Source of the DNA: Oscillospiraceae bacterium
GTDB lineage: Bacteria; Bacillota; Clostridia; Oscillospirales; Ruminococcaceae
Assembly: GCA_015067175.1 (NCBI GenBank)
Contig: SVMX01000005.1
Location: 124,001-188,000 of the forward strand
Direction of reading: 5' to 3'
Length of the DNA: 64,000 bases
Notes under the pieces: generated by a model
What the model saw: only the letters and a program-made list of their open reading frames with translations
Database searches by the model: none
What the model was told of the DNA's origin: nothing
Shown here: positions 1 through 64,000 of the stretch, piece by piece
How the letters are laid out: every line of letters starts with the position of its first letter
Position numbering within the stretch: position 1 is the first letter of the stretch
Position numbers and translations under genes: made by a program

Positions 1-704
1 AGGAGCTGACAAATGCGCTTACTGCCAAGGAGATATTCGACGCTGTAGACGGCGCAGGAATGAATGCTTATGCGCGTATCTGCACGCTGAGAGATCATGT
101 TTCGGGCGGCTACATCGCGGGCATAAAATATATTACCGCCGATGGATACGGCTGGCTTGACGCGGCACCTAATAACGGCGGCAAGCCATGGCTTTCGCCG
201 TTTGAGAGCAAAACGTTGAAATATCTCGGCGAGATAACAGCGGAGCTTTCATCGGCAGGCTTTGAAAAGATAATTCTGACAGATACTATGTATCCTGCAT
301 TCCACCCAGCCGATTACGACAAGTATCTCAGTCATATTTCTAAGCTGAACGACAGCAATCACAGGGCGGCTGTGCTGTGGCGCGTCGTATCATCTTGTCA
401 GTCTGCGGCTAAGTCTAACGGCGCTGATGTTATGGTCGAGATGAATATGGAAGATATCACTTCTGCCGAAAAGCTTGGCACAAGCGCTGAAATGGCAAAT
501 GACCACACAAAGCTCAGCACAGCGGAGCTTCTGATAGTATTTTCGTCACAGGGTAAAGATCCGTATACTGCCGCAAAGAGCTTTATCGGTCAGATAAAAG
601 CTACTTACGGCAATATGAAGTATAGCGTTGTTTTGTCGAAAGGTGAAACAGAGCGCGCTGAAAAGGCGTTCCTCGAGGAAAATATAACAGTGTTTTATGA
701 ATAA
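1..704 (+). CDS. Putative glycoside hydrolase (DUF4015-like), C-terminal part
   Basis: The reading frame is open from the left edge (first full codon at base 3) and runs without a stop to 704, so the visible part is the C-terminal ~233 residues of a longer protein; the ATG at 60 is internal and has no ribosome binding site. The segment reads like the end of an alpha/beta barrel: alternating strands and helices, with short strand motifs such as RICTLRD and KIILTDTMYP, where a strand-end Asp follows the pattern of DUF4015 putative glycosidases. No catalytic claim can be made from this half. The family assignment is by resemblance only. It is followed by a weak hairpin and then the yajC promoter, so it is probably the last gene of its transcript. 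Confidence 0.55.
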   Translation, partial: ELTNALTAKEIFDAVDGAGMNAYARICTLRDHVSGGYIAGIKYITADGYGWLDAAPNNGGKPWLSPFESKTLKYLGEITAELSSAGFEKIILTDTMYPAFHPADYDKYLSHISKLNDSNHRAAVLWRVVSSCQSAAKSNGADVMVEMNMEDITSAEKLGTSAEMANDHTKLSTAELLIVFSSQGKDPYTAAKSFIGQIKATYGNMKYSVVLSKGETERAEKAFLEENITVFYE

Positions 705-707
705 TTT

Positions 708-730
708 CTAAAACCTTGCGGTTTTGGCTT
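708..730 (+). terminator. Weak terminator-like hairpin
   Basis: A six-pair stem (AAAACC, loop TTGC, GGTTTT) lies directly after the stop of the preceding gene. The stem is short and the following T-run is interrupted by GGC, so termination is plausible but weak. Confidence 0.4.
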
Positions 731-757
731 GATTTATTCAACAAAAAAAGGTATAAT
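729..757 (+). promoter_or_regulatory. Sigma-A promoter of yajC
   Basis: A -35 box TTGATT (729-734) and a -10 box TATAAT (752-757) are separated by 17 bases, 43 bases before the yajC start. Confidence 0.65.
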
Positions 758-799
758 AATCTTACAGAGATCAATACAACAATTTTTTGGAGGACAACT

Positions 800-1201
800 A
801 TGAATATTTCTGAACTTATGACTTTCGCGGTAGGCGGCAATCCGAACATGGATCCCGCCGGCAGCCTGATCACACTGGTCATTCCGATCGTTCTGTTGGT
901 GGTATTTTTCTATTTTATGTTTATCCGCCCCGAAAAGAAGCGCAATAAGGAAATGCAGGATATGCTCAACAACATTCAGGTTGCTGATGAGATCATCACA
1001 AACGGCGGCATCATCGGCAGAGTTGTTTCCGTTAAAGAGGACACTATCCTTCTCGAAACAGGCAGCGACAGAACAAAGATCCGTATTCTGAAGACCTGCG
1101 TTGCAAAGAACAACACCGTGCATGAAACCCCTGCGGAGGTTGCTCCCGAGCCTAAGCGCAAGAAGAAAAAGGACGGCGACAAGCCCACTGAGATCAAGTA
1201 A
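800..1201 (+). CDS. yajC: Preprotein translocase subunit YajC
   Basis: A 133-residue protein with one membrane segment at roughly residues 17-40 followed by a basic cytoplasmic domain with the family motif FIRPEKKRNKE, then a compact region (EIITNGGIIGRV) typical of YajC, and a Lys-rich tail. YajC associates with SecDF in the membrane and assists protein export. The ATG at 800 is chosen because TTTGGAGGA lies just upstream and homologues begin near here; an in-frame ATG at 716 has no ribosome binding site and would overlap the promoter. No secDF genes are in this window. The tail is longer and more basic than in enterobacterial YajC, as is usual in Clostridia. Confidence 0.92.
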   Translation: MNISELMTFAVGGNPNMDPAGSLITLVIPIVLLVVFFYFMFIRPEKKRNKEMQDMLNNIQVADEIITNGGIIGRVVSVKEDTILLETGSDRTKIRILKTCVAKNNTVHETPAEVAPEPKRKKKKDGDKPTEIK

Positions 1202-1205
1202 ATAA

Positions 1206-1238
1206 AAAACCTCGGCAATGGCGCCGAGGTTTTTTATT
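1206..1238 (+). terminator. Rho-independent terminator after yajC
   Basis: The stem CCTCGGC / GCCGAGG, extended by A/T pairs, is followed by TTTTTTATT. Confidence 0.9.
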
Positions 1239-1301
1239 GTTAAAATTGCTAAAAATCGTCATGATAAATCCAACATATAGTTTAAAATTAATAAAAACTA
1301 C

Positions 1302-1330
1302 TAGACAACGCAGGGAGTAAGTGGTATAAT
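1302..1330 (+). promoter_or_regulatory. Sigma-A promoter of phosphotransferase gene
   Basis: A -35 box TAGACA (1302-1307) and -10 box TATAAT (1325-1330) with 17-base spacing, 36 bases before the start codon. Confidence 0.7.
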
Positions 1331-1366
1331 AACTTATTATAATATATCTAAAAAGGGGCAGATAGT

Positions 1367-2122
1367 ATGGAGCTTAAAAAGCTTATTTCCGACGGCGATA
1401 AGGTGCAGGTTTATGAATGTGACGGCAATGCTGTCAAGGTGTTCAAAGACCCACACGAGCCTAAGAGCGTTATTTTATACGAAGCGCTTACCCATACGCG
1501 CGTGGAGGAAACGGGCTATCCCCGTATTCCAACGCTTCAGGAGGTTAGGAATATCGACGGCAAGTGGGCTGTTTCATATCAGTTTATAAAGGGAAAAACG
1601 CTTGCGGATCTTCTTCGCGATGAGCCGGAAAAAGCTGACGAGCATCTCTCGCTCATGGCTGATCTTCAGATAGAGATAAATTCCTGCCGCAGCGCAAAAC
1701 TCAGCAGATTAAAAGATTATCTGAAGCGCTCCATAGATACCCTTGATGTTATAGACGATGTGAAGAAATATGAGCTTCTCACAAAGCTTGAGGCTATGCC
1801 GAAGCACGTTAAGCTTTGCCATGGTGATTTCACGCCTGAAAACATCATCGTCAGCGACGATGGCGTGTATGTTGTGGACTGGCTTAAAGCAAAGCAGGGA
1901 AATGCCTCTGCCGATATCGCAAAGACATATCTGCGTTTTTGCCTCAGTCACCGCACCGAGTACGCCGAAAAGTATTTAAAGCTGTATTGCTCTAAAACAG
2001 GCACTTCTGTCAAGTACGTTCACGACTGGCTGCCCATTATCGCTGCGGCACAGCTTAAATTCAAGCGCCCTGAGGAGCGCGAGCTGCTGCTGACTTGGAT
2101 AGACGTAGCGGATTATAATTAA
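1367..2122 (+). CDS. Aminoglycoside/choline-type small-molecule phosphotransferase
   Basis: A 251-residue protein of the APH/choline kinase fold. The catalytic loop is CHGDFTPENI (residues 151-160, with catalytic Asp154 and Asn159), and the metal-binding segment VVDW follows at 169-172. The N-terminal lobe has the small ATP-binding sheet (VYECDGNAVKVFKD) expected of this family. It matches a group of clostridial proteins often named after aminoglycoside phosphotransferases; whether the substrate is an antibiotic is not shown, and a housekeeping substrate is as likely. The start is supported by AAGGGG at 1352-1357. It stands alone between its own promoter and a terminator. Confidence 0.8.
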   Translation: MELKKLISDGDKVQVYECDGNAVKVFKDPHEPKSVILYEALTHTRVEETGYPRIPTLQEVRNIDGKWAVSYQFIKGKTLADLLRDEPEKADEHLSLMADLQIEINSCRSAKLSRLKDYLKRSIDTLDVIDDVKKYELLTKLEAMPKHVKLCHGDFTPENIIVSDDGVYVVDWLKAKQGNASADIAKTYLRFCLSHRTEYAEKYLKLYCSKTGTSVKYVHDWLPIIAAAQLKFKRPEERELLLTWIDVADYN

Positions 2123-2131
2123 AAACAACCT

Positions 2132-2163
2132 AACAGCATCGCCTTGGCGGTGCTGTTTTGCTT
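2132..2163 (+). terminator. Rho-independent terminator
   Basis: The stem AACAGCATCGCC / GGCGGTGCTGTT with loop TT is followed by TTGCTT. Confidence 0.85.
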
Positions 2164-2195
2164 GATAAATATCATAAATAAAAGTTCAGACAATA

Positions 2196-2234
2196 ACGCC
2201 CTGAGAAGTTATAGGCTTCTCAGGGCGCGTTTTG
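2196..2234 (-). terminator. Hairpin after the minus-strand HD-GYP gene
   Basis: A 12-pair stem CGCCCTGAGAAG / CTTCTCAGGGCG (2198-2228) lies just beyond the stop of the minus-strand gene. T-rich bases flank both sides, so it may act on both strands. Confidence 0.75.
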
Positions 2235-2243
2235 TGTATTATG

Positions 2244-3425
2244 TTACTCGGAATACTTTGGATAATCACCGCCGTATACGCCTGTTATCATTACGGAGAG
2301 GAAGCGGAAATCGGTACTAAGGTCGATCTCCTCGCCTGAATTTTGACCCTGAATACGCACTACGGGCCTAAGTACTGTCTGATTTGTCTTAATTACTATA
2401 GCGTGTCTGCCGTCTGACAGATTTACCATCGTGCCGACAGGATACGGATTAAATGCCCTCATAAAAGCAGAGGTGACATCATAATCAAAATGAGTTCCGC
2501 ATGAGCCGAGGATATACTCCTCCGCTTCGGCAACCGACCATGGTTTTCTGTATGGACGGTTTGATGTCAGCGCGTCGAAAACATCGCAGACCGAGATTAT
2601 TCTTGCGATAAGCGGGATATCCTTGCCTTTTATGCCTGTGGGATATCCGCTGCCATCATATTTTTCCTGATGGAACAGCACGCCCGACATTACATTTGAG
2701 CTGAACACACCGTCGCCGCTGTTTTTGAGGATATTATATCCGATGTATGGGTGACGCTTTATTTCCTCAAACTCTTTATCGGTGAGCTTACTCGGCTTTA
2801 TTATGATATCATGATCGATACTGGATTTACCGATATCGTGCAGCAGCGCAGATACGATGACCTCTTTTATATCCTCCTTGGCAAGCCCAAGCTCATGCGC
2901 TACGCTGGTAGAAAGCATGGCAACACGCAGACAGTGCTTATAGGTGTAGTCATCATAGTTCTGCAGCGCTATCATCTGGTTTCCGAGATAGGTCGAGTCG
3001 TTGCCTATATCGACCAGAATATCGTCTGCGATGCTGGTGATTTTCTCAACTGTAGACTTTGAAAGCTCTTTTATCTCATGATTAACTTCAAATATGGAGT
3101 TCAGCTCTAACAGCGCGTGACCGATGTGCTGATTTTTGATCTCCTCTTTAGTAAGCTCCTTTTGGGGAGTATGTTCCGTAGGTATCGGATCTTCGGCAAC
3201 CACAGCAGGAGCATGAGCAGGCGTCGGCTCAGCAGTGATTACAGCCTGCTTATCACCGATTATGTTTACGGATTTAATTCCCTTTTTGCGGAGCATAGAG
3301 ATCATATCCGCAGTGAGGAACGTGCCTCTCATCAACAGAGTGCGATAATCTGTTGCAGACGTAGTTGTAACGTCCTTTGCAAGGACCATTCCTTCGGTCA
3401 GACGTTCAACGGGTACAATAATCAT
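2244..3425 (-). CDS. HD-GYP domain protein, putative c-di-GMP phosphodiesterase
   Basis: A 393-residue cytoplasmic protein. An N-terminal region (about 1-60) of the small domain often found before HD-GYP modules is followed by an acidic/Pro-rich linker and an HD-GYP domain (about 140-345). The metal-binding HDIGK is at 196-200 and the GYP signature YDGSGYP at 256-262; the CDVFDALTSNRPYR motif follows. Where the family usually has HHE before the DG, this protein reads HQE (252-254). HD-GYP proteins hydrolyse c-di-GMP, so this could oppose the GGDEF protein at 44770. It is the last gene of a minus-strand run, 33 bases after the nucleotidyltransferase. No sensor or membrane segment is visible. 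Confidence 0.88.
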   Translation of the reverse strand: MIIVPVERLTEGMVLAKDVTTTSATDYRTLLMRGTFLTADMISMLRKKGIKSVNIIGDKQAVITAEPTPAHAPAVVAEDPIPTEHTPQKELTKEEIKNQHIGHALLELNSIFEVNHEIKELSKSTVEKITSIADDILVDIGNDSTYLGNQMIALQNYDDYTYKHCLRVAMLSTSVAHELGLAKEDIKEVIVSALLHDIGKSSIDHDIIIKPSKLTDKEFEEIKRHPYIGYNILKNSGDGVFSSNVMSGVLFHQEKYDGSGYPTGIKGKDIPLIARIISVCDVFDALTSNRPYRKPWSVAEAEEYILGSCGTHFDYDVTSAFMRAFNPYPVGTMVNLSDGRHAIVIKTNQTVLRPVVRIQGQNSGEEIDLSTDFRFLSVMITGVYGGDYPKYSE

Positions 3426-3458
3426 AATATCTCTCCAATAATTAAGTCCGGGTGTGCA

Positions 3459-4361
3459 TTACCAAAGCGGTGATCTGTATGTACCTCCGCTCGTGCTTTT
3501 TATCAGTGTAAGCTTTGCCTGTTCAACATCAGCGGCATAGGTTATGCCGAACCACTTGCTGTCGGTGGTGAGGTTACGCATTTTATAACCGTTTTGATGT
3601 ATCTCGTTATCAACTGCGTCGGCGATGGTAAGCTCTGCTTTTTCTTCGCCTGCGGAAAGCGAGTTCAAAAACTCTGAAAGCTGCTTTTCGAGCCGCGGCA
3701 TGAAATCCGCGCCAAAGCCCCACATACTCATTGAAACAGTATCGTATTCGTCAAGCTTGCAGGTCTCGCCGCCGTATTTGCCGCTGATAGTTCCATCTGC
3801 TCCGCGCTTTATCTCACGGGTCTCCTTAACGCTTTGCAGAAGCCCGTCGTCATCAGCAACGCAAACTCCGCGGTTTACCGTTCCGTGGTCAGACAGCGTG
3901 TTTTTCAGCATAAAACCTACCGAACAGCCATCGGCATTGGGAGTGCTGAGAAAGCTGCCAAGCCTTAAAAATGCGTCGCGGCCGTAGAAATCATCAGCAT
4001 TTATTACTGCAAAGGGACCGTCTATAACGTCCTTGCAGCACCACAGCGCATGGGCAGTTCCCCACGGCTTTGTTCTGTTCGGGAAATCCCCCTCGCGGCA
4101 AGGCAGCACATCGGGCGACTGATAAACATACTCTACTGCGATATGCTCTGATGTTCTCTCGCCAATGGTGCTTTTGAAAAGTCCCTCAATATCCTTTCGG
4201 ATAATGAACACCACGCGGTCAAATCCCGCTTTTATCGCATCGTATATCGAATAATCTATAAGCAGCTCGCCAGAGGGACCGAGAGGCTCAAGCTGTTTTA
4301 TCCTTTCGCCGAAGCGCGAGCCCATGCCTGCAGCGAGAACTACTAATGTAAGATTAGCCAT
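3459..4361 (-). CDS. Sugar nucleotidyltransferase-like protein
   Basis: A 300-residue protein with the nucleotidyltransferase signature near its start (LAAGMGSRFG, residues 9-18) and the metal-binding NADDFYG (about 120-126). It belongs with glucose-1-phosphate-type NTP transferases, but the substrate sugar and nucleotide are not readable from the sequence. The loop carrying the catalytic Lys after the Gly-rich motif (ERIKQLEPLGP) is present. The start has GAAAGGA upstream. It lies between valS and the HD-GYP gene in the same orientation; a possible role in surface polysaccharide precursors is inference. Confidence 0.75.
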   Translation of the reverse strand: MANLTLVVLAAGMGSRFGERIKQLEPLGPSGELLIDYSIYDAIKAGFDRVVFIIRKDIEGLFKSTIGERTSEHIAVEYVYQSPDVLPCREGDFPNRTKPWGTAHALWCCKDVIDGPFAVINADDFYGRDAFLRLGSFLSTPNADGCSVGFMLKNTLSDHGTVNRGVCVADDDGLLQSVKETREIKRGADGTISGKYGGETCKLDEYDTVSMSMWGFGADFMPRLEKQLSEFLNSLSAGEEKAELTIADAVDNEIHQNGYKMRNLTTDSKWFGITYAADVEQAKLTLIKSTSGGTYRSPLW

Positions 4362-4431
4362 AGCGGATTCCTTTCAGTTAATACAATGATTAGAATTGCT
4401 TTTATGTATCAGGGAAGTGAAAGTCTGCACA

Positions 4432-4484
4432 CGCAAGGAAACCGTGCAACGGCTAGGCTTGTGCCTGCCGTTGTATGGTTTGCG
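4432..4484 (-). terminator. Long imperfect hairpin between valS and the nucleotidyltransferase
   Basis: Nested stems are visible: CAACGGC/GCCGTTG (4447-4453 with 4467-4473), AGG/CCT inside it, and AAACC/GGTTT (4439-4443 with 4477-4481) outside it. It fills much of the 150-base gap after valS. There is no clear T-run, so it may stabilise or attenuate the transcript rather than end it. Confidence 0.4.
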
Positions 4485-4511
4485 CAGCAGATGTAGAATT
4501 ATTGCCGACCT

Positions 4512-7145
4512 TTATTTCAGACCGTTAATGGATTCGTTGATCTTCGCAAGCTTTTCCTCAGCCTTTGCAAGCTTAGCGCGCTCGTTTTCGATCTGCTGAG
4601 CGGGAGCCTTTGCGAGGAAGCCCTCGTTGTTAAGCTTCTTAGAAAGGAACTCGATATCCTTTTCTGCCGCTTTCTTTTCCTTTTCAAGACGGGCAAGTTC
4701 CTTTTCCTTGTCAACAAGCTCGCCCATGGGCATGAATACTCTTGCGCTGTCAGAAACAACAGTCATCATACCCTCGGTATCTGTTACGCTCTCGCAAACA
4801 CTGAACTCGCCTGCGCCCGCAAGCTTCTCAAAGAATGCCTTACAGCCGCTGAACAGCTCTGTGAACTTTGTTTCAACGATCATCGTTACTTTCTTGGAGG
4901 GAGGAACGTTCAGCTCGTTGCGCTGTACACGGATAGCCTTGATAACGTCAACGATCTTTGAGAACTCCTCCTGCTCTGCAGCGAAGTGGAGCTTTTCGTC
5001 ATACTCGCACCAATCGGAGATCATGATGCTCTCTGTATCAGTGCCGGGCATGGACTGCCATATCTCCTCTGTGATGTAGGGCATAAAGGGGTGCAGCAGC
5101 TTAAGTATGCCCTGCATGATAAATACAAGAACGTTCTGTGCTGCAAGGGCTGTTTCGCCGCCTGCGGCAATTCTGGGCTTTGTAAGCTCGATATACCAGT
5201 CGCAGTAGATATCCCAAATGAAGTCGGTGAGGTTCTGTACCGCGATACCAAGCTCAAAGCTTTCAAGGTTTGCTGTAACATTCTTTACAACGTCGTTGTA
5301 GAGGGAGAGAACCCACTTGTCCTCGATGGGGAGATTTTCGGGAAGAACCGCCTTGTCGAAGTCCTCGGGGAGATTCATGAGGATATAACGAGAAGCGTTC
5401 CAGAGCTTGTTTGCGAAGTTTCTGGAGTTTGTAACCTTGGTTTCAGTCCAACGCATATCGTTACCGGGCGCGTTGCCTGTAACCAGAGTAAGTCTGAGCG
5501 CGTCTGCGCCGTATTTGTCGATTATCTCAAGCGGGTCAACGCCGTTTCCGAGGGATTTGGACATTTTTCTGCCCAGCTCGTCACGAACAAGACCGTGGAT
5601 AAGAACGTCCTTAAAGGGCTTTGTGCCTGTGTGCTCAAGGCCCGAGAATATCATTCTTGCAACCCAGAACGGAATGATGTCATAGCCTGTTACAAGTGTA
5701 GTTGTGGGGTAGAAATAATCCATCTCGGGAGTCTTTTCGGGCCAGCCGAGTGTGGAGAAAGGCCACAGCGCAGAGCTGAACCATGTATCAAGGGTGTCCT
5801 CGTCCTGCTTCATGGGTGCGCCGCACTTCGGGCAAACGGAGATGCCGTCAAGTGTTATCTCAGTGTGACCGCAGTCCTTGTTCTGGCAGTAGTAAGCGGG
5901 AATACGGTGTCCCCACCAGAGCTGACGGGAGATACACCAGTCGCGGATATTCTCCATCCAGTAGAGATAGCCGTTTTCAAAGCGCTTGGGAACATATCTC
6001 AGCTCGCCGCTTCTAACAACGTCGATAGCGGGCTGTGCAAGTTCTTTCATAGCAACAAACCACTGATAGCTTGCTCTCGGCTCAACAGTAGTGCCGCAGC
6101 GCTGACAGCAGCCAACGTTGTGCTTGTGAGGTTCAACCTTAACAAGCAGTCCCTGTGCCTCGAGGTCGGCAACCATAGCCTTTCTTGCAGCGTAGCGCTC
6201 CATGCCTGCGTACTTGCCGCCTACGTCCTCACGGATAGTAGCGTCGTCGTTCATCATGTGGATAAGCGCAAGACCGTGGCGCTTTCCTACCTCAAAGTCG
6301 TTGGGGTCGTGCGCAGGAGTGATCTTAACGCAGCCTGTACCGAATTCCTTGTCAACATACTCGTCGGCAACGATCGGAATTTCTCTGTCTGTCAGAGGAA
6401 GCTTCAGCATCTTGCCTACAAGGTGAGTATAGCGCTCGTCCTCGGGGTGAACTGCAACAGCGGTATCACCGAGCAGTGTTTCGGGACGTGTGGTAGCTAT
6501 CTCAAGGTAGCCGCTTCCGTCTGCGAGGGGATAGTTTATGTGCCAGAAGAAGCCGTCCTGCTCCTCGTACTCGCACTCGATATCGGAGATAGATGTCTTA
6601 CAGTTGGGGCACCAGTTGATGATACGCTCGCCGTGGTAGATAAGGCCCTTGTTATAAAGGTCGATAAATACCTTCTGTACAGCCTTGGAGCAGCCATCGT
6701 CCAGTGTAAAGCGCTCGCGTGCCCAGTCGCAGGAAGAGCCGAGCTTTTTAAGCTGCTCTACGATACGGCCGCCATAAACGCGCTTCCACTCCCATGCTCT
6801 TTCAAGGAAGCCGTCACGACCGATGTCGTCTTTGGTTACGCCGTCCTCTTTCATAGCGGTTACTATCTTAGCCTCGGTAGCGATAGACGCATGGTCTGTA
6901 CCGGGCAGCCACAGAGCGGAATAGCCCTGCATTCTTCTCCAGCGGATAAGGATATCCTGAAGTGTGTTGTCGAGCGCATGACCCATGTGCAGCTGACCTG
7001 TGATGTTGGGCGGAGGAATAACGATAGTGTAGGGCTTTTTCTTGGGGTCTATCTCAGCATGGAAGTAGCCCTTTTCCTCCCAGTTTTTATAGATTCGATC
7101 CTCAAACTCCTTGGGGGAGTAGGTCTTTGCAAGTTCTTTTCTCAT
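4512..7145 (-). CDS. valS: Valine--tRNA ligase
   Basis: An 877-residue class I aminoacyl-tRNA synthetase, the usual length. It has the HIGH-type motif HMGH after PPPNITGQL (about 45-57), the KMSKS loop RKMSKSLGN in the second half of the core, a CP1 editing domain between them (TTRPETLLGDTAV), a zinc-ribbon-like pair of Cys motifs (YYCQNKDCGH and CPKCGAP), an anticodon-binding domain and the C-terminal coiled coil (Glu/Lys-rich, last ~70 residues) typical of ValRS. The start at 7145 is 13 bases after GAAAGGA. No T-box leader was found upstream. A large antisense open frame covers it but is only a shadow. Confidence 0.97.
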   Translation of the reverse strand: MRKELAKTYSPKEFEDRIYKNWEEKGYFHAEIDPKKKPYTIVIPPPNITGQLHMGHALDNTLQDILIRWRRMQGYSALWLPGTDHASIATEAKIVTAMKEDGVTKDDIGRDGFLERAWEWKRVYGGRIVEQLKKLGSSCDWARERFTLDDGCSKAVQKVFIDLYNKGLIYHGERIINWCPNCKTSISDIECEYEEQDGFFWHINYPLADGSGYLEIATTRPETLLGDTAVAVHPEDERYTHLVGKMLKLPLTDREIPIVADEYVDKEFGTGCVKITPAHDPNDFEVGKRHGLALIHMMNDDATIREDVGGKYAGMERYAARKAMVADLEAQGLLVKVEPHKHNVGCCQRCGTTVEPRASYQWFVAMKELAQPAIDVVRSGELRYVPKRFENGYLYWMENIRDWCISRQLWWGHRIPAYYCQNKDCGHTEITLDGISVCPKCGAPMKQDEDTLDTWFSSALWPFSTLGWPEKTPEMDYFYPTTTLVTGYDIIPFWVARMIFSGLEHTGTKPFKDVLIHGLVRDELGRKMSKSLGNGVDPLEIIDKYGADALRLTLVTGNAPGNDMRWTETKVTNSRNFANKLWNASRYILMNLPEDFDKAVLPENLPIEDKWVLSLYNDVVKNVTANLESFELGIAVQNLTDFIWDIYCDWYIELTKPRIAAGGETALAAQNVLVFIMQGILKLLHPFMPYITEEIWQSMPGTDTESIMISDWCEYDEKLHFAAEQEEFSKIVDVIKAIRVQRNELNVPPSKKVTMIVETKFTELFSGCKAFFEKLAGAGEFSVCESVTDTEGMMTVVSDSARVFMPMGELVDKEKELARLEKEKKAAEKDIEFLSKKLNNEGFLAKAPAQQIENERAKLAKAEEKLAKINESINGLK

Positions 7146-7257
7146 TGGTAATCATTTGTCCTTTCATTATGTAAGTGAAGGCTGTCGATAAAGCACTATC
7201 TGCGTGTTCTCAGCATCTGGTACTTTCTCGTCACCCTTTTTATAATTGTTATTTATG

Positions 7258-7281
7258 TAGGACACGGCGCACCATGTCCGA
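7258..7281 (-). terminator. Hairpin after rqcH
   Basis: The inverted repeat GGACACGG / CCATGTCC (7260-7267 with 7272-7279) sits just after the rqcH stop. A T-run is lacking on the minus strand, so read-through to valS is possible. No other strong element is seen in the 150-base gap. Confidence 0.4.
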
Positions 7282-7295
7282 AAAACATCGCTATA

Positions 7296-9041
7296 TTATT
7301 TCGTTTTAAGCGAATTCACAAGCTCCTCATCGGGCGCGACATACAGCGTTTTGTTGTTCGTGAATATCACCATTCCTGGCTTTGCGCCTGCAGGCTTTTT
7401 CACAAATTTCACCGCAGTGTAGTCAACGGGCACCTGCGAGGATTCTCGCGCCTTTGAGTGATATGCCGCAAGCTGCGCAGCTTCGAATATCGTCTGCTCG
7501 GGAGCTTCTCTGCCCTCAGTTTTTATTATAACGTGCGAGCCTGCAATATCCTTTGTATGAAGCCATATATCGGTAGCCTTTGCGGTTTTTAAGGTAAGCT
7601 GGTCGTTCTGCCTATTGTTTCGTCCGACAAGGATATCAAAGCCCTCGCTCGAACGGAATTTAAGCGGCTCGCTCTGCTTTTTCACCTTTTCATCGGGGCG
7701 AACTCCGCCCTTGAGGTAGCCTTGTTCGCGAAGCTCCCTGCGTATCTCGGCAAGGTCTGTTTCGCTCTCGGTGCGGCTTACCGCGTCAAAAACGCTGTCG
7801 ATATAGATAAGCTCCTGCTGACCTTTTGCGATAAGCTCGGTCAGCATTTTTTCCGCAGTATCGAGCTTGCGGTACTCGTTGTAGTATTTCTGAGCGTTCT
7901 GCGCGGGAGTGAGGCGCGAGTCAAGCGCTATCTCTTTCGGCTCGCCCGTGTAGAAATCCTCTAACGTGCATTTCGTCATGCCCTTTTCAAGCCTGTAGAT
8001 ATTCGCGTTTATCATATCGCCGCAGACTCGGAAAACCTCGCGCTCGGAGCAGTCCGAAAGCTCCTTTTTCTGAAGCTCCAGCTTTCTCGACACTCGCTCG
8101 TATGCGTTCATAAGCAGCTTTAACAGGTCGTGAGCGCGCTGTTTGGTACGCTCGGTCTTTCCTGCCGCAGCAAAGAAGCCGTCAAGCAGCGCATTAGCGC
8201 TGTCGCAGTGAGAAACGAGCATAGCTGTCGAATACTGCTCGATATTTATAAACGAAAAGTCCTTTTTCTTGCCGTTAAGGTCGGAAACAACAGTGAATTC
8301 CGCCTCACCGCAAAGTGCCTTTTTCGCCTTGTTCAGTATAAACCTCAGCCTGTCACGCGCACTGTCGGAAAGCTCTGCGCAAACTGCGTCAATATCCTTT
8401 GCGGCGTAGTAGGCACATTCCCTCGCGAATATCGGGGAAATGCCCTCCAAAACAGCGGTAAGCTTTTTTGAAAGCCGCTCGGGGCTGCCGTCTATTGCAG
8501 CAAGAACATCGTCTGCGGTACAGTCGAGCAGGCAAAGCCTGTCCTCGCGCGGAGGAGTTTCATACTCGATGTTAGGAAGCACACGGCGCACCGAGGAAAT
8601 ATCATCGGTGACTCGCTTCACGCTGTCGATGACTCGTCCGTCACGGACAAGGATTATATTGCTGTGGCGACCCATAATCTCCGCGATAAGCGTGTTTGTC
8701 ACGATATCACCGATCTCATTGGTGCACTCGAAATCAAAGTAAAGTATGCGCTCCAGACCGTCCTGTCGTATGGCTGTAAGCCGCCCGCCGCCGAGGTGCT
8801 TTCGCATCAGCATACACAGCATTGGCGGCTGCTGCGGATTTTCAAACGCAGCCTCGGTGAGATTAACTCTCGCGCTCATGCTGTTTGCGGAAAATATGAG
8901 CTTTTTCGTGCCGTCACGGAAGGTGCGCAGAGATAACACAAGCTCCTCACGGGAGGGCTGATACACCTTGTCCACACGGCTGCCGATAAGAGGCGAAAGC
9001 TCGTTTTTGACGATGTGAAGAAACGCTCCGTCAAGGGACAT
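7296..9041 (-). CDS. rqcH: RqcH/NFACT family ribosome quality-control factor
   Basis: A 581-residue protein of the NFACT family (older name fibronectin-binding protein A). It shows the NFACT-N domain from residue 1 (MSLDGAFLHIVKNEL), a helical coiled-coil middle (about 270-420) and the C-terminal NFACT-R domain with WLHTKDIAGSHVII. In Bacillus and relatives RqcH binds obstructed 50S subunits and recruits tRNA-Ala to add alanine tails to stalled chains, marking them for decay. The start is well placed after GAAAGGAGTTG. It lies in a minus-strand run with trmK and the Nif3-like gene. Confidence 0.93.
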   Translation of the reverse strand: MSLDGAFLHIVKNELSPLIGSRVDKVYQPSREELVLSLRTFRDGTKKLIFSANSMSARVNLTEAAFENPQQPPMLCMLMRKHLGGGRLTAIRQDGLERILYFDFECTNEIGDIVTNTLIAEIMGRHSNIILVRDGRVIDSVKRVTDDISSVRRVLPNIEYETPPREDRLCLLDCTADDVLAAIDGSPERLSKKLTAVLEGISPIFARECAYYAAKDIDAVCAELSDSARDRLRFILNKAKKALCGEAEFTVVSDLNGKKKDFSFINIEQYSTAMLVSHCDSANALLDGFFAAAGKTERTKQRAHDLLKLLMNAYERVSRKLELQKKELSDCSEREVFRVCGDMINANIYRLEKGMTKCTLEDFYTGEPKEIALDSRLTPAQNAQKYYNEYRKLDTAEKMLTELIAKGQQELIYIDSVFDAVSRTESETDLAEIRRELREQGYLKGGVRPDEKVKKQSEPLKFRSSEGFDILVGRNNRQNDQLTLKTAKATDIWLHTKDIAGSHVIIKTEGREAPEQTIFEAAQLAAYHSKARESSQVPVDYTAVKFVKKPAGAKPGMVIFTNNKTLYVAPDEELVNSLKTK

Positions 9042-9071
9042 GATATCAACTCCTTTCGCGGAACTTAGATT

Positions 9072-9842
9072 TTATACATAGCTGCACGGTTCGGTATCGC
9101 TGTCAGCGGCAAAAACGCTGACCTCGAGGAACTTTCTGCTAAGCAGCGCAGCAAGCCTGTGAGCGGCACATTTTTCGGTGCCGTAATGCCCTGCGTCTAC
9201 AAGCACAAAGTCTGCATTGCGTGCGTCTATCCAGATGTTGTGTTTAATGTCGCCTGTAATAAGCGCCTGACAGCCCTTTTCTATCGCGGAATCCATAAAG
9301 CTTCCGCCTGAGCCTGAGCAGACCGCTACACGGCGTATCTCGGTCTTTATTCCTGCCGAATACTTCACGCTGTCAAGCATGAGCGCATTTTTGCAATGCT
9401 CTGCGAGCGCCTTTGGCGTGAAGCTGAAAGCAAGGTCGCACACTGCGCCGAAGCCAAGCCCGTTTGCGTGGACTTCTTCAAGCACCTCGCTGCTTTCAAA
9501 GCCGAGAAGCTCCAACAGTGCGTCATTTACGCCGCCCTCGCTCATATCAAAGTTGGTATGAACGCAAATGGCGCTAATACCGTTTTTCACAAGCTCATAT
9601 ACAGGAGTTCCGACCGAAACGCTTTTCAGCGGGTCGAATATCACAGGGTGATGTGAAATTATGAGGTTTGCATTTTTCTCGACCGCCTCATTTATCACCG
9701 CATTGGTCATGTCAAGGCAGGTGCAGATCCCTGTGATCATAGCGTTGGGGTCTCCGACAAGAAGTCCCACATTGTCGTATTTTTCGGCGGTGGAAAGCGG
9801 ACTTATGGTATTTATGTAGTCAAGCACATCTTTAACTTTCAT
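9072..9842 (-). CDS. Nif3-like dinuclear metal centre protein
   Basis: A 256-residue Nif3/YqfO/YbgI family protein. Metal ligands of the family are visible as ISHHPVIFDP (about 62-71), HTNFDMSEGGVND (about 95-107) and the C-terminal DAGHYGTE (about 215-222). These proteins form toroidal hexamers; the in vivo role is unsettled, with reported cyclohydrolase-like or metal-dependent activities. Its start overlaps the trmK stop by 4 bases, a pairing common in Firmicutes, which supports co-translation. Confidence 0.9.
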   Translation of the reverse strand: MKVKDVLDYINTISPLSTAEKYDNVGLLVGDPNAMITGICTCLDMTNAVINEAVEKNANLIISHHPVIFDPLKSVSVGTPVYELVKNGISAICVHTNFDMSEGGVNDALLELLGFESSEVLEEVHANGLGFGAVCDLAFSFTPKALAEHCKNALMLDSVKYSAGIKTEIRRVAVCSGSGGSFMDSAIEKGCQALITGDIKHNIWIDARNADFVLVDAGHYGTEKCAAHRLAALLSRKFLEVSVFAADSDTEPCSYV

Positions 9843-10495
9843 TCTGTTCCCTCCGCTTTTTTGTTGATTTTTTCTGCTAAGCTGCGAAGCTGTGCCGCTT
9901 CCTCTGCGAAGCTTTCCGAAGAATCCATGCCGCGTGCGTTTTTGAGAAGCTTTTCAGCGGTAAGCTTCAGAAATTTCGGGTCGGTAACCTTTCCCGAAAA
10001 CGCAAAAAACTCGTCGATATCGCGCTTTTCGCCTGTGTAAGCCGCAAGCATAACGACATACGCGCGCTTGCCGTCATAAGCGGTGCGCTCCTCAAGTATC
10101 TCAAAGCCATCAGCATAAAGCCTGCGGCGCAGTAGCTCGGGCTTTGTCATGGGCTGTAATATAAACCGCGTGTTCGCTGTCAGAAAGCGACAGCCTGTGA
10201 TTATATCCGCGATAAGCTCGCCGCCCATGCCGCAGATTATCACATCGTCGGCATAGTCTATCTCAGCAAGCCCGTCCGACTTCAAAACGCGAACGTTGTC
10301 GCAGCCCTCCTGCTCAACGGTGCGGCGTGCCGATTCAAGCGGCCCGTCGTTGATATCGGAGGCAACGACCTCTTTCGCGCCGTTTTTTGCAAGATAGCAC
10401 GCAAGCAGCGCGTGGTCGGTGCCAACATCGCAGATGACCCCGCCGCTTCTGCAAAGAGCCGCGGCGGTCTTAAGCCTGTTGTCAAGCGAGATCAC
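9839..10495 (-). CDS. trmK: tRNA (adenine(22)-N1)-methyltransferase TrmK
   Basis: A 218-residue SAM-dependent methyltransferase. The SAM-binding motif is CDVGTDHALLACYLA (about 22-36) and the catalytic-region motif is ICGMGGELI (about 87-95), both diagnostic of TrmK/YqfN, which methylates A22 in the D-arm of some tRNAs in Gram-positive bacteria. It starts 2 bases after the DUF1858 gene stop and overlaps the Nif3-like gene by 4 bases. Confidence 0.9.
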   Translation of the reverse strand: MISLDNRLKTAAALCRSGGVICDVGTDHALLACYLAKNGAKEVVASDINDGPLESARRTVEQEGCDNVRVLKSDGLAEIDYADDVIICGMGGELIADIITGCRFLTANTRFILQPMTKPELLRRRLYADGFEILEERTAYDGKRAYVVMLAAYTGEKRDIDEFFAFSGKVTDPKFLKLTAEKLLKNARGMDSSESFAEEAAQLRSLAEKINKKAEGTE

Positions 10496-10497
10496 TA

Positions 10498-10698
10498 TCA
10501 GTTGCCCATTGCTTCGTTGAGCTTAGCAACTATCTCGTCAGCATCAACGCCGTGCACCATGCAAGCCTGCTCAACGCTCTCGCCTCTTGCGGAGGGGCAG
10601 CCTAAGCAGTGCATACCCATACCGAGGAAGATGGGAGCAGCAGCCTCGGGATTTGTATCAAGAATATCGCCGATAATGGTATCTTTTGTAATAAGCAT
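10498..10698 (-). CDS. DUF1858 small redox-type protein
   Basis: A 66-residue protein starting MLITKDTIIGDIL, with the paired cysteines MHCLGCP (about residues 29-35) typical of DUF1858 / hybrid-cluster-protein-associated small domains. The start is the inner Met, preceded by GAAAGGA; the longer open frame upstream lacks a ribosome binding site. The Cys pair may bind metal or form a disulfide; the function is unknown. It is the first gene of the minus-strand run that continues with trmK. Confidence 0.88.
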   Translation of the reverse strand: MLITKDTIIGDILDTNPEAAAPIFLGMGMHCLGCPSARGESVEQACMVHGVDADEIVAKLNEAMGN

Positions 10699-10761
10699 AG
10701 TATTTATTTCCTTTCTTTTGTGCGTGGATACACCGCGCCATTGTATAAATATACATATTAT

Positions 10762-10790
10762 ATTATAACACAACACACGGCATTTGTCCA
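10762..10790 (-). promoter_or_regulatory. Sigma-A promoter of the DUF1858-trmK-nif3-rqcH run
   Basis: On the minus strand, -35 TGGACA (10790-10785) and -10 TATAAT (10767-10762) are separated by 17 bases, 63 bases before the DUF1858 start. Confidence 0.7.
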
Positions 10791-10923
10791 GTAGTATTGA
10801 CCGAAAAACGATGATTATGAATGTTGCTGTATGGTGTTACCGCAAAATCACCAATAACACAAACGCCTTGTTGTGATAATGTACAAAAATATATGATTTT
10901 GGCGAAAAAAGTTGTGAAAAGCG

Positions 10924-10952
10924 GTGACAAAAGCTGAGAAATATGTTATACT
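10924..10952 (+). promoter_or_regulatory. Sigma-A promoter of the cytidylate-kinase-like gene
   Basis: A -35 GTGACA (10924-10929) and -10 TATACT (10947-10952) with 17-base spacing. Confidence 0.6.
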
Positions 10953-10996
10953 GTATACAGAAAACAGGCGGTTTACCGCTTTTGGAGGTGCATTTT

Positions 10997-11596
10997 ATGT
11001 CAAGAAAGATAATTACCATCACAAGACAATACGGCAGCGGCGGACGCGAGATAGGCGAACAGCTTGCTCAGAAGCTCGGAATAGAGTTCTACGACAACAA
11101 GCTGCTTGATCTTGCGGCTGAAAACAGCGGCATTCACAAAAATCACTTCCGCGACAATGACGAAAAACGCACAAACAGCTTTTTGTATCTTCTCTCCACA
11201 ACATACGGTCAGGGCGGTATCCCGTTTGACGATACGCTGTTCTTTGCGCAGCTCAACACTATCCAGAAGATCGCTTCCGAGCAGGACTGCGTTATCATCG
11301 GCAGATGCGCGGACTACGCTCTGCGCGATTTCACGGGAGTTATCAACTTGTTTGTGAGCGCCCCGTTCGAGTGCCGTGTAAAGCGCGCCATCGAGGTCTA
11401 CGGTATTGAGGAAAAACACGCCGAGAACTATGTAAAGCGCATTGACAAGCAGAGAACTTCCTATTATAATTACTATACCGACAAGCGCTGGGGTCAGCCG
11501 CAGAACTATCAGCTTTGCCTTGACAGCTCAGTGCTCGGAATAGACGGCTCGGTGAAGCTTGCCGAAGACTTTATCAAGATGTATTACAAGGATTGA
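10997..11596 (+). CDS. Cytidylate kinase-like family protein
   Basis: A 199-residue P-loop protein. Residues 1-20 carry the family start IITITRQYGSGGREIGEQLA, where GSGG replaces the standard Walker A lysine loop, followed by LGIEFYDNKLL and later IIGRCADYAL. This pattern marks the cytidylate-kinase-like family (PF13189), common in Clostridia, whose substrate is not established. The ATG at 10997 follows TTTGGAGGTG at an ideal distance; the frame opens earlier at 10943 but that region holds the promoter. It is monocistronic, with a terminator directly after it. Confidence 0.85.
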   Translation: MSRKIITITRQYGSGGREIGEQLAQKLGIEFYDNKLLDLAAENSGIHKNHFRDNDEKRTNSFLYLLSTTYGQGGIPFDDTLFFAQLNTIQKIASEQDCVIIGRCADYALRDFTGVINLFVSAPFECRVKRAIEVYGIEEKHAENYVKRIDKQRTSYYNYYTDKRWGQPQNYQLCLDSSVLGIDGSVKLAEDFIKMYYKD

Positions 11597-11613
11597 TATA
11601 CTATTATAATATA

Positions 11614-11644
11614 ACAAAGGCGGCTCAATGAGCCGCCTTTTGCT
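11614..11644 (+). terminator. Rho-independent terminator
   Basis: The stem AAAGGCGGCTC / GAGCCGCCTTT with loop AAT is followed by TTGCTG, just after the kinase-like gene. Confidence 0.88.
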
Positions 11645-11753
11645 GTGGTGAAGTTATGTCTGAAAGTGTTTTTACGATAAGTGCAGTCGGATTACCTTGT
11701 CAGCGTTTTTCTTTTGCCGGAAAGATAGTCGCTCACAGAAAATGAGCTGCTAC

Positions 11754-11823
11754 AAGGGAAATCTGAAATCTAGAACGCCAGTATTAAAAAACCGTCCAAC
11801 GGACGTGTCGTTTGCGCTGGCAC
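11754..11823. repeat. Diverged upstream copy of the tRNA-Arg 3' flank
   Basis: This ~70-base stretch runs from AAGGGAAATC to CTGGCAC and matches 11866-11936 closely in order and spacing, including a degraded copy of the terminator hairpin (CCGTCC / GGACG). The second copy is intact and abuts the tRNA-Arg gene. The first copy looks like a decayed duplicate; the rest of 11645-11930 holds no gene. Confidence 0.6.
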
Positions 11824-11865
11824 AGGGTGTTTGAGTGGTTTCACAAAGCGAAATCGGATTTCCGT

Positions 11866-11936
11866 AAGGGAAATCAGAAATCAAGAACGCAAGGCTAAAA
11901 AAGCCGTCCATCGGACGGCTTTTTTAACACTGGCAC
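11866..11936. repeat. Intact copy of the tRNA-Arg 3' flank repeat
   Basis: The second ~71-base unit of the direct repeat, ending in CTGGCAC, which is the 3' end of the tRNA gene. It contains the tRNA terminator. Confidence 0.6.
11897..11925 (-). terminator. Terminator of tRNA-Arg
   Basis: A perfect stem AAAAAAGCCGTCC / GGACGGCTTTTTT with a three-base loop. Read on the minus strand it lies 5 bases after the tRNA CCA end and is followed by T-rich sequence; it is symmetric and could act both ways. Confidence 0.88.
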
Positions 11937-12005
11937 CCCTTGTAGGAATCGAACCTACAACTGCCCCTTAGGAGGGGGCTGTTATATCCATTTAACTAAA
12001 GAGGC
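11931..12005 (-). tRNA. tRNA-Arg(CCT)
   Basis: Read on the minus strand, 75 bases fold as a full cloverleaf: acceptor GCCTCTT with AAGGGGT (one G-U at each of positions 1-72 and 4-69), D-arm GTTA/TAAC, anticodon stem GCCCC/GGGGC with loop CTCCTAA giving anticodon CCT, T-arm GTAGG/CCTAC with loop TTCGAAT, and an encoded CCA end. It reads the AGG arginine codon. Confidence 0.96.
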
Positions 12006-12273
12006 GGATATCACAGACCTAATTATATCACAAGAAGCGCTTTTTTTCAATAGGATTTTTGTCGACGGAGCCGATTTTTCTGTAAAACATCGTATATATA
12101 AAGGTTTTTTTGCGCTTTTGAAGAGCAAAAAACACATTTTACCCGTTTTAGCTAAATTACTTAAACAGTGCAAAAGCGCATTGCTGAGCCAAAATTCGCT
12201 ATATTTAAAGTTAAAAATAGCGCATTTGCACAATTATTCTAAAAAAAAATTAAAGATTTATACAAAATGCACA
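12006..12273. other. AT-rich gene-free stretch
   Basis: Bases between the tRNA gene and the promoter at 12274 are AT-rich. Short open frames on both strands have no ribosome binding site or recognisable product. Nothing further is seen. Confidence 0.5.
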
Positions 12274-12303
12274 TTGACTAAATGGGATAAAAAATGTTAT
12301 AGT
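12274..12303 (+). promoter_or_regulatory. Sigma-A promoter of the SADTG-tailed secreted protein gene
   Basis: A -35 TTGACT (12274-12279) and -10 TTATAG (12297-12302, or TATAGT one base later) with 17-base spacing. A leader of about 110 bases follows. Confidence 0.6.
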
Positions 12304-12305
12304 GT

Positions 12306-12397
12306 TATACAAGGGTAGCTATGCCTGTGGGTATAGTTGTGCCTTAGCTAAGGTAAAATTTTCCGCTGTCATACAGGGCGGCGGGCAAACAAATTTT
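12306..12397 (+). promoter_or_regulatory. Structured 5' leader
   Basis: The ~110-base leader contains a perfect 12-base palindrome CCTTAGCTAAGG (12342-12353) and an upstream TAGCTA (12316-12321) that could pair alternatively with it. It does not match a riboswitch class I recognise. Confidence 0.35.
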
Positions 12398-12414
12398 TTA
12401 GGAGGATTTTTTCT

Positions 12415-13254
12415 ATGAAGATCACAAAGATTCTTTCTGCTGTTGCTGCTGCTTCTATCGCAACAACTGCACTCGTTGCTACTGCAAGCGCTGTAGATAT
12501 CAAGTCTACCGGCAACGACAACAACTACTTCACTGATAAGGGCAACATCGGTATCTTCCCTTTCAGCATCGGTACTAAGGACGAAGCTGAGAATGGTATG
12601 GACGTTCCCAAGGGCAACCTCGCTGCTGACTGCGGCTTCGAGCTTGAAGATGTTGCAGGCTTCTCTTTCACAATCACAATCCCTGAGGTAGACAGCATGG
12701 GTCTTGAGGGCAACCGCGAGATGTTCACAGGCCTCATCGGTGGTCAGGCTATCGTTTCTCTGAGATCTGTTGCTGACAGCCGTACACACAACTGGACTCC
12801 CGTTGGCGAATATTGGGGAGTTATTGATGATGACCTCGGTATTGCAACTCTCGATGATACAAAGGCTTTCGCTTTTGAGAAGGTTGGCGATTATACATAC
12901 GAGCTCACCGCTGAGTTCGATACCACTCAGATGTTTGAAGATGTTGGCGATGACATCATCGACAACCGTATCTTCATGCAGGTTTGGGGCGATGACCTTT
13001 GCTCCGTAGAGTTCGTTGAGGGCTCTCTGCTCGACGCTGACGGCAACGTACTCGTTACTGTTGACAACACAGGTGCTATCACCGATACAGGCGCAGGCGC
13101 TGACGCAGGCGACGGCGATTCCGCAGGCAGCACAGACGGTGCAACAGGCGAGGACAAGAACTCCGCTGACACAGGCGTTGAGGGCGTTGCAGCTGTTGCA
13201 GGTGTAGCAGTTCTCGCTGCAGGCGCTGCTATTCTCTCCAAGAAGAGAAAGTAA
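12415..13254 (+). CDS. Secreted beta-sandwich-type protein with SADTG sorting tail
   Basis: A 279-residue protein: signal peptide 1-26 (cleavage after ASA), a mature domain of about 27-215 rich in beta strands and ending in a stretch (SLLDADGNVLV) seen at the end of many carbohydrate-binding sandwiches, an Ala/Gly/Asp-rich linker (about 220-247), then a sorting-like tail: SADTG (250-254), a hydrophobic span and KKRK at the end. The tail matches NPXTG-type sortase signals with Ser-Ala in place of Asn-Pro. It is nearly identical in its last ~50 residues to the protein at 41320. The specific ligand is unknown; a carbohydrate-binding role is inference. The start has TTTAGGAGGA upstream. Confidence 0.8.
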   Translation: MKITKILSAVAAASIATTALVATASAVDIKSTGNDNNYFTDKGNIGIFPFSIGTKDEAENGMDVPKGNLAADCGFELEDVAGFSFTITIPEVDSMGLEGNREMFTGLIGGQAIVSLRSVADSRTHNWTPVGEYWGVIDDDLGIATLDDTKAFAFEKVGDYTYELTAEFDTTQMFEDVGDDIIDNRIFMQVWGDDLCSVEFVEGSLLDADGNVLVTVDNTGAITDTGAGADAGDGDSAGSTDGATGEDKNSADTGVEGVAAVAGVAVLAAGAAILSKKRK

Positions 13255-13294
13255 TTTTAAGAAATTTCAAAAAAATTTGATCTTTCTGAAACTT

Positions 13295-13398
13295 TATTGA
13301 ATTTACCCGCGACTACCGTAGTGAACAAAAAAATTAAAAAACTTTTGATTTTTTTGAAACTTTTCGGTTTGACCGCATGACTACGGTAGTGAGCGGTT
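13295..13398. repeat. Two inverted-repeat elements ACTAC-S-GTAGT
   Basis: The 11-base near-palindromes ACTACCGTAGT (13312-13322) and ACTACGGTAGT (13380-13390) are reverse complements of one another. The second is nested in a larger stem, GACCGC with GCGGTT (13371-13396). They lie in the 230-base gap between two secreted-protein genes, which otherwise contains AT-rich sequence and no clear promoter. Confidence 0.5.
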
Positions 13399-13484
13399 GA
13401 ATTAAACCCGTTTAACACACTTTGAGTGCCCGATAACTCAGAGATGTTTTAAAAGAACAAAACTAACTTTTTAGGAGGACTATT

Positions 13485-16172
13485 ATGTTAAGAAGAAGAA
13501 TCTTCTCTGCCGCAATGGCTTCTGTAATGGCGCTTTCCACCGTTGCAGTCGTTGCACAGGCAGAAGAGAAAACACTGGCAGATTACAAGGCTGAGCTCGA
13601 TGCACTTTTAAATGGCAACGATGACCTCACATGGCAGTGCGGCGATGACTGGCGCACAGGCGAGCTGCTCGACTACGGCGCAAAGCAGACCGAGAAGATG
13701 CTCGATGCACTCGACGCTGCAGAAGCTATACTCTTAAACGCTGATTCCCAAAAGGCTGACTACGCAGCTGCTTACTACATGGTAACAGGTGTTAGAAAGC
13801 ACCTCTACAAGAAGACATATGAGCAGCTTCAGGACCTGATCAAGCAGGCTGAGAGCTACACAACAAAGAACAACATCCTGAACGAAGAGATCAACGATAA
13901 CATTTATGATACAGCATGGTATGAGTCTCTTACTCTCGAGATCGAGGACGCTAAGAGCTTCACAGAGCTTGACACTGTTCCCGACATCACAGAGGCTTGG
14001 GATGAGCTGAACGCAATCGTTGTTCTTGAGCCCATCAAGAAGCTGAACAGAGTAAGCAAGGAAGACTTCAGAAGAGAGCTGCTCAAGTACGAAGCAATCG
14101 CAGCTGATGTTAACAAGTATGAGACTTGGAGACGCAGCGATGGCAGCGTAACATTCGGTAAGGCTTATAATGACGCTATGGCTCAGAGAGACGATATCGT
14201 TGCACAGTACAACGTTCTCGATGGCTACAAGGGTGTTAAGGAGACTACATTCCCTGAGATCTATGCAGGCTACACACTCTGCATCGACACTTATAACGCT
14301 TACAAGGGTTGGGCACCCGACAGCGCTACAACAAGAGGCTCCAACGCAGCTGTCAAGAAGCTGATCAACGATTACAACGGTCCTCTCGTTGCTACATTCA
14401 TGGTTGATGTTCTCGGTGATGAGAGCGCTTCTTCGGATAACACAACACTTGTTGGTGCTATCAAGACTGCAGGTGCAACACCCACATTCTACGTTGATAC
14501 TAATGATGATAATGTAGGCGACAAGCTTTGGGAAATCACATATGATGCCACAGTGAATACAAAGATCATTGCTGCAAAGGCTATCGTTTCTCTGGATAAG
14601 AATGTATACGTTCCTGTTGATGAGAACGGCAAGTGGATCGTTGACGAGGCAGTTCTGACAGAGGCTCCCAAGAAGAATGCTGACGGCGAATGGGTAACTC
14701 AGGCAGACGTACTCATCACTCTCGAAAACCATAACGGTGAGGGTGGCGACGCTGTTATTCCTAACAGATACCTCGCTCTCACAAAGGCTTCCAAGTTCGA
14801 TCTGGCTAACATGATCAAGATCGACGTTACTGAATTCGCAGGCGCAAAGGCTGCCGCTGATAGTCACAACAGAGCTTCTGATGGTGCCTCTCTCGATGTT
14901 GAGCTTTCCTACGCTCTGACACTCGCTGACGCATACCTCAAGGGTGTATACACCGAGCTTGATCCTAAGACAGGCGCTCCTATCGCTCAGTATGCTGCTT
15001 ATACCAACGGTTCTACCGGTTACCTCGATAACCACGATATCGTACACGTAACTGATGGTGATTATAATGATATCATCGACGTTATCGATGAGATCGGTGT
15101 TATTTCTCCCAGCGATTATGCTAAAAATCAGACACCTGAGTGGACACTCGTTTACCGTTACCTGAAGTACGCTCTCGAGGACAACTTCAAGGGCGCAAAG
15201 GCTGGCGAAGGCACTCACATCAAGCGTGCTGATATTGAGAAGCTCATCGGTGAATCCGAGGCACTCCTCAACGCTACAGGCGACGCTGCTATCTTCAACC
15301 CCACACACGTTGCACTGCTTCACGCTGTAAAGGAAGCTCGCGAGTGGGTAGCTGCTTCTTACACAAACAAGAAGTACGAAGACGGTAAGGAGTTCGAGGC
15401 TGCTAACGGTGAAGTTCACCCCAGCTCTGATGAGCTTTGGGGCGGTATCGCAGATCTTGATGCTGGTACAGATTTCAAACCTGTATTCGACAGCACCTAC
15501 TACTCCGATTCTTTCGTTGGTCTCAATGTAGCTTATACAGCTCTCGACGCAGAGTATAAGGCTCTTAAGATCTCTGTTGATGATGTATACAAGCTCCTCG
15601 GTGAGACTGCAGTTAAGGTTGACGCAGGCGAGCTGAACGATTCCGCAGCTATGCAGGACGCTCTCACAGAGTGCGGCAGATGGCTGTCTCAGGTTGACGA
15701 CATCACATACTATCTCAGCGATAACGATGCCGATGGTTGGGTAAACTCTGACGGCACACTCGACTCCGACGACGTTACTATGGGCTACTTTGATAACGCT
15801 GCATTCAACGAGGTTAGAGAGCTTCTGCCCCTCAACCGTATCGTAACAGGCGCTGCTAAGGTAGAGGCTGTTGGCGGTTATGTTACTACTGTTCTCAACG
15901 ACTCCCACGCTAATGCATATGCTGCATACCAGGCTCTGGATGCTGCTGTAACAGCTAACGCTCCCGGTGAGGGCGATGGCGAAGGCGGCGAAGGCGGCGC
16001 TTCCGGCACATACACAGGTAATGCTGAGTGGTCTCTCGACGATGCATCCATGATGATCGCTGATGCTTTCACAGGCATGAATCAGACCAAGGGTGACTAC
16101 GACAAGGATGGCGATACTGACCTCGACGACGTATCCGCAATCATCCGTGATGCTCTTGCAGGTATCATCTAA
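13485..16172 (+). CDS. Large secreted protein with divergent C-terminal dockerin
   Basis: An 895-residue exported protein: signal peptide 1-26 (cleavage after AQA), a long mainly helical region (about 27-480 and 500-820) with spaced Tyr/Ala-rich helices resembling FIVAR-type repeats, a Gly/Glu linker (about 825-843), and a C-terminal dockerin-like module at 846-895. The second half of that module has a complete calcium loop starting GDYDKDGDTD (Asp871, 873, 875, 877/879, 882) followed by LDDVSAIIRDALAGI. The first half keeps the matching helix LDDASMMIADAFTGM but lacks the calcium loop. Dockerins bind cohesins in cellulosome-type complexes; the next gene has a cohesin-like domain. The main body has no catalytic motif I recognise. 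Confidence 0.8.
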   Translation: MLRRRIFSAAMASVMALSTVAVVAQAEEKTLADYKAELDALLNGNDDLTWQCGDDWRTGELLDYGAKQTEKMLDALDAAEAILLNADSQKADYAAAYYMVTGVRKHLYKKTYEQLQDLIKQAESYTTKNNILNEEINDNIYDTAWYESLTLEIEDAKSFTELDTVPDITEAWDELNAIVVLEPIKKLNRVSKEDFRRELLKYEAIAADVNKYETWRRSDGSVTFGKAYNDAMAQRDDIVAQYNVLDGYKGVKETTFPEIYAGYTLCIDTYNAYKGWAPDSATTRGSNAAVKKLINDYNGPLVATFMVDVLGDESASSDNTTLVGAIKTAGATPTFYVDTNDDNVGDKLWEITYDATVNTKIIAAKAIVSLDKNVYVPVDENGKWIVDEAVLTEAPKKNADGEWVTQADVLITLENHNGEGGDAVIPNRYLALTKASKFDLANMIKIDVTEFAGAKAAADSHNRASDGASLDVELSYALTLADAYLKGVYTELDPKTGAPIAQYAAYTNGSTGYLDNHDIVHVTDGDYNDIIDVIDEIGVISPSDYAKNQTPEWTLVYRYLKYALEDNFKGAKAGEGTHIKRADIEKLIGESEALLNATGDAAIFNPTHVALLHAVKEAREWVAASYTNKKYEDGKEFEAANGEVHPSSDELWGGIADLDAGTDFKPVFDSTYYSDSFVGLNVAYTALDAEYKALKISVDDVYKLLGETAVKVDAGELNDSAAMQDALTECGRWLSQVDDITYYLSDNDADGWVNSDGTLDSDDVTMGYFDNAAFNEVRELLPLNRIVTGAAKVEAVGGYVTTVLNDSHANAYAAYQALDAAVTANAPGEGDGEGGEGGASGTYTGNAEWSLDDASMMIADAFTGMNQTKGDYDKDGDTDLDDVSAIIRDALAGII

Positions 16173-16188
16173 TCAAACTTTTTGTGTG

Positions 16189-16228
16189 ATCGATCCCCCT
16201 CGGGGCGCAAGCCCCGAATGGGGTTGAT
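16189..16228 (+). promoter_or_regulatory. Strong intercistronic hairpin
   Basis: A perfect inner stem TCGGGGC-GCAA-GCCCCGA (16200-16217) is capped outside by ATCGATCCCC / GGGGTTGAT. There is no T-run after it, so it is more likely an mRNA-stabilising or processing structure between the dockerin gene and the cohesin-like gene than a terminator. Confidence 0.6.
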
Positions 16229-16258
16229 TATATAAATAATTTTATGGAGGAAAATAAT

Positions 16259-16951
16259 ATGAAGAAGATTTTATCTCTTGGCGTAGCTGCTGCTATCGCT
16301 TCTATGACAGCTGTTGCTGCTTCTGCTGCTTTCCAGCCCGAGCTTATCGATGGCGATTACACTGAGGGCAGCACAGTAACATTCGAAATCAAGGCATACG
16401 AAGTTGACAAGGCTAACTTCAAGGCAACAATCGAGACCGCTGGTCTTGAGCTCGTTGAAGCTGATGTTGAAGGCATGGGCGACATCCAGGATGGCGTTCT
16501 CGTTTGGGTTGACGGCGCTGCTCCCGAGGATGGCGACGTTATCGCTACTCTCACATACAACGTAACTGCAGCTGCAGGTGAGAAGGTTTCTCTCGCTCTT
16601 ACTCCCGCTGAGGGCTATGAGGGCTACGTTGATGCTACTCTGAACATCGAGGCTGACGTTATCGAAGCTACAACAGGCGGCGATGAGGGCGGCGAGGATC
16701 TCGGCGGCGATGAAGGCGGCGAGGATCTCGGCGGCGACGAAGGCGGCGACATCATCGACGGTGGCGACGAAGGCAACACTGGCGACGAGGGCAACACTGG
16801 CGACGAAGGTACTGCTGGTGACGATGCAGGCTCCACAGAGGGCGGCGACGATGAGAACAAGGCTGAGAACCCTGACACAGGTATCGCTCTTGCAGTTGTT
16901 CCCGCAGTTCTCGCAGGTGCTGCTATCGTAGTTTCCAAGAAGAGAAAGTAA
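16259..16951 (+). CDS. Cohesin-like surface protein with NPDTG cell-wall anchor
   Basis: A 230-residue protein: signal peptide 1-23, one beta-sandwich domain (about 24-138), an acidic Gly/Glu/Asp/Thr linker with short tandem repeats (about 139-200), then NPDTG (204-208), a hydrophobic span and a KKRK end. The domain has the strand order and sequence feel of a cohesin: EGSTVTFEIKA near its start, GLELVEADVEG in the middle, and DGDVIATLTYNVTAAAGE near its end, where cohesins carry a G-FATI-F-V pattern. A single wall-anchored cohesin would resemble ScaE-type anchors. The cohesin call is inference. The ATG at 16259 follows GGAGG; the upstream ATG at 16244 overlaps that site. It follows the dockerin gene by 86 bases. 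Confidence 0.65.
   Translation: MKKILSLGVAAAIASMTAVAASAAFQPELIDGDYTEGSTVTFEIKAYEVDKANFKATIETAGLELVEADVEGMGDIQDGVLVWVDGAAPEDGDVIATLTYNVTAAAGEKVSLALTPAEGYEGYVDATLNIEADVIEATTGGDEGGEDLGGDEGGEDLGGDEGGDIIDGGDEGNTGDEGNTGDEGTAGDDAGSTEGGDDENKAENPDTGIALAVVPAVLAGAAIVVSKKRK
16676..16830 (+). repeat. In-gene tandem repeats encoding the acidic linker
   Basis: Two copies of a 27-base unit encoding GGDEGGEDL are followed by two copies of an 18-base unit encoding EGNTGD. Such repeats vary in copy number easily and would change linker length. Confidence 0.7.
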
Positions 16952-16985
16952 TTCCTAACCGAATTAACATCTTATTCTAAAACGC

Positions 16986-17016
16986 ATGACCTCCCCGAAA
17001 GGGGAGGTTTTTGTTT
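16986..17016 (+). terminator. Rho-independent terminator after the cohesin-like gene
   Basis: The stem CCTCCCC-GAAA-GGGGAGG is followed by TTTTTG. The rest of the gap to 17253 is AT-rich with no gene seen. Confidence 0.88.
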
Positions 17017-17253
17017 GCTCCGCGAAGTAGAAAACGCGGAGCTATTTTTGTCTAAAACGCCGAAAACGATTACTCGCTACACTTGTGCGCCCGTGTGGTT
17101 TTTTGAGGCGTTCAATATCTTGTGGATTTTAAAAAGTATTGCGCTGTTTTTAATCAAAATATTGGTTTAGGTGAACTATCTAAATGCACGGCAGGGCAGT
17201 AATTTTTAGGGTTTGGGATTTTATATAATATGCATAAAAAAATTCAAATCTTA

Positions 17254-17282
17254 TTGACATCAAGGTATAAATTTGATATAAT
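17254..17282 (+). promoter_or_regulatory. Consensus sigma-A promoter of the 17-31 kb transport cluster
   Basis: A full-consensus -35 TTGACA (17254-17259), 17-base spacer and -10 TATAAT (17277-17282), 75 bases before the first ATPase gene. No other equally good promoter was found inside the cluster by eye. Confidence 0.85.
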
Positions 17283-17357
17283 TATTACGGTATATATGAT
17301 AGCGGTGTTGTGCCCTGTGCAGATCATCGCCGCTTTTGTGCGGACGAAAGGATCGTT

Positions 17358-18083
17358 ATGGACTATATTTTAGAAGCAAAAAACGTCTGCATGGACTTTC
17401 ATATCGGCGACGGCAGTGTTGTCCATGCACTAAAAGGCATCAACCTGCAGATACAGCCGAATAAGCTGTCGGTGCTGCGCGGCCGTTCAGGTTCGGGCAA
17501 GACGACACTTATTAATATACTCGGTGCGTTGGACAGACCAACTTCGGGAGAGGTTTCTTTCCTCACTCGTGATAACGATATCACAAAGCTTCCCGATTCT
17601 GCGAGGGATAAGCTGCGACGCTGTGATATGGCGTTTGTGTTCCAGTCTGTTGCGCTGATTTCGACAATGACGGCTTTTGAGAACGTTGAGTTTGCGCTGA
17701 GGCTGAAAAAAATGCCTTATCGGGAGCGCGCTCAGCGAGCTAAACAAGCTCTCATACAGGTGGGACTTGAAAAGCGTATGCACCATCGCCCGGGCGAGAT
17801 GTCGGGTGGTGAGCAGCAGCGTGTTGCGATTGCAAGAGCGATTGCGACCTCACCAAAAATAATCTTCGCTGACGAGCCTACGGCAGAGCTTGACTCGCCA
17901 ACGGGCTTTGCGGTGATGAAGCTGTTCCGCGAGCTTGTAAAGGATAACGACCTTACAATAGTGATGACGACACATGATACGTCGATGATGGAGGTTGCTG
18001 ATATCGTTTACACACTGGAAGATGGAGTTATAAGCGACATTACCGAGAATAATGTGACGGATACGGAGGGTTCAGATGCCTAA
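17358..18083 (+). CDS. ABC transporter ATP-binding protein (LolD/MacB size)
   Basis: A 241-residue stand-alone ABC ATPase. Walker A is GRSGSGKTT, the Q-loop lies in VFQSVAL, the signature is MSGGEQQRVAIARA, Walker B is IIFADEPTAELD and the H-loop His is in TTHDTSM. The length and motifs fit the LolD/MacB/FtsE group, and there is no C-terminal regulatory domain as in MalK-type sugar ATPases. No FtsX/MacB-type permease is in this window; the next membrane partners are MalF/MalG-type. The ATG at 17358 follows GAAAGGAT; an earlier in-frame ATG lies in the leader without a ribosome binding site. It overlaps the next ATPase gene by 8 bases. Confidence 0.9.
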   Translation: MDYILEAKNVCMDFHIGDGSVVHALKGINLQIQPNKLSVLRGRSGSGKTTLINILGALDRPTSGEVSFLTRDNDITKLPDSARDKLRRCDMAFVFQSVALISTMTAFENVEFALRLKKMPYRERAQRAKQALIQVGLEKRMHHRPGEMSGGEQQRVAIARAIATSPKIIFADEPTAELDSPTGFAVMKLFRELVKDNDLTIVMTTHDTSMMEVADIVYTLEDGVISDITENNVTDTEGSDA

Positions 18084-18987
18084 AAAAGTCATGCTGGCGC
18101 CGCCCGAAAACGTCATGGTTCAGGCGGACAATCTTGTTAAGATATACAAATCCTCCGATGTAGAGGTCATGGCACTTCAGGGGCTTGACCTTACGGTGGA
18201 GCGCGGCGAGCTTATGGGCATCGTCGGCGCAAGCGGCAGCGGTAAATCTACACTGCTAAATATGCTCGGCGGACTTGACCGTCCCTCCGCAGGCAGCCTT
18301 TTCGTTGACGGAAAGGATATGCTGAAATTCACCGAGAAGGATTTTATCGACTACAAAAGAAAAACGGTTGGGTTTGTGTGGCAGAATAATGCGCGCAACC
18401 TTATTCCGTATTTAACGGCTCAGCAAAACGTTGAGATGCCGCTGCTGCTCTCGGGTTTTTCGGGAAGGCGGCAGAGAGCCTCCGAGCTGCTTGATATGGT
18501 GGGATTGTCTCACCGAAAAAACAGCAGGCTTGATCAGATGTCAGGTGGTGAACAGCAGAGAGTTGCGATAGCAATTGCGCTTTCCAACAATCCGAAGCTG
18601 CTTCTTGCCGACGAGCCGACAGGCTCAGTTGATACAGCCACAGCAAAGCTCATTCTCGATGTTTTTCGCGAACTCAACAAGGTCATGGGCGTTACCATTA
18701 TAATAGTAACGCATGATACAAAGCTTTCAGCTCAGATCGACAGAGTTGTTGCGATACGCGACGGCAAAACATCGTCCGAGCTTGTGCGTAAATCCTCTGT
18801 GATGAAGTCATTCGGACAGCTCACCGAGGAAGCAGCCGACGCAGGTCATGAGGAGCTGTCAGTCCTCGACCGTGCAGGTCGTCTGCAGATCCCAAAAGAA
18901 TATCTCGAAGAGCTTGGGCTCAAAGGCGGCGATAAGGTCCGCGTTGAGCTTGAGGACGGACGGATATGTATTTATCCTCGTTTGTGA
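18076..18987 (+). CDS. ABC transporter ATP-binding protein with AbrB-like C-terminal tail
   Basis: A 303-residue ABC ATPase. The core (about 15-235) has Walker A GASGSGKST, signature MSGGEQQRVAIAIA and Walker B LLLADEPTGSVD. After it comes a ~60-residue tail whose last part, LDRAGRLQIPKEYLEELGL followed by a KVRVELEDGRICIYP strand run, has the form of an AbrB/MazE swapped-hairpin domain. Such domains usually bind DNA or dimerise; here it may mediate ATPase pairing or regulation. It overlaps the first ATPase gene and is 81 bases before the solute-binding protein gene, which suggests the two ATPases act as a heterodimer. Confidence 0.85.
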   Translation: MPKKVMLAPPENVMVQADNLVKIYKSSDVEVMALQGLDLTVERGELMGIVGASGSGKSTLLNMLGGLDRPSAGSLFVDGKDMLKFTEKDFIDYKRKTVGFVWQNNARNLIPYLTAQQNVEMPLLLSGFSGRRQRASELLDMVGLSHRKNSRLDQMSGGEQQRVAIAIALSNNPKLLLADEPTGSVDTATAKLILDVFRELNKVMGVTIIIVTHDTKLSAQIDRVVAIRDGKTSSELVRKSSVMKSFGQLTEEAADAGHEELSVLDRAGRLQIPKEYLEELGLKGGDKVRVELEDGRICIYPRL

Positions 18988-19002
18988 GGAACAAATTTGT
19001 GA

Positions 19003-19028
19003 TCCATCGGGTGGGAGAAGCCCGATTG
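19003..19028 (+). promoter_or_regulatory. Small intercistronic hairpin
   Basis: The inverted repeat CATCGGG / CCCGATTG lies between the second ATPase gene and the solute-binding protein gene. It lacks a T-run. Confidence 0.35.
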
Positions 19029-19068
19029 TGATATGCTGCAATACAGTCTAGGAAAGGTGGAAAATACT

Positions 19069-22008
19069 GTGGCAAAAAACCATACCACGAAGCTGAAGAA
19101 ATTTACATCATTGTTTTTGTCTGCAATGATGGTTGCTTCCTCTTTTCAGCTTCAGATGACTATCGGAGCGTCTGCTGAGGAAGAGCAGAACACTACCTTA
19201 GCATCATCTTCGGTCAGCGCTGAAAATGTAGGCATGACCAGCAGAGAAAGCGCTTATAAGAACTACATAGCAAAGTACGCTGACGCGGAAAAGCCCATGG
19301 AGGAAATAGTTGTAGACATTCTCAACTATGAGGCCTCCGACGGTGCGGTTACCGAAGTGGTAAACCACGAGGGCAAGGAGAACTGCGTTTCATGGCTTGA
19401 CAGCGAGGGTACCATCACTTGGTCCTTTAATGTCAAAAAGGCAGGTCTTTACAACCTTGAGATGCTTTACTATCCCGTGGCAAGCACCAATACGACCGTT
19501 GAGGTTTCGCTTCGCATAGACGGCGAAAACCCCTTTGACGAGGTAAAGCTTGTTGAGCTTGATCGTTATTGGCACAGTGAAACAGCCATCGGATATGACG
19601 CAAGACAGAAAAACCAGAAGCGTCCTCCTCAGGTGGAGTACGACTGCTGGGTGACATATCCCATTAAGGATAAGGACGGTCTTATCAATACACCGTACTT
19701 CTTCTACCTTTCCGAGGGTGAACATACAATTTCCCTTGATGGCGTTAAGACAAATATCTACATGAACGGTATGCGCTTCTTCAATACTGAGGAGCTTCCG
19801 TCCTATGCAGACATAGCGCCCACTCAGGATCAGATCAACAACACTCCCGCAAGCACAGCAGGAACAGCTATCCTGTTCGAGGCGGAGTCTCCTCTGTACA
19901 CGTCTTCCTCTACGTTGTACCCCACTTATGACAGAACAGATTATAATGTAAGCCCCTCTCACCCTGTAAACAAGCGTTACAACACGCTTGGTACAGATAC
20001 TTGGGATCAGGCTACTCAGTCGGTTTGCTGGGAATTTGAGGTTCCCGCCGACGGATACTACACCATCAGAATGAAGGCTCGTCAAAGCACCATGCGTGGT
20101 TTCTTCTCCAACAGACGAGTTTACATCAACGGCGTGGTTCCCTGCAAGGAGCTTGACTGCATAAAGGTTAAGTATGATCCCAACTGGCAGACAGTTGAGC
20201 TTTGCGACGCAGACGGCAATCCCATCTACGTTGAACTTAAGGCAGGCAAGAACCAGATCATGCTTGAAGCTATCCCCGGCGATATCGGTCAGGTTATGCA
20301 GCGCCTTGATGACCTTATTTTCGAGCTTAACTACTACTATAGACGTATTCTGATGATCACAGGTCCTTCTCCCGACGAATACAACGACTACTATCTCGAC
20401 GACCAGATCCCCGAGCTGCTCGATGTATTCCAGAACGCTATCGATACTCTCTATGCTGAAAAGAAGGGTATTGAAGAGCTGACAGGTGAAGGCTCTGAGG
20501 CATCTACACTTCAGACAATGGCTGTTATTCTCCAGATGGCTGTTGATGAGCCCGATGATATCCCCATGATGCTCTCCAGTATTAAGGATCAGATATCAGC
20601 AGTTTCTGCTTGGATGCGTGACTATCGCGACCAGCCCCTCGAGCTCGACTATATCGAGGTTAAATCCGTACATGATCAGTATAAGGACGCAAGCTCCAAT
20701 TTCTTCTCTTCCTTTGCGTTCGGCTTCCAGGCATTTATAGGCTCCTTCTTTGAGGACTACACATCTATTTCCGATTCCACGACACAGGCGCTCAATGTTT
20801 GGGTATCCCTCGGTCGTGACCAGGCTACTGTTGTAAACGAGCTTGTAAGCTCCGAGTACAACCCCAACCACTCCACACAGATCGCGATCAGCCTTGTACA
20901 GGGCGCTGTGCTTGAGGCAACTCTCGCAGGCAAGGGTCCTGAGGTTGCACTGTTCATCGGCGGCGACTTCCCTGTAGTTTGTGCTTCCAGAGGTCTGCTC
21001 GTTAATATGAAGGGCTTCACCGACTATGATGAAGTAGTTTCCAGATTCAGCGAGGACGTTACAACGCTGTATGAATTCAACGATGGCGTTTACGGTATCC
21101 CGCTGACACAGAACTTCCCGATGCTGTTCTATCGTACCGACGTTCTTGAAGAACTCGGCTATGACGCTCCTCCCGAGTCTTGGGACGCACTTATCGAAAT
21201 GCTCCCCGACCTGCAGAGAAAGTACCTTGAGGTAGGTCTTATTCTTCCCTCCAATGTATCCTCTCAGGTATTTGATGCCGGTAACACATTCGTTCTTCTT
21301 ATGAACCAGACCGGTCAGAGCTTCTACACAGAGAATCAGCACGCAACAACATTTGACACAGAGGCTGCGGTCGATGCATTTACAAGATGGACTAAGTTCT
21401 ACACTGTATATGACTTTGACCAGACCTACGACGCATTTACAAGATTCAGAACAGGTGAGATGCCCATTCTGGTGCAGAACTACACCTTCTATAACCAGCT
21501 TAATGTAGCAGCTCCCGAAATAAAGGGTCTGTGGGATTTCACGCACGTTCCCGGCACATACAGAACTGACGAGAACGGAAAGACATTCCTCGATTACACC
21601 GCAAACTCCGGTTCTGCGGGTGCAGTTATCTTCCAGTCCTGCTCCGATAAGCAGGCCGCTTGGGACTTCATCAAGTGGTTCACCGAAACAGAAACACAGG
21701 TAGAGTATGGTAAGACCATTGAGGCTATCATGGGCCCGCTCGGTCGTTACGATACCGCAAACCTTGAAGCTCTTTCAAGACTCAACTGGTCTACAGCCGA
21801 GCACGCTAAGATAAGCGATCAGATGGCTCATCTGCAGGAGATACCGATCATTCCTGCTTCCTACGCTGTAACTCGTAACGTATACAACGCGTTCAGAGCG
21901 GTTGTAAACAACCAGAAGAACCCCAGATATGAGCTCAGCTCTTACAATAGAGATATCAACAATGAGATCGTAAGAAAGCTGAAGGAGCTTGGCTTCTACG
22001 AGGAGTGA
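19069..22008 (+). CDS. Large extracellular solute-binding protein with N-terminal carbohydrate-binding-like modules
   Basis: A 979-residue exported protein starting at a GTG preceded by GGAAAGGTGG; the earlier ATG at 19033 has no binding site. A signal peptide (about 10-38, ending near GASA) lacks a lipobox cysteine, so it is not an evident lipoprotein. Two sandwich-like modules follow: about 50-245 (with LDSEGTITWSFNV and YLSEGEHTISLDGVK) and about 265-430 (ILFEAESPLY, GYYTIRMKARQ), the latter like CBM6/35-type domains. A helical stretch (about 440-550) leads to a family 1 solute-binding domain (about 575-960; LVNMKGFTDYDE, YGIPLTQNFPMLFYRTDVL, AWDFIKWFTE). It should deliver oligosaccharides to the permeases just downstream; the sugar is unknown. 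Confidence 0.85.
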   Translation: MAKNHTTKLKKFTSLFLSAMMVASSFQLQMTIGASAEEEQNTTLASSSVSAENVGMTSRESAYKNYIAKYADAEKPMEEIVVDILNYEASDGAVTEVVNHEGKENCVSWLDSEGTITWSFNVKKAGLYNLEMLYYPVASTNTTVEVSLRIDGENPFDEVKLVELDRYWHSETAIGYDARQKNQKRPPQVEYDCWVTYPIKDKDGLINTPYFFYLSEGEHTISLDGVKTNIYMNGMRFFNTEELPSYADIAPTQDQINNTPASTAGTAILFEAESPLYTSSSTLYPTYDRTDYNVSPSHPVNKRYNTLGTDTWDQATQSVCWEFEVPADGYYTIRMKARQSTMRGFFSNRRVYINGVVPCKELDCIKVKYDPNWQTVELCDADGNPIYVELKAGKNQIMLEAIPGDIGQVMQRLDDLIFELNYYYRRILMITGPSPDEYNDYYLDDQIPELLDVFQNAIDTLYAEKKGIEELTGEGSEASTLQTMAVILQMAVDEPDDIPMMLSSIKDQISAVSAWMRDYRDQPLELDYIEVKSVHDQYKDASSNFFSSFAFGFQAFIGSFFEDYTSISDSTTQALNVWVSLGRDQATVVNELVSSEYNPNHSTQIAISLVQGAVLEATLAGKGPEVALFIGGDFPVVCASRGLLVNMKGFTDYDEVVSRFSEDVTTLYEFNDGVYGIPLTQNFPMLFYRTDVLEELGYDAPPESWDALIEMLPDLQRKYLEVGLILPSNVSSQVFDAGNTFVLLMNQTGQSFYTENQHATTFDTEAAVDAFTRWTKFYTVYDFDQTYDAFTRFRTGEMPILVQNYTFYNQLNVAAPEIKGLWDFTHVPGTYRTDENGKTFLDYTANSGSAGAVIFQSCSDKQAAWDFIKWFTETETQVEYGKTIEAIMGPLGRYDTANLEALSRLNWSTAEHAKISDQMAHLQEIPIIPASYAVTRNVYNAFRAVVNNQKNPRYELSSYNRDINNEIVRKLKELGFYEE

Positions 22009-22010
22009 TA

Positions 22011-22048
22011 GCTTTTCCGGATAATTCCGGAAGAGCAGGCGCTCTTTT
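22011..22048 (+). promoter_or_regulatory. Overlapping alternative hairpins between binding protein and permease
   Basis: Stem 1, GCTTTTCCGG / CCGGAAGAGC (22011-22036), and stem 2, AAGAGC / GCTCTT followed by TTCAAT (22030-22046), share the same AAGAGC bases, so only one can form. Stem 2 resembles a weak terminator. This would favour more binding protein than permease mRNA. Confidence 0.5.
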
Positions 22049-22072
22049 CAATAAAAATTAGGAGGAATCAGT

Positions 22073-23011
22073 TTGTTCGGTAAAGAAAAAACGCAGTATA
22101 TCGAAGACAGTAAATTTCGCTATACGATGCGTGAAATGAAAAAGAACGGCAGTGCTTACATACTGGCGCTTCCGTACTTCCTGCTGTTCCTGGTATTCAC
22201 GGGTATTCCTGTTCTTATCTCCCTGCCTATCGGCTTCACCAGCTTCAACATGGTGCAGTTCCCTACATGGGTGGGTCTGAATAACTTCTATACTCTGTTC
22301 CTCGGGGACGACGTTTTCCTTATTGCTATCCAGAATACCTTGGTATTCGCTATCATCACAGGTCCTGTGAGCTATATTCTCTGCTTCCTGCTCGCATGGC
22401 TTATCAACGAGATGCCCGGTGCGCTTAAAACTGTATTTACATACATCTTCTACGCACCCACACTGGCAGGTAACATCTTCGCAACCTGGCAGCTCATCTT
22501 CTCGGGCGATACCTACGGCTTCCTTAACTCCACACTGATGGATCTCGGTCTTATCAAGGGTCCTCAGCAGTGGCTGACAGACGCAAGATATATCCTCATG
22601 TGCGTTATCGTCGTACAGATGTGGATGTCCCTCGGTGCAGGCTTCCTGTCGCTTCGTGCGGGCTTCCAGGGTATTGATAAATCCGGCTACGAGGCAGGCG
22701 CTATCGAGGGTATCAAAAACCGCTGGCAGGAACTGCTTTACATTACGATCCCCAGCATGGGTCCGCAGCTTCTGTTTGCGGCTGTAATGCAGATCACAGC
22801 TTCCTTTACGGCAGGCGACATCGGACGTTCGCTTACCGCATTCCCCTCTACAGACTACGCAGCGCACACGATCATGACTCACGCATTTGACTATGGTTCC
22901 ATAAGATATGAGATGGGTTATGCCTGCGCGATCTGCTTCCTGCTGTTCCTGATCATGATGCTCGTAAACAACGTAATACGCAAGGCTATGAGCGGAATTT
23001 TGGATACTTAA
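22073..23011 (+). CDS. Sugar ABC transporter permease, MalF/UgpA type (first pair)
   Basis: A 312-residue protein with six membrane segments. The conserved cytoplasmic EAA loop reads EAGAIEGIKNRWQELL followed by ITIPSMGP (about residues 205-230), the site where the ATPase docks. It starts at a TTG preceded by AGGAGGA; no better ATG exists nearby. It is followed 12 bases later by the MalG-type partner. In this cluster the ATPases available are not MalK-type, so which ATPase powers it is an open question. Confidence 0.92.
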   Translation: MFGKEKTQYIEDSKFRYTMREMKKNGSAYILALPYFLLFLVFTGIPVLISLPIGFTSFNMVQFPTWVGLNNFYTLFLGDDVFLIAIQNTLVFAIITGPVSYILCFLLAWLINEMPGALKTVFTYIFYAPTLAGNIFATWQLIFSGDTYGFLNSTLMDLGLIKGPQQWLTDARYILMCVIVVQMWMSLGAGFLSLRAGFQGIDKSGYEAGAIEGIKNRWQELLYITIPSMGPQLLFAAVMQITASFTAGDIGRSLTAFPSTDYAAHTIMTHAFDYGSIRYEMGYACAICFLLFLIMMLVNNVIRKAMSGILDT

Positions 23012-23023
23012 GGAGGACAGAAT

Positions 23024-23884
23024 ATGCGTATTATACAAAGAAGAAAAAGGTGGGGAGGCTCACGCGGAGGCGATATCGCGATCTTTATCGTGCTGTGCCT
23101 TATCGGCGTGTTCATGCTCTTCCCGATTTACCTGTCTGTTATCCAGTCGATAAAGCCCGTTGAGGAACTGTTCGTGTTCCCTCCGAAGCTTTATGTACAG
23201 CGTCCCACCTCGCAGAACTTTGAGGATATGCTCAAGGTTGCAGGTAGCTTGGACGTTCCCTTCTCCAGATATGTATTCAACTCCATATTCGTATCTGTTG
23301 TTGTAACAGTTGCACAGCTCTTCCTTTCCTCCTCCGCAGCTTATGTACTTTCCAAGGTTAAGGCTCCCGGCGTTAAGGCAATGAACAAGGTCATTGAGAT
23401 CGCGCTGCTGTTTACATCTTCCGTTACATACATCGTACAGTATATCGTAATGGCAACGCTTGGTATGATCGACACATACTGGGCAATCACGCTGCCGTAT
23501 ATCGCAACTCCGATGGGTCTGTTCCTCATGAAGCAGTTCATGGGTCAGATACCCGAGAGTATGATAGAAGCGGCAAAGCTTGACGGCGCAAGCCACATGA
23601 GAGTCTGCTGGCAGATAGTAATGCCCAACGTTAAGCCTGCTTGGCTGACGCTGATGATATTCGCTTTCCAGGGCGCTTGGCAGATCACAGGTTATCTCTT
23701 CGTTTATAGCGAGCAGTTAAAGCCTATACCGATCGTTATGCAGCAGATCGCTGCAGCCGGTATCGCCAGAACAGGCGTTTCTTCGGCAACGGTAGTTGTG
23801 CTGATGCTCCCCCCGATGATATTGTTCCTTATCCTGCAATCCAACGTTGTTGAAACGATGGCTCACTCAGGTCTTAAGGATTGA
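23024..23884 (+). CDS. Carbohydrate ABC transporter permease, MalG type (first pair)
   Basis: A 286-residue protein with six predicted membrane segments. The EAA loop reads MIEAAKLDGASHMRVCW followed by VMPNVKP (about 180-205), the canonical form. The start follows AAGGAGGACAG. It pairs with the MalF-type gene just upstream to form the membrane channel of a CUT1-type importer. Confidence 0.93.
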   Translation: MRIIQRRKRWGGSRGGDIAIFIVLCLIGVFMLFPIYLSVIQSIKPVEELFVFPPKLYVQRPTSQNFEDMLKVAGSLDVPFSRYVFNSIFVSVVVTVAQLFLSSSAAYVLSKVKAPGVKAMNKVIEIALLFTSSVTYIVQYIVMATLGMIDTYWAITLPYIATPMGLFLMKQFMGQIPESMIEAAKLDGASHMRVCWQIVMPNVKPAWLTLMIFAFQGAWQITGYLFVYSEQLKPIPIVMQQIAAAGIARTGVSSATVVVLMLPPMILFLILQSNVVETMAHSGLKD

Positions 23885-23913
23885 TGAAATAATTAACGAA
23901 AGGATGATTTTGA

Positions 23914-25545
23914 GTGCCATCAATTAAGCGCATCGCAGCCCGTGCTGCGGCTGCGGTAATGGCTGCTGTTATGCTCGGCACCTGCGTTGCTTACGCAGAT
24001 GAGCCGTACGACGGCTACAACTACGACTGGTGGGAAGATCCGGTTCCTTCTCAGAACGGTTATGTTGTTGACAAGGTCATTACCGGTGCCGATATTGGCA
24101 TTGGCTCATTGAACGAGCCGTCCGATATGTTCATTTCGGACAGCGAGGAAATATATATCGCAGACACTGCGTACAAGAGTACGCTTACCCCTAACTTAAA
24201 GGGTAGAATCGTTATCACCGACAAGAACTTTAAGCTCAAGACCTCCGTTGAGTATCTGGACTTCTCCGATGTTCAGGATTGGGTCAACATGAAGAAGGAA
24301 GAGCTTGCTGAGAATGTTGCTGAGTACCAGAAGTGTACCGACCTCTACTTCGATGGTCCTACAGGTGTATTTGTAGATAACGATGATGTTGTTTATGTTG
24401 CAGATACCGCAAACGACCGCGTTGTTGCTTTTTCTGTAGAAGTTGACGACAGCGGCATCGGCTACGGCAAGGTTATCAGAGTATTCACAAGACCTGATTC
24501 CGATGTCTACGACGCAAAAACAACATTCAATCCCAGCAAGGTGCTGGTAGACGCGGCAGGTAACGTTTATATCTGTATCAAGTCTATCACAAAGGGTGCC
24601 GTTGTGTTCTCTAAGGACGGCGAGTTCAACGGTTATTTCGGTGCAAACCGAGTTGAGGCTACCGCTGATGTTCTTATGAACGCTTTCTGGAAGCTTATCT
24701 TCACACGTGAGCAGGTTAAGAAGATGCAGCGCAGCGTTCCTGTCGAGATATCTAACTTTGATATCGACGAGGACAACTTCATCTATACAGTAACCGAGTC
24801 CAAGACTGTTGAAACAGACGTTATCAAAAAGCTTAACTCCGCAGGTACAAATATCTTTATCAATCTCGGCTATTCCGATTACACATTCGGTGACGCGCTG
24901 ACAAAGTATTACCGCGGCCAGACATACTCCTCACAGATCACTGACGTTGATATCGGCGAGGGTGGAACCATCAACCTGCTTGACCTTAAGACAGGCCGTG
25001 TGTTCCAGTATGATAATGAGTGTAATCTGCTCTTTATCTTCGGTGGCAAGGGCTCGCAGAAGGGTACATTTACAACAGTAAATGCTGTTGAGAGCCTTGG
25101 CACAAAGGTATACGTTCTTGATGGACGTAAGGCAAGCGTAACTGTATTCAGACAGACTGAGTTCGGTGACCTCGTTCATGAGGCTATCACGCTGTTCAAC
25201 AGCGGTAAGTACGAAGAAGCTCGCGGACCTTGGCAGGAAGTACTCAGACGTGACTCCAACTACTGGCTGGCTTACATCGGTCTGGGTAACGCTTACCTCA
25301 ACGAGGGCGACTTCGAAACAGCTATGGAGTATTTCCTTTATAACTCCAGAAGCGGATATAATGACGCTTTCAAGGGCTGGCGAATGAACTTTATCAGAGA
25401 TAACTTCACAGTTATCGCTATCATAATCGTTGGTTCGCTTGTTCTCGTTTATGTAGTTGCTTCTCTCAGAGGCAAAGCAAAGGCAAAGAAGCGCGCTGAG
25501 GCAGAACGTCTGTTCAAGGCGCAGAATAAGGGAAGGGAGGACTAA
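23914..25545 (+). CDS. Membrane-anchored NHL-repeat protein with TPR
   Basis: A 543-residue protein starting at GTG after GAAAGGAT. A signal peptide (1-28, ending AYA) is followed by a beta-propeller-like region (about 45-400) with NHL motifs such as EPSDMFISDSEEIYIADTA and VYVADTANDRVVAF, then a TPR-type helix pair (about 415-470; YEEARGPWQEVLRRD, YWLAYIGLGNAYLNEGDFETA), one membrane segment at 498-519 and a basic cytoplasmic tail. The propeller and TPR would face outward. Its position between the permeases and the YIP1 gene suggests an accessory or assembly part of the transport complex; this is inference. Confidence 0.82.
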   Translation: MPSIKRIAARAAAAVMAAVMLGTCVAYADEPYDGYNYDWWEDPVPSQNGYVVDKVITGADIGIGSLNEPSDMFISDSEEIYIADTAYKSTLTPNLKGRIVITDKNFKLKTSVEYLDFSDVQDWVNMKKEELAENVAEYQKCTDLYFDGPTGVFVDNDDVVYVADTANDRVVAFSVEVDDSGIGYGKVIRVFTRPDSDVYDAKTTFNPSKVLVDAAGNVYICIKSITKGAVVFSKDGEFNGYFGANRVEATADVLMNAFWKLIFTREQVKKMQRSVPVEISNFDIDEDNFIYTVTESKTVETDVIKKLNSAGTNIFINLGYSDYTFGDALTKYYRGQTYSSQITDVDIGEGGTINLLDLKTGRVFQYDNECNLLFIFGGKGSQKGTFTTVNAVESLGTKVYVLDGRKASVTVFRQTEFGDLVHEAITLFNSGKYEEARGPWQEVLRRDSNYWLAYIGLGNAYLNEGDFETAMEYFLYNSRSGYNDAFKGWRMNFIRDNFTVIAIIIVGSLVLVYVVASLRGKAKAKKRAEAERLFKAQNKGRED

Positions 25546-25548
25546 ACG

Positions 25549-26313
25549 ATGAGATTTAATCTCGATATGCCAAAATGGAAATGGCCGTTTTACATCATGG
25601 TCCACCCTTTCGAGGGCTTTGAAGATCTCAGATGGAAGAAAGCCTACAGCATGAGAGTGGCATTGGTCATCGTTGCACTGTTCTTTATCGTGAGCGTGTG
25701 CGAACAGCTGATGACAGGCTTCCTCTTCAACCGCAACTATGTAAAGATATTCAACATTGTTCCTATCATTGTTCAGACGCTGGTAGTATTCTTTACATGG
25801 GTAATAGGCAACTGGGCATTGTGTACACTGTTCGATGGTGAAGGTACCATGAAAAACATCTGCGTTAATACCGCATATGCACTGGTTCCCATGCTCATCG
25901 GCAAGGTCATCAACATAATCCTCAGTAACTGCCTGCAAAACTCAGAATCTGCATTTATCGTGTTCGTATCGTATCTCACGATATTGTGGACGGCGATATT
26001 GCTGATATCGGGCATGAGAACGGTTCACCAGTATTCAATACCCAAAACCCTTCTGTTTATGCTGATCACGATCTTCGCAATGGTCGTTATCATCATACTG
26101 CTCGTACTTCTCGTTTCCCTTTTCCAGCAGGTATATGTATTTGTTTACTCTATCTACACAGAGCTGCTTTACAGATTCTCAAGTCTGGAGCCGACAACGC
26201 TGGTACTCATCATGATAGGCGCTGTCGTTCTGGTTGCTGCTATCGTCATCACAGCTTACACGCTGTATGAAAAGCACCAGCTCAAGAAGGAAATGAAAAA
26301 GCTTAAATCTTGA
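25549..26313 (+). CDS. YIP1 family integral membrane protein
   Basis: A 254-residue protein with an N-terminal cytoplasmic start (FYIMVHPFEGFEDLRWKK, the usual opening of bacterial YIP1 proteins) and about five membrane segments, including one long run around residues 155-200, then a Lys-rich end. Bacterial YIP1 proteins have no settled role. The gene starts 3 bases after the NHL/TPR gene stop, so the two are translationally linked and likely act together in the membrane. Confidence 0.85.
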   Translation: MRFNLDMPKWKWPFYIMVHPFEGFEDLRWKKAYSMRVALVIVALFFIVSVCEQLMTGFLFNRNYVKIFNIVPIIVQTLVVFFTWVIGNWALCTLFDGEGTMKNICVNTAYALVPMLIGKVINIILSNCLQNSESAFIVFVSYLTILWTAILLISGMRTVHQYSIPKTLLFMLITIFAMVVIIILLVLLVSLFQQVYVFVYSIYTELLYRFSSLEPTTLVLIMIGAVVLVAAIVITAYTLYEKHQLKKEMKKLKS

Positions 26314-26361
26314 TTGAACAGTAACTGATTAGGTTTTAATATTGAAAATGGTGGTGTAAAA

Positions 26362-28728
26362 ATGCTTCAATTACGCAAGAAAATACTTGCCGGCGTACTT
26401 TGCTCAGCAATGGTGCTTTCGGCAAGCCAGAGCGTTGCATGGTCGGAAACCATAGAGTCTTCCGTTGAAGCTGAAACTGACAGTTCTTCTGAAACAACAG
26501 AGTCTGCAGATGGCGCCGCAACCGAGGAGGACGCACAGGGAACCCAGCAGGTTGCTCCTGTGACCGAGGAACAGGCGCTTGCAGAGTGTCAGCTTTATGC
26601 AGAAAGCTCCACGCACGCACTTTATGTAAATGAGAGCACAGGCGTATTTGCTGTTAAGGATAAAAATACCGGCTACTGCTGGTGGAGCAATCCTTATAAC
26701 GCTGATTCCGATCCTGTTGCCAGAGGTACAAACCTTGCAGGACTTAAATCCGCGCTTTGCATCGAGGGCAGAAAGGTCCTCGATACCGAGCACAGCAAGA
26801 CCGACCTCAAATCATATGCAGAGTCCGTTGAAAAGGGCGGATTCAAGATTGAAAAGATTGAAAATGGCTTCAAGGGAACACTCGAGTTTGCAACAGCAGG
26901 ACTTACTATTCCCTACTGTGTAACCCTTGTTGATGATTACTTTGAGATCTCGGTTCCTGTCAATGAGATAGTTGAACGCGAGCTTCTCGGTGATACTGCG
27001 GAAACTATCCGCTCTATCATCATAATGAGTTTGTTCAAGGATCTCGGCGCAGGCAGCTCCGAGGAGGAAGGTTATATCATTACTCCCGACGGCTCGGGTG
27101 CTGTTATAAACTTCAATAACGGAAAGACCAATGCTTCCGAGTACACACAGAGAATTTATGGCAGAGATGTCGCAATAAGCTCCGATCTTGCTCCCGCAAA
27201 GACAGAGCAGGCATATCTCCCGATCATTGGTATCGTTAAGGAGGATAACGCTCTTCTCGCCGTTGTTACAGAGGGTGAGGCTTATGCTACCGCAAGAGCA
27301 AGCATAAGCGGTCAGGGCGCGACCGGATACAACTCCGCGTGGTTTGATTTCAATATGCGTTCTTATGACTCCTACTATATGGGTCAGAGCAACGCCGCTC
27401 TTAATGCATACGAAGAGCAGATGATCCCCGAGGAAAAGATATCCGTACGTTACTATCCTATCGCTAAAGAGGGTGCGGACTACGTTGATGTAGCTCATCG
27501 CTACCAGAAACATCTCATTGACGAAGGTGTTCTTACTGACGGCAAGACCAAAGACGGTGATGTTCCTTTCTACCTCGATCTTTTCGGCGGCACTATCAAG
27601 CAGCAGTCGGTGCTTGGTTTCCCTGTTTCGCTTGAAACACCTGCTACCACATACGAGGAAGCTAAGGAGATCGTTGAAAAGCTGAACGCTTTAGGCATTG
27701 ACAACATGGTCATCACATACGAGGACTTCAATGCAGCAGGCATGACCAGCCGTATTTCGAGCTTTGTGGACTACTCCGGAACACTTGGCGGAAAGAACGC
27801 ATTCTGGAAGCTTGCAGACTACTGCAACAGCATCGGCGCTACTCTCGCAGGCAGTGTTGATATTCAGGAATTTGAGCGTTCCGGTAACGGATATTCCACA
27901 ACAAGCTCTTCTGTAATCCGTGTAACCAAGGCATACGCTACTCAGAACGAGTATGAGCGTGCGTTTGGTACTCCTCACGACACCAGAGAGAGCTGGTATA
28001 TCCTCACTCCCGCTTATTATGAAGAGGTAGTTCAGAAGGTAGTTGACAGTTATGTCAAGGAGGGTCTTACTTCGATCTCTCTTGAGCAGGCAACCAACAT
28101 GCTGTACAGCGACTTTACTGCTAACACTGTAAAGCACGCTTCCAGACAGCAGGCTGTCAAGAATCTTGAGGCTTGCTTCAGCATGATCGACGCAAGCGGT
28201 CTTACATTTGTGGCTGATGCCTGCAACGACTACGCACTGAAATATGTGGACTACATCAGAAATGTTCCGCTTTACAGCAGTAATTTTGATGTTTATGATT
28301 ACGATATCCCGTTCTACGAGATCGTTATCCACGGCTACATTCCCTATACAACAAAAGCAAAGAATGCAAGCTCCGGCGCTGACGAGATGTTCCTGCTCTC
28401 TGTAGCTACAGGTACTCCCGTACACTACGAGGTAATGCATGAGAATCCCAACGAGTTCACAGATTGCGCTTATGACACCCTGTTCTACGCTTATTACGAG
28501 GGTTGGCTTGATATAGCCGCAAATGAGTATAGACTTACTCAGGATCATCTCAAAGCACTTGCTGATGAAACTATTACCGATTTCGAGTATGTTACACAGG
28601 ATAATGTAAAGACCACCTTCTCTGACGGTACTGTTATTGAGGCTGATCTTGAAAACCTTACGCTCAAAATCAACGGCACAGAGGTAAAGCTTGCCGACTA
28701 TGGACTGAAAGGAGCGACAACTGACTGA
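26362..28728 (+). CDS. Secreted DUF5696 protein, glycosidase-like architecture
   Basis: A 788-residue protein with a signal peptide (about 1-28), an acidic Ser/Thr/Glu linker (about 30-65), an N-terminal beta-rich domain (about 70-365), a central region with alternating helix-strand order that reads like a TIM barrel (about 370-690; for example EEAKEIVEKLNALGIDNMVI and GLTFVADACNDY) and a C-terminal strand domain. This is the layout of DUF5696 proteins, which sit beside CUT1 permeases in Clostridia. The layout resembles retaining alpha-glycosidases, but I cannot name catalytic residues. The next gene overlaps by one base (TGATG). Confidence 0.8.
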   Translation: MLQLRKKILAGVLCSAMVLSASQSVAWSETIESSVEAETDSSSETTESADGAATEEDAQGTQQVAPVTEEQALAECQLYAESSTHALYVNESTGVFAVKDKNTGYCWWSNPYNADSDPVARGTNLAGLKSALCIEGRKVLDTEHSKTDLKSYAESVEKGGFKIEKIENGFKGTLEFATAGLTIPYCVTLVDDYFEISVPVNEIVERELLGDTAETIRSIIIMSLFKDLGAGSSEEEGYIITPDGSGAVINFNNGKTNASEYTQRIYGRDVAISSDLAPAKTEQAYLPIIGIVKEDNALLAVVTEGEAYATARASISGQGATGYNSAWFDFNMRSYDSYYMGQSNAALNAYEEQMIPEEKISVRYYPIAKEGADYVDVAHRYQKHLIDEGVLTDGKTKDGDVPFYLDLFGGTIKQQSVLGFPVSLETPATTYEEAKEIVEKLNALGIDNMVITYEDFNAAGMTSRISSFVDYSGTLGGKNAFWKLADYCNSIGATLAGSVDIQEFERSGNGYSTTSSSVIRVTKAYATQNEYERAFGTPHDTRESWYILTPAYYEEVVQKVVDSYVKEGLTSISLEQATNMLYSDFTANTVKHASRQQAVKNLEACFSMIDASGLTFVADACNDYALKYVDYIRNVPLYSSNFDVYDYDIPFYEIVIHGYIPYTTKAKNASSGADEMFLLSVATGTPVHYEVMHENPNEFTDCAYDTLFYAYYEGWLDIAANEYRLTQDHLKALADETITDFEYVTQDNVKTTFSDGTVIEADLENLTLKINGTEVKLADYGLKGATTD

Positions 28729-29963
28729 TGAGTGACGAAAGAAATTTCGACCCCACAAATGCGGCTGAATTAAACGCAGCAGAAGAGGTTGTGGCAGCTC
28801 CCGCTCCTGCCGCTGAAGCTGCTCCCGCAGCCGAGGCAGTGGTTGAGCCTGCTCCTGCGGCTGAACAGAAAGCGGAAACCGCTCCTGTTGTTGAACAGGC
28901 TGCTGAGCCTGCTCCCGCTGCACCCGTTCGTGTATCGGCACACAATACTGCTGCCGCTGCTGCTTTAAATGCAGCAAATGACGAAGTTGATGTGCGCAGA
29001 ATTGGCGGTGCAAAAGCTCAGCGCAAGATAAAGACCTCTAAGATCTCTTATGAGAGAAAAAAGAGCCTTTACGGTTACGGCTTTATCGCTCTTTGGGCGA
29101 TCGGTACACTTTGGCTGTTCGTACTTCCTGTTATCACATCTCTGTGGTATTCGCTGTGCGATACGCAGCTTTTCGCTAAGGACGACGCACTGCTCCACGG
29201 TATGACCACAGCAGGTATCTATACCGAGTGGAACAGCTTTGGCAACTACATCAAAGCTTTCGCAGACAGCACAGAGTTTCTTCCCGCGCTGCTTGCATCG
29301 CTTGGCGATATCGGTCCTAAGACCATCGTTATTTTGATCTTCTCACTGTTTATCGCTGTTATTCTGAACCAGAAGTTCAGAGGAAGAACACTCGCTCGTT
29401 CGATCTTCTTCCTGCCTGTACTTATTGCAACAGGTCCCGTTATCAGCGTTATCAACGGTGATATGGCGTCACAGGGCGTTTCGGAGGCTTCGCAGTTCAG
29501 TACGCTGTTTAAGACAGACCTTGTTACAGAGCTTATGGAGTTCCTCGGAATCTACAACCTCAACCAGACGTTCACAGATGTTATCAAGGACATCACCAGT
29601 GACGTTCTGAACCTTGTATGGAACTCGGGTATCCAGATCCTGATATTCCTGTCGGCATTGCAGACTATCCCGCCATCTGCGAAAGAGGCTGCAAGCATGG
29701 AGGGTGCAACTTCATGGGAGTTCTTCTGGAAGATAACATTCCCCTACATAAGCCCGATGATCCTTTCCAACCTCGTTTATACTGTTATCGACGCGTTTGT
29801 ATCGACGGATAACCAGGTAATGGAATTTGTTCTTGAGCGTTCAAGACAGTGGGAATACGGCTATTCCGCGGCACTTGCATGGATATACTTCGCGATTATC
29901 GGTATATGTCTGGCATTGATCACGGTAATAGTAAACAGATTCGTATTCTATGAGAATGATTAA
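28728..29963 (+). CDS. Sugar ABC transporter permease, MalF type (second pair)
   Basis: A 411-residue permease. The first ~90 residues are an Ala/Pro/Glu-rich, presumably disordered cytoplasmic extension, absent from the first-pair permease; six membrane segments follow (about 115 onward). The EAA loop reads KEAASMEGATSWEFFW followed by ITFPYISP (about 320-345). It starts by a one-base overlap with the DUF5696 gene stop, so translation is coupled. Confidence 0.92.
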   Translation: MSDERNFDPTNAAELNAAEEVVAAPAPAAEAAPAAEAVVEPAPAAEQKAETAPVVEQAAEPAPAAPVRVSAHNTAAAAALNAANDEVDVRRIGGAKAQRKIKTSKISYERKKSLYGYGFIALWAIGTLWLFVLPVITSLWYSLCDTQLFAKDDALLHGMTTAGIYTEWNSFGNYIKAFADSTEFLPALLASLGDIGPKTIVILIFSLFIAVILNQKFRGRTLARSIFFLPVLIATGPVISVINGDMASQGVSEASQFSTLFKTDLVTELMEFLGIYNLNQTFTDVIKDITSDVLNLVWNSGIQILIFLSALQTIPPSAKEAASMEGATSWEFFWKITFPYISPMILSNLVYTVIDAFVSTDNQVMEFVLERSRQWEYGYSAALAWIYFAIIGICLALITVIVNRFVFYEND

Positions 29964-29976
29964 GGAGGTTAGAGAA

Positions 29977-31140
29977 GTGACAGAAAATAATTTTGTAGCT
30001 CCCAATGAGGAGAATGCTAATGTTGCTAATCAGCCTGCTGAAAATGTAACATCTGTTTCCGAGATGAACGACGCTGCTGCTGTCGTTGCTAATCCCATCG
30101 AAACAAAGAAGCCCAAGAAAAAGGAAAAGAAGAAAAAGGACGATTACCGCGTTACTAACTTTGATATTATCAAGAACTACCGCCACTATACCGCTAAGGA
30201 GAGAAAGCACTATCGCTACATCTTCTGGCGCAGAATTTCCGGTTATGTGTGGCCGTTCTTCAGATTTATCATCGTGTTCGGTCTTTCTTTCGTAATTCTG
30301 TATCCTATTCTTTACATGATCTCGACCTCCATTCGTCCTCAGTCTGAGATGAATGACCCCTCCGTAATGTGGATCCCCAAAACGATCCGCTTCGAGAACT
30401 TCGTTGAGATCTGGAATGCTATAGAGTATCCCAAGACATTGTGGCAGACGCTTGTTCTGAATATCGTATCTTCGATACTTCAGGTAGGAACCTGCGCACT
30501 TACAGGCTACGGCTTTGCACGTTTCAAGTTCAAGGGTAAGAATCTGCTGTTCGGTATAGTTCTGCTTCAGATCATCGTTCCTACACAGATCATTCTTATT
30601 CCTCAGTACATGCAGTTCCGTTACTTCGATATTTTCGGTCTGTTCAATGGTCTGCTTGGCGACTCCATCAGTCTTGTTGATACAAACTGGGCTATGTACA
30701 TACCTGCGTTCTTCTGTAACGGTATCCGTGCAGGTCTGTTCATTTATCTGTTCAGACAGTTCTTCAGAGGACTTCCCAAGGAGCTGGAGGACGCTGCGTA
30801 CCTCGACGGCTGCGGTCCGTTCAAGACCTTTGTCAGCGTAATGGTACCCAATGCGGCAAGCTCTTTCTTGACAGTATTTATCTTCTCCATCGTATGGTAC
30901 TGGAACGACTACTATGTATCCTCCATGTACTTCACGCAGGGCAACACCATATCCCTTAAGATCGACGGTATCGCAGCAAGTATCTCAATGTATCTGCATA
31001 ATGAGATCAGAAACGCTGCTGACTTCGTCGTTTGGATGGAGGCAGGCTGCTTGCTTGCAATTGCTCCTATCGTTATCATGTATGTGTTCTTGCAGAAGTA
31101 CTTTACAGAGGGTATCGAAAGAGCAGGTCTTGCTAACTAA
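29977..31140 (+). CDS. Carbohydrate ABC transporter permease, MalG type (second pair)
   Basis: A 387-residue permease starting at GTG, 7 bases after AAGGAGGT; an upstream in-frame ATG overlaps the preceding gene. The first ~85 residues form a charged extension with a Lys-rich patch (PKKKEKKKK) and the channel domain follows with six membrane segments. The EAA loop reads EDAAYLDGCGPFKTF followed by VMVPNAAS. It pairs with the preceding permease. This is the last gene of the cluster. Confidence 0.92.
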   Translation: MTENNFVAPNEENANVANQPAENVTSVSEMNDAAAVVANPIETKKPKKKEKKKKDDYRVTNFDIIKNYRHYTAKERKHYRYIFWRRISGYVWPFFRFIIVFGLSFVILYPILYMISTSIRPQSEMNDPSVMWIPKTIRFENFVEIWNAIEYPKTLWQTLVLNIVSSILQVGTCALTGYGFARFKFKGKNLLFGIVLLQIIVPTQIILIPQYMQFRYFDIFGLFNGLLGDSISLVDTNWAMYIPAFFCNGIRAGLFIYLFRQFFRGLPKELEDAAYLDGCGPFKTFVSVMVPNAASSFLTVFIFSIVWYWNDYYVSSMYFTQGNTISLKIDGIAASISMYLHNEIRNAADFVVWMEAGCLLAIAPIVIMYVFLQKYFTEGIERAGLAN

Positions 31141-31253
31141 TCTGACCGTCGATAAATTTCCGCATACCGCGTTAGTTTTGGCTTGGCGTATACCACATAC
31201 GCAGTCACCTTGCTGCCCTGTCTGCGAAAATTCGACAGCACAACTCAAAACAT

Positions 31254-31275
31254 ACAGCCTCCGTAAGGAGGCTGT
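31254..31275. repeat. Hairpin repeat, copy 1
   Basis: A perfect stem ACAGCCTCC-GTAA-GGAGGCTGT, repeated exactly at 31467. Confidence 0.75.
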
Positions 31276-31280
31276 TCAGC

Positions 31281-31456
31281 TTATCAAAAAACTATGTTTT
31301 TGTTTGCAAAACAGGCATTTTTGATAACTTTTTTGGCCGAATTCATTTCGGGCAAAAAACACTTCTATCCGCACCAGTGTGCGAATTGTCGGCTATGCCG
31401 ACAATGAGTGCGCGCAGGGCGGATGTTTCGGCGAAAAGTCCCAACGGGACTTTTTT
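31281..31456. other. Gene-free stretch dense in inverted repeats
   Basis: Between the two copies of the hairpin repeat lie more stems: TTATCAAAAA / TTTTTGATAA (31281-31290 with 31318-31327), AATTGTCGG / CCGACAATG (around 31383-31405) and AAAGTCCC / GGGACTTTT (31436-31455, terminator-like). No open frame with a ribosome binding site is seen in 31141-31500. Confidence 0.55.
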
Positions 31457-31466
31457 GACGGTCTTT

Positions 31467-31494
31467 ACAGCCTCCGTAAGGAGGCTGTTTTGTT
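31467..31494. repeat. Hairpin repeat, copy 2, terminator-like
   Basis: The same ACAGCCTCC-GTAA-GGAGGCTGT stem followed by TTTGTT, ending 25 bases before rnhA starts. Confidence 0.7.
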
Positions 31495-31512
31495 GGATAA
31501 TAGGAGAACAGC

Positions 31513-31956
31513 ATGAAATTTGTAGAAATATTCACTGACGGCGCTTGCAGCGGCAATCCAGGTCCGGGCGGCTACGGAGCAATACTTCGCTGCGACGGCA
31601 GAGAAAAAGAACTTTCGGGCGGCGAAGCGCATACTACAAACAACCGTATGGAGCTGCTTGGAGTTATCACAGCGCTTGAAGCATTGAAATTCCCGTGTCA
31701 GCTGAGGATAACGACTGACAGCAAGTACGTTGTAGATGGTATAACCAAAGGTTGGGCGCAGGGCTGGAAAAAGCGCGGCTGGAAAAAAAGCGACGGTAAA
31801 CCTGCTCTTAATTCTGACTTGTGGGATAGGCTACTCACGTTGCTTTCTCAGCATGAAGTGGAGTTCTGTTGGATAAAGGGGCACGCAGGCCACGCCGAGA
31901 ACGAGCGCTGCGACAGGCTTGCTGTGGAACAGCGTGATATTTACTCCCGAAAATAA
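31513..31956 (+). CDS. rnhA: Ribonuclease HI
   Basis: A 147-residue type I RNase H. The catalytic residues Asp9 (in [14 protein letters not shown]), Glu47 (NNRMEL), Asp69 (TTDSKYV), His124 (KGHAG) and Asp134 (ERCDRLA) are all present, with the basic handle region (GWKKRGWKK). It cleaves the RNA of RNA-DNA hybrids. The start follows AGGAGA. It is closed by a terminator. Confidence 0.95.
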
Positions 31957-31959
31957 AAT

Positions 31960-31995
31960 TCAAGCGACGGAGCTGTGTACCGTCGCTTGTTTTAT
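31960..31995 (+). terminator. Rho-independent terminator after rnhA
   Basis: The stem AAGCGACGG / CCGTCGCTT is followed by GTTTTAT. Confidence 0.85.
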
Positions 31996-32024
31996 AGAGT
32001 AAATCAGTTTTTTATCGTAAAAAG

Positions 32025-32053
32025 TTGCAATAACGACGGAAATGTGATATAAT
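32025..32053 (+). promoter_or_regulatory. Sigma-A promoter of pgsA
   Basis: A -35 TTGCAA (32025-32030) and -10 TATAAT (32048-32053) with 17-base spacing. A second TTGACA at 32092-32097 has only a weak -10 partner (TATACA, about 20 bases later). Confidence 0.6.
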
Positions 32054-32156
32054 AAAAATGTATAATTATGTTATAATGCTGAAAACGTCCATTGACAAAT
32101 ATTAGTATGTCTACGCTTATACAATTTAAGTACGCGTAAAAACAAGAGGTGATACA

Positions 32157-32780
32157 GTGAAACTTGATATTCGCGATATTACAAAATTGCCAAATTTGCT
32201 TACTTTGGTTAGGATCGCGCTTATTCCGCTGTTTGTTTACGTCTTTCTTTGGGAGGACGGAATGATCCAAGCCGATATTGATATGATGGAAAAGACCAAC
32301 GGCTATCTGCTTGCGGCGATAATCGTTGTTATATCGGGATTGACCGACGCAGCAGATGGTTATATAGCAAGAAAATTCAATATGATTACCGATCTTGGCA
32401 AGGCGCTTGACCCGTTTGCCGATAAGCTTACGCAGGCTGCCGTGGTAGTCTGCCTTGTTATACGCTACAATGAGATATGGTGGCTGGTTGCAGCGCTGTT
32501 TACTTTTATTGTGGTCAAGGAGATAACACTGCTGATAATGGCGCTGTTGTTCTTGAAAAAAGGTCAGGATCTTGGCGGGGCAAAGTGGTTCGGAAAGGTT
32601 TCGACTATAGTTTTCTATGTGCTGGTGATAGTTCTTATCGGCGCGCCCTCCGTAAACACTTTGGCGGCAGCAATAATGATCGGCGTCATGCTCGCATTTA
32701 ATATACTTGCATTCAGCCTTTACATGAGGGAATACATGACGCTTTACAAGCAAAGGAAGCAGGAAAATGATAATAGCTGA
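32157..32780 (+). CDS. pgsA: CDP-diacylglycerol--glycerol-3-phosphate 3-phosphatidyltransferase
   Basis: A 207-residue membrane protein of the CDP-alcohol phosphatidyltransferase family. The signature with DG, AR, G, D and D at family spacing begins at DGYIARKF and ends at DPFADK (about 62-84). It makes phosphatidylglycerol phosphate. It starts at GTG with AAGAGGTGAT upstream. Its 3' end overlaps the PHP gene by 14 bases. About six membrane segments are visible. Confidence 0.92.
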   Translation: MKLDIRDITKLPNLLTLVRIALIPLFVYVFLWEDGMIQADIDMMEKTNGYLLAAIIVVISGLTDAADGYIARKFNMITDLGKALDPFADKLTQAAVVVCLVIRYNEIWWLVAALFTFIVVKEITLLIMALLFLKKGQDLGGAKWFGKVSTIVFYVLVIVLIGAPSVNTLAAAIMIGVMLAFNILAFSLYMREYMTLYKQRKQENDNS

Positions 32781-33558
32781 TGTTCACGTTCACACCTCTT
32801 TTTCAAGCGACAGTGAGGAGAGGCTTGAAAACACGGTGAAAGCCGCCGTAAATGCGGGCCTTAAAACGCTGTGCATAACCGAGCACATGGATATGGACTT
32901 TCCCACGGGTGAGTTTTTGCTGGATACTGCCGCGTATAAAGCTGAGCTTTTTCGCCTGAGGGAGCTTTACAAGGATAAACTTGAGCTTTTGTTCGGCGTG
33001 GAGCTTGGACTTATGGCGTATCTTGCGCCGCGACTGTATGAGTATACCAAAAGCGAGGATTTTGACTTTGTGATAGGCTCGTCGCACCTCGTTGAGGGTA
33101 TGGACCCTTACGAGCCTGAGTTTTTTGAAAAATACGGCGACAAAAACGGACTTTTGCGTTACTTTGAGAGTATTCTTGACAATATAAAAGCTTTTGATGA
33201 TTTCGATGTATACGGACATCTTGATTATGCGGTGAGATACAGCAAGGCAAAATCTTATGCTCCGCCTGATTATGCAGAGCTTACTGACGAGATACTCAAG
33301 ACGCTTATCTCAATGGGCAAGGGTATTGAGCTTAACACGGCAGGGCTTAAATACGGGCTTGGCTACGCGCACCCACACCCCGAGGTGCTGAAGCGTTACA
33401 GAGAGCTTGGCGGCGAAATCATCACCGTTGGCTCGGACGGCCACTGTGCGGAGCATATCGCATACGATTTCGATAAGGCGGAGGCGATACTTAAAGCCGC
33501 AGGATTTAAGTATCACGCTGTATTTAAGGGAAGAAAGCCGCATTTTCTTCCACTGTAA
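32767..33558 (+). CDS. HisJ-type PHP histidinol-phosphatase family protein
   Basis: A 263-residue PHP protein. Metal ligands are visible as DVHVHTSFSSDS (His7, His9), TEHMD, GVELGL, GSSH, YGHLDYAVR and SDGHCAEH. The order and length match HisJ/HisK-type histidinol phosphatases, which perform a late step of histidine synthesis, but the family also has other phosphoesterases and no his genes are nearby. It overlaps pgsA by 14 bases. Confidence 0.85.
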   Translation: MIIADVHVHTSFSSDSEERLENTVKAAVNAGLKTLCITEHMDMDFPTGEFLLDTAAYKAELFRLRELYKDKLELLFGVELGLMAYLAPRLYEYTKSEDFDFVIGSSHLVEGMDPYEPEFFEKYGDKNGLLRYFESILDNIKAFDDFDVYGHLDYAVRYSKAKSYAPPDYAELTDEILKTLISMGKGIELNTAGLKYGLGYAHPHPEVLKRYRELGGEIITVGSDGHCAEHIAYDFDKAEAILKAAGFKYHAVFKGRKPHFLPL

Positions 33559-33565
33559 TAAAAAC

Positions 33566-33606
33566 CAATATCGGCGTTATTGTTAAAAACGCCGATATTT
33601 TTTTGT
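33566..33606 (+). terminator. Rho-independent terminator
   Basis: The stem AATATCGGCGTT / AACGCCGATATT is followed by TTTTTG. Confidence 0.9.
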
Positions 33607-33674
33607 AATATGAAAAAATACAGTTGAAATGTTTGTGCAAAGTGTTGAAAACAACAAAAAAATTATAAAAACAC

Positions 33675-33703
33675 TTGTATAATTAGAATAAATGTGCTAA
33701 AAT
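33675..33703 (+). promoter_or_regulatory. Sigma-A promoter of hpf
   Basis: A -35 TTGTAT (33675-33680) and -10 TAAAAT (33698-33703) with 17-base spacing. Confidence 0.5.
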
Positions 33704-33775
33704 GAAAACAGAGAAATCCGAACGCTCGTATTTCTTCGGCGGGCTTCCGCCACTAATCTCGAGAGGATGATTTGA

Positions 33776-34294
33776 ATGAAAGTTACTATTACAGCGAAAA
33801 AACTCACTATTTCTCAGGCATTCACCGACTATGCAGAGCAGAAGCTGAATGCAAAGCTTGACCGCTTCTTCCCCGAAGAGGCTGAGGCAAAGATCACGCT
33901 GGCAGAGCGCCGTGACATGATCATTCTTGAGTTGACTGTAAAGTATAACGGAATCATATACCGTGCGGAGCAGTCGGCTAAGGACAAGAACGACGCACTT
34001 GATGTCACTGTTGACCGCATTATCCGTCAGATAAGAAAGCAGAAGACCAAGGTTGAAAAGAGTCTGCGTGCAAACGCATTTGCGGGACTTGAGCCTGAGG
34101 CAGAGGAGAAAGAATACGAAGTTATCCGCTACAAGACCTTTGCGCTGAAGCCTATGACCGTTGACGAAGCCATTCTGCAGATGAACCTGCTCGGACATGA
34201 GTTCTTTATGTTCAAGAACGCAGAGAGCGGCCTTGTAAACGTTGTTTACCGCAGAGAAGAGGGCAACTATTCCGTACTGGTGCCCGAGAATTAA
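33776..34294 (+). CDS. hpf: Ribosome hibernation promoting factor, long form
   Basis: A 172-residue long-form HPF. The N-terminal domain (about 1-100) starts MKVTITAKKLTISQAFTDY and binds the 30S decoding region; the C-terminal domain (about 118-172; YKTFALKPMTVDEAILQMNLLGHEFFMFKN) dimerises to form 100S ribosomes. The start follows GAGAGGATG at good distance. It is monocistronic. Confidence 0.95.
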   Translation: MKVTITAKKLTISQAFTDYAEQKLNAKLDRFFPEEAEAKITLAERRDMIILELTVKYNGIIYRAEQSAKDKNDALDVTVDRIIRQIRKQKTKVEKSLRANAFAGLEPEAEEKEYEVIRYKTFALKPMTVDEAILQMNLLGHEFFMFKNAESGLVNVVYRREEGNYSVLVPEN

Positions 34295-34365
34295 TTACTG
34301 ACAGAGTGCGGCTTGACTGCCGCTTCCGATAAATAATGTCGGAAGCAGAAAAACGTTATAAACGA

Positions 34366-34396
34366 TAGAAGCCCCGTACTATGTGCGGGGCTTTCA
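34366..34396 (+). terminator. Rho-independent terminator after hpf
   Basis: The stem AAGCCCCG / CGGGGCTT (with GTAC/GTGC inside) is followed by TCATT. A second hairpin, CTTCCGAT / GTCGGAAG, lies at 34323-34345. Confidence 0.7.
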
Positions 34397-34472
34397 TTAG
34401 TACACTACGGTAAAAAACGTTTTGTGCTTTTTGCCTAAAAAGTTTCTGAAAAATTTGTGCAAAAAACCGCCC

Positions 34473-34501
34473 TTGTAATGTAAACGTTTTACTGATATAA
34501 T
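34473..34501 (+). promoter_or_regulatory. Sigma-A promoter of the GH94 gene
   Basis: A -35 TTGTAA (34473-34478) and -10 TATAAT (34496-34501) with 17-base spacing. Confidence 0.7.
34479..34492 (+). promoter_or_regulatory. LacI-family-type operator inside the promoter
   Basis: TGTAAACGTTTTAC, a near-palindrome centred on CG as in LacI/CcpA operators, sits exactly between the -35 and -10 boxes of the GH94 promoter. A bound repressor would block RNA polymerase. No LacI gene is in the window. Confidence 0.6.
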
Positions 34502-34570
34502 ATAGATACAGACAAAAATAAGCCGAGCAGAAAAACCTCGGCACAAATAAAACAAACGGAGGAAACCCCA

Positions 34571-36964
34571 ATGAACTACGGTTATTTTGACGAGCTCAAC
34601 AAAGAGTATGTCATCACACGCCCCGACACTCCCTCTGCGTGGGCAAACTACCTCGGCTCTCCCGAGTACGGAGCTATCATCTCCAACAATGCAGGCGGCT
34701 ACAGCTTCGTAAAGAGCGGCGCTAACGGACGTGTTATCCGCTACCGCTTCAACGGCGTTGCTAACGACCAGCCCGGACGCTACGTTTACATCAAGGACGC
34801 TGACACAAACGAGTACTGGTCTGCTTCCTGGGCGCCCGTATGCAAGCCCATGGACGAGTACAAGAGCGAGTGCCGCCACGGTACAGCTTACACCGTTATC
34901 ACTTCCGAGTACAAGGCTATCAAGTCCGAAGTGACCTACTACGTTCCCAAGGACGCAACATACGAGGTATGGGCTGCTAAGGTAACAAACAACGACACAA
35001 AGCCCAGAAAGCTCTCTGTTACAGGCTACTGCGAGTTCGTAAACGATCCCAACTACGAGCAGGATCAGGTAAACCTCCAGTACACCCTGTTCATCACACG
35101 CACATATTTCAAGGGCAGCTATATCCATCAGATGCAGAATGAGGTATACAACCCCAACAGCGGACGTTTCCTCGGTCTTGCACAGGCTAAGGCTGACGCA
35201 TTCTGCGGCGACCGTGACGCTTTCGTTGGCAGCTACAGAAGCTACGCTAACCCCAAGGGCATCGAAGAGGGCTTAAAGGGCGACCTCAACTACAACACCA
35301 ACTCCTGCGGCGCACTGCAGAGCGACATCGTTCTCCAGCCCGGCGAGACAAAGGAGCTGACATACGTTCTCGGCGGACAGAGAACAGAGGCTGAGATCAC
35401 TGCTCTTATAGCAAAGTACGATGTTAAGGGTACGGTTGAGAAGGAGCTTGCAGAGCTTAAGGAATACTGGCACTCCAAGCTTGCAAATCTGCAGGTAAAC
35501 ACTCCCGATAAGAACTTCAACAACATGGTAAACACATGGAACGCATACAACTGCTTTATCACCTTTATCTGGTCGAGAGCGGCTTCGTTCCAGTACTGCG
35601 GTCTGAGAAACGGCTTCGGTTACCGCGATACAGTTCAGGATATTCAGGGTATAATTCACCTTGCTCCCGAAATGGCAAAGCAGCAGATCATCTTCATGCT
35701 TTCCGCACAGGTAACAAACGGCGCAGGTCTGCCCCTCGTTAAGTACACTCATAAGGCAGGACAGGAGAACCACCCCGACGAGGAGGACGAGAACACCGCA
35801 TATGCAAAGGAAACAGGCCACCCCAGCTATCGTGCAGACGACGCTTTGTGGCTGTTCCCCACCATCTACAAGTACATCTCTGAGAGCGGCGACAGCGCAT
35901 TCCTCGATGAGGAGATATTCTACGCTAACGACGGCGAAAAGGGCACTGTTTACGATCACCTCAAGAGAGCAATCGACTTCTCCATGAACCACCTCGGCAA
36001 CCACGGTATGCCCGCAGGCCTGCATGCTGACTGGAACGACTGTCTGCGCCTCGGCAAGAAGGGCGAGTCCACATTCGTTGCATTCCAGCTCGTATATGCT
36101 ATCAAGATACTCCGCAAGTACGCAGAGGAGAAGAACGACGCTGATTACATCAAGTACCTTGACGAGATCGGCGCTAAGCTTGACGATATCCTCTCCGCTT
36201 GCTGGAATGAGGACAGATGGATCAGAGGCTACAAGGAAGACGGCACTATCATCGGTCAGAGAACCGATCCCGAGGCTTCTATGTGGCTGAATCCCCAGAG
36301 CTGGTCTGTTATCTCCGACTTCGGTACAAAGGAGCAGCAGGAGAAGGCTATGGACAGCGTTTACAGAGAGCTCAACACTCCCTATGGCGCAATGGTAATG
36401 TATCCTCCCTATGTAAACCACGGCTTCAATGGCGCTCTCATGCAGTGCTTCAACAAGTGCACCAAGGAGAATGCAGGTATCTTCTCTCAGCCTCAGGGCT
36501 GGCTGATACTCGCTGAGTCAAAGCTGGGTCACGGCAACCGTGCATATCAGTACTGGACTGAGGCAGCTCCCGCGACCTACAACGACAACGCAGAGCACAG
36601 AGTACTTGAGCCGTATGTATACGGTCAGTTCGTTGAGGGTAAGGATTCTCCCTTTGCAGGACGTGCACACGTTCACTGGCTGACAGGTACAGCTTCCACT
36701 GTAATGGTAGGTACAACAGAGGGTATTCTTGGTCTTAACCCCGAAACAAAGGGTCTTGTTATAGATCCCTCTATTCCCTCCGAGTGGAAGGAATACACAA
36801 TGGAAAAGACTTTCCGCGGCAAGAAGCTGCACGTTACTGTTAAGAACCCCAACGGTTCCGAGCACGGCGTTAAGTCAGTTACAGTAAACGGCGAGAAGAT
36901 CGACGGCAAGCTTATCCTGGACTCTATACTCAAGGCAGATAACGATATTGTGATTGAGCTGTAA
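34571..36964 (+). CDS. GH94 cellobiose-phosphorylase-type enzyme
   Basis: A 797-residue glycoside hydrolase family 94 protein with the N-terminal beta-sandwich (about 1-290), a helical linker and an (alpha/alpha)6 barrel (about 310-720), close to the ~810 residues of cellobiose phosphorylases. The catalytic acid lies in HADWNDC (Asp487), and the phosphate-site region NGFGYRDTVQD and HWLTGTAS are present. It lacks a signal peptide, so it acts in the cytoplasm, converting a beta-linked disaccharide and phosphate to sugar-1-phosphate and sugar. Cellobiose is the most likely substrate; other GH94 specificities cannot be excluded. Confidence 0.9.
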   Translation: MNYGYFDELNKEYVITRPDTPSAWANYLGSPEYGAIISNNAGGYSFVKSGANGRVIRYRFNGVANDQPGRYVYIKDADTNEYWSASWAPVCKPMDEYKSECRHGTAYTVITSEYKAIKSEVTYYVPKDATYEVWAAKVTNNDTKPRKLSVTGYCEFVNDPNYEQDQVNLQYTLFITRTYFKGSYIHQMQNEVYNPNSGRFLGLAQAKADAFCGDRDAFVGSYRSYANPKGIEEGLKGDLNYNTNSCGALQSDIVLQPGETKELTYVLGGQRTEAEITALIAKYDVKGTVEKELAELKEYWHSKLANLQVNTPDKNFNNMVNTWNAYNCFITFIWSRAASFQYCGLRNGFGYRDTVQDIQGIIHLAPEMAKQQIIFMLSAQVTNGAGLPLVKYTHKAGQENHPDEEDENTAYAKETGHPSYRADDALWLFPTIYKYISESGDSAFLDEEIFYANDGEKGTVYDHLKRAIDFSMNHLGNHGMPAGLHADWNDCLRLGKKGESTFVAFQLVYAIKILRKYAEEKNDADYIKYLDEIGAKLDDILSACWNEDRWIRGYKEDGTIIGQRTDPEASMWLNPQSWSVISDFGTKEQQEKAMDSVYRELNTPYGAMVMYPPYVNHGFNGALMQCFNKCTKENAGIFSQPQGWLILAESKLGHGNRAYQYWTEAAPATYNDNAEHRVLEPYVYGQFVEGKDSPFAGRAHVHWLTGTASTVMVGTTEGILGLNPETKGLVIDPSIPSEWKEYTMEKTFRGKKLHVTVKNPNGSEHGVKSVTVNGEKIDGKLILDSILKADNDIVIEL

Positions 36965-36980
36965 TATTTACGGTTTTACA

Positions 36981-37011
36981 GAGAGATCCCCGTTCTGACG
37001 GGGATTTCTCA
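36981..37011 (+). terminator. Rho-independent terminator after the GH94 gene
   Basis: The stem GATCCCCG / CGGGGATT with loop TTCTGA is followed by TCTC. Confidence 0.75.
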
Positions 37012-37105
37012 TTACATATAGGTTACATGAAACACATGTTTGTATATCTTTTATATTCAATAAACGTTAAATTTAACAATTTTGTGTTTTTTGACTAAAA
37101 ATTTA

Positions 37106-37134
37106 TTGACAACTGTCAATGTTTATGGTATAAT
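37106..37134 (+). promoter_or_regulatory. Consensus sigma-A promoter of the chemoreceptor gene, with palindrome
   Basis: A -35 TTGACA (37106-37111), 17-base spacer and -10 TATAAT (37129-37134). The -35 is half of a palindrome, TTGACA-AC-TGTCAA (37106-37119), a possible operator. Confidence 0.8.
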
Positions 37135-37170
37135 GATTTAAAACATAAACTAAGAAAGAGGTGCATTTGC

Positions 37171-39105
37171 ATGAAAAGCGTAGGCAAAAAACTGACCCTG
37201 GTGGTATGCTTGCTGCTTACAGTCAGCATCACCATTGTAATCGGAACGACACTTATCCTGTCGTCTAATTACAGTAATTCTATTATGCAGAACATGTCCA
37301 AGTCGAGTATCAGCGTGTTGGAAAAAGATGTTGATGTTCAGTTAGAGCGTCTGGGCAACATCTATAAGAACATGGAGGCTCTCGGCCTTGTCGGAAACAC
37401 TCTCCTCGGCGGCGGTACCGATGTAGTTGATGAGGAATGGGCAAGACAGATGCAGTCCGAGAATGACTTTATGATCATTGTTAAGAAAAACGGTACTGTT
37501 GCTTGGCAGTCTGAGAGCTTTAACCTTACAAACCTTGATTTCTCCAAGGCTTTAAACGGCACACTGGTAAAGGGTGTTGTTGACGATCCTACAGGCGGAC
37601 TTACACTTCAGTATATCACTCCTGTTATTTCGTTTGATACCGTTATCGGTACAGCTATCGTTGGTATGAACCTCAGCGAGTGCGGATATCTTGATGCGGT
37701 GAAAGAGGCTACCGGTGCAGAGGTTACTCTTTTCCACAATGATTTGCGTTACGCTACAACTGTAATAAGCGCTGACGGTAAAAGAGCAGTCGGCACAACG
37801 ATGTCTGATGCTGTTAAGCAGACCGTTATCACAAACGGCAAGGAGTATCAGGGCACAGCTGATATCCTCGGTCAGAAGCACTTTGTAGATTATGAGCCCA
37901 TGCTCGATATCAACGGCAAGATCGTAGGTGCTTATTTCGCGGGTTTCTCTTCTGCTGAGAGTGATGCAGAGCTGCTTATGCTTATCATCGTCGCTGTCAG
38001 CATCGCTGCAGCTGCAGCTGTTGTTTCCGTAGTAATCGTTGGCTTCATCATCAGAAAGATGATCACAAAGCCTATCGCAGAGGCAGAAAATCTCGCAGCT
38101 TGCATGGCAAGAGGCGACCTTGGTGCAGACGACTCCAAGTTCAACTTTGCTGATGACGAGATCGGACGTTTCGTTCGCAACCTCGAGGGCACAAAGCACA
38201 GCCTCAGCTCTTACATAAACGATATCTCCCGTATCCTTTCCTCTATGGGCGAGGGCGACTTTACAGACAAGCCCACAGTTGAATACGTCGGCGACTTTAA
38301 GGAAATCCGCGTATCCTTTGAGCAGATCGAAAAGACTCTCAGCGTTATCATCAGCAACATGAATGCTTCCGCTGACGATGTTATGACAGGCGCAAATCAG
38401 ATCGCTGACGGTTCTCAGATGCTCGCAGAGGGTACCACAAGACAGGCTACCGCTATTGACGAGCTCAGCTCCAGCCTGAGCAGCATCTCCGAAAAGGTTG
38501 AGAATACCGCTCGCAATGCCGAAAAGGCTAATGACTTCTCCAAGCAGAGCCACGAGAAGATGTCCCAGCAGAACGAAGAAATGGATACCATGCTCACTGC
38601 TATGGACGAGATCCGTGTTAAGTCCGGCGAGATCAGCAATATCATCAAGACTATCGAAGATATCGCATTCCAGACAAATATTCTTGCACTTAACGCCGCT
38701 ATCGAGGCTGCTAGAGCAGGTGAGGCAGGTAAGGGCTTCGCGGTTGTTGCTGATGAAGTTAGAAACCTCGCTGAGAAATCCGCAGAGGCTGCTAAGAACA
38801 CAACTGAGCTTATCTCCGCAACCATCGACGCTGTAAACAACGGTGTAAGAATTGCTGAGAATACCGCTGCAAACACCAAGGAAGTTATCGAATTCTCCGA
38901 GCAGACAGATCAGCTTATCGGCGAGATCTACGCTGCTGCTGCCGAGCAGGAAGAGTCGATCAGACAGGTTACTATCGGTATCGCACAGATCTCCGACGTT
39001 GTTCAGCAGAACTCCGCTACCGCAGAAGAGACCGCTGCTTCCTGTGAGGAGCTTAGTGGTCAGTCCAGACTGCTGAAGGAGCAGGTTGACAACCTTAAGA
39101 TCTAA
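37171..39105 (+). CDS. Methyl-accepting chemotaxis protein with Cache-type sensor
   Basis: A 644-residue chemoreceptor: TM1 (about 8-31), a periplasm-facing Cache-type sensor (about 35-262), TM2 (about 268-292), HAMP (about 293-345) and a cytoplasmic signalling domain to the end. The conserved hairpin tip reads [19 protein letters not shown] with [19 protein letters not shown] next to it. It should signal to CheA/CheW, which are not in this window; flagellar genes are also absent here. It stands alone between its own promoter and terminator. Confidence 0.92.
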
Positions 39106-39125
39106 AAAAGTTTAATTCATAATCG

Positions 39126-39163
39126 CAAGCTCCCCATTCACTTGAATGGGGAGCTTATTTATA
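39126..39163 (+). terminator. Rho-independent terminator after the chemoreceptor gene
   Basis: The stem AAGCTCCCCATTCA / TGAATGGGGAGCTT is followed by ATTTAT. Confidence 0.88.
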
Positions 39164-39194
39164 TGTTTTGTACAAGTTTTTTAACAAACTGCTA

Positions 39195-39223
39195 TTGACT
39201 TTTTACGGCAAATGTTGTATACT
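39195..39223 (+). promoter_or_regulatory. Sigma-A promoter of the leucine-rich-repeat protein gene
   Basis: A -35 TTGACT (39195-39200) and -10 TATACT (39218-39223) with 17-base spacing. The sequence around it is unusually similar to the promoter at 41235. Confidence 0.7.
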
Positions 39224-39295
39224 ATTAATATCTGGCAGCATACGCTTTTAGCTTTGCTGTGCAAATTTATTCCTGATTTTAGTTGGAGGTCTGAC

Positions 39296-40777
39296 ATGAA
39301 GTTGAAGAAAAGCTTGTCGGTTATCATATCAAGCGCGCTTATAGTTTCCGCTGCGTCTGTTGCTCTTACACAGATGATATCGGCTGAGAGTGCCGCTCCC
39401 GCAGCTTCCGTTACATTGGAAGAATTCTGGGGTAGCTCTTATTCCGTTCCTGCTACGCCCGCAGAGGATTTTGAATACAGCTTCGACAAGGAGCAGGGCG
39501 GTATCGTCATCACTGACTATAAGGGCTATGATTCCACTGTCAAAGTACCCGATACTATCGATGGAAGCGCTGTTGTAGCAGTTGATTTCGGAAAGAGCAA
39601 CAAGATCATTTCCGAGCTTATTCTGCCCGATACACTTAAAGATATCGAGCTTAAGAGATATGATGATATCATTTCTTATCTCAAAAACCTTAAGGCTCCC
39701 ACAACGGGCTATTCCTACACATACGATGCAGAGAACAAGGGTATTATTTTAACAAATTATGCCGGATCCGAAACATGGCTTCGTCTGCCCGATACGCTTG
39801 ACATAATGGTTGATGGCGTAAAAACCACCACAAGTGTTATCGGCGTTGACTTTACTGCTTGTGAGAAAGATCTCGATCTTATAATGATTCCCGAAAAGGT
39901 TGAGGCACCCACACTTGGCAAATACGCTGATGTGGCACTGAAGCTCAGCCTTGTAAACTCCGTGGCTCTTGACAATGATCTTGCAAATATCGGTGTTGCA
40001 AAGCTGAATGTTCCGGCGGCTTGCCTTGACAATCGTTCGGCGCTTGCTGGCACGACAGTAAGAAGCGCATATATCCCCGCAGAGGTCGATAAGATCCCTG
40101 AGTGGACATTCGGCGGTTGCGAGTGGCTGTACGAAGTGGTTATTGCGGGTGACAACATTGAAGTGGGAAACTATGCGTTCAGCAATTGCGCAGAGCTTAC
40201 TGATCTTGATGCTTCCGTTTTAACAAAGGTTGGCGACTGGGCTTTCGGCGGTTGTGAGAATTTTGAGAACATCAATCTTTCCGATAAGCTTACATACATC
40301 GGCGACGGCGCGTTCAGCCGCTGCGAAGAGATAGTTACTGCAAATGTAGGTCCGAATGTTACCTATATAGGCGAGTATGCATTTGATGGTTGCGAGAACC
40401 TCATGGCTATCAACGTAAACGAGGGCAACGGCAGCTACACAAGCGTTGACGGCGTACTGTTCAATAAGAAGATGACCGTTATAATGAAGATGCCCGAAAA
40501 CAGCATGATCACAGATTATGTTATCCCGAACGGCGTTAAGGAGATAGACACCGCGGCATTCAGAAACAGCAATATCAAATCTGTTACTATCCCCTCGGGC
40601 GTTAATTACATCGGCTACAACGCGTTTGTTGACAGCAAGCTTACTTATATCGGTCTGCCTCGCAGCGTTAGTGTTGTTGAAGAGGGCGCATTCGGTAAAG
40701 CTACCGTAGGTACCAACAGATACACAAGCGGTAGCGGCAATAATATCTACAACGGTATTAATACATCTTTCTTCTAA
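39296..40777 (+). CDS. Secreted leucine-rich-repeat (BspA-type) protein
   Basis: A 493-residue protein with a signal peptide (1-30, ending ISA), two similar beta-rich N-terminal units (about 55-130 and 135-205; DYKGYDSTVKVPDTIDGSAV and NYAGSETWLRLPDTLD share a pattern) and a run of LRR_5/BspA repeats (about 250-475) with phrases such as GDWAFGGCENFENINLSD and GAFSRCEE. The start is the inner ATG after TTGGAGGT; the longer frame upstream spans the promoter. No wall-sorting tail is visible, so it is secreted or held by other means. BspA-type repeats commonly mediate surface adhesion; the partner is unknown. Confidence 0.85.
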   Translation: MKLKKSLSVIISSALIVSAASVALTQMISAESAAPAASVTLEEFWGSSYSVPATPAEDFEYSFDKEQGGIVITDYKGYDSTVKVPDTIDGSAVVAVDFGKSNKIISELILPDTLKDIELKRYDDIISYLKNLKAPTTGYSYTYDAENKGIILTNYAGSETWLRLPDTLDIMVDGVKTTTSVIGVDFTACEKDLDLIMIPEKVEAPTLGKYADVALKLSLVNSVALDNDLANIGVAKLNVPAACLDNRSALAGTTVRSAYIPAEVDKIPEWTFGGCEWLYEVVIAGDNIEVGNYAFSNCAELTDLDASVLTKVGDWAFGGCENFENINLSDKLTYIGDGAFSRCEEIVTANVGPNVTYIGEYAFDGCENLMAINVNEGNGSYTSVDGVLFNKKMTVIMKMPENSMITDYVIPNGVKEIDTAAFRNSNIKSVTIPSGVNYIGYNAFVDSKLTYIGLPRSVSVVEEGAFGKATVGTNRYTSGSGNNIYNGINTSFF

Positions 40778-40789
40778 TAAAAAACCAAA

Positions 40790-40828
40790 CAGTTGACCCC
40801 TTGCGTAAAGCGAGGGGTCATTTTTATG
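40790..40828. terminator. Bidirectional terminator between convergent genes
   Basis: The stem TGACCCCTTGC / GCGAGGGGTCA with loop GTAAA is followed by TTTTTAT on the plus strand. It separates the LRR gene from the minus-strand XRE gene. Confidence 0.85.
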
Positions 40829-40838
40829 TGTGGATTTT

Positions 40839-41165
40839 TTACATAAGCTCTATTGCCTTAGTCAGAAGCTCCAGAAGTTTTGGCTGTTTTTCGGGAGGGG
40901 TCTGCATAAACAGGTCGTAGGCTTTTTGTGCGGCGGTCTGTTCCTGCTGATAGCTAAGCTTTTCAAACAGGCTTTCGGGAGATACTTCCAAGCCTTTGCA
41001 AACTCTCATTATAGTTTCAAGTGAGGCGTTTTTCTCGCCGCGCTCTATCTGTCCGATATAAGTCGGGTGCAGGTCGCAAAGCTCAGACAGCTTTTCTTGG
41101 CTCAAACCCTTTTTCTTTCGGTAATATTTCACCCGTTCGCCAAATAGTTTAACAAATTCTTGCAT
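40839..41165 (-). CDS. XRE-family helix-turn-helix regulator
   Basis: A 108-residue protein with an N-terminal HTH_3 domain (about 6-62): the helices KKKGLSQEKLSELCDLHPTY and IGQIERGEKNASLETIMRV fit the family exactly. The C-terminal ~40 residues are a short helical extension. It is divergent from the SADTG surface-protein gene, whose promoter it could control; the target is not proven. The start follows GAAAGGAA. Confidence 0.9.
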   Translation of the reverse strand: MQEFVKLFGERVKYYRKKKGLSQEKLSELCDLHPTYIGQIERGEKNASLETIMRVCKGLEVSPESLFEKLSYQQEQTAAQKAYDLFMQTPPEKQPKLLELLTKAIELM

Positions 41166-41234
41166 GGCAGTTCCTTTCCATTGTATCCGTCTAAATATAT
41201 ACTATAGGCTGTTATAAAAAAATTAAACAGACTA

Positions 41235-41263
41235 TTGACATTTTTACAGCGCTGTTGCATACT
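41235..41263 (+). promoter_or_regulatory. Sigma-A promoter of the second SADTG-tailed protein gene
   Basis: A -35 TTGACA (41235-41240) and -10 CATACT (41258-41263) with 17-base spacing. Confidence 0.65.
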
Positions 41264-41319
41264 ATAAATATGATTTTATAAAAAATCATGACAATAGTAT
41301 TTAAAATTGGAGGAAAAAC

Positions 41320-42255
41320 ATGAAACTTAGGAGAATTATGTCAGCTATGCTGGCAGCGGTACTCGTGACAAGCACTGTCGCATTTGCAGAAGACACCGCA
41401 ACACGTGATATCTACCTCACCGTTGAAAACGACAAGGGCACATACACATTTACAGAGGAGGAGTCTGCGGCTTTTGTCGATTACTTCAATAAGGAGAACA
41501 ATTTCGACGAGGTCAATACATTCAATATCCCCCCTGTTTATATCTACGGCGAGGACAGCGGCTTTACTGCTGCAGATGGCAACAAATACAGCTTGAATGA
41601 AATTTATCGTGTGGAGTTTGAATTTATTGATATTCAGAAAGACGCTGACGGCAACACGACTTTTAAGAAGCTTTACAAAGCGAATACAAGCCACCCGCTA
41701 TCAGGCACAAGTATGTGGGGTCCTTACAGTGAGAGTGACGAAGGCAATACTTTTACCGATACAACCATTACAGTATCAGAGCTGACTAAATATATGGATA
41801 ACTGGGGCGGGGCTAATATTATTTATGCCGATATGAGCGAAGAATACACTCGTGAAGAAATTGATGCTATGGAGCCTGCTTTTACACATGAAGATGTAGA
41901 TATGATTCAGATCTGGTTCTACATGAGTGATGAATTTGATGAAAACGGAAATGCAATACACCCTTCTGATGATAACTACAAATTCTACGGCGATTGGTTT
42001 ATTTCAGAAAGCGCCGTTGAAATGCTGAACGAAGCAAACAGCGGCACTACAGCACCTGATGACACAACAGGCACTGCCGATGACGAAAGCGCTTCGGGTG
42101 ATAATGATACTTCTACTGACAACGCAGGCAGCACCGATGGTGCAGACGGCGAGGATAAAAATTCCGCCGACACAGGCGCACAGGGCGTTGCAGCGGCGGC
42201 AGGTATTGCGCTTGCGGCAGGTGCGGCAGTTCTGTTCTCGCGCAAGAGAAAGTAA
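41320..42255 (+). CDS. Secreted protein with SADTG sorting tail
   Basis: A 311-residue protein: signal peptide 1-23 (ending AFA), a mature domain (about 24-235) with several aromatic strands (SGTSMWGPYSES, MIQIWFYMSDEFDENGNAI), a Thr/Asp/Ser-rich linker (about 238-278), then SADTG (282-286), a hydrophobic span and RKRK. The last ~50 residues are close to those of the protein at 12415, while the mature domains differ, so the tail behaves as a shared module. The function is unknown; a wall-linked binding protein is likely. It lies divergent from an XRE regulator. Confidence 0.8.
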   Translation: MKLRRIMSAMLAAVLVTSTVAFAEDTATRDIYLTVENDKGTYTFTEEESAAFVDYFNKENNFDEVNTFNIPPVYIYGEDSGFTAADGNKYSLNEIYRVEFEFIDIQKDADGNTTFKKLYKANTSHPLSGTSMWGPYSESDEGNTFTDTTITVSELTKYMDNWGGANIIYADMSEEYTREEIDAMEPAFTHEDVDMIQIWFYMSDEFDENGNAIHPSDDNYKFYGDWFISESAVEMLNEANSGTTAPDDTTGTADDESASGDNDTSTDNAGSTDGADGEDKNSADTGAQGVAAAAGIALAAGAAVLFSRKRK

Positions 42256-42277
42256 ATCTTCCAAAAAATATAACGCA

Positions 42278-42312
42278 GAAACCCCCGATTTATTTAAAAT
42301 CGGGGGTTTCCT
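42278..42312 (+). terminator. Rho-independent terminator
   Basis: The stem AAACCCCCGATT / AATCGGGGGTTT with an A/T loop follows the SADTG gene. Confidence 0.85.
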
Positions 42313-42334
42313 GTACTAAATATGCTGTCACCTA

Positions 42335-42363
42335 TTGACATAGGCGACAATATATGCTATACT
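42335..42363 (+). promoter_or_regulatory. Sigma-A promoter of the SAM riboswitch-metK unit
   Basis: A -35 TTGACA (42335-42340) and -10 TATACT (42358-42363) with 17-base spacing, 17 bases before the aptamer. Confidence 0.8.
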
Positions 42364-42379
42364 ATAAAACGACAGAAAA

Positions 42380-42500
42380 CCTTATCAAGAGTGGCTTACG
42401 GTCGAAAGACGGGGGACTGGTCCCAATGAAGCCCGGCAACCTCTTCCGCTTTGTCGGAAAAAGGTGCTACTTCCTGCGGCGCAAGCCGAAAGATGAGGAG
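42380..42500 (+). ncRNA. SAM-I (S-box) riboswitch aptamer
   Basis: The ordered S-box consensus is present: CTTATCAAGAG (42381-42391), GGGGGACTGGTCCC, AATGAAGCCCGGCAACC, AAGGTGCTACTTCC and AGATGAGGAG (42491-42500). CTTATC pairs with GATGAG to close P1. It precedes metK, the SAM synthetase gene, the expected target. Confidence 0.95.
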
Positions 42501-42514
42501 TGTATAACGAAAGT

Positions 42515-42545
42515 TAGCGCACTCCGAAGAGTGCGTTTTTTGTTT
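42515..42545 (+). terminator. Riboswitch terminator
   Basis: The stem CGCACTC-CGAA-GAGTGCG followed by TTTTTTG lies 15 bases after the aptamer; SAM binding would let it form and stop transcription before metK. Confidence 0.88.
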
Positions 42546-42588
42546 TGACAGAACAGGTTACTTAATTCAAAAGAAAGGAAAACTTATT

Positions 42589-43764
42589 ATGGCTAAGAAG
42601 TTTTTATTCACCTCTGAAAGCGTTACAGAGGGACATCCCGACAAGATCTGCGACAACATCTCCGACGCAGTGCTTGACGCTATCCTTGCACAGGATCCCA
42701 TGGGCAGAGTTGCTTGTGAGACCTGCACCACTACAGGTATGGTCATGGTAATGGGCGAGATCACAACTACAGCACAGATCGACATTCCCGCTATCGTTCG
42801 CGATACTGTTCGCGAGATAGGCTATGACAACTCCGAGTATGGCTTTGACTGCAACACTTGTGCAGTGCTTACATCTATCGACAAGCAGTCTCCCGATATC
42901 GCAATGGGCGTAAACAATGCGCTCGAGGGCAGAGAGCAGAACCTCGGCGACACAGGCGCAGGCGATCAGGGTATGATGTTCGGCTATGCTTGCAGCGAAA
43001 CTCCCGAGCTTATGCCGCTTCCCATCAGCCTTGCACAGAAGCTTGCTCTTAAGCTCACAGCAGTACGCAAGAGCGGCGAGCTGCCTTACCTGCTCCCCGA
43101 CGGCAAGACACAGGTAACTGTTGAATATGTTGATAACAAGCCTGTTCGCGTTGACACTGTTGTTGTTTCCTCTCAGCACAAGGCAGAGGCTACTCTCGAG
43201 CAGATCCGCGCTGACGTTATCGAAAAGATCATCAAGACCACTGTTCCCGCAGAGCTTCTTGACGAGAATACAAAGTATTTCGTAAATCCCACAGGCCGTT
43301 TCGTTGTAGGCGGTCCTCAGGGCGACAGCGGACTTACAGGACGTAAGATAATCGTTGATACATACGGCGGATATGCACGTCACGGCGGCGGCGCATTCAG
43401 CGGTAAGGACCCGACAAAGGTTGACCGTTCTGCCGCTTACATGGCTCGCTATGCTGCAAAGAATATCGTTGCAGCAGGTCTTGCTGAGCGTGCAGAGGTT
43501 GAGGTTGCATACGCTATCGGCGTTGCAAAGCCCGTTTCTATTCTGGTAGATACTTTTGGCACAGGTAAGTATGACGATGATAAGATCGCTGAGGCTGTAG
43601 GAAAGGTGTTCGATTTCCGTCCCGCTGCTATCATCAGCACTCTGGAGCTTCGCAAGCCCCAGTACAAGCAGCTTGCTGCTTACGGTCACATGGGCAGAGA
43701 GGATCTCGGTGTAGCATGGGAGCGCACCGACAAGGCTGAGGCTCTTAAGGCTGCTATGGCTTGA
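42589..43764 (+). CDS. metK: S-adenosylmethionine synthetase
   Basis: A 391-residue enzyme with the family motifs GHPDKICDN (about 14-22), [12 protein letters not shown] (about 121-132) and [19 protein letters not shown] (about 265-283). It makes SAM from methionine and ATP. The start follows AGAAAGGA. It is under the SAM-I riboswitch directly upstream, so it is repressed when SAM is plentiful. Confidence 0.97.
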
Positions 43765-43786
43765 TTGCTCAATAATATCATAACAA

Positions 43787-43826
43787 CAAAAGCCGTTTTT
43801 GACTTGCTCAAAGGCGGCTTTTTATA
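43787..43826 (+). terminator. Rho-independent terminator after metK
   Basis: The stem AGCCGTTTTTGA / TCAAAGGCGGCT is followed by TTTTATAT. Confidence 0.8.
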
Positions 43827-43929
43827 TGAGTCTGTCAGCGTGATGAACGAAAAATAGAGCATGATTTTGTTATGTTATCCAAAAAAAATTAAAAAATATG
43901 TGCGTTTTTTAGAAAATGCTTAATTTCGC

Positions 43930-43958
43930 TTGATTTATTTTGTTTATTATTGTATAAT
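43930..43958 (+). promoter_or_regulatory. Sigma-A promoter of the PilZ gene
   Basis: A -35 TTGATT (43930-43935) and -10 TATAAT (43953-43958) with 17-base spacing. Confidence 0.6.
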
Positions 43959-44044
43959 AGTAAAAGAACTATTCTGCCATATAATGCATTATAGACGCCA
44001 TTTTAAGGCTTTTTATTAAATATTTCACATTAAAAAAGGATTTG

Positions 44045-44725
44045 ATGCTTTTGTTTTTTGGAAACAAAATTGTAAAGGTTGAGATCCTGGATAGAAACGG
44101 CTCGGTTGCCGTAAGCGCTGAAAAGGGCTTTGTTTTCCCGAAGAATATCGAGAGCGATGATGATAGTATCCTTATCATAAAGGGCACTTCCCTGAGGGAG
44201 TTTCCGAAAGATGAGAGGGTACATGTTGTTGCAACGACTAAAGCCGGCGACCGAATTAAATATCCCGGTATCGTGACTGTTTCGCTTGATTCTCAGCTTA
44301 ATGCCCGTATCCTGAAAAACCGTGATACAGAGGTGCTGGAGGAAAGGCGAAGATATTTCAAGATAAAGGTCGAGGAAAAGGGACGCGTGCTGTTTGTGGT
44401 TCGCGATGATGAAACGCTTCGTTTTGAGGTTCCTGTCCCGATGGAGGTGCTTGATATCAATATAGGCGGCGTGTTTATCACTTCCGATTATGTTTTCCAG
44501 CAAGACGACATGATTTGTATTGATATCGATCTGTTTGTTGATTACAGATTGAACGCTGTAGCGCAGGTACTTCGTGTTCAGAAAGACCCCGACGGCACAA
44601 TAAAAGGCTACGGCTGTCAGTTCCAGGGTCTTACCGCCTCACAGGAGGACTATATAGGCAAATACATCTACAAGGTCCAGTTTGCTCAGCGTCAAAAAGA
44701 AATGGCGCGTGAGATGGATTATTAA
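44045..44725 (+). CDS. PilZ-domain protein with YcgR-like N-terminus
   Basis: A 226-residue protein with a beta-rich N-terminal domain (about 1-95) like YcgR/MotI and a PilZ domain (about 100-215). The c-di-GMP-binding parts are ERRRYFKI (about 100-107), where the second Arg of the usual RxxxR is Lys, and DINIGGVFI (about 140-148), matching D/NxSxxG with Asn in place of Ser. Such proteins bind c-di-GMP and act on flagella or surface machinery. The ATG at 44045 follows AAAGGA; a TTG three bases earlier is too close to the site. It is 44 bases before the diguanylate cyclase gene. Confidence 0.85.
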   Translation: MLLFFGNKIVKVEILDRNGSVAVSAEKGFVFPKNIESDDDSILIIKGTSLREFPKDERVHVVATTKAGDRIKYPGIVTVSLDSQLNARILKNRDTEVLEERRRYFKIKVEEKGRVLFVVRDDETLRFEVPVPMEVLDINIGGVFITSDYVFQQDDMICIDIDLFVDYRLNAVAQVLRVQKDPDGTIKGYGCQFQGLTASQEDYIGKYIYKVQFAQRQKEMAREMDY

Positions 44726-44769
44726 AAAATATCCGAAATATTAAATATAATTAGGGGGATCAGTTCAAG

Positions 44770-46770
44770 ATGAATAATGCAAAGCTCAAGGTCGTTCTTA
44801 CGACAATACTTCTGGTTTTTGCAATCGTACCTGCGCTCATTGTCGGTGTTGTTGGTACTTTGTCGATTTCCGGATATGAAAGCTACATCAAGACAGACAC
44901 GCTGAGTGCTGTTGCGAAGTCTAAGTCAGTTGCGCTTGACCAGCTTTTTTCCTACTACACAGGTATGGTCGGCACACTGTCAAAGTCTGAGGTGCTTATC
45001 GACGCCGCAACAAACAGCAATGACAGCGCGGCTTCCGTGCTGAAGTCTGTGGTAGATTCCGATAAGGATTTCCTTGATATGCTGATCGTTGATGTTGACG
45101 GCGATATCCTTGCTTCCGCTAAGGGCAGCACAGGTCTGAAGTTTGAGCATTTCAGCGATGACGGACTGGCTACCGTATCCGGTATCCTCACATGGGAGAA
45201 GTACGGCAGTGCAAACGCTTTCTACATTGCTAAGGATATCTATCAGGACGGCGCAGGCTCCAACAAGTGCGGTTACGCTGTCGGAATTATCTCCGTTGCA
45301 AGCGACAGTGCTGTTGCAAACGCTATTACAGGCTCTTTCCTTGATGGCGGACACATGATACTGTTCGACAGCAACAACAAGATAATCAACCTTAACGGTG
45401 ATATGGCAGTTACAAGCGAGGCTTCCTATGTTGCTGAGCTTGATAACATGAGAAGCAAGACAAATGTTGTAAGCAACACTTCCGCTAATCAGACCCTGTG
45501 CACAGGCACGCTCGGTAAGTATACATATTCCTGCGGTATCATTCCCAACATAAGCACATGGAGATGGGCAGGCGTTGTTGAAACAGGCACACTTGGCTCC
45601 TATTCTTTCATGGCAATACTTATAGGTTGGGGCGTTATACTTGTAGCGTGTGCACTTGCAGCACTGTGTGCATGGCTTATTATCAGCAAGTTCACAGGCA
45701 ACATGAAGGAAATGCTCCGCACAATGGACGCTATTTCCGAGGAAGAAAACGGCTACGCTATCAGATTTGATATCAAGAACAGAAAGAGCGAGCTCGGTCG
45801 CATCATGGAATCCTTCAACGATATGCTTGACGAGGTTATCATGAGCGAGGAGCGTCACCGTACTATTGCTGAGCTGTCTGACAATATGCTGTTCGAGTGG
45901 GACTTCCACAAGGAGAGTATGTATGTTTCCCCCAACACTCTTGCAAAGTTTGAGATCGACACAGAAAACTCCACTCTTTCCAACGGTAAGTTCATTGACG
46001 CGCTGATGCCCTCTGAGGACGCTGAAAAGTACAAGAGGGATATCAACCAGCTGTTAAGAGATAAGAATGGCTACAGTGCCGAATATCAGCTCAAGGCAAA
46101 GTCCGGTACAGTTATCTGGGTTTCCCTGCGTGCGGTATGCATTACTGACCGTCTTGGCGAGCCGCTGAGAGTTATCGGCGTTCTTACCGATATCGACAAC
46201 GAGAAGAAGCTTGAGCTTCAGCTTTCCGAGCGTGCAAGCTTTGACTTCTTGTCCCAGCTCTACAACAGAAATACATTCACAAGAACACTCACATCTGAGC
46301 TTGAGCGCCGCGGCGGCAACAAGATCGCACTTCTGTTTATCGACGTTGACGACTTCAAGTTTATCAATGACAGATATGGCCATACCATCGGTGACGAAGT
46401 AATCAAGTATGTTGCGGATACCATTCGCGTTAAGGTAGACGACAAGGGAGGTTTCGCAGGACGCTTCGGCGGCGACGAGTTCGTACTCTGCTTCACCGAT
46501 CAGGAGGATATCGAGAACATCGAGAACATTTCGATGGATATCATCAACGAGCTGTATGCGGGTTACACCACATCTGACGGCGAGATGACTATCAACGTAA
46601 AGGCAAGTATCGGTATTGCGCTTTGTCCCGAGCATTCCGAGGACTGCAACGAGCTGCTTGCGTTCTCCGATACAGCTATGTATTTCGTTAAGAAGAACGG
46701 TAAGACAAACTACCATATGTACTGCCCCGAGGACACTGAATCCGGCGAGTACATCGACCCCGAGTTTTAA
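44770..46770 (+). CDS. Membrane diguanylate cyclase (Cache-HAMP-PAS-GGDEF)
   Basis: A 666-residue protein with TM1 (about 8-30), an outward sensor domain (about 35-270), TM2 (about 275-305), HAMP (about 305-355), PAS (about 365-490, TVIWVSLRAVCITDR) and a GGDEF domain (about 495-655). The active site RFGGDEFVL is complete and the metal/substrate part LFIDVDDFKFIND is intact, so it should make c-di-GMP. The RxxD inhibitory site usually found 5 residues before GGDEF is absent. It lies between the PilZ gene and the ParA gene. Confidence 0.93.
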   Translation: MNNAKLKVVLTTILLVFAIVPALIVGVVGTLSISGYESYIKTDTLSAVAKSKSVALDQLFSYYTGMVGTLSKSEVLIDAATNSNDSAASVLKSVVDSDKDFLDMLIVDVDGDILASAKGSTGLKFEHFSDDGLATVSGILTWEKYGSANAFYIAKDIYQDGAGSNKCGYAVGIISVASDSAVANAITGSFLDGGHMILFDSNNKIINLNGDMAVTSEASYVAELDNMRSKTNVVSNTSANQTLCTGTLGKYTYSCGIIPNISTWRWAGVVETGTLGSYSFMAILIGWGVILVACALAALCAWLIISKFTGNMKEMLRTMDAISEEENGYAIRFDIKNRKSELGRIMESFNDMLDEVIMSEERHRTIAELSDNMLFEWDFHKESMYVSPNTLAKFEIDTENSTLSNGKFIDALMPSEDAEKYKRDINQLLRDKNGYSAEYQLKAKSGTVIWVSLRAVCITDRLGEPLRVIGVLTDIDNEKKLELQLSERASFDFLSQLYNRNTFTRTLTSELERRGGNKIALLFIDVDDFKFINDRYGHTIGDEVIKYVADTIRVKVDDKGGFAGRFGGDEFVLCFTDQEDIENIENISMDIINELYAGYTTSDGEMTINVKASIGIALCPEHSEDCNELLAFSDTAMYFVKKNGKTNYHMYCPEDTESGEYIDPEF

Positions 46771-46882
46771 TTCGGATCAGCACTGTGGCATACGACGTCC
46801 GTTTGCGGCAGCGCAATAACTGAACAACATCAATAGGGCGGACAGAAATTGTGCGCCCTAGTGACTTTGGAGGTACACGGCT

Positions 46883-47668
46883 TTGGCAAAGGTTATAGCT
46901 ATCACCAATCAAAAGGGCGGAGTAGGAAAAACTACTACCTGCTGCGGACTTTGCGGCGGTCTTGTTAAGCGCGGATATAAAGTTCTTGCAATCGACCTTG
47001 ACCCGCAGGGAAACCTCAGCTTCAGCCTTGGCGTAGAGGCAGAGGAGAATTTCACTGTATACGATCTGTTCAAGGGTAATTGTGATATCACAGACGCTAT
47101 ACTTACAGGCGAAACCTGTGATGTTATTCCCTCAAATATCCTGCTTTCGGGCGTAGAGCTTGAGCTTACAGGCGTTGGCAGAGAATATATCCTGCGCGAA
47201 CAGCTTGAGGCTGTACATGATAAATATGATTACATCATACTTGATACGCCGCCTGCGCTGTCGGTACTGACCATCAATGCCTACACGGCGTCGGACGAGC
47301 TTATCATACCCATGCTTTGCGAGATACTCAGCTTGCAGGGTATAGCTCAGCTCAAGCAGACGATCTTTGCTGTTCAGCGTTATTATAACAAGGCTTTAAA
47401 GGTGCGAGGAATTCTGTTGAATAAATACAATTCCAGACTTATGCTCACTCGCGAGGTAGAGGAGCTTGCTCAGATGATAGCTCAGCAGCTTGATACGCAG
47501 ATATTCGCTTCCAGAATAAGTGCAAGCGTGTGCATTGCGGAAGCTCCCGCGCACGGCGAGTCTATCATGACATATTCGCCGAAATCAAAGGCTGCCAAAG
47601 AGTTTGCTGCATTTGTGGACGAGCTTATCGGAAAAGGCAAAAAAAAGAGCGGAGTTAATAGCAAATGA
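46883..47668 (+). CDS. ParA/Soj-type ATPase
   Basis: A 261-residue P-loop ATPase. It has the deviant Walker A KGGVGKTT (11-18), the DLDPQGN motif (about 39-45), and DTPPALSVLTINA. It starts at a TTG 9 bases after TTTGGAGG. ParA proteins position chromosomes, plasmids or cell-pole machinery. Its stop overlaps the next gene by 4 bases, where a ParB would be expected, but the partner is a ComFB-like protein instead. It follows the diguanylate cyclase in the same direction. Confidence 0.92.
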   Translation: MAKVIAITNQKGGVGKTTTCCGLCGGLVKRGYKVLAIDLDPQGNLSFSLGVEAEENFTVYDLFKGNCDITDAILTGETCDVIPSNILLSGVELELTGVGREYILREQLEAVHDKYDYIILDTPPALSVLTINAYTASDELIIPMLCEILSLQGIAQLKQTIFAVQRYYNKALKVRGILLNKYNSRLMLTREVEELAQMIAQQLDTQIFASRISASVCIAEAPAHGESIMTYSPKSKAAKEFAAFVDELIGKGKKKSGVNSK

Positions 47669-48366
47669 GTGCTGCAAAAAGCAAAAAAGAAGCTGCTGCA
47701 GAGCCGAAAAAGCGCGGCAGACCACCTAAAATAAAAACGGAAGCAACTGTTGAAAAGGAAAGTGCGGTGAAATCTGCACAAAGCGAGAAAAAGACCTCTC
47801 GCACTGCGGAGAAAAGTGCTGAAAAAACGCAGAAGTCTTCAAAAAAAGCTGCACCGCAGAAGCCTGGCGAGGAGAAAGCCGCTAAGAAGCGCAGAGCAAA
47901 ACAGGAAAAACCGACAGAGCCGAGCAGCAAGACGCCACAGGTAATGCGGCTTGTCGAGCAGCGCAACGACATGGTAAACCCGACCATAATGGCGGGCAAG
48001 AGCAGTATTCCGCGACAGCTCAGAGGTCTGGAGCCGCTGACAAAGATCATGAAGCGCGAGGCTGAGGTGATCTTCGGTGCTGACGAGGACGACGAGACCT
48101 TTAATCTCACTGCGCTCGTTATTGACGATAACGCTGCTGAGATACTGCGAAGATTTAACGCGTGTGACTGTGAGATGTGCATAGAGCAATTGTCAAGGCT
48201 TACAGCGGACAGTGTTCCTGCACGTTTTGTTAAGCTCAAACGTCGTTCTGTGGAGCGAAAAGCCCCCGAAGTCGAGGAGCTTAAAGCGCCGTTAAAGCGC
48301 CCTGTAACATCGCGCATGATACGACTTGTTATGCAGAACAAAAAAAGAAGCTTCCACGATATCTGA
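47665..48366 (+). CDS. ComFB-like protein with AT-hook
   Basis: A 233-residue protein. Residues 1-90 are disordered and basic, with an AT-hook core at KKRGRPPK (15-22, RGRP). About 145-200 resembles the late-competence ComFB domain: CDCEMC (Cys167, 169, 172) then LSRLTADSVPARFVKL, as in the family pattern of a Cys cluster followed by Ala/Leu-rich helix and LPPRYV. ComFB proteins have recently been described as c-di-GMP receptors in cyanobacteria. It starts inside the ParA gene (4-base overlap), so it is likely ParA's partner, replacing ParB. DNA binding through the AT-hook is inference. Confidence 0.65.
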   Translation: MSAAKSKKEAAAEPKKRGRPPKIKTEATVEKESAVKSAQSEKKTSRTAEKSAEKTQKSSKKAAPQKPGEEKAAKKRRAKQEKPTEPSSKTPQVMRLVEQRNDMVNPTIMAGKSSIPRQLRGLEPLTKIMKREAEVIFGADEDDETFNLTALVIDDNAAEILRRFNACDCEMCIEQLSRLTADSVPARFVKLKRRSVERKAPEVEELKAPLKRPVTSRMIRLVMQNKKRSFHDI

Positions 48367-48378
48367 TAGCACATAAAC

Positions 48379-48412
48379 AAAGAGCCGCTTTTGTAAAAAA
48401 GCGGCTTTAATG
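48379..48412. terminator. Bidirectional terminator
   Basis: The stem AGCCGCTTTT / AAAAGCGGCTTT lies between the ComFB-like gene and the minus-strand smpB. Confidence 0.85.
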
Positions 48413-48432
48413 TTGTATTGATGTTGCGGTAA

Positions 48433-48888
48433 TCAGCGGTTACGTTCCTTGATGGCGCGCTCGATCTCTCTGCCTGCGTCGCGTTTTGCGATATCCTCGC
48501 GCTTGTCGTGAAGCTTTTTACCCTTGCACAGACCAACCTGCACCTTAACGCGCGAGTCCTTGAAATACAGGGATATAGGGATAAGCGTATAGCCGCCCTG
48601 CTTCACCTGCCCGAATAATCTCATTATCTCCTTTTTATGCAGCAGCAGCTTGCGCACGCGATAAGGGTCGCGATTGAAGATATTGCCCTTTTCATAGGGG
48701 GAGATGTGCATATTTTTTATAAAAGCCTCTCCGTCGTCAATGGATATCCAGGAGTCTTTAAGATTTACGCCGCCCGCGCGTATGGATTTTACCTCTGTGC
48801 CGAACAGCTCTATACCTGCCTCAAAGCTCTCAACAATAAAATATTCATGGCGCGCCTTGCGGTTTTCGGCGATAGTTTTTGTGTTCAT
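48433..48888 (-). CDS. smpB: SsrA-binding protein
   Basis: A 151-residue SmpB with family motifs [11 protein letters not shown] (about 8-18), [11 protein letters not shown] (about 29-39), [11 protein letters not shown] and the basic C-terminal tail ERAIKERNR. It binds tmRNA and rescues stalled ribosomes. No ssrA gene was seen in this window. The start follows GGAGGCAC (read on the minus strand). Confidence 0.96.
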
Positions 48889-49056
48889 CGTGCCTCCGTT
48901 ATGTTAGTGTTCATTTTGTCGTTCTTAATATCATATAATGTATTGTATCACAAAAGTCCGCTTATTGCAAGGCTTTGCTTTAATTTCGGCAGAAAAGATG
49001 CGCTTTATTTCGTCAAAATCCACAAATAAGGTTGAGAAAATTGTTCGGGAAAAAAG

Positions 49057-49085
49057 TAGACATTTTCTGAACTATGTGCTATAAT
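49057..49085 (+). promoter_or_regulatory. Sigma-A promoter of the four-cysteine small protein gene
   Basis: A -35 TAGACA (49057-49062) and -10 TATAAT (49080-49085) with 17-base spacing. Confidence 0.75.
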
Positions 49086-49121
49086 GAGAATAAGGAAATA
49101 TATTATTAGGAGGTAACAGAC

Positions 49122-49337
49122 ATGGCAAAGAAAAAGCTGTTTGGAAATAATATAAAGCCGTCTTGTAAATACTGTGCGCTCGGTACAGCAGGTGAGGGCG
49201 ATAAGATCAACTGCTCAAAGTTCGGTACTGTAAAGACCTATGACTCCTGCAAGAAGTTTGAGTATTCGCCTTTAAAGAGAATACCCAAGAAAGAGCTGCA
49301 GCTTGCTAATTCCGCAGTTAACGACATCGACTTCTGA
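49122..49337 (+). CDS. Conserved small four-cysteine protein
   Basis: A 71-residue protein with Cys15, Cys18, Cys31 and Cys43 in a spacing that suggests one zinc or iron site (CKYC, NC, SC), in a basic protein. It has its own promoter, a ribosome binding site (TTAGGAGGT) and a terminator, so it is a real gene. Similar small proteins occur in Clostridia without a known role. I do not recognise a function. Confidence 0.8.
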   Translation: MAKKKLFGNNIKPSCKYCALGTAGEGDKINCSKFGTVKTYDSCKKFEYSPLKRIPKKELQLANSAVNDIDF

Positions 49338-49350
49338 TGTGGATATACTT

Positions 49351-49387
49351 ATGACAGAGTGCCAAAAGCACTCTGTTTTTTTATTGC
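49351..49387 (+). terminator. Rho-independent terminator
   Basis: The stem ACAGAGTGC-CAAAA-GCACTCTGT is followed by TTTTTTTATT. Confidence 0.92.
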
Positions 49388-49390
49388 TAC

Positions 49391-49419
49391 TTGAAAAAAG
49401 ACGGCATATATGATAAAAT
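49391..49419 (+). promoter_or_regulatory. Sigma-A promoter of the PHP gene
   Basis: A -35 TTGAAA (49391-49396) and -10 TAAAAT (49414-49419) with 17-base spacing. Confidence 0.5.
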
Positions 49420-49464
49420 AAAAACAGCGTTTATGCGCAACTGAGAACATGAAAGGACGACCTT

Positions 49465-50154
49465 ATGTATAAATACGAAACACATCTGCACACGCTTGAG
49501 GGCAGCGCTTGCTCCAGCGCTTCTGCCGCTGATATGGCGAGAGCGCATAAGGAGCTTGGTTATGACGGTATATTTGTAACAAATCACTTTTTTAACGGAA
49601 ACACCTCAGTTCCGCGTGAGCTGCCTTGGGAGGAGCGTATAGACGCTTTTTGCCGCGGATATGAGCTTGCGAAACAGGTCGGTGATGAGATAGGGCTGAA
49701 AGTATTTTTTGGCTTGGAGTTCTGCAAATACAGCTCGGATTTTCTCATCTATGGTATGGACAAGGAATGGCTGAAGCAAAACGAAGAGCTGCTCATGAAC
49801 GCAGACGAGCGCAAGCTGTTTTCGACTGTAAGAGCGCTTGGCGGCTTTGTTGTTCACGCGCACCCTTTCCGCAGTGACCCGTATATCCATCATATCAGTC
49901 TGTACCCTTATGATGTGGACGCCGTGGAGGTAATTAACGGCAGCCATGATCCGCTAAAAATGTACAACGAGCGCGCAAATCTATATGCGGATATGTATGG
50001 GCTTGTTAAAACAGGCGGCTCGGACAGCCATCATCTGCACGCATTGTTTGGCAGCGGCATAGCCGTGCCTGAGCCTATAAATTCCCCTGAGGATTATCTG
50101 CGTATGCTGAAGGAGGGCAAGGTCGTTCCGCTTCAGCGCACACTTCCTGTATAA
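49465..50154 (+). CDS. PHP-domain metal-dependent phosphoesterase
   Basis: A 229-residue PHP protein. Metal ligands are in YETHLHTLEGSACS (His7, His9), VTNHF, GLEFCKYSS, VHAHPFRSDP and SDSHH near the C-terminus. The subgroup is common in Clostridia and may act on phosphates of nucleotides or sugars; the substrate is not readable. It starts after GAAAGGAC and is 20 bases before the response regulator gene. Confidence 0.85.
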   Translation: MYKYETHLHTLEGSACSSASAADMARAHKELGYDGIFVTNHFFNGNTSVPRELPWEERIDAFCRGYELAKQVGDEIGLKVFFGLEFCKYSSDFLIYGMDKEWLKQNEELLMNADERKLFSTVRALGGFVVHAHPFRSDPYIHHISLYPYDVDAVEVINGSHDPLKMYNERANLYADMYGLVKTGGSDSHHLHALFGSGIAVPEPINSPEDYLRMLKEGKVVPLQRTLPV

Positions 50155-50174
50155 TACATGAACGGAGGGGCTTG

Positions 50175-50858
50175 ATGTTCAACATTCTTGTGGTAGACGA
50201 CCACGCACATATACGCAGGCTTTACGAATACACTCTTGAAAAGAACGGCTACAAGCCGTTTCCGGCGTCAAACGGCAGAGAGGCACTTGAGCTTCTTGAA
50301 AGCAACCATATTGACCTTATCCTGCTTGATGTGATGATGCCGGAAATGGACGGCTACACGTTTCTCAGAACACTCCGCGAGGGTGGCAGTGAGATACCCG
50401 TGCTCGTCATTACGGCGCGCGACGGTGCTGATGACGTGCGCAAAGCGTTTACGCTTGGAACGGACGATTTCATGGTGAAGCCTGTCGATGAGATAGAGAT
50501 GCTTCTTAGGATAAAGGCGCTTATGCGCCGCGCGAAGATCTCTGAAGAAAAGAAGATAGTCATTGGCGGCACTGAGCTTATATATGACTCTTTAGAGGTG
50601 AGATGCGCGGGAAGCTCAGCGATACTGCCGAAAAAAGAGTTTCAGATATTGTTCAAGCTGCTGTCCTTTCCGGGAAAGACCTTTACCCGTGCGAGTATCA
50701 TGGACGAGTTTTGGTCGATGGACAGCGATAGTGAGATACGCACTGTTGATGTTCATATCAATCGTCTGCGTGAGCGCTTCCGTGATAACGAGGATTTCGA
50801 GATAGTAACGGTGCGCGGACTTGGATACAAGGCTGTGCATAAGACTAAGGCGGAATGA
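50175..50858 (+). CDS. OmpR/PhoB-type response regulator
   Basis: A 227-residue regulator: receiver domain (about 1-118) with acidic pair Asp8/Asp9, phosphorylated Asp52 in LLDVMMPEMDG and Lys in VKPVD, then a winged-helix DNA-binding domain (about 130-225; VDVHINRLRERF, VRGLGYKAV). The ATG at 50175 follows GGAGGGG; a TTG just before it is less likely. It is read with the sensor kinase gene, whose start is 2 bases after the stop. Confidence 0.95.
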   Translation: MFNILVVDDHAHIRRLYEYTLEKNGYKPFPASNGREALELLESNHIDLILLDVMMPEMDGYTFLRTLREGGSEIPVLVITARDGADDVRKAFTLGTDDFMVKPVDEIEMLLRIKALMRRAKISEEKKIVIGGTELIYDSLEVRCAGSSAILPKKEFQILFKLLSFPGKTFTRASIMDEFWSMDSDSEIRTVDVHINRLRERFRDNEDFEIVTVRGLGYKAVHKTKAE

Positions 50859-50859
50859 T

Positions 50860-51984
50860 ATGTCGGAAAAGAACACTAAAAAATCCAAAAAGAAAAGGCA
50901 GCGCCGCACAACGCGACTTACTTTCAAGCTGACGCTTGTCGTGCTGATAGTTATTGCCATATCAGAGGCGCTGACATTTACAGGCGCTATAGTTATCGGT
51001 TTTCTCGGCGGCGGAACTAACGACACTACCACGATGATAGCTTCTATCTCCGCAAGTATAGTGATCGGCGGTCTGCTGTCCATTATAGCGGGAAATATCG
51101 TGCTACACCCGCTGACCGAGCTTATCAAAGCAACTAAAAAGGTGATCCAGGGCGACTATACAGCGCACCTTGAAATGAGCTGGAAGGAAAAATACACCGT
51201 TGCAGAGCTTAATCAGCTTATCTCCATGTTCAACGAGATGACTGAGGAGCTTTCGCGCACTGAGATGTTCCGAAAGGATTTTATCGCGAACTTCTCGCAT
51301 GAGTTTAAAACTCCGCTTGCGTCTATCTGCGGCTTTGCGCGCCAGCTTCACGAGGGCAATCTCACGCCCGAGCAGCAAAAGGAGTTTTCAAAGATAATCC
51401 TTGACGAGGCGCAGTATCTTTCCATCATGTCATCGAATACGCTGCTGCTGACGAGCATCGAAAACCGCGATATCGTTTCAGACAAAACAAGCTTTTCGCT
51501 TGACGAGCAGCTAAGAAGCAGTATGCTGCATTTAGAGCCGCGCTGGTCTGAAAAAAATATCGAGATAGACATGGAGCTTGACGAGGTGGATTTTTTCTGG
51601 AATGAGCTTCTGCTGTCTCATGTGTGGAACAACCTGTTTGATAATGCTGTAAAATTCACTCCCGAAAATGGTAAGATAAGCGTAAGCTGCCGACAGGGCG
51701 GCGGCGTTATCACCGTGCGTGTGCGCGATAATGGCGAGGGTATCCCGAATGAGGCGCTGCCGCATATCTTCGAGAAATTCTATCAGTCGGACGCTTCTCA
51801 CGCAACAAAAGGAAACGGCTTGGGACTTCCTCTTGTCAAAAGGATACTGAGCCTGTGCGGCGGTCAGATAAGCGTACACAGTACTCTCGGAATGGGCACT
51901 GAATTTACCGTCACTCTTTATCAGGACATGAATCGTCCCACGGACATGCTTAAAGAAAAGCACTTATATGTCCCTGAAAATTAA
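50860..51984 (+). CDS. Sensor histidine kinase with intramembrane-type sensor
   Basis: A 374-residue kinase: two membrane segments (about 15-45 and 55-80) separated by a loop of about ten residues (GGGTNDTT), HAMP (about 80-135), dimerisation/phosphoacceptor domain with FSHEFKTPLAS and an ATP-binding domain with the N, G1 and G2 boxes (WNNLFDNAVKFT, DNGEGI, GNGLGLPL). The tiny outside loop is the mark of intramembrane-sensing kinases, which usually sense envelope stress or work through a transporter. The start at 50860 follows the response regulator stop closely; the earlier ATG overlaps that gene. Confidence 0.93.
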   Translation: MSEKNTKKSKKKRQRRTTRLTFKLTLVVLIVIAISEALTFTGAIVIGFLGGGTNDTTTMIASISASIVIGGLLSIIAGNIVLHPLTELIKATKKVIQGDYTAHLEMSWKEKYTVAELNQLISMFNEMTEELSRTEMFRKDFIANFSHEFKTPLASICGFARQLHEGNLTPEQQKEFSKIILDEAQYLSIMSSNTLLLTSIENRDIVSDKTSFSLDEQLRSSMLHLEPRWSEKNIEIDMELDEVDFFWNELLLSHVWNNLFDNAVKFTPENGKISVSCRQGGGVITVRVRDNGEGIPNEALPHIFEKFYQSDASHATKGNGLGLPLVKRILSLCGGQISVHSTLGMGTEFTVTLYQDMNRPTDMLKEKHLYVPEN

Positions 51985-51987
51985 TAT

Positions 51988-52016
51988 CCTGCCGCCTCTT
52001 ATTTAGAGGCGGCTTT
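51988..52016 (+). terminator. Rho-independent terminator after the kinase gene
   Basis: The stem GCCGCCTC / GAGGCGGC with loop TTATTTA is followed by TTTG. Confidence 0.8.
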
Positions 52017-52020
52017 GCTA

Positions 52021-52049
52021 TTGACAAAAGCAAAGCAGTGATATATAAT
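52021..52049 (+). promoter_or_regulatory. Consensus sigma-A promoter of the MFS gene
   Basis: A -35 TTGACA (52021-52026) and -10 TATAAT (52044-52049) with 17-base spacing. Confidence 0.8.
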
Positions 52050-52080
52050 GTTGAAAGTGTTTTGTTTTAAGAGGTGCAAA

Positions 52081-53277
52081 ATGTCAGTGAAAAACGATTC
52101 CCGTCATACCATTTTGGCGAGCTATGGCGGTTATATAACACAAGCTATCGTGAACAATCTTCTGGCGCTGTTGCTGCTTATATTCCGCGACCGCTTCGGT
52201 ATTCCGCTGGAGCAGCTGACATTGCTTGTGACGATAAATTTTCTGGTGCAGCTTGCGGTAGACCTGCTTGCGGCAAAATACGCCGATAAGATAGGCTGGC
52301 GCAGATGTATAGTAGCGGCGCATATCCTTGCTGCTGCGGGCATTGCAGGGCTTGCGTTTCTGCCGAAGCTCATGCCGCCGTTTGCGGGGCTTGTTGTGTG
52401 TGTTGTTTTGTATGCGATAGGCGGAGGTCTTATCGAGGTGCTTGTAAGCCCTCTCGTTGAAGCTTGTCCCACTGATAACAAAGCAGGTGTAATGAGCTTG
52501 CTTCATTCCTTTTATTGCTGGGGCACGGTGGCGGTGGTGGTGTTATCCACGCTTTTTCTGCACTTTTTCGGCAAGGAAAGCTGGGAGCTTCTGGCGCTTA
52601 TCTGGTCAGTCTTTCCTCTTATCATAGCAGTATACTTCACTCAGGTGCCGATATACAGCTTGGTAGACGAGGGTGAACAGCTGCCGCTCACAAAGCTGTG
52701 CACGGTCAAAGGCTTTTGGATATTTGTGCTGATGATATTTGCCGCAGGCGCAAGCGAGCAGGCAATGAGCCAATGGGCGTCGGCTTTCGCGGAGGAGGGC
52801 CTTGGCATAACCAAGACTATGGGCGATCTTCTTGGCCCGTGTGTGTTCTCTGTGCTTATGGGACTTGCACGCGTGCTGTACGGAAAATTCAGCGAGAAGC
52901 TTGACTTAAATATATTTATGTCGGGCTGTGCCGGGCTGTGTATAGTCGCATATCTGCTTGCGTCACTATCTGCGCTGCCTTGGCTTGCTCTTGTCGGCTG
53001 CGGTCTGTGCGGACTTTCGGTGGGCATCATGTGGCCTGCTGTTTACAGTATGGCGTCTGCTGCGATACCAAAAGGCGGTGCGGGAATGTTTGCATTGCTT
53101 GCTCTATCGGGAGATCTTGGCTGCTCTGGCGGCCCTACCGCGGTGGGACTTATTTCGGGAGCGGCAGACGGCGATCTGAAGCTTGGACTGCTGTGGGCGG
53201 TGGTGTTCCCAGCGATAATGCTTATCGGAAACCTGCTTCGTCACAAGGGCGAAAAAGGTGAACATTCTGCAAAATAA
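52081..53277 (+). CDS. Major facilitator superfamily transporter
   Basis: A 398-residue protein with 12 membrane segments. The inter-helix loop AAKYADKIGWRRC is the MFS motif A (G-x3-D-R-x-G-R type), and a mid-protein acidic loop lies between TM6 and TM7. The start at 52081 follows AAGAGGTG; the upstream ATG has no site. The substrate is not readable; close homologues are described as FucP- or sugar-like, so a sugar or drug role is possible. It has its own promoter after the two-component system. Confidence 0.85.
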   Translation: MSVKNDSRHTILASYGGYITQAIVNNLLALLLLIFRDRFGIPLEQLTLLVTINFLVQLAVDLLAAKYADKIGWRRCIVAAHILAAAGIAGLAFLPKLMPPFAGLVVCVVLYAIGGGLIEVLVSPLVEACPTDNKAGVMSLLHSFYCWGTVAVVVLSTLFLHFFGKESWELLALIWSVFPLIIAVYFTQVPIYSLVDEGEQLPLTKLCTVKGFWIFVLMIFAAGASEQAMSQWASAFAEEGLGITKTMGDLLGPCVFSVLMGLARVLYGKFSEKLDLNIFMSGCAGLCIVAYLLASLSALPWLALVGCGLCGLSVGIMWPAVYSMASAAIPKGGAGMFALLALSGDLGCSGGPTAVGLISGAADGDLKLGLLWAVVFPAIMLIGNLLRHKGEKGEHSAK

Positions 53278-53280
53278 CAA

Positions 53281-53311
53281 AATGTGTCCCGAGTTCTCTC
53301 GGGACATTTCT
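53281..53311 (+). terminator. Rho-independent terminator after the MFS gene
   Basis: The stem TGTCCCGAG / CTCGGGACA is followed by TTTCTG. Confidence 0.85.
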
Positions 53312-53317
53312 GCATAA

Positions 53318-53348
53318 AAAAGCGCCCTCTTGTATGAGGGCGCTTTGA
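53318..53348 (-). terminator. Terminator of the minus-strand coaD-run
   Basis: The stem AAAGCGCCCTC / GAGGGCGCTTT with loop TTGTAT lies just past the stop of the ATPase-subunit-H-like gene. Confidence 0.88.
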
Positions 53349-53350
53349 GA

Positions 53351-53863
53351 TTAGTTCTTAGGCTGCTGAGGCGCTTTTTGAACCTGCTGCTTTGCAGGGT
53401 CGATCTGGATATCGTTGCCCGAATTAAGCGTTTTTCTCATGATGCGCAGATTGTTGATATCTTTTGCGAGAAGCTCCTCGACTCTGCCGAGCATCTTGTC
53501 TGTAAAATCATTTGTGGAGGTGCGGATAAGATTACTGCGAGCCTGTGCGTTGCTGATCTCCTCTGTAGCGCGCTTGCGTGCCTCTTTCATAATGGAGTTC
53601 TGGTCAAGCAGCTCGTTTCTGCGCTGCTCCGCCTTGCGTATGATATCCTCCGCTTCGCGCTTTGCGTCGGAGATTATGCGGTTTTTATCCGCAACGACAT
53701 TCTGAGCCTGCTGTATCTCCTTGGGAAGCACAAGGCGCATTTCTGTAGCTATCTCGTCTATCTGTGCAACATCGACCATGCTCTTTTTTGAGAGCGGAAC
53801 GGGAGTGGCTTTTCTTACCACCTCGTCAAGCATTGAAATAAGGTCTAAAAGGCTGTAATCCAT
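53351..53863 (-). CDS. V-type ATPase subunit-H-like coiled-coil protein
   Basis: A 170-residue protein. It starts MDYSLLDLISMLDEVV and is dominated by a long helical coiled coil (about 55-140; Glu/Arg/Lys/Ala heptads). This type of protein follows coaD in many Clostridia and is often labelled as an ATPase, although it has no ATP-binding site. It may be a DivIVA-like or membrane-associated adaptor; the function is unknown. It starts 20 bases after the coaD stop, so it is in the same operon. Confidence 0.7.
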   Translation of the reverse strand: MDYSLLDLISMLDEVVRKATPVPLSKKSMVDVAQIDEIATEMRLVLPKEIQQAQNVVADKNRIISDAKREAEDIIRKAEQRRNELLDQNSIMKEARKRATEEISNAQARSNLIRTSTNDFTDKMLGRVEELLAKDINNLRIMRKTLNSGNDIQIDPAKQQVQKAPQQPKN

Positions 53864-53883
53864 TTTTAATTCCGTCCTTTCCG

Positions 53884-54408
53884 TCAGTTGTTTTTCTTCT
53901 CAGCCGCTTTTCTTGCAGCGGTAAATTCGCTGTTTAGCTTCTGCACTATTTCTTTATGGATACAATCGGGAACATATTTGCTTATATCGCCGCCGAACAT
54001 CGCAACTTGCTTTACCATGCTGGAGGAAACGAATGTGGTGTTCTGGCTTGCGGGGATAAACACTGTTTCTGCGCGGGGGTTAAGGTCTTTATTGGTGTGA
54101 GCCTGCTGGAACTCGGACTCGAAATCCGTTGTTGCACGAAGTCCTTTAACAATAACGTCAACGTCCTCACGCGCATTGAAATAATCAGCAAGCAGGCCGT
54201 CGTAGCTTGCTATCTCAACATTCGGCAGGTGTGCAGTAACGCGGCGCAGAAAGTCGCAGCGCTCGGGAATGCTGAAAGCAAAGGTTTTAAACGGATTTAT
54301 AAATACCACCACTATAAGCTTGTCAAACATTTTTGAAGCGCGTGTGATGATATCGAGATGCCCGTTTGTGACGGGGTCGAAGCTGCCCGGATAAATAGCT
54401 GTTTTCAT
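53884..54408 (-). CDS. coaD: Phosphopantetheine adenylyltransferase
   Basis: A 174-residue enzyme starting MKTAIYPGSFDP, with the HIGH-type TNGH at 14-17 and VSSSMVKQ near residue 128 as the second nucleotide-binding motif. It makes dephospho-CoA, the fourth step of CoA synthesis. It follows rsmD by 28 bases on the minus strand, a common Firmicute pairing. Confidence 0.96.
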   Translation of the reverse strand: MKTAIYPGSFDPVTNGHLDIITRASKMFDKLIVVVFINPFKTFAFSIPERCDFLRRVTAHLPNVEIASYDGLLADYFNAREDVDVIVKGLRATTDFESEFQQAHTNKDLNPRAETVFIPASQNTTFVSSSMVKQVAMFGGDISKYVPDCIHKEIVQKLNSEFTAARKAAEKKNN

Positions 54409-54436
54409 TTTTGGTCGTTCCTTTCGAATAAGGTGC

Positions 54437-54997
54437 TTATTCTTCGTCCTCGATTGTTTCCTTGGGACGATATATGGTTATCGCGGTGCGCGAATGTCTC
54501 AGCACCTTTGCTATTTCAAATCTGCCAAGCTCACGCGGGAGTGTAAGCTCCTTTTCGTGCTCGCAGATGATAATGCCGCTGTCAGACATTTTTTCCTCAA
54601 GATGAGGCAGCACCTTGCTGAGTATTTTCAGATTATAGGGCGGATCGAGTATCGCGATATCAAACACTGCCCTGGTGCTTTTAAGAAAAGCCGAGAAAGG
54701 CATATTTACTACGTGTGCCTTGTCCTCAAGCTTTGTGTGAGCAAGATTTTGCTTAACGACCTTTATTGACGCTATTGCGGAGTCAACAAAATACGCTTCC
54801 TTTGCACCTCGGCTGAGCGCCTCGATGCCAAGCTGTCCGCTGCCTGCGAAAAGGTCAAGCACTGTGCGTCCCTCTATTTCAAACTGAATGGCAGAGAAGA
54901 TAGCCTCCTTAACGCCGTCGGTGGTAGGTCTTACGACTTCCGTGCCCTCAACGGTGATAAGCTTGCTTCCTCTTGCCGAGCCTGTGATAACTCTCAT
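54437..54997 (-). CDS. rsmD: 16S rRNA (guanine(966)-N2)-methyltransferase RsmD
   Basis: A 186-residue methyltransferase with SAM-binding LDLFAGSGQLGIEALSRGA (about 46-64) and the catalytic DPPYN (about 118-122). It methylates G966 of 16S rRNA. Its start overlaps the uvrC stop by one base. Confidence 0.95.
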   Translation of the reverse strand: MRVITGSARGSKLITVEGTEVVRPTTDGVKEAIFSAIQFEIEGRTVLDLFAGSGQLGIEALSRGAKEAYFVDSAIASIKVVKQNLAHTKLEDKAHVVNMPFSAFLKSTRAVFDIAILDPPYNLKILSKVLPHLEEKMSDSGIIICEHEKELTLPRELGRFEIAKVLRHSRTAITIYRPKETIEDEE

Positions 54998-56820
54998 TAA
55001 AATCTCTCCTGAATAAATTCGTACAGCTCCTGCGCTTTTTCCGCGCTTATTTTTGCGGTGATACGAAGCTGTTCGGCGGTGGCATCTTTAAGCCCCTGCT
55101 TTGTTTTAAATTCCTTTAGCAGCGCATGAGCCTTTGCTTCGCCGATGCCTTTAACTTCTGTAAGCTCTAAGCTGTAGGTCTTTTGCTTATGCTTTACGCG
55201 CTGAAAGGTTATTGAATAGCGGTGAACCTCGTCCTGTATATTGGTCAGCAGCTTGAACAGTGCCTTGTTCGCGCTGACGGATATCTCGCCGCCCTCTTTT
55301 GCAATGGCGCGGGTACGGTGCTTGCTGTCCTTTACAAGTCCGAAAAGCGGCACGCTTATTTTAAGCTCGTCCAATACCTGTGCGACCGCTGCAACGTGTC
55401 CCTTGCCGCCGTCAAGCAGTATAAGGTCGGGGAGCGGCGAAAAGCCCTCGTCCCCATCGAGATAGCGCTGCATTCTGCGGCGCAGCACCTCCTGCATACA
55501 CGCATAGTCGTCAATTCCAACGACCTCTTTTATGTTAAAGCGCCGATATCCCGCCTTGAAAGGTCTGCCGTTGCGGTAAACTATCATACCGCCGACGCGT
55601 CCTGTTTCGCCGAAGTTTGAGATATCGTAGCTTTCTATGCAAATTGGTATTTTATCAAGTCCCAGAAGATTTTTCAAGTCCTCCAGAGCGTTTATCTCCT
55701 TGGCAGTCCTGCCGACTTTAAGCGCGAGATATTCGCTTGCGTTACTTTTGGCGAGGACTATCTGAGCAAGTCCCTCGCCGCGCTGCGGCACCACGAATTT
55801 TACAGCATGACCTATTTTGTCGCGCAGAAGCTGAGTGACTATCTCCATATCCTCAAAAGGTTCGTCGATGTATATTTCTTTTGGTATCTCCTCGCGGTCG
55901 GGGTAGTAGCTCAGCAGAAAATCCCTGCGCATTGCGGCAGGGTCGTATTCGTCGCCGATAAAGAAATTCTCCTTATCCACAAGACGTCCGCCGCGGTATT
56001 TCACCACTGCAACGCTTGCAAGGCTTACGTTTTGCGCAAGCGCAACTATATCGTAATCATCGGTCTTGTAGTCGAAAATCTTCTGCGAATTGTGCAGCCT
56101 TGCTATCGCTTGTATCCTGTCGCGAAGCTTTGCGGCTTTTTCAAATTCGAGGTTTTCGGCGGCTTCCTCCATCTCCTTACGAAGTTGCTCGGCAGACTTC
56201 TGCGAGCCGTCCTTGAGATATTTTAAAGCCTCGTCTATTATCTTCTTGTATTCCTCCGAGGATATCTTTCCTCGGCACACGCCCATGCACTTTTTGATGT
56301 GCATATTAAGACAGGGGCGCTCCTTGCCGAAATCCATCGGGAAGCTTTTGCGGCAGGTAGGCAGCATGAAGATGGTGTTTGCCTCTTCAACAGCCTGCTT
56401 TACGGTAAAGCCGCTTGTAAACGGGCCGAGATAATCGGCGTTTTTATCGCTTGTATTAAGCGCATAGCTTATCCTTGGATAAGCGCCGTGAGAAATCTTG
56501 ATGTAATTATAGCCCTTGTCGTCCTTTAAAAGGATATTGTATTTGGGCTTGTGAAGCTTTATAAGGCTGCATTCCAGCACGAGCGCGTCGAGCTCGCTTG
56601 GGCAGACGATGAAATCGAAATCATAGATATTGCTGACGAGCTTTATCGTCTTTGCATTGTGGCTGCCGTCGTTTCTGAAATAGGACGTTACGCGGTTTTT
56701 CAGCGCCTTTGCTTTTCCGACATAGATGATATTGCCGGTCTTATCTTTCATGAGATAAACGCCCGGATTCAGCGAAAGCCTGTTTGCTTTATCCCTCAGA
56801 TAGTCGATACGTTCATTCAT
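54997..56820 (-). CDS. uvrC: Excinuclease ABC subunit C
   Basis: A 607-residue UvrC: GIY-YIG nuclease domain (about 1-95, PGVYLMKDKTGNIIYVGKAK), a Cys region (CLNMHIKKCMGVC), UvrB-binding helix pair (about 205-240), the RNase H-like second nuclease domain (ESYDISNFGE, DDYACMQEVL, DLILLDGGKGH) and the two C-terminal helix-hairpin-helix motifs. It makes both cuts in nucleotide excision repair. The start at 56820 is preceded by GGGGAGAT; ATGs further upstream lack a ribosome binding site. Confidence 0.96.
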   Translation of the reverse strand: MNERIDYLRDKANRLSLNPGVYLMKDKTGNIIYVGKAKALKNRVTSYFRNDGSHNAKTIKLVSNIYDFDFIVCPSELDALVLECSLIKLHKPKYNILLKDDKGYNYIKISHGAYPRISYALNTSDKNADYLGPFTSGFTVKQAVEEANTIFMLPTCRKSFPMDFGKERPCLNMHIKKCMGVCRGKISSEEYKKIIDEALKYLKDGSQKSAEQLRKEMEEAAENLEFEKAAKLRDRIQAIARLHNSQKIFDYKTDDYDIVALAQNVSLASVAVVKYRGGRLVDKENFFIGDEYDPAAMRRDFLLSYYPDREEIPKEIYIDEPFEDMEIVTQLLRDKIGHAVKFVVPQRGEGLAQIVLAKSNASEYLALKVGRTAKEINALEDLKNLLGLDKIPICIESYDISNFGETGRVGGMIVYRNGRPFKAGYRRFNIKEVVGIDDYACMQEVLRRRMQRYLDGDEGFSPLPDLILLDGGKGHVAAVAQVLDELKISVPLFGLVKDSKHRTRAIAKEGGEISVSANKALFKLLTNIQDEVHRYSITFQRVKHKQKTYSLELTEVKGIGEAKAHALLKEFKTKQGLKDATAEQLRITAKISAEKAQELYEFIQERF

Positions 56821-56858
56821 GGGCAATCTCCCCGACAGCAAATTATTATTCATATTAC

Positions 56859-56887
56859 ATTGTACCATCTTTTCATAAAAAATACAA
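56859..56887 (-). promoter_or_regulatory. Sigma-A promoter of the uvrC-rsmD-coaD run
   Basis: On the minus strand, -35 TTGTAT (56887-56882) and -10 TACAAT (56864-56859) with 17-base spacing. Confidence 0.65.
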
Positions 56888-56914
56888 GTGGTAGATGAAA
56901 TTATTTGCGCTTCT

Positions 56915-56943
56915 TTGACAAAATGCCGACATTGTGGTATACT
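56915..56943 (+). promoter_or_regulatory. Sigma-A promoter upstream of the 57099 gene
   Basis: A -35 TTGACA (56915-56920) and -10 TATACT (56938-56943) with 17-base spacing. It is back-to-back with the uvrC promoter. Confidence 0.7.
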
Positions 56944-56953
56944 AAAAACGGCT

Positions 56954-57068
56954 TATTTCAATTGCTTCGCAATTGCGCCGCTTTTATTGAACGGCTGACC
57001 TTGCCGCTTTGCGGCAACGCTGCTTGCGCAGCTACCAAACACTGTGTGTTTGGGGTCATGGTATACTT
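56954..57068 (+). repeat. Cluster of four small hairpins in the leader
   Basis: Adjacent inverted repeats are CAATTGC/GCAATTG, TTGCCGC/GCGGCAA, GCTGC/GCAGC and CCAAACA/TGTTTGG. Together they fill most of the leader of the downstream gene. A second copy of GGTATACT (57060-57067) follows the cluster, repeating the -10 region at 56936-56943. Confidence 0.5.
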
Positions 57069-57098
57069 TAAATAGCATAAAAAAGAGGGAGGAGCGAT

Positions 57099-57611
57099 AT
57101 GGCGATGACCGAGGCTTGTGCGCTTGCGCGCACACTGAATATTGCAGGTGAGCTGTATGCTGCGCTCTCCAAGGGCGAGGAGCTGTCGGGTGCAGTAACG
57201 CTGCTTGACAGCATATCTGCGGCTTTTTCCCACTGTCAAAACGAGCAAAAGCCGCTTACAAAATGCATGAGGCAGCTTAAAAAGCAGATAAAACGCGGAA
57301 ATGCCGAGTTTTACCGCACTGTAAAGTCTGGTTTTTCGCGGCTGTTTCCTGTGCTTCCATACGATTTTGAAAAAGCGGCAAAGCATATCCCCGCGCTGAT
57401 ATACGGAAACGATAAGATATGCGAAAAGCTGCAAAACAGCGAGCAGAACAAAGCTCGCTCTATGGCGGACGCGATGAAAAGCTATCCGAGGTTTCTTTTC
57501 GGGGAGTTTGAGGCGCTGTCGGACGAGCAGTTCTATGAGCTTGTTTTCGGGTATTATCCCAAGCTTTATGACGAGCCTTTTATGGACGATATGAGGTATC
57601 TGTTTATATGA
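57099..57611 (+). CDS. Hypothetical cytoplasmic protein
   Basis: A 170-residue, mostly helical protein with no signal peptide or membrane segment. Conserved-looking patches are LPYDFEKAAKHIPALIYGND and FGYYPKLYDEPFM near the end. I do not recognise it. It has its own promoter, a strong ribosome binding site (GAGGGAGGAG) and a terminator, and follows a leader full of hairpins. Confidence 0.75.
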   Translation: MAMTEACALARTLNIAGELYAALSKGEELSGAVTLLDSISAAFSHCQNEQKPLTKCMRQLKKQIKRGNAEFYRTVKSGFSRLFPVLPYDFEKAAKHIPALIYGNDKICEKLQNSEQNKARSMADAMKSYPRFLFGEFEALSDEQFYELVFGYYPKLYDEPFMDDMRYLFI

Positions 57612-57647
57612 CCACAGGCGGAGCGCAATTCCGCCTGTTTTTTGTAT
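57612..57647 (+). terminator. Rho-independent terminator
   Basis: The stem ACAGGCGGA / TCCGCCTGT with loop GCGCAAT is followed by TTTTTG. Confidence 0.9.
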
Positions 57648-57656
57648 ATATTCCTA

Positions 57657-57685
57657 TTGACAATCGTGTAAAATCGCTATATAAT
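57657..57685 (+). promoter_or_regulatory. Sigma-A promoter of alaS
   Basis: A -35 TTGACA (57657-57662) and -10 TATAAT (57680-57685) with 17-base spacing. Confidence 0.8.
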
Positions 57686-57752
57686 TAATATGTATGTGTT
57701 ATACTCTAAAAGGGCATTAACAGAAAATCTATAAAAATCGAGGACAACTATT

Positions 57753-60383
57753 ATGAAATGGACAGGCTTAAATGACCTCCGCGAAAGCTATCTGAAATTC
57801 TTTGAATCCAAGGGACATCTGCGCATGAACAGCTTCCCTCTTGTACCTCAGGGTGATAATTCTATCCTGCTCATCAATGCGGGTATGACCCCTCTGAAGA
57901 AGTACTTCCAGGGCATTGAGGAGCCGCCCTGCCACAGAATGACAACTTGTCAGAAGTGTATCCGTACTCCCGATATCGAGAACGTTGGTAAGACTGCACG
58001 TCACGGCACATATTTTGAGATGCTGGGCAACTTCTCTTTCGGCGATTACTTCAAGCACGAGGCTATCGCATGGGCTTGGGAGTATCTTACAAAGACTCTT
58101 GAGATACCCGAGGACAGACTTTGGGTTACTATCTACGAGGAAGACGACGAAGCGGGCGATATCTGGGCAAATGAAGTTGGCGTTCCCCGCGACCGTATCA
58201 TCAAGCTTGGCAAAAAGGATAACTTCTGGGAGCATGGAAGCGGTCCCTGCGGCCCTTGCTCTGAGATACACTTTGACCGCGGCGAGAAGTATGGTCCTTT
58301 TGAGAACTTTGAGCAGGCTTCCGACTGCGACAGAATCATCGAGATATGGAATAACGTATTTACACAGTTCGACAACGACGGCAAGGGCAACTACACCCAG
58401 CTTGCAACAAAGAACATCGACACAGGTATGGGTCTTGAAAGACTTGCCTGCGTAATGCAGGACGTTGACAACCTGTTCGAGGTTGACACCGTTCAGAATA
58501 TCATGAAGAAGATTTGCTCCATCGTTGGCGTGGAGTACAAGGCAGACGCAAAGAAGGATATCTCTATCCGTGTTATAACAGACCATATCCGCTCCACTAC
58601 ATTCATGGTTGGCGACGGTGTTCTCCCCTCCAACGAGGGCAGAGGCTACGTTCTGCGCCGTCTGCTCAGACGTGCGGCTCGTCACGGCAGAATGCTCGGC
58701 TATACAAAGTCGTTCCTGCATGAAGTATGCGATACCGTTATCGACGAAAATCTCTCCGCTTATCCTGAGCTTGATGAGAAGCGCGCTTACATCAAGAAGG
58801 TCATCAAGACCGAGGAGGAGAGCTTCGCAAAGACTGTTGACAAGGGCACTGAGATACTGAATGAGATGATCGACGCGCTCATCGCAAAGGGCGAAAAGAC
58901 CCTTGCAGGCGCAGATGTATTCAAGCTTCACGACACCTACGGCTTCCCGCTTGATCTCACAAAGGAGATACTTGAAGAAAAGGGTCTGTTTGCAGACGAG
59001 GACGGCTTCAAGGCGCTCATGCAGGAGCAGAAGGACACCGCGCGCGCTAACAAGAAGCTCGGCGGCGGCTGGGATAATGCAAAGAACAGCGAGCTTGACA
59101 ACTACAAGACAAATTTCGTTGGCTATACAGGTCTTACATCTGACACAAAGATACTCGCACTCGTTAAGGACGGCGAGATTGCAGAGCTTTGCGGCGCAGG
59201 CGACAAGGTAAGCGTTATCATCGAAAACACTCCTTTCTACGCTGAGATGGGCGGTCAGGTAGGCGACTGTGGTACTATTGCAAACGGCACAAGCGTTATC
59301 AAGGTTGAGGATACCCAGAAGCTCACAGGCGGCGCATACATCTGCAGCGGCGAGGTTATTTCGGGCGGATTCTCCGTAGGTGATAATGTAACCGCGACAG
59401 TTGACAGCGAAAAGCGTTCCGCTACCGAGAGAAACCACACCTGCGCACATATCCTGCAGAGTGCACTTAGAGAAGTTCTCGGCGACCACGTTCACCAGAG
59501 CGGCTCTTATGTTGACCCCTACAGATGCAGATTTGACTTCAGCCACTTCAATGCAGTTACTCCCGAGGAGCTTGCAAAGATCGAGGCTTATGTAAACAAG
59601 GTTATCCTTGAGGGCGTTCCTGTTGTTACAGAGGAGCTTCCTATCGAGGAGGCTAAGAAGAAAGGGGCAATGGCTCTCTTCGGTGAGAAGTACGGCGACG
59701 TTGTTCGTGTTGTTACGGTTGGTGAGTACTCCACAGAGTTCTGCGGCGGTACACATCTGAAGAACTCCGCTTGCGCAGGTCTGTTCAAGATAGTATCCGA
59801 AACATCGGTTGCAAGCGGCGTAAGACGTATCGAAGCTGTAACAGGCGCAAACGTTCTTGAACTGCTGAACAGCTACAAGGACACCGTTGTAAAGGCTGCC
59901 GAAACACTGAAGATAGCCAATACAAACGAGCTTGTAAAGCGTTGCGAGAGCGTTATGACCGAGCTTCGTGAAAAGGACAAGAAGATCGAAGCTATGCAGC
60001 AGGCTGCGGCTAATGCGCAGATGGGCGGCATTGGCGATAACTGCGCAGAGGTAAACGGTGTTAAGATAATCACTGCTGCGCTTGACGGCACAGGCGCAGA
60101 CGGTCTGAGAAAGATAGGCGACAGCCTTGCTGATAAGTTCGACTGCTTTGTTGCTATCCTTGTCGGCACTAACGAGGGCAAGAGCAATATGCTGTGCAAG
60201 TGCTCCAAGTCCGCTGTTGAAAAGGGCGCAAACGCAGGTCAGATAGTAAAGGAAATGGCTGCTCTTATGGGCGGCAAGGGCGGCGGAAAGCCCGATCAGG
60301 CTATGGCGGGTATTCCCGACACCTCAAAGCTTTCCGAGGCATTCGGCGCTGCTGCTGACATTGCTGCTAAGTTCATAAAGTGA
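57753..60383 (+). CDS. alaS: Alanine--tRNA ligase
   Basis: An 876-residue class II synthetase of usual length. The catalytic domain (about 1-245) has motif 1-3 elements, INAGMTPLKKYF and CIRTPDIENVGKTARH; the editing domain has the metal ligands HTCAH and CGGTH; and the C-terminal DHHA1 domain (about 800-876, with GGKGGGKPDQAMAG) is complete. The start follows AGGACAACT. No T-box leader was found. Confidence 0.98.
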   Translation: MKWTGLNDLRESYLKFFESKGHLRMNSFPLVPQGDNSILLINAGMTPLKKYFQGIEEPPCHRMTTCQKCIRTPDIENVGKTARHGTYFEMLGNFSFGDYFKHEAIAWAWEYLTKTLEIPEDRLWVTIYEEDDEAGDIWANEVGVPRDRIIKLGKKDNFWEHGSGPCGPCSEIHFDRGEKYGPFENFEQASDCDRIIEIWNNVFTQFDNDGKGNYTQLATKNIDTGMGLERLACVMQDVDNLFEVDTVQNIMKKICSIVGVEYKADAKKDISIRVITDHIRSTTFMVGDGVLPSNEGRGYVLRRLLRRAARHGRMLGYTKSFLHEVCDTVIDENLSAYPELDEKRAYIKKVIKTEEESFAKTVDKGTEILNEMIDALIAKGEKTLAGADVFKLHDTYGFPLDLTKEILEEKGLFADEDGFKALMQEQKDTARANKKLGGGWDNAKNSELDNYKTNFVGYTGLTSDTKILALVKDGEIAELCGAGDKVSVIIENTPFYAEMGGQVGDCGTIANGTSVIKVEDTQKLTGGAYICSGEVISGGFSVGDNVTATVDSEKRSATERNHTCAHILQSALREVLGDHVHQSGSYVDPYRCRFDFSHFNAVTPEELAKIEAYVNKVILEGVPVVTEELPIEEAKKKGAMALFGEKYGDVVRVVTVGEYSTEFCGGTHLKNSACAGLFKIVSETSVASGVRRIEAVTGANVLELLNSYKDTVVKAAETLKIANTNELVKRCESVMTELREKDKKIEAMQQAAANAQMGGIGDNCAEVNGVKIITAALDGTGADGLRKIGDSLADKFDCFVAILVGTNEGKSNMLCKCSKSAVEKGANAGQIVKEMAALMGGKGGGKPDQAMAGIPDTSKLSEAFGAAADIAAKFIK

Positions 60384-60460
60384 TCTATGTTGGGGCAGGC
60401 TGCTCTCAGCCCGCCGCTTTTAACCATATCTTAGCTAATATTATTGTATAATAAACATGG

Positions 60461-60490
60461 TGCGGTCTTTGAGAAACATCAAAGACCGTA
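60461..60490 (+). promoter_or_regulatory. Leader hairpin before the HIT gene
   Basis: The stem TGCGGTCTTTGA / TCAAAGACCGTA with loop GAAACA lies 26 bases before the HIT start. There is no T-run. It follows a -10-like TATAAT at 60447-60452. Confidence 0.5.
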
Positions 60491-60515
60491 TTGTGCAATA
60501 CAGGAGGAAACTAAA

Positions 60516-60857
60516 ATGGAAAACTGCTTATTCTGTAAGATAATCGCAGGGGAGATCCCCTCTACAAAGGTATACGAGGACGATAAGTGCCTTGCATTCC
60601 GTGATATTGCGCCTATGGCTCCAACGCATATACTTGTTATTCCCAAGAGCCACATCGGCGGCGTTGACGAGCTGACTGCTGAAAACAGCGCTGTGGTTGC
60701 GCATATCTTCAGTGTTATTCCTCAGATCGCAAAGGAGGAGGGCCTTGCAAACGGCTACCGCGTAGTTTCCAACATTGGCGAGGACGGCGGTCAGACCGTA
60801 AGACATCTGCACTTCCATATCCTCGGCGGAAAGAAGCTCAACACAGAAATGGCATAA
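60516..60857 (+). CDS. HIT-family nucleotide hydrolase
   Basis: A 113-residue HIT protein (Hinge/HinT type). It starts MENCLFCKIIAGEIP and ends with the histidine triad HLHFHILGG (about 98-106) after the conserved loop NIGEDGGQTV. These proteins hydrolyse AMP-linked compounds. The start is the Met after AGGAGGAAAC; the earlier ATG overlaps the leader hairpin. It is 11 bases before holA. Confidence 0.95.
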   Translation: MENCLFCKIIAGEIPSTKVYEDDKCLAFRDIAPMAPTHILVIPKSHIGGVDELTAENSAVVAHIFSVIPQIAKEEGLANGYRVVSNIGEDGGQTVRHLHFHILGGKKLNTEMA

Positions 60858-60868
60858 AGGAGCACTAA

Positions 60869-61912
60869 GTGGCTAAAATAGAAGAGGCGCGTCTTAAAGC
60901 CGACCTGAAAGCGGGAAAGCTCGCGCGTGTGTATTTCCTTTTCGGTGAGGAGTATTTTCTCACGAAAACGTATGAAAACAAAATAATCGAGGCGGCTCTC
61001 GGCAAAGAGCCGTCCGATCTTAATTTCGTGCGCTTCGGTGAAGCTCCGCCGTCTGATACGCTGTCGGATTTTGCTGACAGTATGCCGTTTTTTTCCGAAT
61101 ACAAGGTCATAGTTATTTCTGATCTTGACGCGGACAAGCTCGACAACGCCGAAATGAACGCGTATCTTGACATAATCGAGCAGCTTCCCGATACGACCGT
61201 ACTGGTGATTTCGCAGACGGGCATTGAGATAGACCCCAAAAAGCCAAAGGCAAAAATGAAAAAGCTTATGGCAGCGGCGGAAAAGTGCGGCGTATTGTGC
61301 GAGATGAAGTATATGAGCGCTTCGCAGCTTGCGAAAATGGCAATAAAAAAAGCTGCACGGTTTAATTGCAACCTTTCAGACAGCAATGCAGTTTTATTGG
61401 CAGAGCTTTGCGGAAAGGATATGAATCTACTGTCAGCCGAGGTGAGCAAGCTGTGCGATTATACGGGCAGCGGCGAGATAACGCGCGAGTCTATAGACGC
61501 GCTTGTGCCGAAGCTTGTGGACACAAGTATCTACACTCTCGCGTCGGAGCTTTTTGCAGGAAACACAGCCAAGGCATTTCGTATCCTTGACGATCTTTTT
61601 GTTCAGCGTATCGAGCCTGTGATAATCCTGTCTACGCTTTCGGGGCATTTTGTGGACTGCTACCGTGCGAAGCTTGCGCAGCTTTCACGAAAGACTGCAA
61701 ACGATGCGGCGGCAGCGTTCAACTATCCGAGAAACCGCACATTTGTCATGACAAAGGCTTTCGGCTCGGTGAAATATCTGTCGGCAGAGTATCTGAAGCA
61801 GTGCGTGGATATCCTCTACAACACAAATCTGCTGCTTAATTCTTCTAAGGCTGACAGACGAACTCTTATTGAGCGCACGCTCACCGAAATATCCGTGCTG
61901 AAAAGAACATGA
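60869..61912 (+). CDS. holA: DNA polymerase III subunit delta
   Basis: A 347-residue clamp-loader delta subunit: the N-terminal AAA+-like domain opens with RVYFLFGEEYFLTK, followed by LARxx-type helices and a C-terminal collar domain (RRTLIERTLTEIS). It lacks a P-loop lysine, as expected. It starts at GTG after AAAGGAGC and overlaps rnmV by 4 bases. Confidence 0.93.
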   Translation: MAKIEEARLKADLKAGKLARVYFLFGEEYFLTKTYENKIIEAALGKEPSDLNFVRFGEAPPSDTLSDFADSMPFFSEYKVIVISDLDADKLDNAEMNAYLDIIEQLPDTTVLVISQTGIEIDPKKPKAKMKKLMAAAEKCGVLCEMKYMSASQLAKMAIKKAARFNCNLSDSNAVLLAELCGKDMNLLSAEVSKLCDYTGSGEITRESIDALVPKLVDTSIYTLASELFAGNTAKAFRILDDLFVQRIEPVIILSTLSGHFVDCYRAKLAQLSRKTANDAAAAFNYPRNRTFVMTKAFGSVKYLSAEYLKQCVDILYNTNLLLNSSKADRRTLIERTLTEISVLKRT

Positions 61913-62484
61913 TAAAGATAAAACAGGCAATAATAGTAGAGGGTAAATATGATAAGATAACACTTTCCTCGCTCGTTGACGCGGTGATAATTCCCACAAA
62001 CGGATTCAGTATCTACAAGGACGAGGAAAAGAAAGAGCTTATACAGGCACTTGCTGAAAAAACAGGCATAGTGATACTCACCGACAGCGACAGCGCGGGC
62101 TTTCAGATACGCTCGCATCTGCGCAATATCGTAAAAAAAGGCGAGATCATCAATGTCTACATTCCCGATATCTTCGGTAAGGAGCGCAGAAAGGCAAAGC
62201 CGTCTAAACAAGGTAAGCTTGGCGTTGAGGGCATGAGTCAAGAAGTGCTTCTGGAAGCCTTCCAAAAGGCGGGAGTTTTCGCTGACGAATCCGCGCCGAA
62301 GCGCGAGCTTATTACAAAAGCCGACCTTATGGACATGGGACTTATCGGCTGTGACAATGCGGCGGAAAAGCGTGCCGCGTTACAGAAGAAGCTTGGACTT
62401 CCCGAGCTTTTGTCTGCAAATATGTTTATTGAGATCCTAAATGTGATGTTCACAAAAGAGGAATTTCTAAATAAAATAATATAA
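61909..62484 (+). CDS. rnmV: Ribonuclease M5
   Basis: A 191-residue Toprim endonuclease with the catalytic Glu in IIVEGKYDK (about 8-16) and the DxD acidic pair in LTDSDSAG (about 57-64), then a C-terminal ribosome-binding region. It matures 5S rRNA in Gram-positive bacteria. Its start overlaps holA by 4 bases. Confidence 0.95.
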   Translation: MIKIKQAIIVEGKYDKITLSSLVDAVIIPTNGFSIYKDEEKKELIQALAEKTGIVILTDSDSAGFQIRSHLRNIVKKGEIINVYIPDIFGKERRKAKPSKQGKLGVEGMSQEVLLEAFQKAGVFADESAPKRELITKADLMDMGLIGCDNAAEKRAALQKKLGLPELLSANMFIEILNVMFTKEEFLNKII

Positions 62485-62499
62485 AAACAGGGGGAAGAT

Positions 62500-63942
62500 A
62501 TGGTCTTTTCAAGCTTGACATTCTTGTTTGCGTTCCTTCCGATAACACTTGTATTGTATTATCTGATGCCGAACAATAAAATACAGAATATCGTGATTCT
62601 TGCCAGCGGTATCGTCTTTTATGCATGGGGTGAGCCACTGTATGTTTTCGTTATGCTGCTCTCTACAGCTATCGACTATTGCGCAGGTCTTATCATGCAT
62701 AAATATGATAACCGCCCGAAAGTGCGTTTGGCGTGCTTGATAGTATCACTGATTATGAATATCGGCCTGCTGTCAGTGTTCAAGTATCTCGGATTTATCA
62801 TAAACTCTGCAAATGCTTGGTTTGGACTTTCTATTCCAAATCCCAATCTGCCGCTTCCTATCGGTATCAGCTTCTTTACGTTCCAGTCGATGTCTTACAC
62901 CATTGACCTTTACAGAAGAAACATAAAGGTGCAGAAAAATCCTATTAGCTTTATCGCTTTCGTATCGCTGTTTCCGCAGATAGTTGCAGGCCCTATCGTT
63001 CGCTATGAAGATGTACAATACGAGATAGACAACCGTACCATCACCGAAAAGATGGTTGGCGACGGTATCTGCCGTTTTATCACAGGTCTTGGCAAAAAGG
63101 TGCTTATCGCGAACAATATCGGTCTTTTATGGACAAGCGTTAAGGAAATGGCGAATTTCGACTACAGTCAGCTTTCAGTTGCGACAGCATGGCTTGGTAT
63201 CCTTGCGTTTACTTTCCAGATATTCTTCGACTTTTCGGGCTATTCCGATATGGCTATCGGTCTTGGAAAGATGATGGGCTTCAACTTCCCCGAAAACTTC
63301 GATTATCCTTATATGAGCCACAGTATATCCGAGTTCTGGCGCCGCTGGCATATGACCCTCGGCGGCTGGTTCAAGAGCTATATCTATATACCGCTCGGCG
63401 GCAACAGAAAGGGTCCTGCACGCACTATCTTCAATCTGCTTGTCGTATGGACAGTAACAGGCATCTGGCACGGCGCAAGCTGGAACTTTATGCTGTGGGG
63501 ACTGTATTTCGGTATAATTATTGTACTCGAGCGTCTGTTCCTCGGAAAATGGCTTGAGAAGATACCCTCGTTCTTTAGCTGGCTGTATACCTTTATTTTG
63601 GTAGTATTCGGCTGGGTACTGTTCGAAGCTATCGACCAGACGAACGTAGATATCGTTCTGATGTTCCAGCAGGTATTCGGTTATATCGGCGCAATGTTCG
63701 GCGCGAACGGCGTGTTTATAGACGATTTCGCAACAAGCGCGCTCATGAACTATGGTATAATCTTTGCTATCTGTATTCTTGGAAGCTCTGATATCATCAA
63801 GAACCTTTCCGTGTTCATCAAGACAAAGGCTCCGAAGTGGGCGCAGTACAGCATACCTGTGGTGCAGCTTGCAGTAATGCTTGCTTCCATCGCATATCTT
63901 TCAACCGCAACCTACAATCCGTTTTTGTATTTCAATTTCTAA
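62500..63942 (+). CDS. MBOAT-family acyltransferase (AlgI/DltB type)
   Basis: A 480-residue membrane protein with about ten membrane segments. The active-site region reads SEFWRRWHMTLGGWFKSYIYIP, and the catalytic His is in TGIWHGASWNFMLWG. AlgI/DltB-type MBOAT proteins transfer acetyl or D-alanyl groups to cell-surface polymers. The start follows GGGGGAAGAT. A partner gene of the DHHW/AlgX type appears to start directly downstream. Confidence 0.92.
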   Translation: MVFSSLTFLFAFLPITLVLYYLMPNNKIQNIVILASGIVFYAWGEPLYVFVMLLSTAIDYCAGLIMHKYDNRPKVRLACLIVSLIMNIGLLSVFKYLGFIINSANAWFGLSIPNPNLPLPIGISFFTFQSMSYTIDLYRRNIKVQKNPISFIAFVSLFPQIVAGPIVRYEDVQYEIDNRTITEKMVGDGICRFITGLGKKVLIANNIGLLWTSVKEMANFDYSQLSVATAWLGILAFTFQIFFDFSGYSDMAIGLGKMMGFNFPENFDYPYMSHSISEFWRRWHMTLGGWFKSYIYIPLGGNRKGPARTIFNLLVVWTVTGIWHGASWNFMLWGLYFGIIIVLERLFLGKWLEKIPSFFSWLYTFILVVFGWVLFEAIDQTNVDIVLMFQQVFGYIGAMFGANGVFIDDFATSALMNYGIIFAICILGSSDIIKNLSVFIKTKAPKWAQYSIPVVQLAVMLASIAYLSTATYNPFLYFNF

Positions 63943-63954
63943 GGAGGGAGAAGC

Positions 63955-64000
63955 ATGAAATTTCAAATGACGCCTTCAAAGCTTATGATAGCTTTGTTTG
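63955..64000 (+). CDS. Start of the gene after the MBOAT acyltransferase (truncated by window)
   Basis: An ATG at 63955 follows AAGGAGGGAGAAGC, and the frame is open to the window edge (15 codons, MKFQMTPSKLMIALF). The hydrophobic start fits a membrane-anchored partner of MBOAT systems such as a DHHW protein, but too little is visible to name it. Confidence 0.5.
   Translation, partial: MKFQMTPSKLMIALF

Follow-up and report, generated by a model that had tools for sequence, protein, structure and literature searches.

What do two exporter-type ABC ATPases do at the head of an operon that otherwise looks like a sugar importer? The question is raised by a ten-gene locus in the window analysed here, a stretch of 64,000 nucleotides from an Oscillospiraceae bacterium. 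The first-pass annotation of this locus had read it as a single machine, with the two LolD-like ATPases as dedicated motors of both pairs of CUT1 permeases. We instead posit, with a probability of roughly 85%, that the operon is an oligosaccharide-uptake module (19033-31140) headed by the ATPase genes of a MacAB-like transporter.

Layout of the operon and its products

The ten ORFs all lie on the + strand in the order given by the first-pass annotation, and are listed below with their flanking signals:

16988..17009, +, terminator-like stem-loop that follows the preceding gene (stem scan)
17254..17282, +, sigma-70 promoter, TTGACA-17-TATAAT with TG, 12/12 (promoter scan)
17358..18083, +, 1A, LolD/DevA-like ABC ATPase, 241 aa (Pfam/NCBIfam), putatively of a HlyD-FtsX transporter
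18076..18987, +, 2A, ABC ATPase of 303 aa, LolD/MacB-like, MazE/AbrB-type domain at the C-terminus, putatively of the same HlyD-FtsX transporter
19033..22008, +, 3S, 991 aa, signal-like N-terminus and C-terminal SBP_bac_8/1 domain (Pfam)
22073..23011, +, 4F, MalF/UgpA-type permease with EAA loop (NCBIfam, motif)
23024..23884, +, 5G, MalG/UgpE-type permease with EAA loop (Pfam, NCBIfam, motif)
23914..25545, +, 6N, signal-like N-terminus, NHL repeat, TPR and one C-terminal hydrophobic segment (Pfam)
25549..26313, +, 7Y, Yip1-domain membrane protein with 6 hydrophobic segments (Pfam, E 5e-15)
26362..28728, +, 8D, DUF5696 protein (E 4e-152) with signal-like N-terminus, remote GH129 relative (Pfam, profile)
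28728..29963, +, 9F, second MalF-type permease with EAA loop (Pfam, NCBIfam, motif)
29950..31140, +, 10G, second MalG-type permease with EAA loop (Pfam, NCBIfam, motif)
31467..31488, +, terminator-like stem-loop of 9 pairs, 3' of the operon (stem scan)

The ORF coordinates bear out the earlier description of ten genes in one direction with short gaps or overlaps: 1A and 2A overlap by 8 nt, the gaps from 2A through to 8D measure 45, 64, 12, 29, 3 and 48 nt in gene order, and 9F overlaps 8D by 1 nt and 10G by 14 nt. The claim that one consensus promoter leads the operon was likewise upheld, with a 12/12 match at 17254 and no + strand promoter above 10/12 found further in; the 19 promoter-like sites inside the operon do not exceed the number in shuffled sequences. 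The whole window holds five perfect promoters against 0.01 expected, and the one at 17254 is real, though not unique in the window. Within the operon, the stem scan detected no + strand terminator-like stem of more than 6 pairs ahead of the one at 31467. We infer from this layout that the ten genes are co-transcribed.

Pfam and NCBIfam confirmed the gene identities of the first-pass annotation, apart from two points: the start of the first ATPase is most likely the ATG at 17358 instead of 17310, and the C-terminal MazE/AbrB-type domain of 2A (PF04014, E 1.4e-7) had been overlooked. A motif of this type recurs in 31 of 32 relatives of 2A. Both ATPases retain the Walker A, signature, Walker B and H motifs; their best NCBIfam models are DevA for 1A and LolD for 2A, both far under the curated cut-offs, and a PDB search with 2A placed the two-domain ATPases Rv1281c and DppD on top, followed by LolD and MacB. 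Pfam reported no OB_MalK or TOBE match on either protein, in line with their earlier assignment to a non-MalK type, and the operon thus encodes no MalK/UgpC-type ATPase. 1A and 2A most likely belong to an exporter-type transporter with membrane parts encoded at another place in the genome, and are probably not the motors of the CUT1 permeases.

Among the remaining products, 3S combines its binding-protein domain (PF13416, E 2.4e-23; PF01547, E 1.6e-18) with an N-terminal part showing weak golvesin/CBM35 matches under cut-off. An EAA-type loop is found in all four permeases and BPD_transp_1 in three; the exception, 4F, has no Pfam match at E 0.01 and only weak NCBIfam matches to PhnU2, GlcT, PotB and UgpA. 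The 6N protein is predicted to face outward, and it appears fused to 7Y in 9 of 60 relatives, as Pfam confirms for the three tested.

The eight-gene core, its likely motor and its likely substrate

From 138 places listed with DUF5696 we fetched 60 loci, chosen by hand for long contigs. Core order is kept in 54 of these, which led us to reject chance clustering; 49 are complete for 3S-4F-5G-6N-7Y-8D-9F-10G, three lack a separate 7Y, two have the same order with a split gene, five are rearranged and one is cut. One genome-contig scan yielded eight close relatives, of which one is partial. DUF5696 itself occurs in 63/197 genomes of the own family and 37/398 of the phylum, both counts including the window's genome and sharing one further genome. 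In Bacillota this core order persists whether or not the ATPases accompany it: 2A is present in 14 of the 60 loci, all among the 40 own-family ones, and absent in 40 in which 3S has at least 1.9 kb upstream, the other six being unjudgeable. The expectation that the ten-gene set is conserved thus holds for the eight-gene core but fails for the ATPases (40/54 judgeable loci without 2A). A phage or plasmid origin was also rejected, as two collections gave two matches each, all under 60% identity; scans of viral contigs for DUF5696 with three queries returned nothing informative. Our literature searches did not find DUF5696, and of the titles and opening abstract lines listed for YIP1, NHL and sugar transport, none deals with this cluster.

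The first-pass annotation had regarded the absence of a MalK/MsmX ATPase from the operon as remarkable. We find it ordinary and reject it as a sign of novelty, because the CUT1 systems of Caldicellulosiruptor (Anaerocellum) bescii share the ATPase MsmK, according to the part of PMC8579813 consulted, and the window's genome encodes a UgpC/MsmX-type ATPase on another contig (C13), with OB_MalK and TOBE_2, which passes the UgpC cut-off (478 against 432 bits). An OB_MalK ATPase was found in 60 of 63 DUF5696 genomes and in 96 of 134 other family genomes; the three DUF5696 genomes in which a MalK-type ATPase was not found are 70, 75 and 93% complete. Moreover, the binding-protein gene of this very cluster is preceded at 37 nt by ugpC in P. 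cellulosilyticus, and a MalK-type gene is found two genes upstream of 3S in one further locus (L065). The core resembles CUT1 systems with a shared MsmX/MsmK/UgpC in its MalF/MalG-type pairs with EAA loops, its binding protein and a UgpC-type ATPase elsewhere, but departs from them in having two permease pairs per operon, a 991-aa binding protein, the NHL/TPR-YIP1 pair and DUF5696.

The closest described counterpart is a xylan degradation locus of C. bescii, printed as xloEFG-X-GH129-axoFGE and induced on xylan in the text of PMC8579813 available to us. As far as that text goes, it matches the core in having three transporter genes, X, a GH129-annotated gene and a second transporter set, and in having CUT1 permeases without a local ATPase, but it also includes a second binding-protein gene (axoE) and is followed by xyn genes, and LolD-like ATPases are not listed. 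Conversely, the window has NHL and YIP1 as two genes, 1A-2A lead its operon, and no small binding-protein gene lies 3' of 10G. Comparison of gene order, rather than of sequences, suggests that X would be an NHL-YIP1 protein. The remark in the first-pass annotation that no such complex had been described therefore needs qualification: an operon of the same order has been, although the NHL/YIP1 position figures there, in the portion seen, only as 'X'.

Although Pfam annotates 8D by DUF5696 alone at E 0.01, a profile of 21 DUF5696 proteins matched two glycosidase structures, the 3,6-anhydro-D-galactosidase 5opq (E 8.9e-13), which we take to be a GH129 member, and the GalNAcase 5wzn (E 6.9e-7). 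The match extends over the N-terminal part and the beginning of the barrel region, and weakly over the C-terminal part as well. The 5wzn structure belongs to GH129, according to the accessible part of PMC8106489. Unlike these enzymes, 8D in the window has no Pfam Glyco_hydro_129 (PF11308) match, and the DUF5696 proteins show no conservation at the position corresponding to the GH129 'DGW' Asp, so that 8D may bind rather than cut glycan; D584 is kept in 19/21. A Pfam GH129 search of 199 phylum genomes gave no match, but no control matched either. Among 129 ORFs flanking the core, 25 encode binding proteins and 10 LacI regulators, and the flanks also include glycoside hydrolases of GH26, GH10, GH67, GH42 and GH30, and in the own family GH95 and GH36. 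The earlier proposal that a polymer is bound, trimmed and imported fits the GH129-like relation, these flanking genes and the xylan induction reported, in the text consulted, for C. bescii. The core probably takes up plant-sugar chains.

A probable HlyD-FtsX partner for the two ATPases

We observed a double FtsX permease in 36 of 197 family genomes, including all 32 that carry 2A at E 1e-60; the four others have a 2A gene (L237-L239) or a contig-end fragment of one (L241), so that 36/36 FtsX-positive genomes have 2A, in searches that score a limited number of candidates per genome (11 for 2A, 4 for FtsX) and may let weak relatives escape. Genomes G030, G093 and G179 have 2A genes of 55-58% identity, outside the E 1e-60 list. 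Among 42 chosen genomes, the permease was found in 32/32 with 2A and 0/10 without. Each ATPase-bearing family genome has one double-FtsX gene with a HlyD-like gene beside it, and the ATPases may be adjacent or not. In the 14 of the 36 genomes without DUF5696, the ATPases adjoin the FtsX gene, with the HlyD-like gene there too. In the 22 with the core (21 by DUF5696, G070 by 3S only), the ATPases are at 3S; 20 of them have a HlyD-like gene directly upstream of FtsX, and in these same 20 the fetched stretch around FtsX holds no 1A/2A-like ATPase of at least 45% identity, the FtsX loci of the remaining two (G099, G070) being cut by contig ends. The HlyD-FtsX genes are unlinked to the operon in most core genomes seen, as in that of the window (C6:1869-5701, with the FtsX permease at 2912-5701); they follow 10G directly in G065 and with one gene between in G148 and G044, the latter gene encoding a GH26-CBM35 protein by Pfam.

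The permease is about 916-1049 aa long, with PF02687 in two stretches in all seven proteins tested. The adaptor gave HlyD_D23, HlyD_3 or Biotin_lipoyl_2 matches, some under cut-off, in the six proteins tested, and an RND_mfp match under cut-off in the window's genome; the remaining HlyD-like genes were recognised by BLAST at 22-64% identity. Some loci are irregular: in G030, ORF calling gave 2A but not 1A next to the FtsX gene, and the interval contains a frame bearing ATPase motifs; contig ends separate 1A from 2A in G007; several HlyD-like ORFs precede FtsX in G066 and G007; and G035 (L224) has a 37%-identical 1A-like ATPase ~3.3 kb behind the FtsX gene. An adaptor, an FtsX-type permease and a separate ATPase also make up Spr0693-0694-0695 of Streptococcus pneumoniae. 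The present system differs from it in its double permease, two different ATPases, the MazE/AbrB domain on one of them and the split of the ATPase genes into a sugar-import operon. The streptococcal system is a MacAB-like pump of a Gram-positive, as stated in the part of PMC5768738 consulted.

In the 2A tree, a single branch (99/94) has all 21 cluster-linked proteins on the same side. The 4F+5G tree accounts for the ATPase label with three changes; one gain plus two losses is one way of reading them, on this one tree. In both losing lines the ATPases and FtsX are gone together and the core is retained; all 17 genomes concerned are absent from the FtsX-positive list, and eight were also tested directly. 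Throughout these comparisons, related genomes do not count as independent samples. The split is best explained, judging from these trees and distributions, by one ancestral event that brought the two ATPase genes into the importer operon.

These patterns bear directly on the single-machine proposal. It can draw on an operon common to all ten genes with tight spacing, on four EAA loops facing two complete ATPases, and on the ATPases having apparently joined the operon once in the family and then been kept; yet most judgeable core loci lack 2A, a UgpC-type ATPase is available and in P. cellulosilyticus heads the same cluster, and the ATPases track the double FtsX permease throughout, in joint presence, in adjacency where DUF5696 is absent, and in joint loss. 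We therefore consider it scarcely credible that the LolD-type ATPases power the CUT1 permeases. That in the family genomes without DUF5696 they adjoin an FtsX-type permease is, in essence, the outcome that the first-pass annotation had named as contrary to its proposal. A partnership of 1A and 2A with the FtsX permease is thereby suggested, although co-occurrence and joint loss do not prove complex formation, and the pair could serve both transporters. Such double service, to FtsX and one CUT1 pair (e.g. 9F/10G), would couple import to export and explain why the ATPase genes sit in the importer operon in 22/22 core genomes having them. However, relatives that lack 1A-2A have these permease pairs as well, and to our knowledge no ABC ATPase serves both fold classes; we hold it to be quite improbable.

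Proposed mechanism and its meaning

Under the favoured reading of an uptake module headed by the ATPase genes of another transporter, the giant binding protein 3S would capture oligosaccharides outside the cell, the GH129-like DUF5696 protein would bind or trim them at the cell surface, and both CUT1 permease pairs would import them, powered by a shared UgpC/MsmX-type ATPase. The NHL/TPR-YIP1 pair might act as an outward-facing accessory or scaffold, and 1A and 2A, made with the importer, would assemble with the unlinked HlyD-FtsX permease.

This reading is compatible with either answer to a subsidiary question, whether importer and exporter are functionally linked at all. Their joint placement may merely reflect a rearrangement in a founder, for which a single origin suffices according to the 2A tree, and the HlyD-FtsX genes are unlinked in most core genomes; against this, they lie just downstream of 10G in three genomes, and the transferred arrangement has persisted in 14 genus labels. 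On that sub-question we regard functional independence as possible but somewhat doubtful. It is unlikely, though conceivable, that the core forms a surface supercomplex in which an outward NHL/TPR arm holds 8D and 3S over the two CUT1 pairs, run in this family with HlyD-FtsX as one regulated import-export unit for which the ATPases moved in.

Our findings delineate a recurrent uptake locus of Bacillota with two uncharacterised membrane parts and a family without known activity, and naming the eight-gene unit makes its parts testable in genetically tractable organisms such as C. bescii. They also call for caution in operon-based annotation: ATPase genes in a transporter operon can serve a permease encoded elsewhere, a split transporter that was indicated here by whole-genome co-occurrence rather than by adjacency.

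Organization and conservation of the operon

The operon lies on contig C14 (window at 124001-188000) of an assembly of 2.14 Mb that is 84% complete. An ORF listing, a promoter and stem scan, and domain searches of the window delineate the following features:

13485-16172: 895-aa protein with a signal-like start, upstream of the operon
16244-16951: second upstream protein
16988 and 31467: terminator-like stems framing the operon
17254: 12/12 promoter
17358-31140, + strand: the ten genes
18871-18978: C-terminal MazE/AbrB-type domain of 2A
34571-36964: GH94-type phosphorylase gene (Pfam), 3.4 kb downstream of the operon and outside it

The genes code in order for two LolD-like ABC ATPases (1A, 2A), a giant binding protein (3S), a CUT1 permease pair (4F, 5G), an NHL/TPR protein (6N), a Yip1-domain protein (7Y), a DUF5696 protein (8D) and a second CUT1 pair (9F, 10G), with gaps of at most 64 nt (one of 3 nt) and overlaps at three junctions. 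The first-pass annotation was right in observing ten genes, and domain searches uphold its naming, to which the MazE/AbrB-type domain of 2A is now added. This domain was matched by Pfam in both proteins tested and, as judged by eye, ends 31 of 32 relatives of 2A in both of its gene contexts; the one relative lacking it is a shortened protein. EAA-type loops are present in all four permeases. Of the upstream products, the first has an end that we take to be dockerin-like and the second a tail, NPDTG, that is presumably sortase-type; neither gave a match above the Pfam cut-off or in NCBIfam at 1e-8. A GH94-type phosphorylase would be consistent with imported beta-glucosides being used inside the cell.

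DUF5696 (PF18952) is present in 63 of 197 genomes of the window's own family and in 37 of 398 phylum genomes, two of which are family genomes already among the 63. Of the 138 places listed, 60 (40 from the family, 20 from the phylum) were hand-picked for long contigs and retrieved, and the order 3S-4F-5G-6N-7Y-8D-9F-10G recurs on one strand in 49, establishing these eight genes as a conserved unit. Three further loci keep the order without 7Y as a separate gene, two (L085, L118) have one gene split, five (L108, L110, L114, L116, L120) are rearranged and one (L095) is cut. In L118 the split gene is 5G, whose two parts are separated by about 1.6 kb. The same eight genes occur on the Butyrivibrio fibrisolvens plasmid pNP243, preceded there by a GH43 gene and a two-component system and followed by two more binding proteins. 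DUF5696-like sequence of 27-29% identity is also present in two 'Bacteriophage sp.' entries that lack annotation and derive from human faeces (MT835600.1, MT835587.1), possibly through bacterial contamination. The nearest named relatives of the DUF5696 gene come from Oscillospiraceae and uncultured Clostridia MAGs (58-75% identity), two of them from roe-deer colon. Comparison of window positions 22073-28728 with the close relatives L228-L233 gives 91-97% identity for 4F/5G, 58-75% for DUF5696 and 72-81% for NHL; the outer parts evolve much faster than these permeases.

The ATPase pair and its probable HlyD-FtsX transporter

The first-pass annotation had read all ten genes as one machine with 1A and 2A powering the CUT1 permeases. 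This is most likely not the case, and the two ATPases most likely belong to a transporter other than the importer core. A search of the 197 family genomes (E 1e-60, 11 candidates scored per genome) found 2A in 32. In DUF5696-less genomes, the pair 1A-2A lies behind the gene for a protein of ~940-965 aa, whose FtsX domains occupy two stretches and which also has two long non-hydrophobic stretches; this gene is itself preceded by a HlyD-like ORF (by Pfam in two tested, by BLAST in the others). Among 42 chosen genomes, this permease was present in all 32 with 2A and in none of the ten without it, of which two come from the same genus and eight carry DUF5696. A second, full test found it in 36 of the 197. 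Of the four genomes thereby added, G030, G093 and G179 carry a 2A gene at 55-58% identity, and G071 has a 2A fragment at a contig end, before 3S, so that co-occurrence is 36/36 including one fragment.

Fourteen of the 36 lack DUF5696 and have the ATPases at the FtsX gene; in G030 the ORF caller gave 2A only, the intervening frame having ATPase motifs, and in G007 contig ends intervene in the stretch. Twenty-two have the core (G070 by 3S alone), with the ATPases before 3S. That the ATPases lie with an FtsX-type permease where DUF5696 is missing is in substance the outcome that the first-pass annotation had named as refuting its reading. In 20 of them a HlyD-like gene lies just upstream of the FtsX gene, and no 1A/2A-like ATPase of at least 45% identity was found in the stretch fetched around it; in G099 and G070 that stretch is cut by contig ends. 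At L224 a 37%-identical ATPase lies ~3.3 kb behind the FtsX gene. The pair in the window's genome is on another contig:

C6:1869-5701: HlyD-FtsX (L207)

In G065 HlyD-FtsX directly follows 10G, and in G044 and G148 one gene intervenes, coding for a GH26-CBM35 protein in the former (Pfam) and represented by a similar-sized ORF in the latter.

In the 2A tree, a branch with support 99/94 separates the 21 cluster-linked proteins from the 11 FtsX-linked ones; hence, one transfer of 1A-2A suffices. On the 4F+5G tree of 54 clusters, presence of 1A-2A has to change state three times, possibly through one gain and two losses. A 16-member line without 1A-2A, along with G103, is entirely absent from the FtsX-positive list (eight of these 17 were also in the 42-genome test); on the gain/loss reading, parts at separate loci were lost together and the core was retained. 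The simplest guess for why 1A-2A stayed beside the importer is common regulation.

As for the importer's own motor, an OB_MalK ATPase is found in 60 of 63 DUF5696 genomes versus 96 of 134 other family genomes, and in 20 of the 22 with 1A-2A in the operon, the two without it being 75% and 78% complete. The copy in the window's genome scores above the UgpC cut-off. In the Paenibacillus cellulosilyticus cluster ugpC lies 37 nt before the binding-protein gene, and at L065 a MalK-type gene lies two genes upstream.

Accessory proteins and clues to the substrate

A DUF5696 profile of 21 proteins matched, in a structure-database search, the 3,6-anhydro-D-galactosidase 5opq (E 8.9e-13), 8rzg and the GH129 GalNAcase 5wzn (E 6.9e-7), the alignment spanning the N-terminal part and the beginning of the barrel region and ending before the remaining barrel. 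DUF5696 may cut or only bind: where GH129 has the Asp of 'DGW', the 21 rows show 11 residue types, while the Trp of this motif (18/21) and D584 (19/21) are conserved. At nine loci a separate 7Y was not found and 6N measures 672-835 aa; Pfam detected NHL and Yip1 in a single protein in all three tested (L117, L065, L114), and in P. cellulosilyticus the permease and DUF5696 genes flank a single gene of comparable length, annotated as YIP1. These single-gene forms support the proposal that 6N and 7Y act jointly.

Among 129 mechanically called ORFs beside 28 loci, SBP_bac_1 appeared in 25 and LacI in 10, along with GH26, GH10, GH67, GH42, GH30 and others (25 families listed, of 48 and 90). In the window's own family, the three downstream genes tested directly after the core were GH95 (two loci) and GH36 (one). 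A study of Caldicellulosiruptor bescii describes a xylan-induced operon, xloEFG-X-GH129-axoFGE-xynF-xynE-xynD-xyn10A-xynX-xynB, and concludes on the basis of a deletion that the CUT1 transporters of this organism have MsmK as their common ATPase (Rodionov et al. 2021, PMC8579813). As given there, the operon reads as binding protein, two permeases, X, GH129, two permeases and binding protein, and this matches in order, sequences aside, L117, where a binding protein comes next after 10G and whose genome we infer to be Caldicellulosiruptor. The importer gene order is already in print for C. bescii (PMC8579813).

The eight conserved genes deserve a name as a unit, in which the NHL-TPR-YIP1 protein together with the GH129-like DUF5696 holds the most promise; an annotator is most likely to be misled by the displaced 1A-2A pair.
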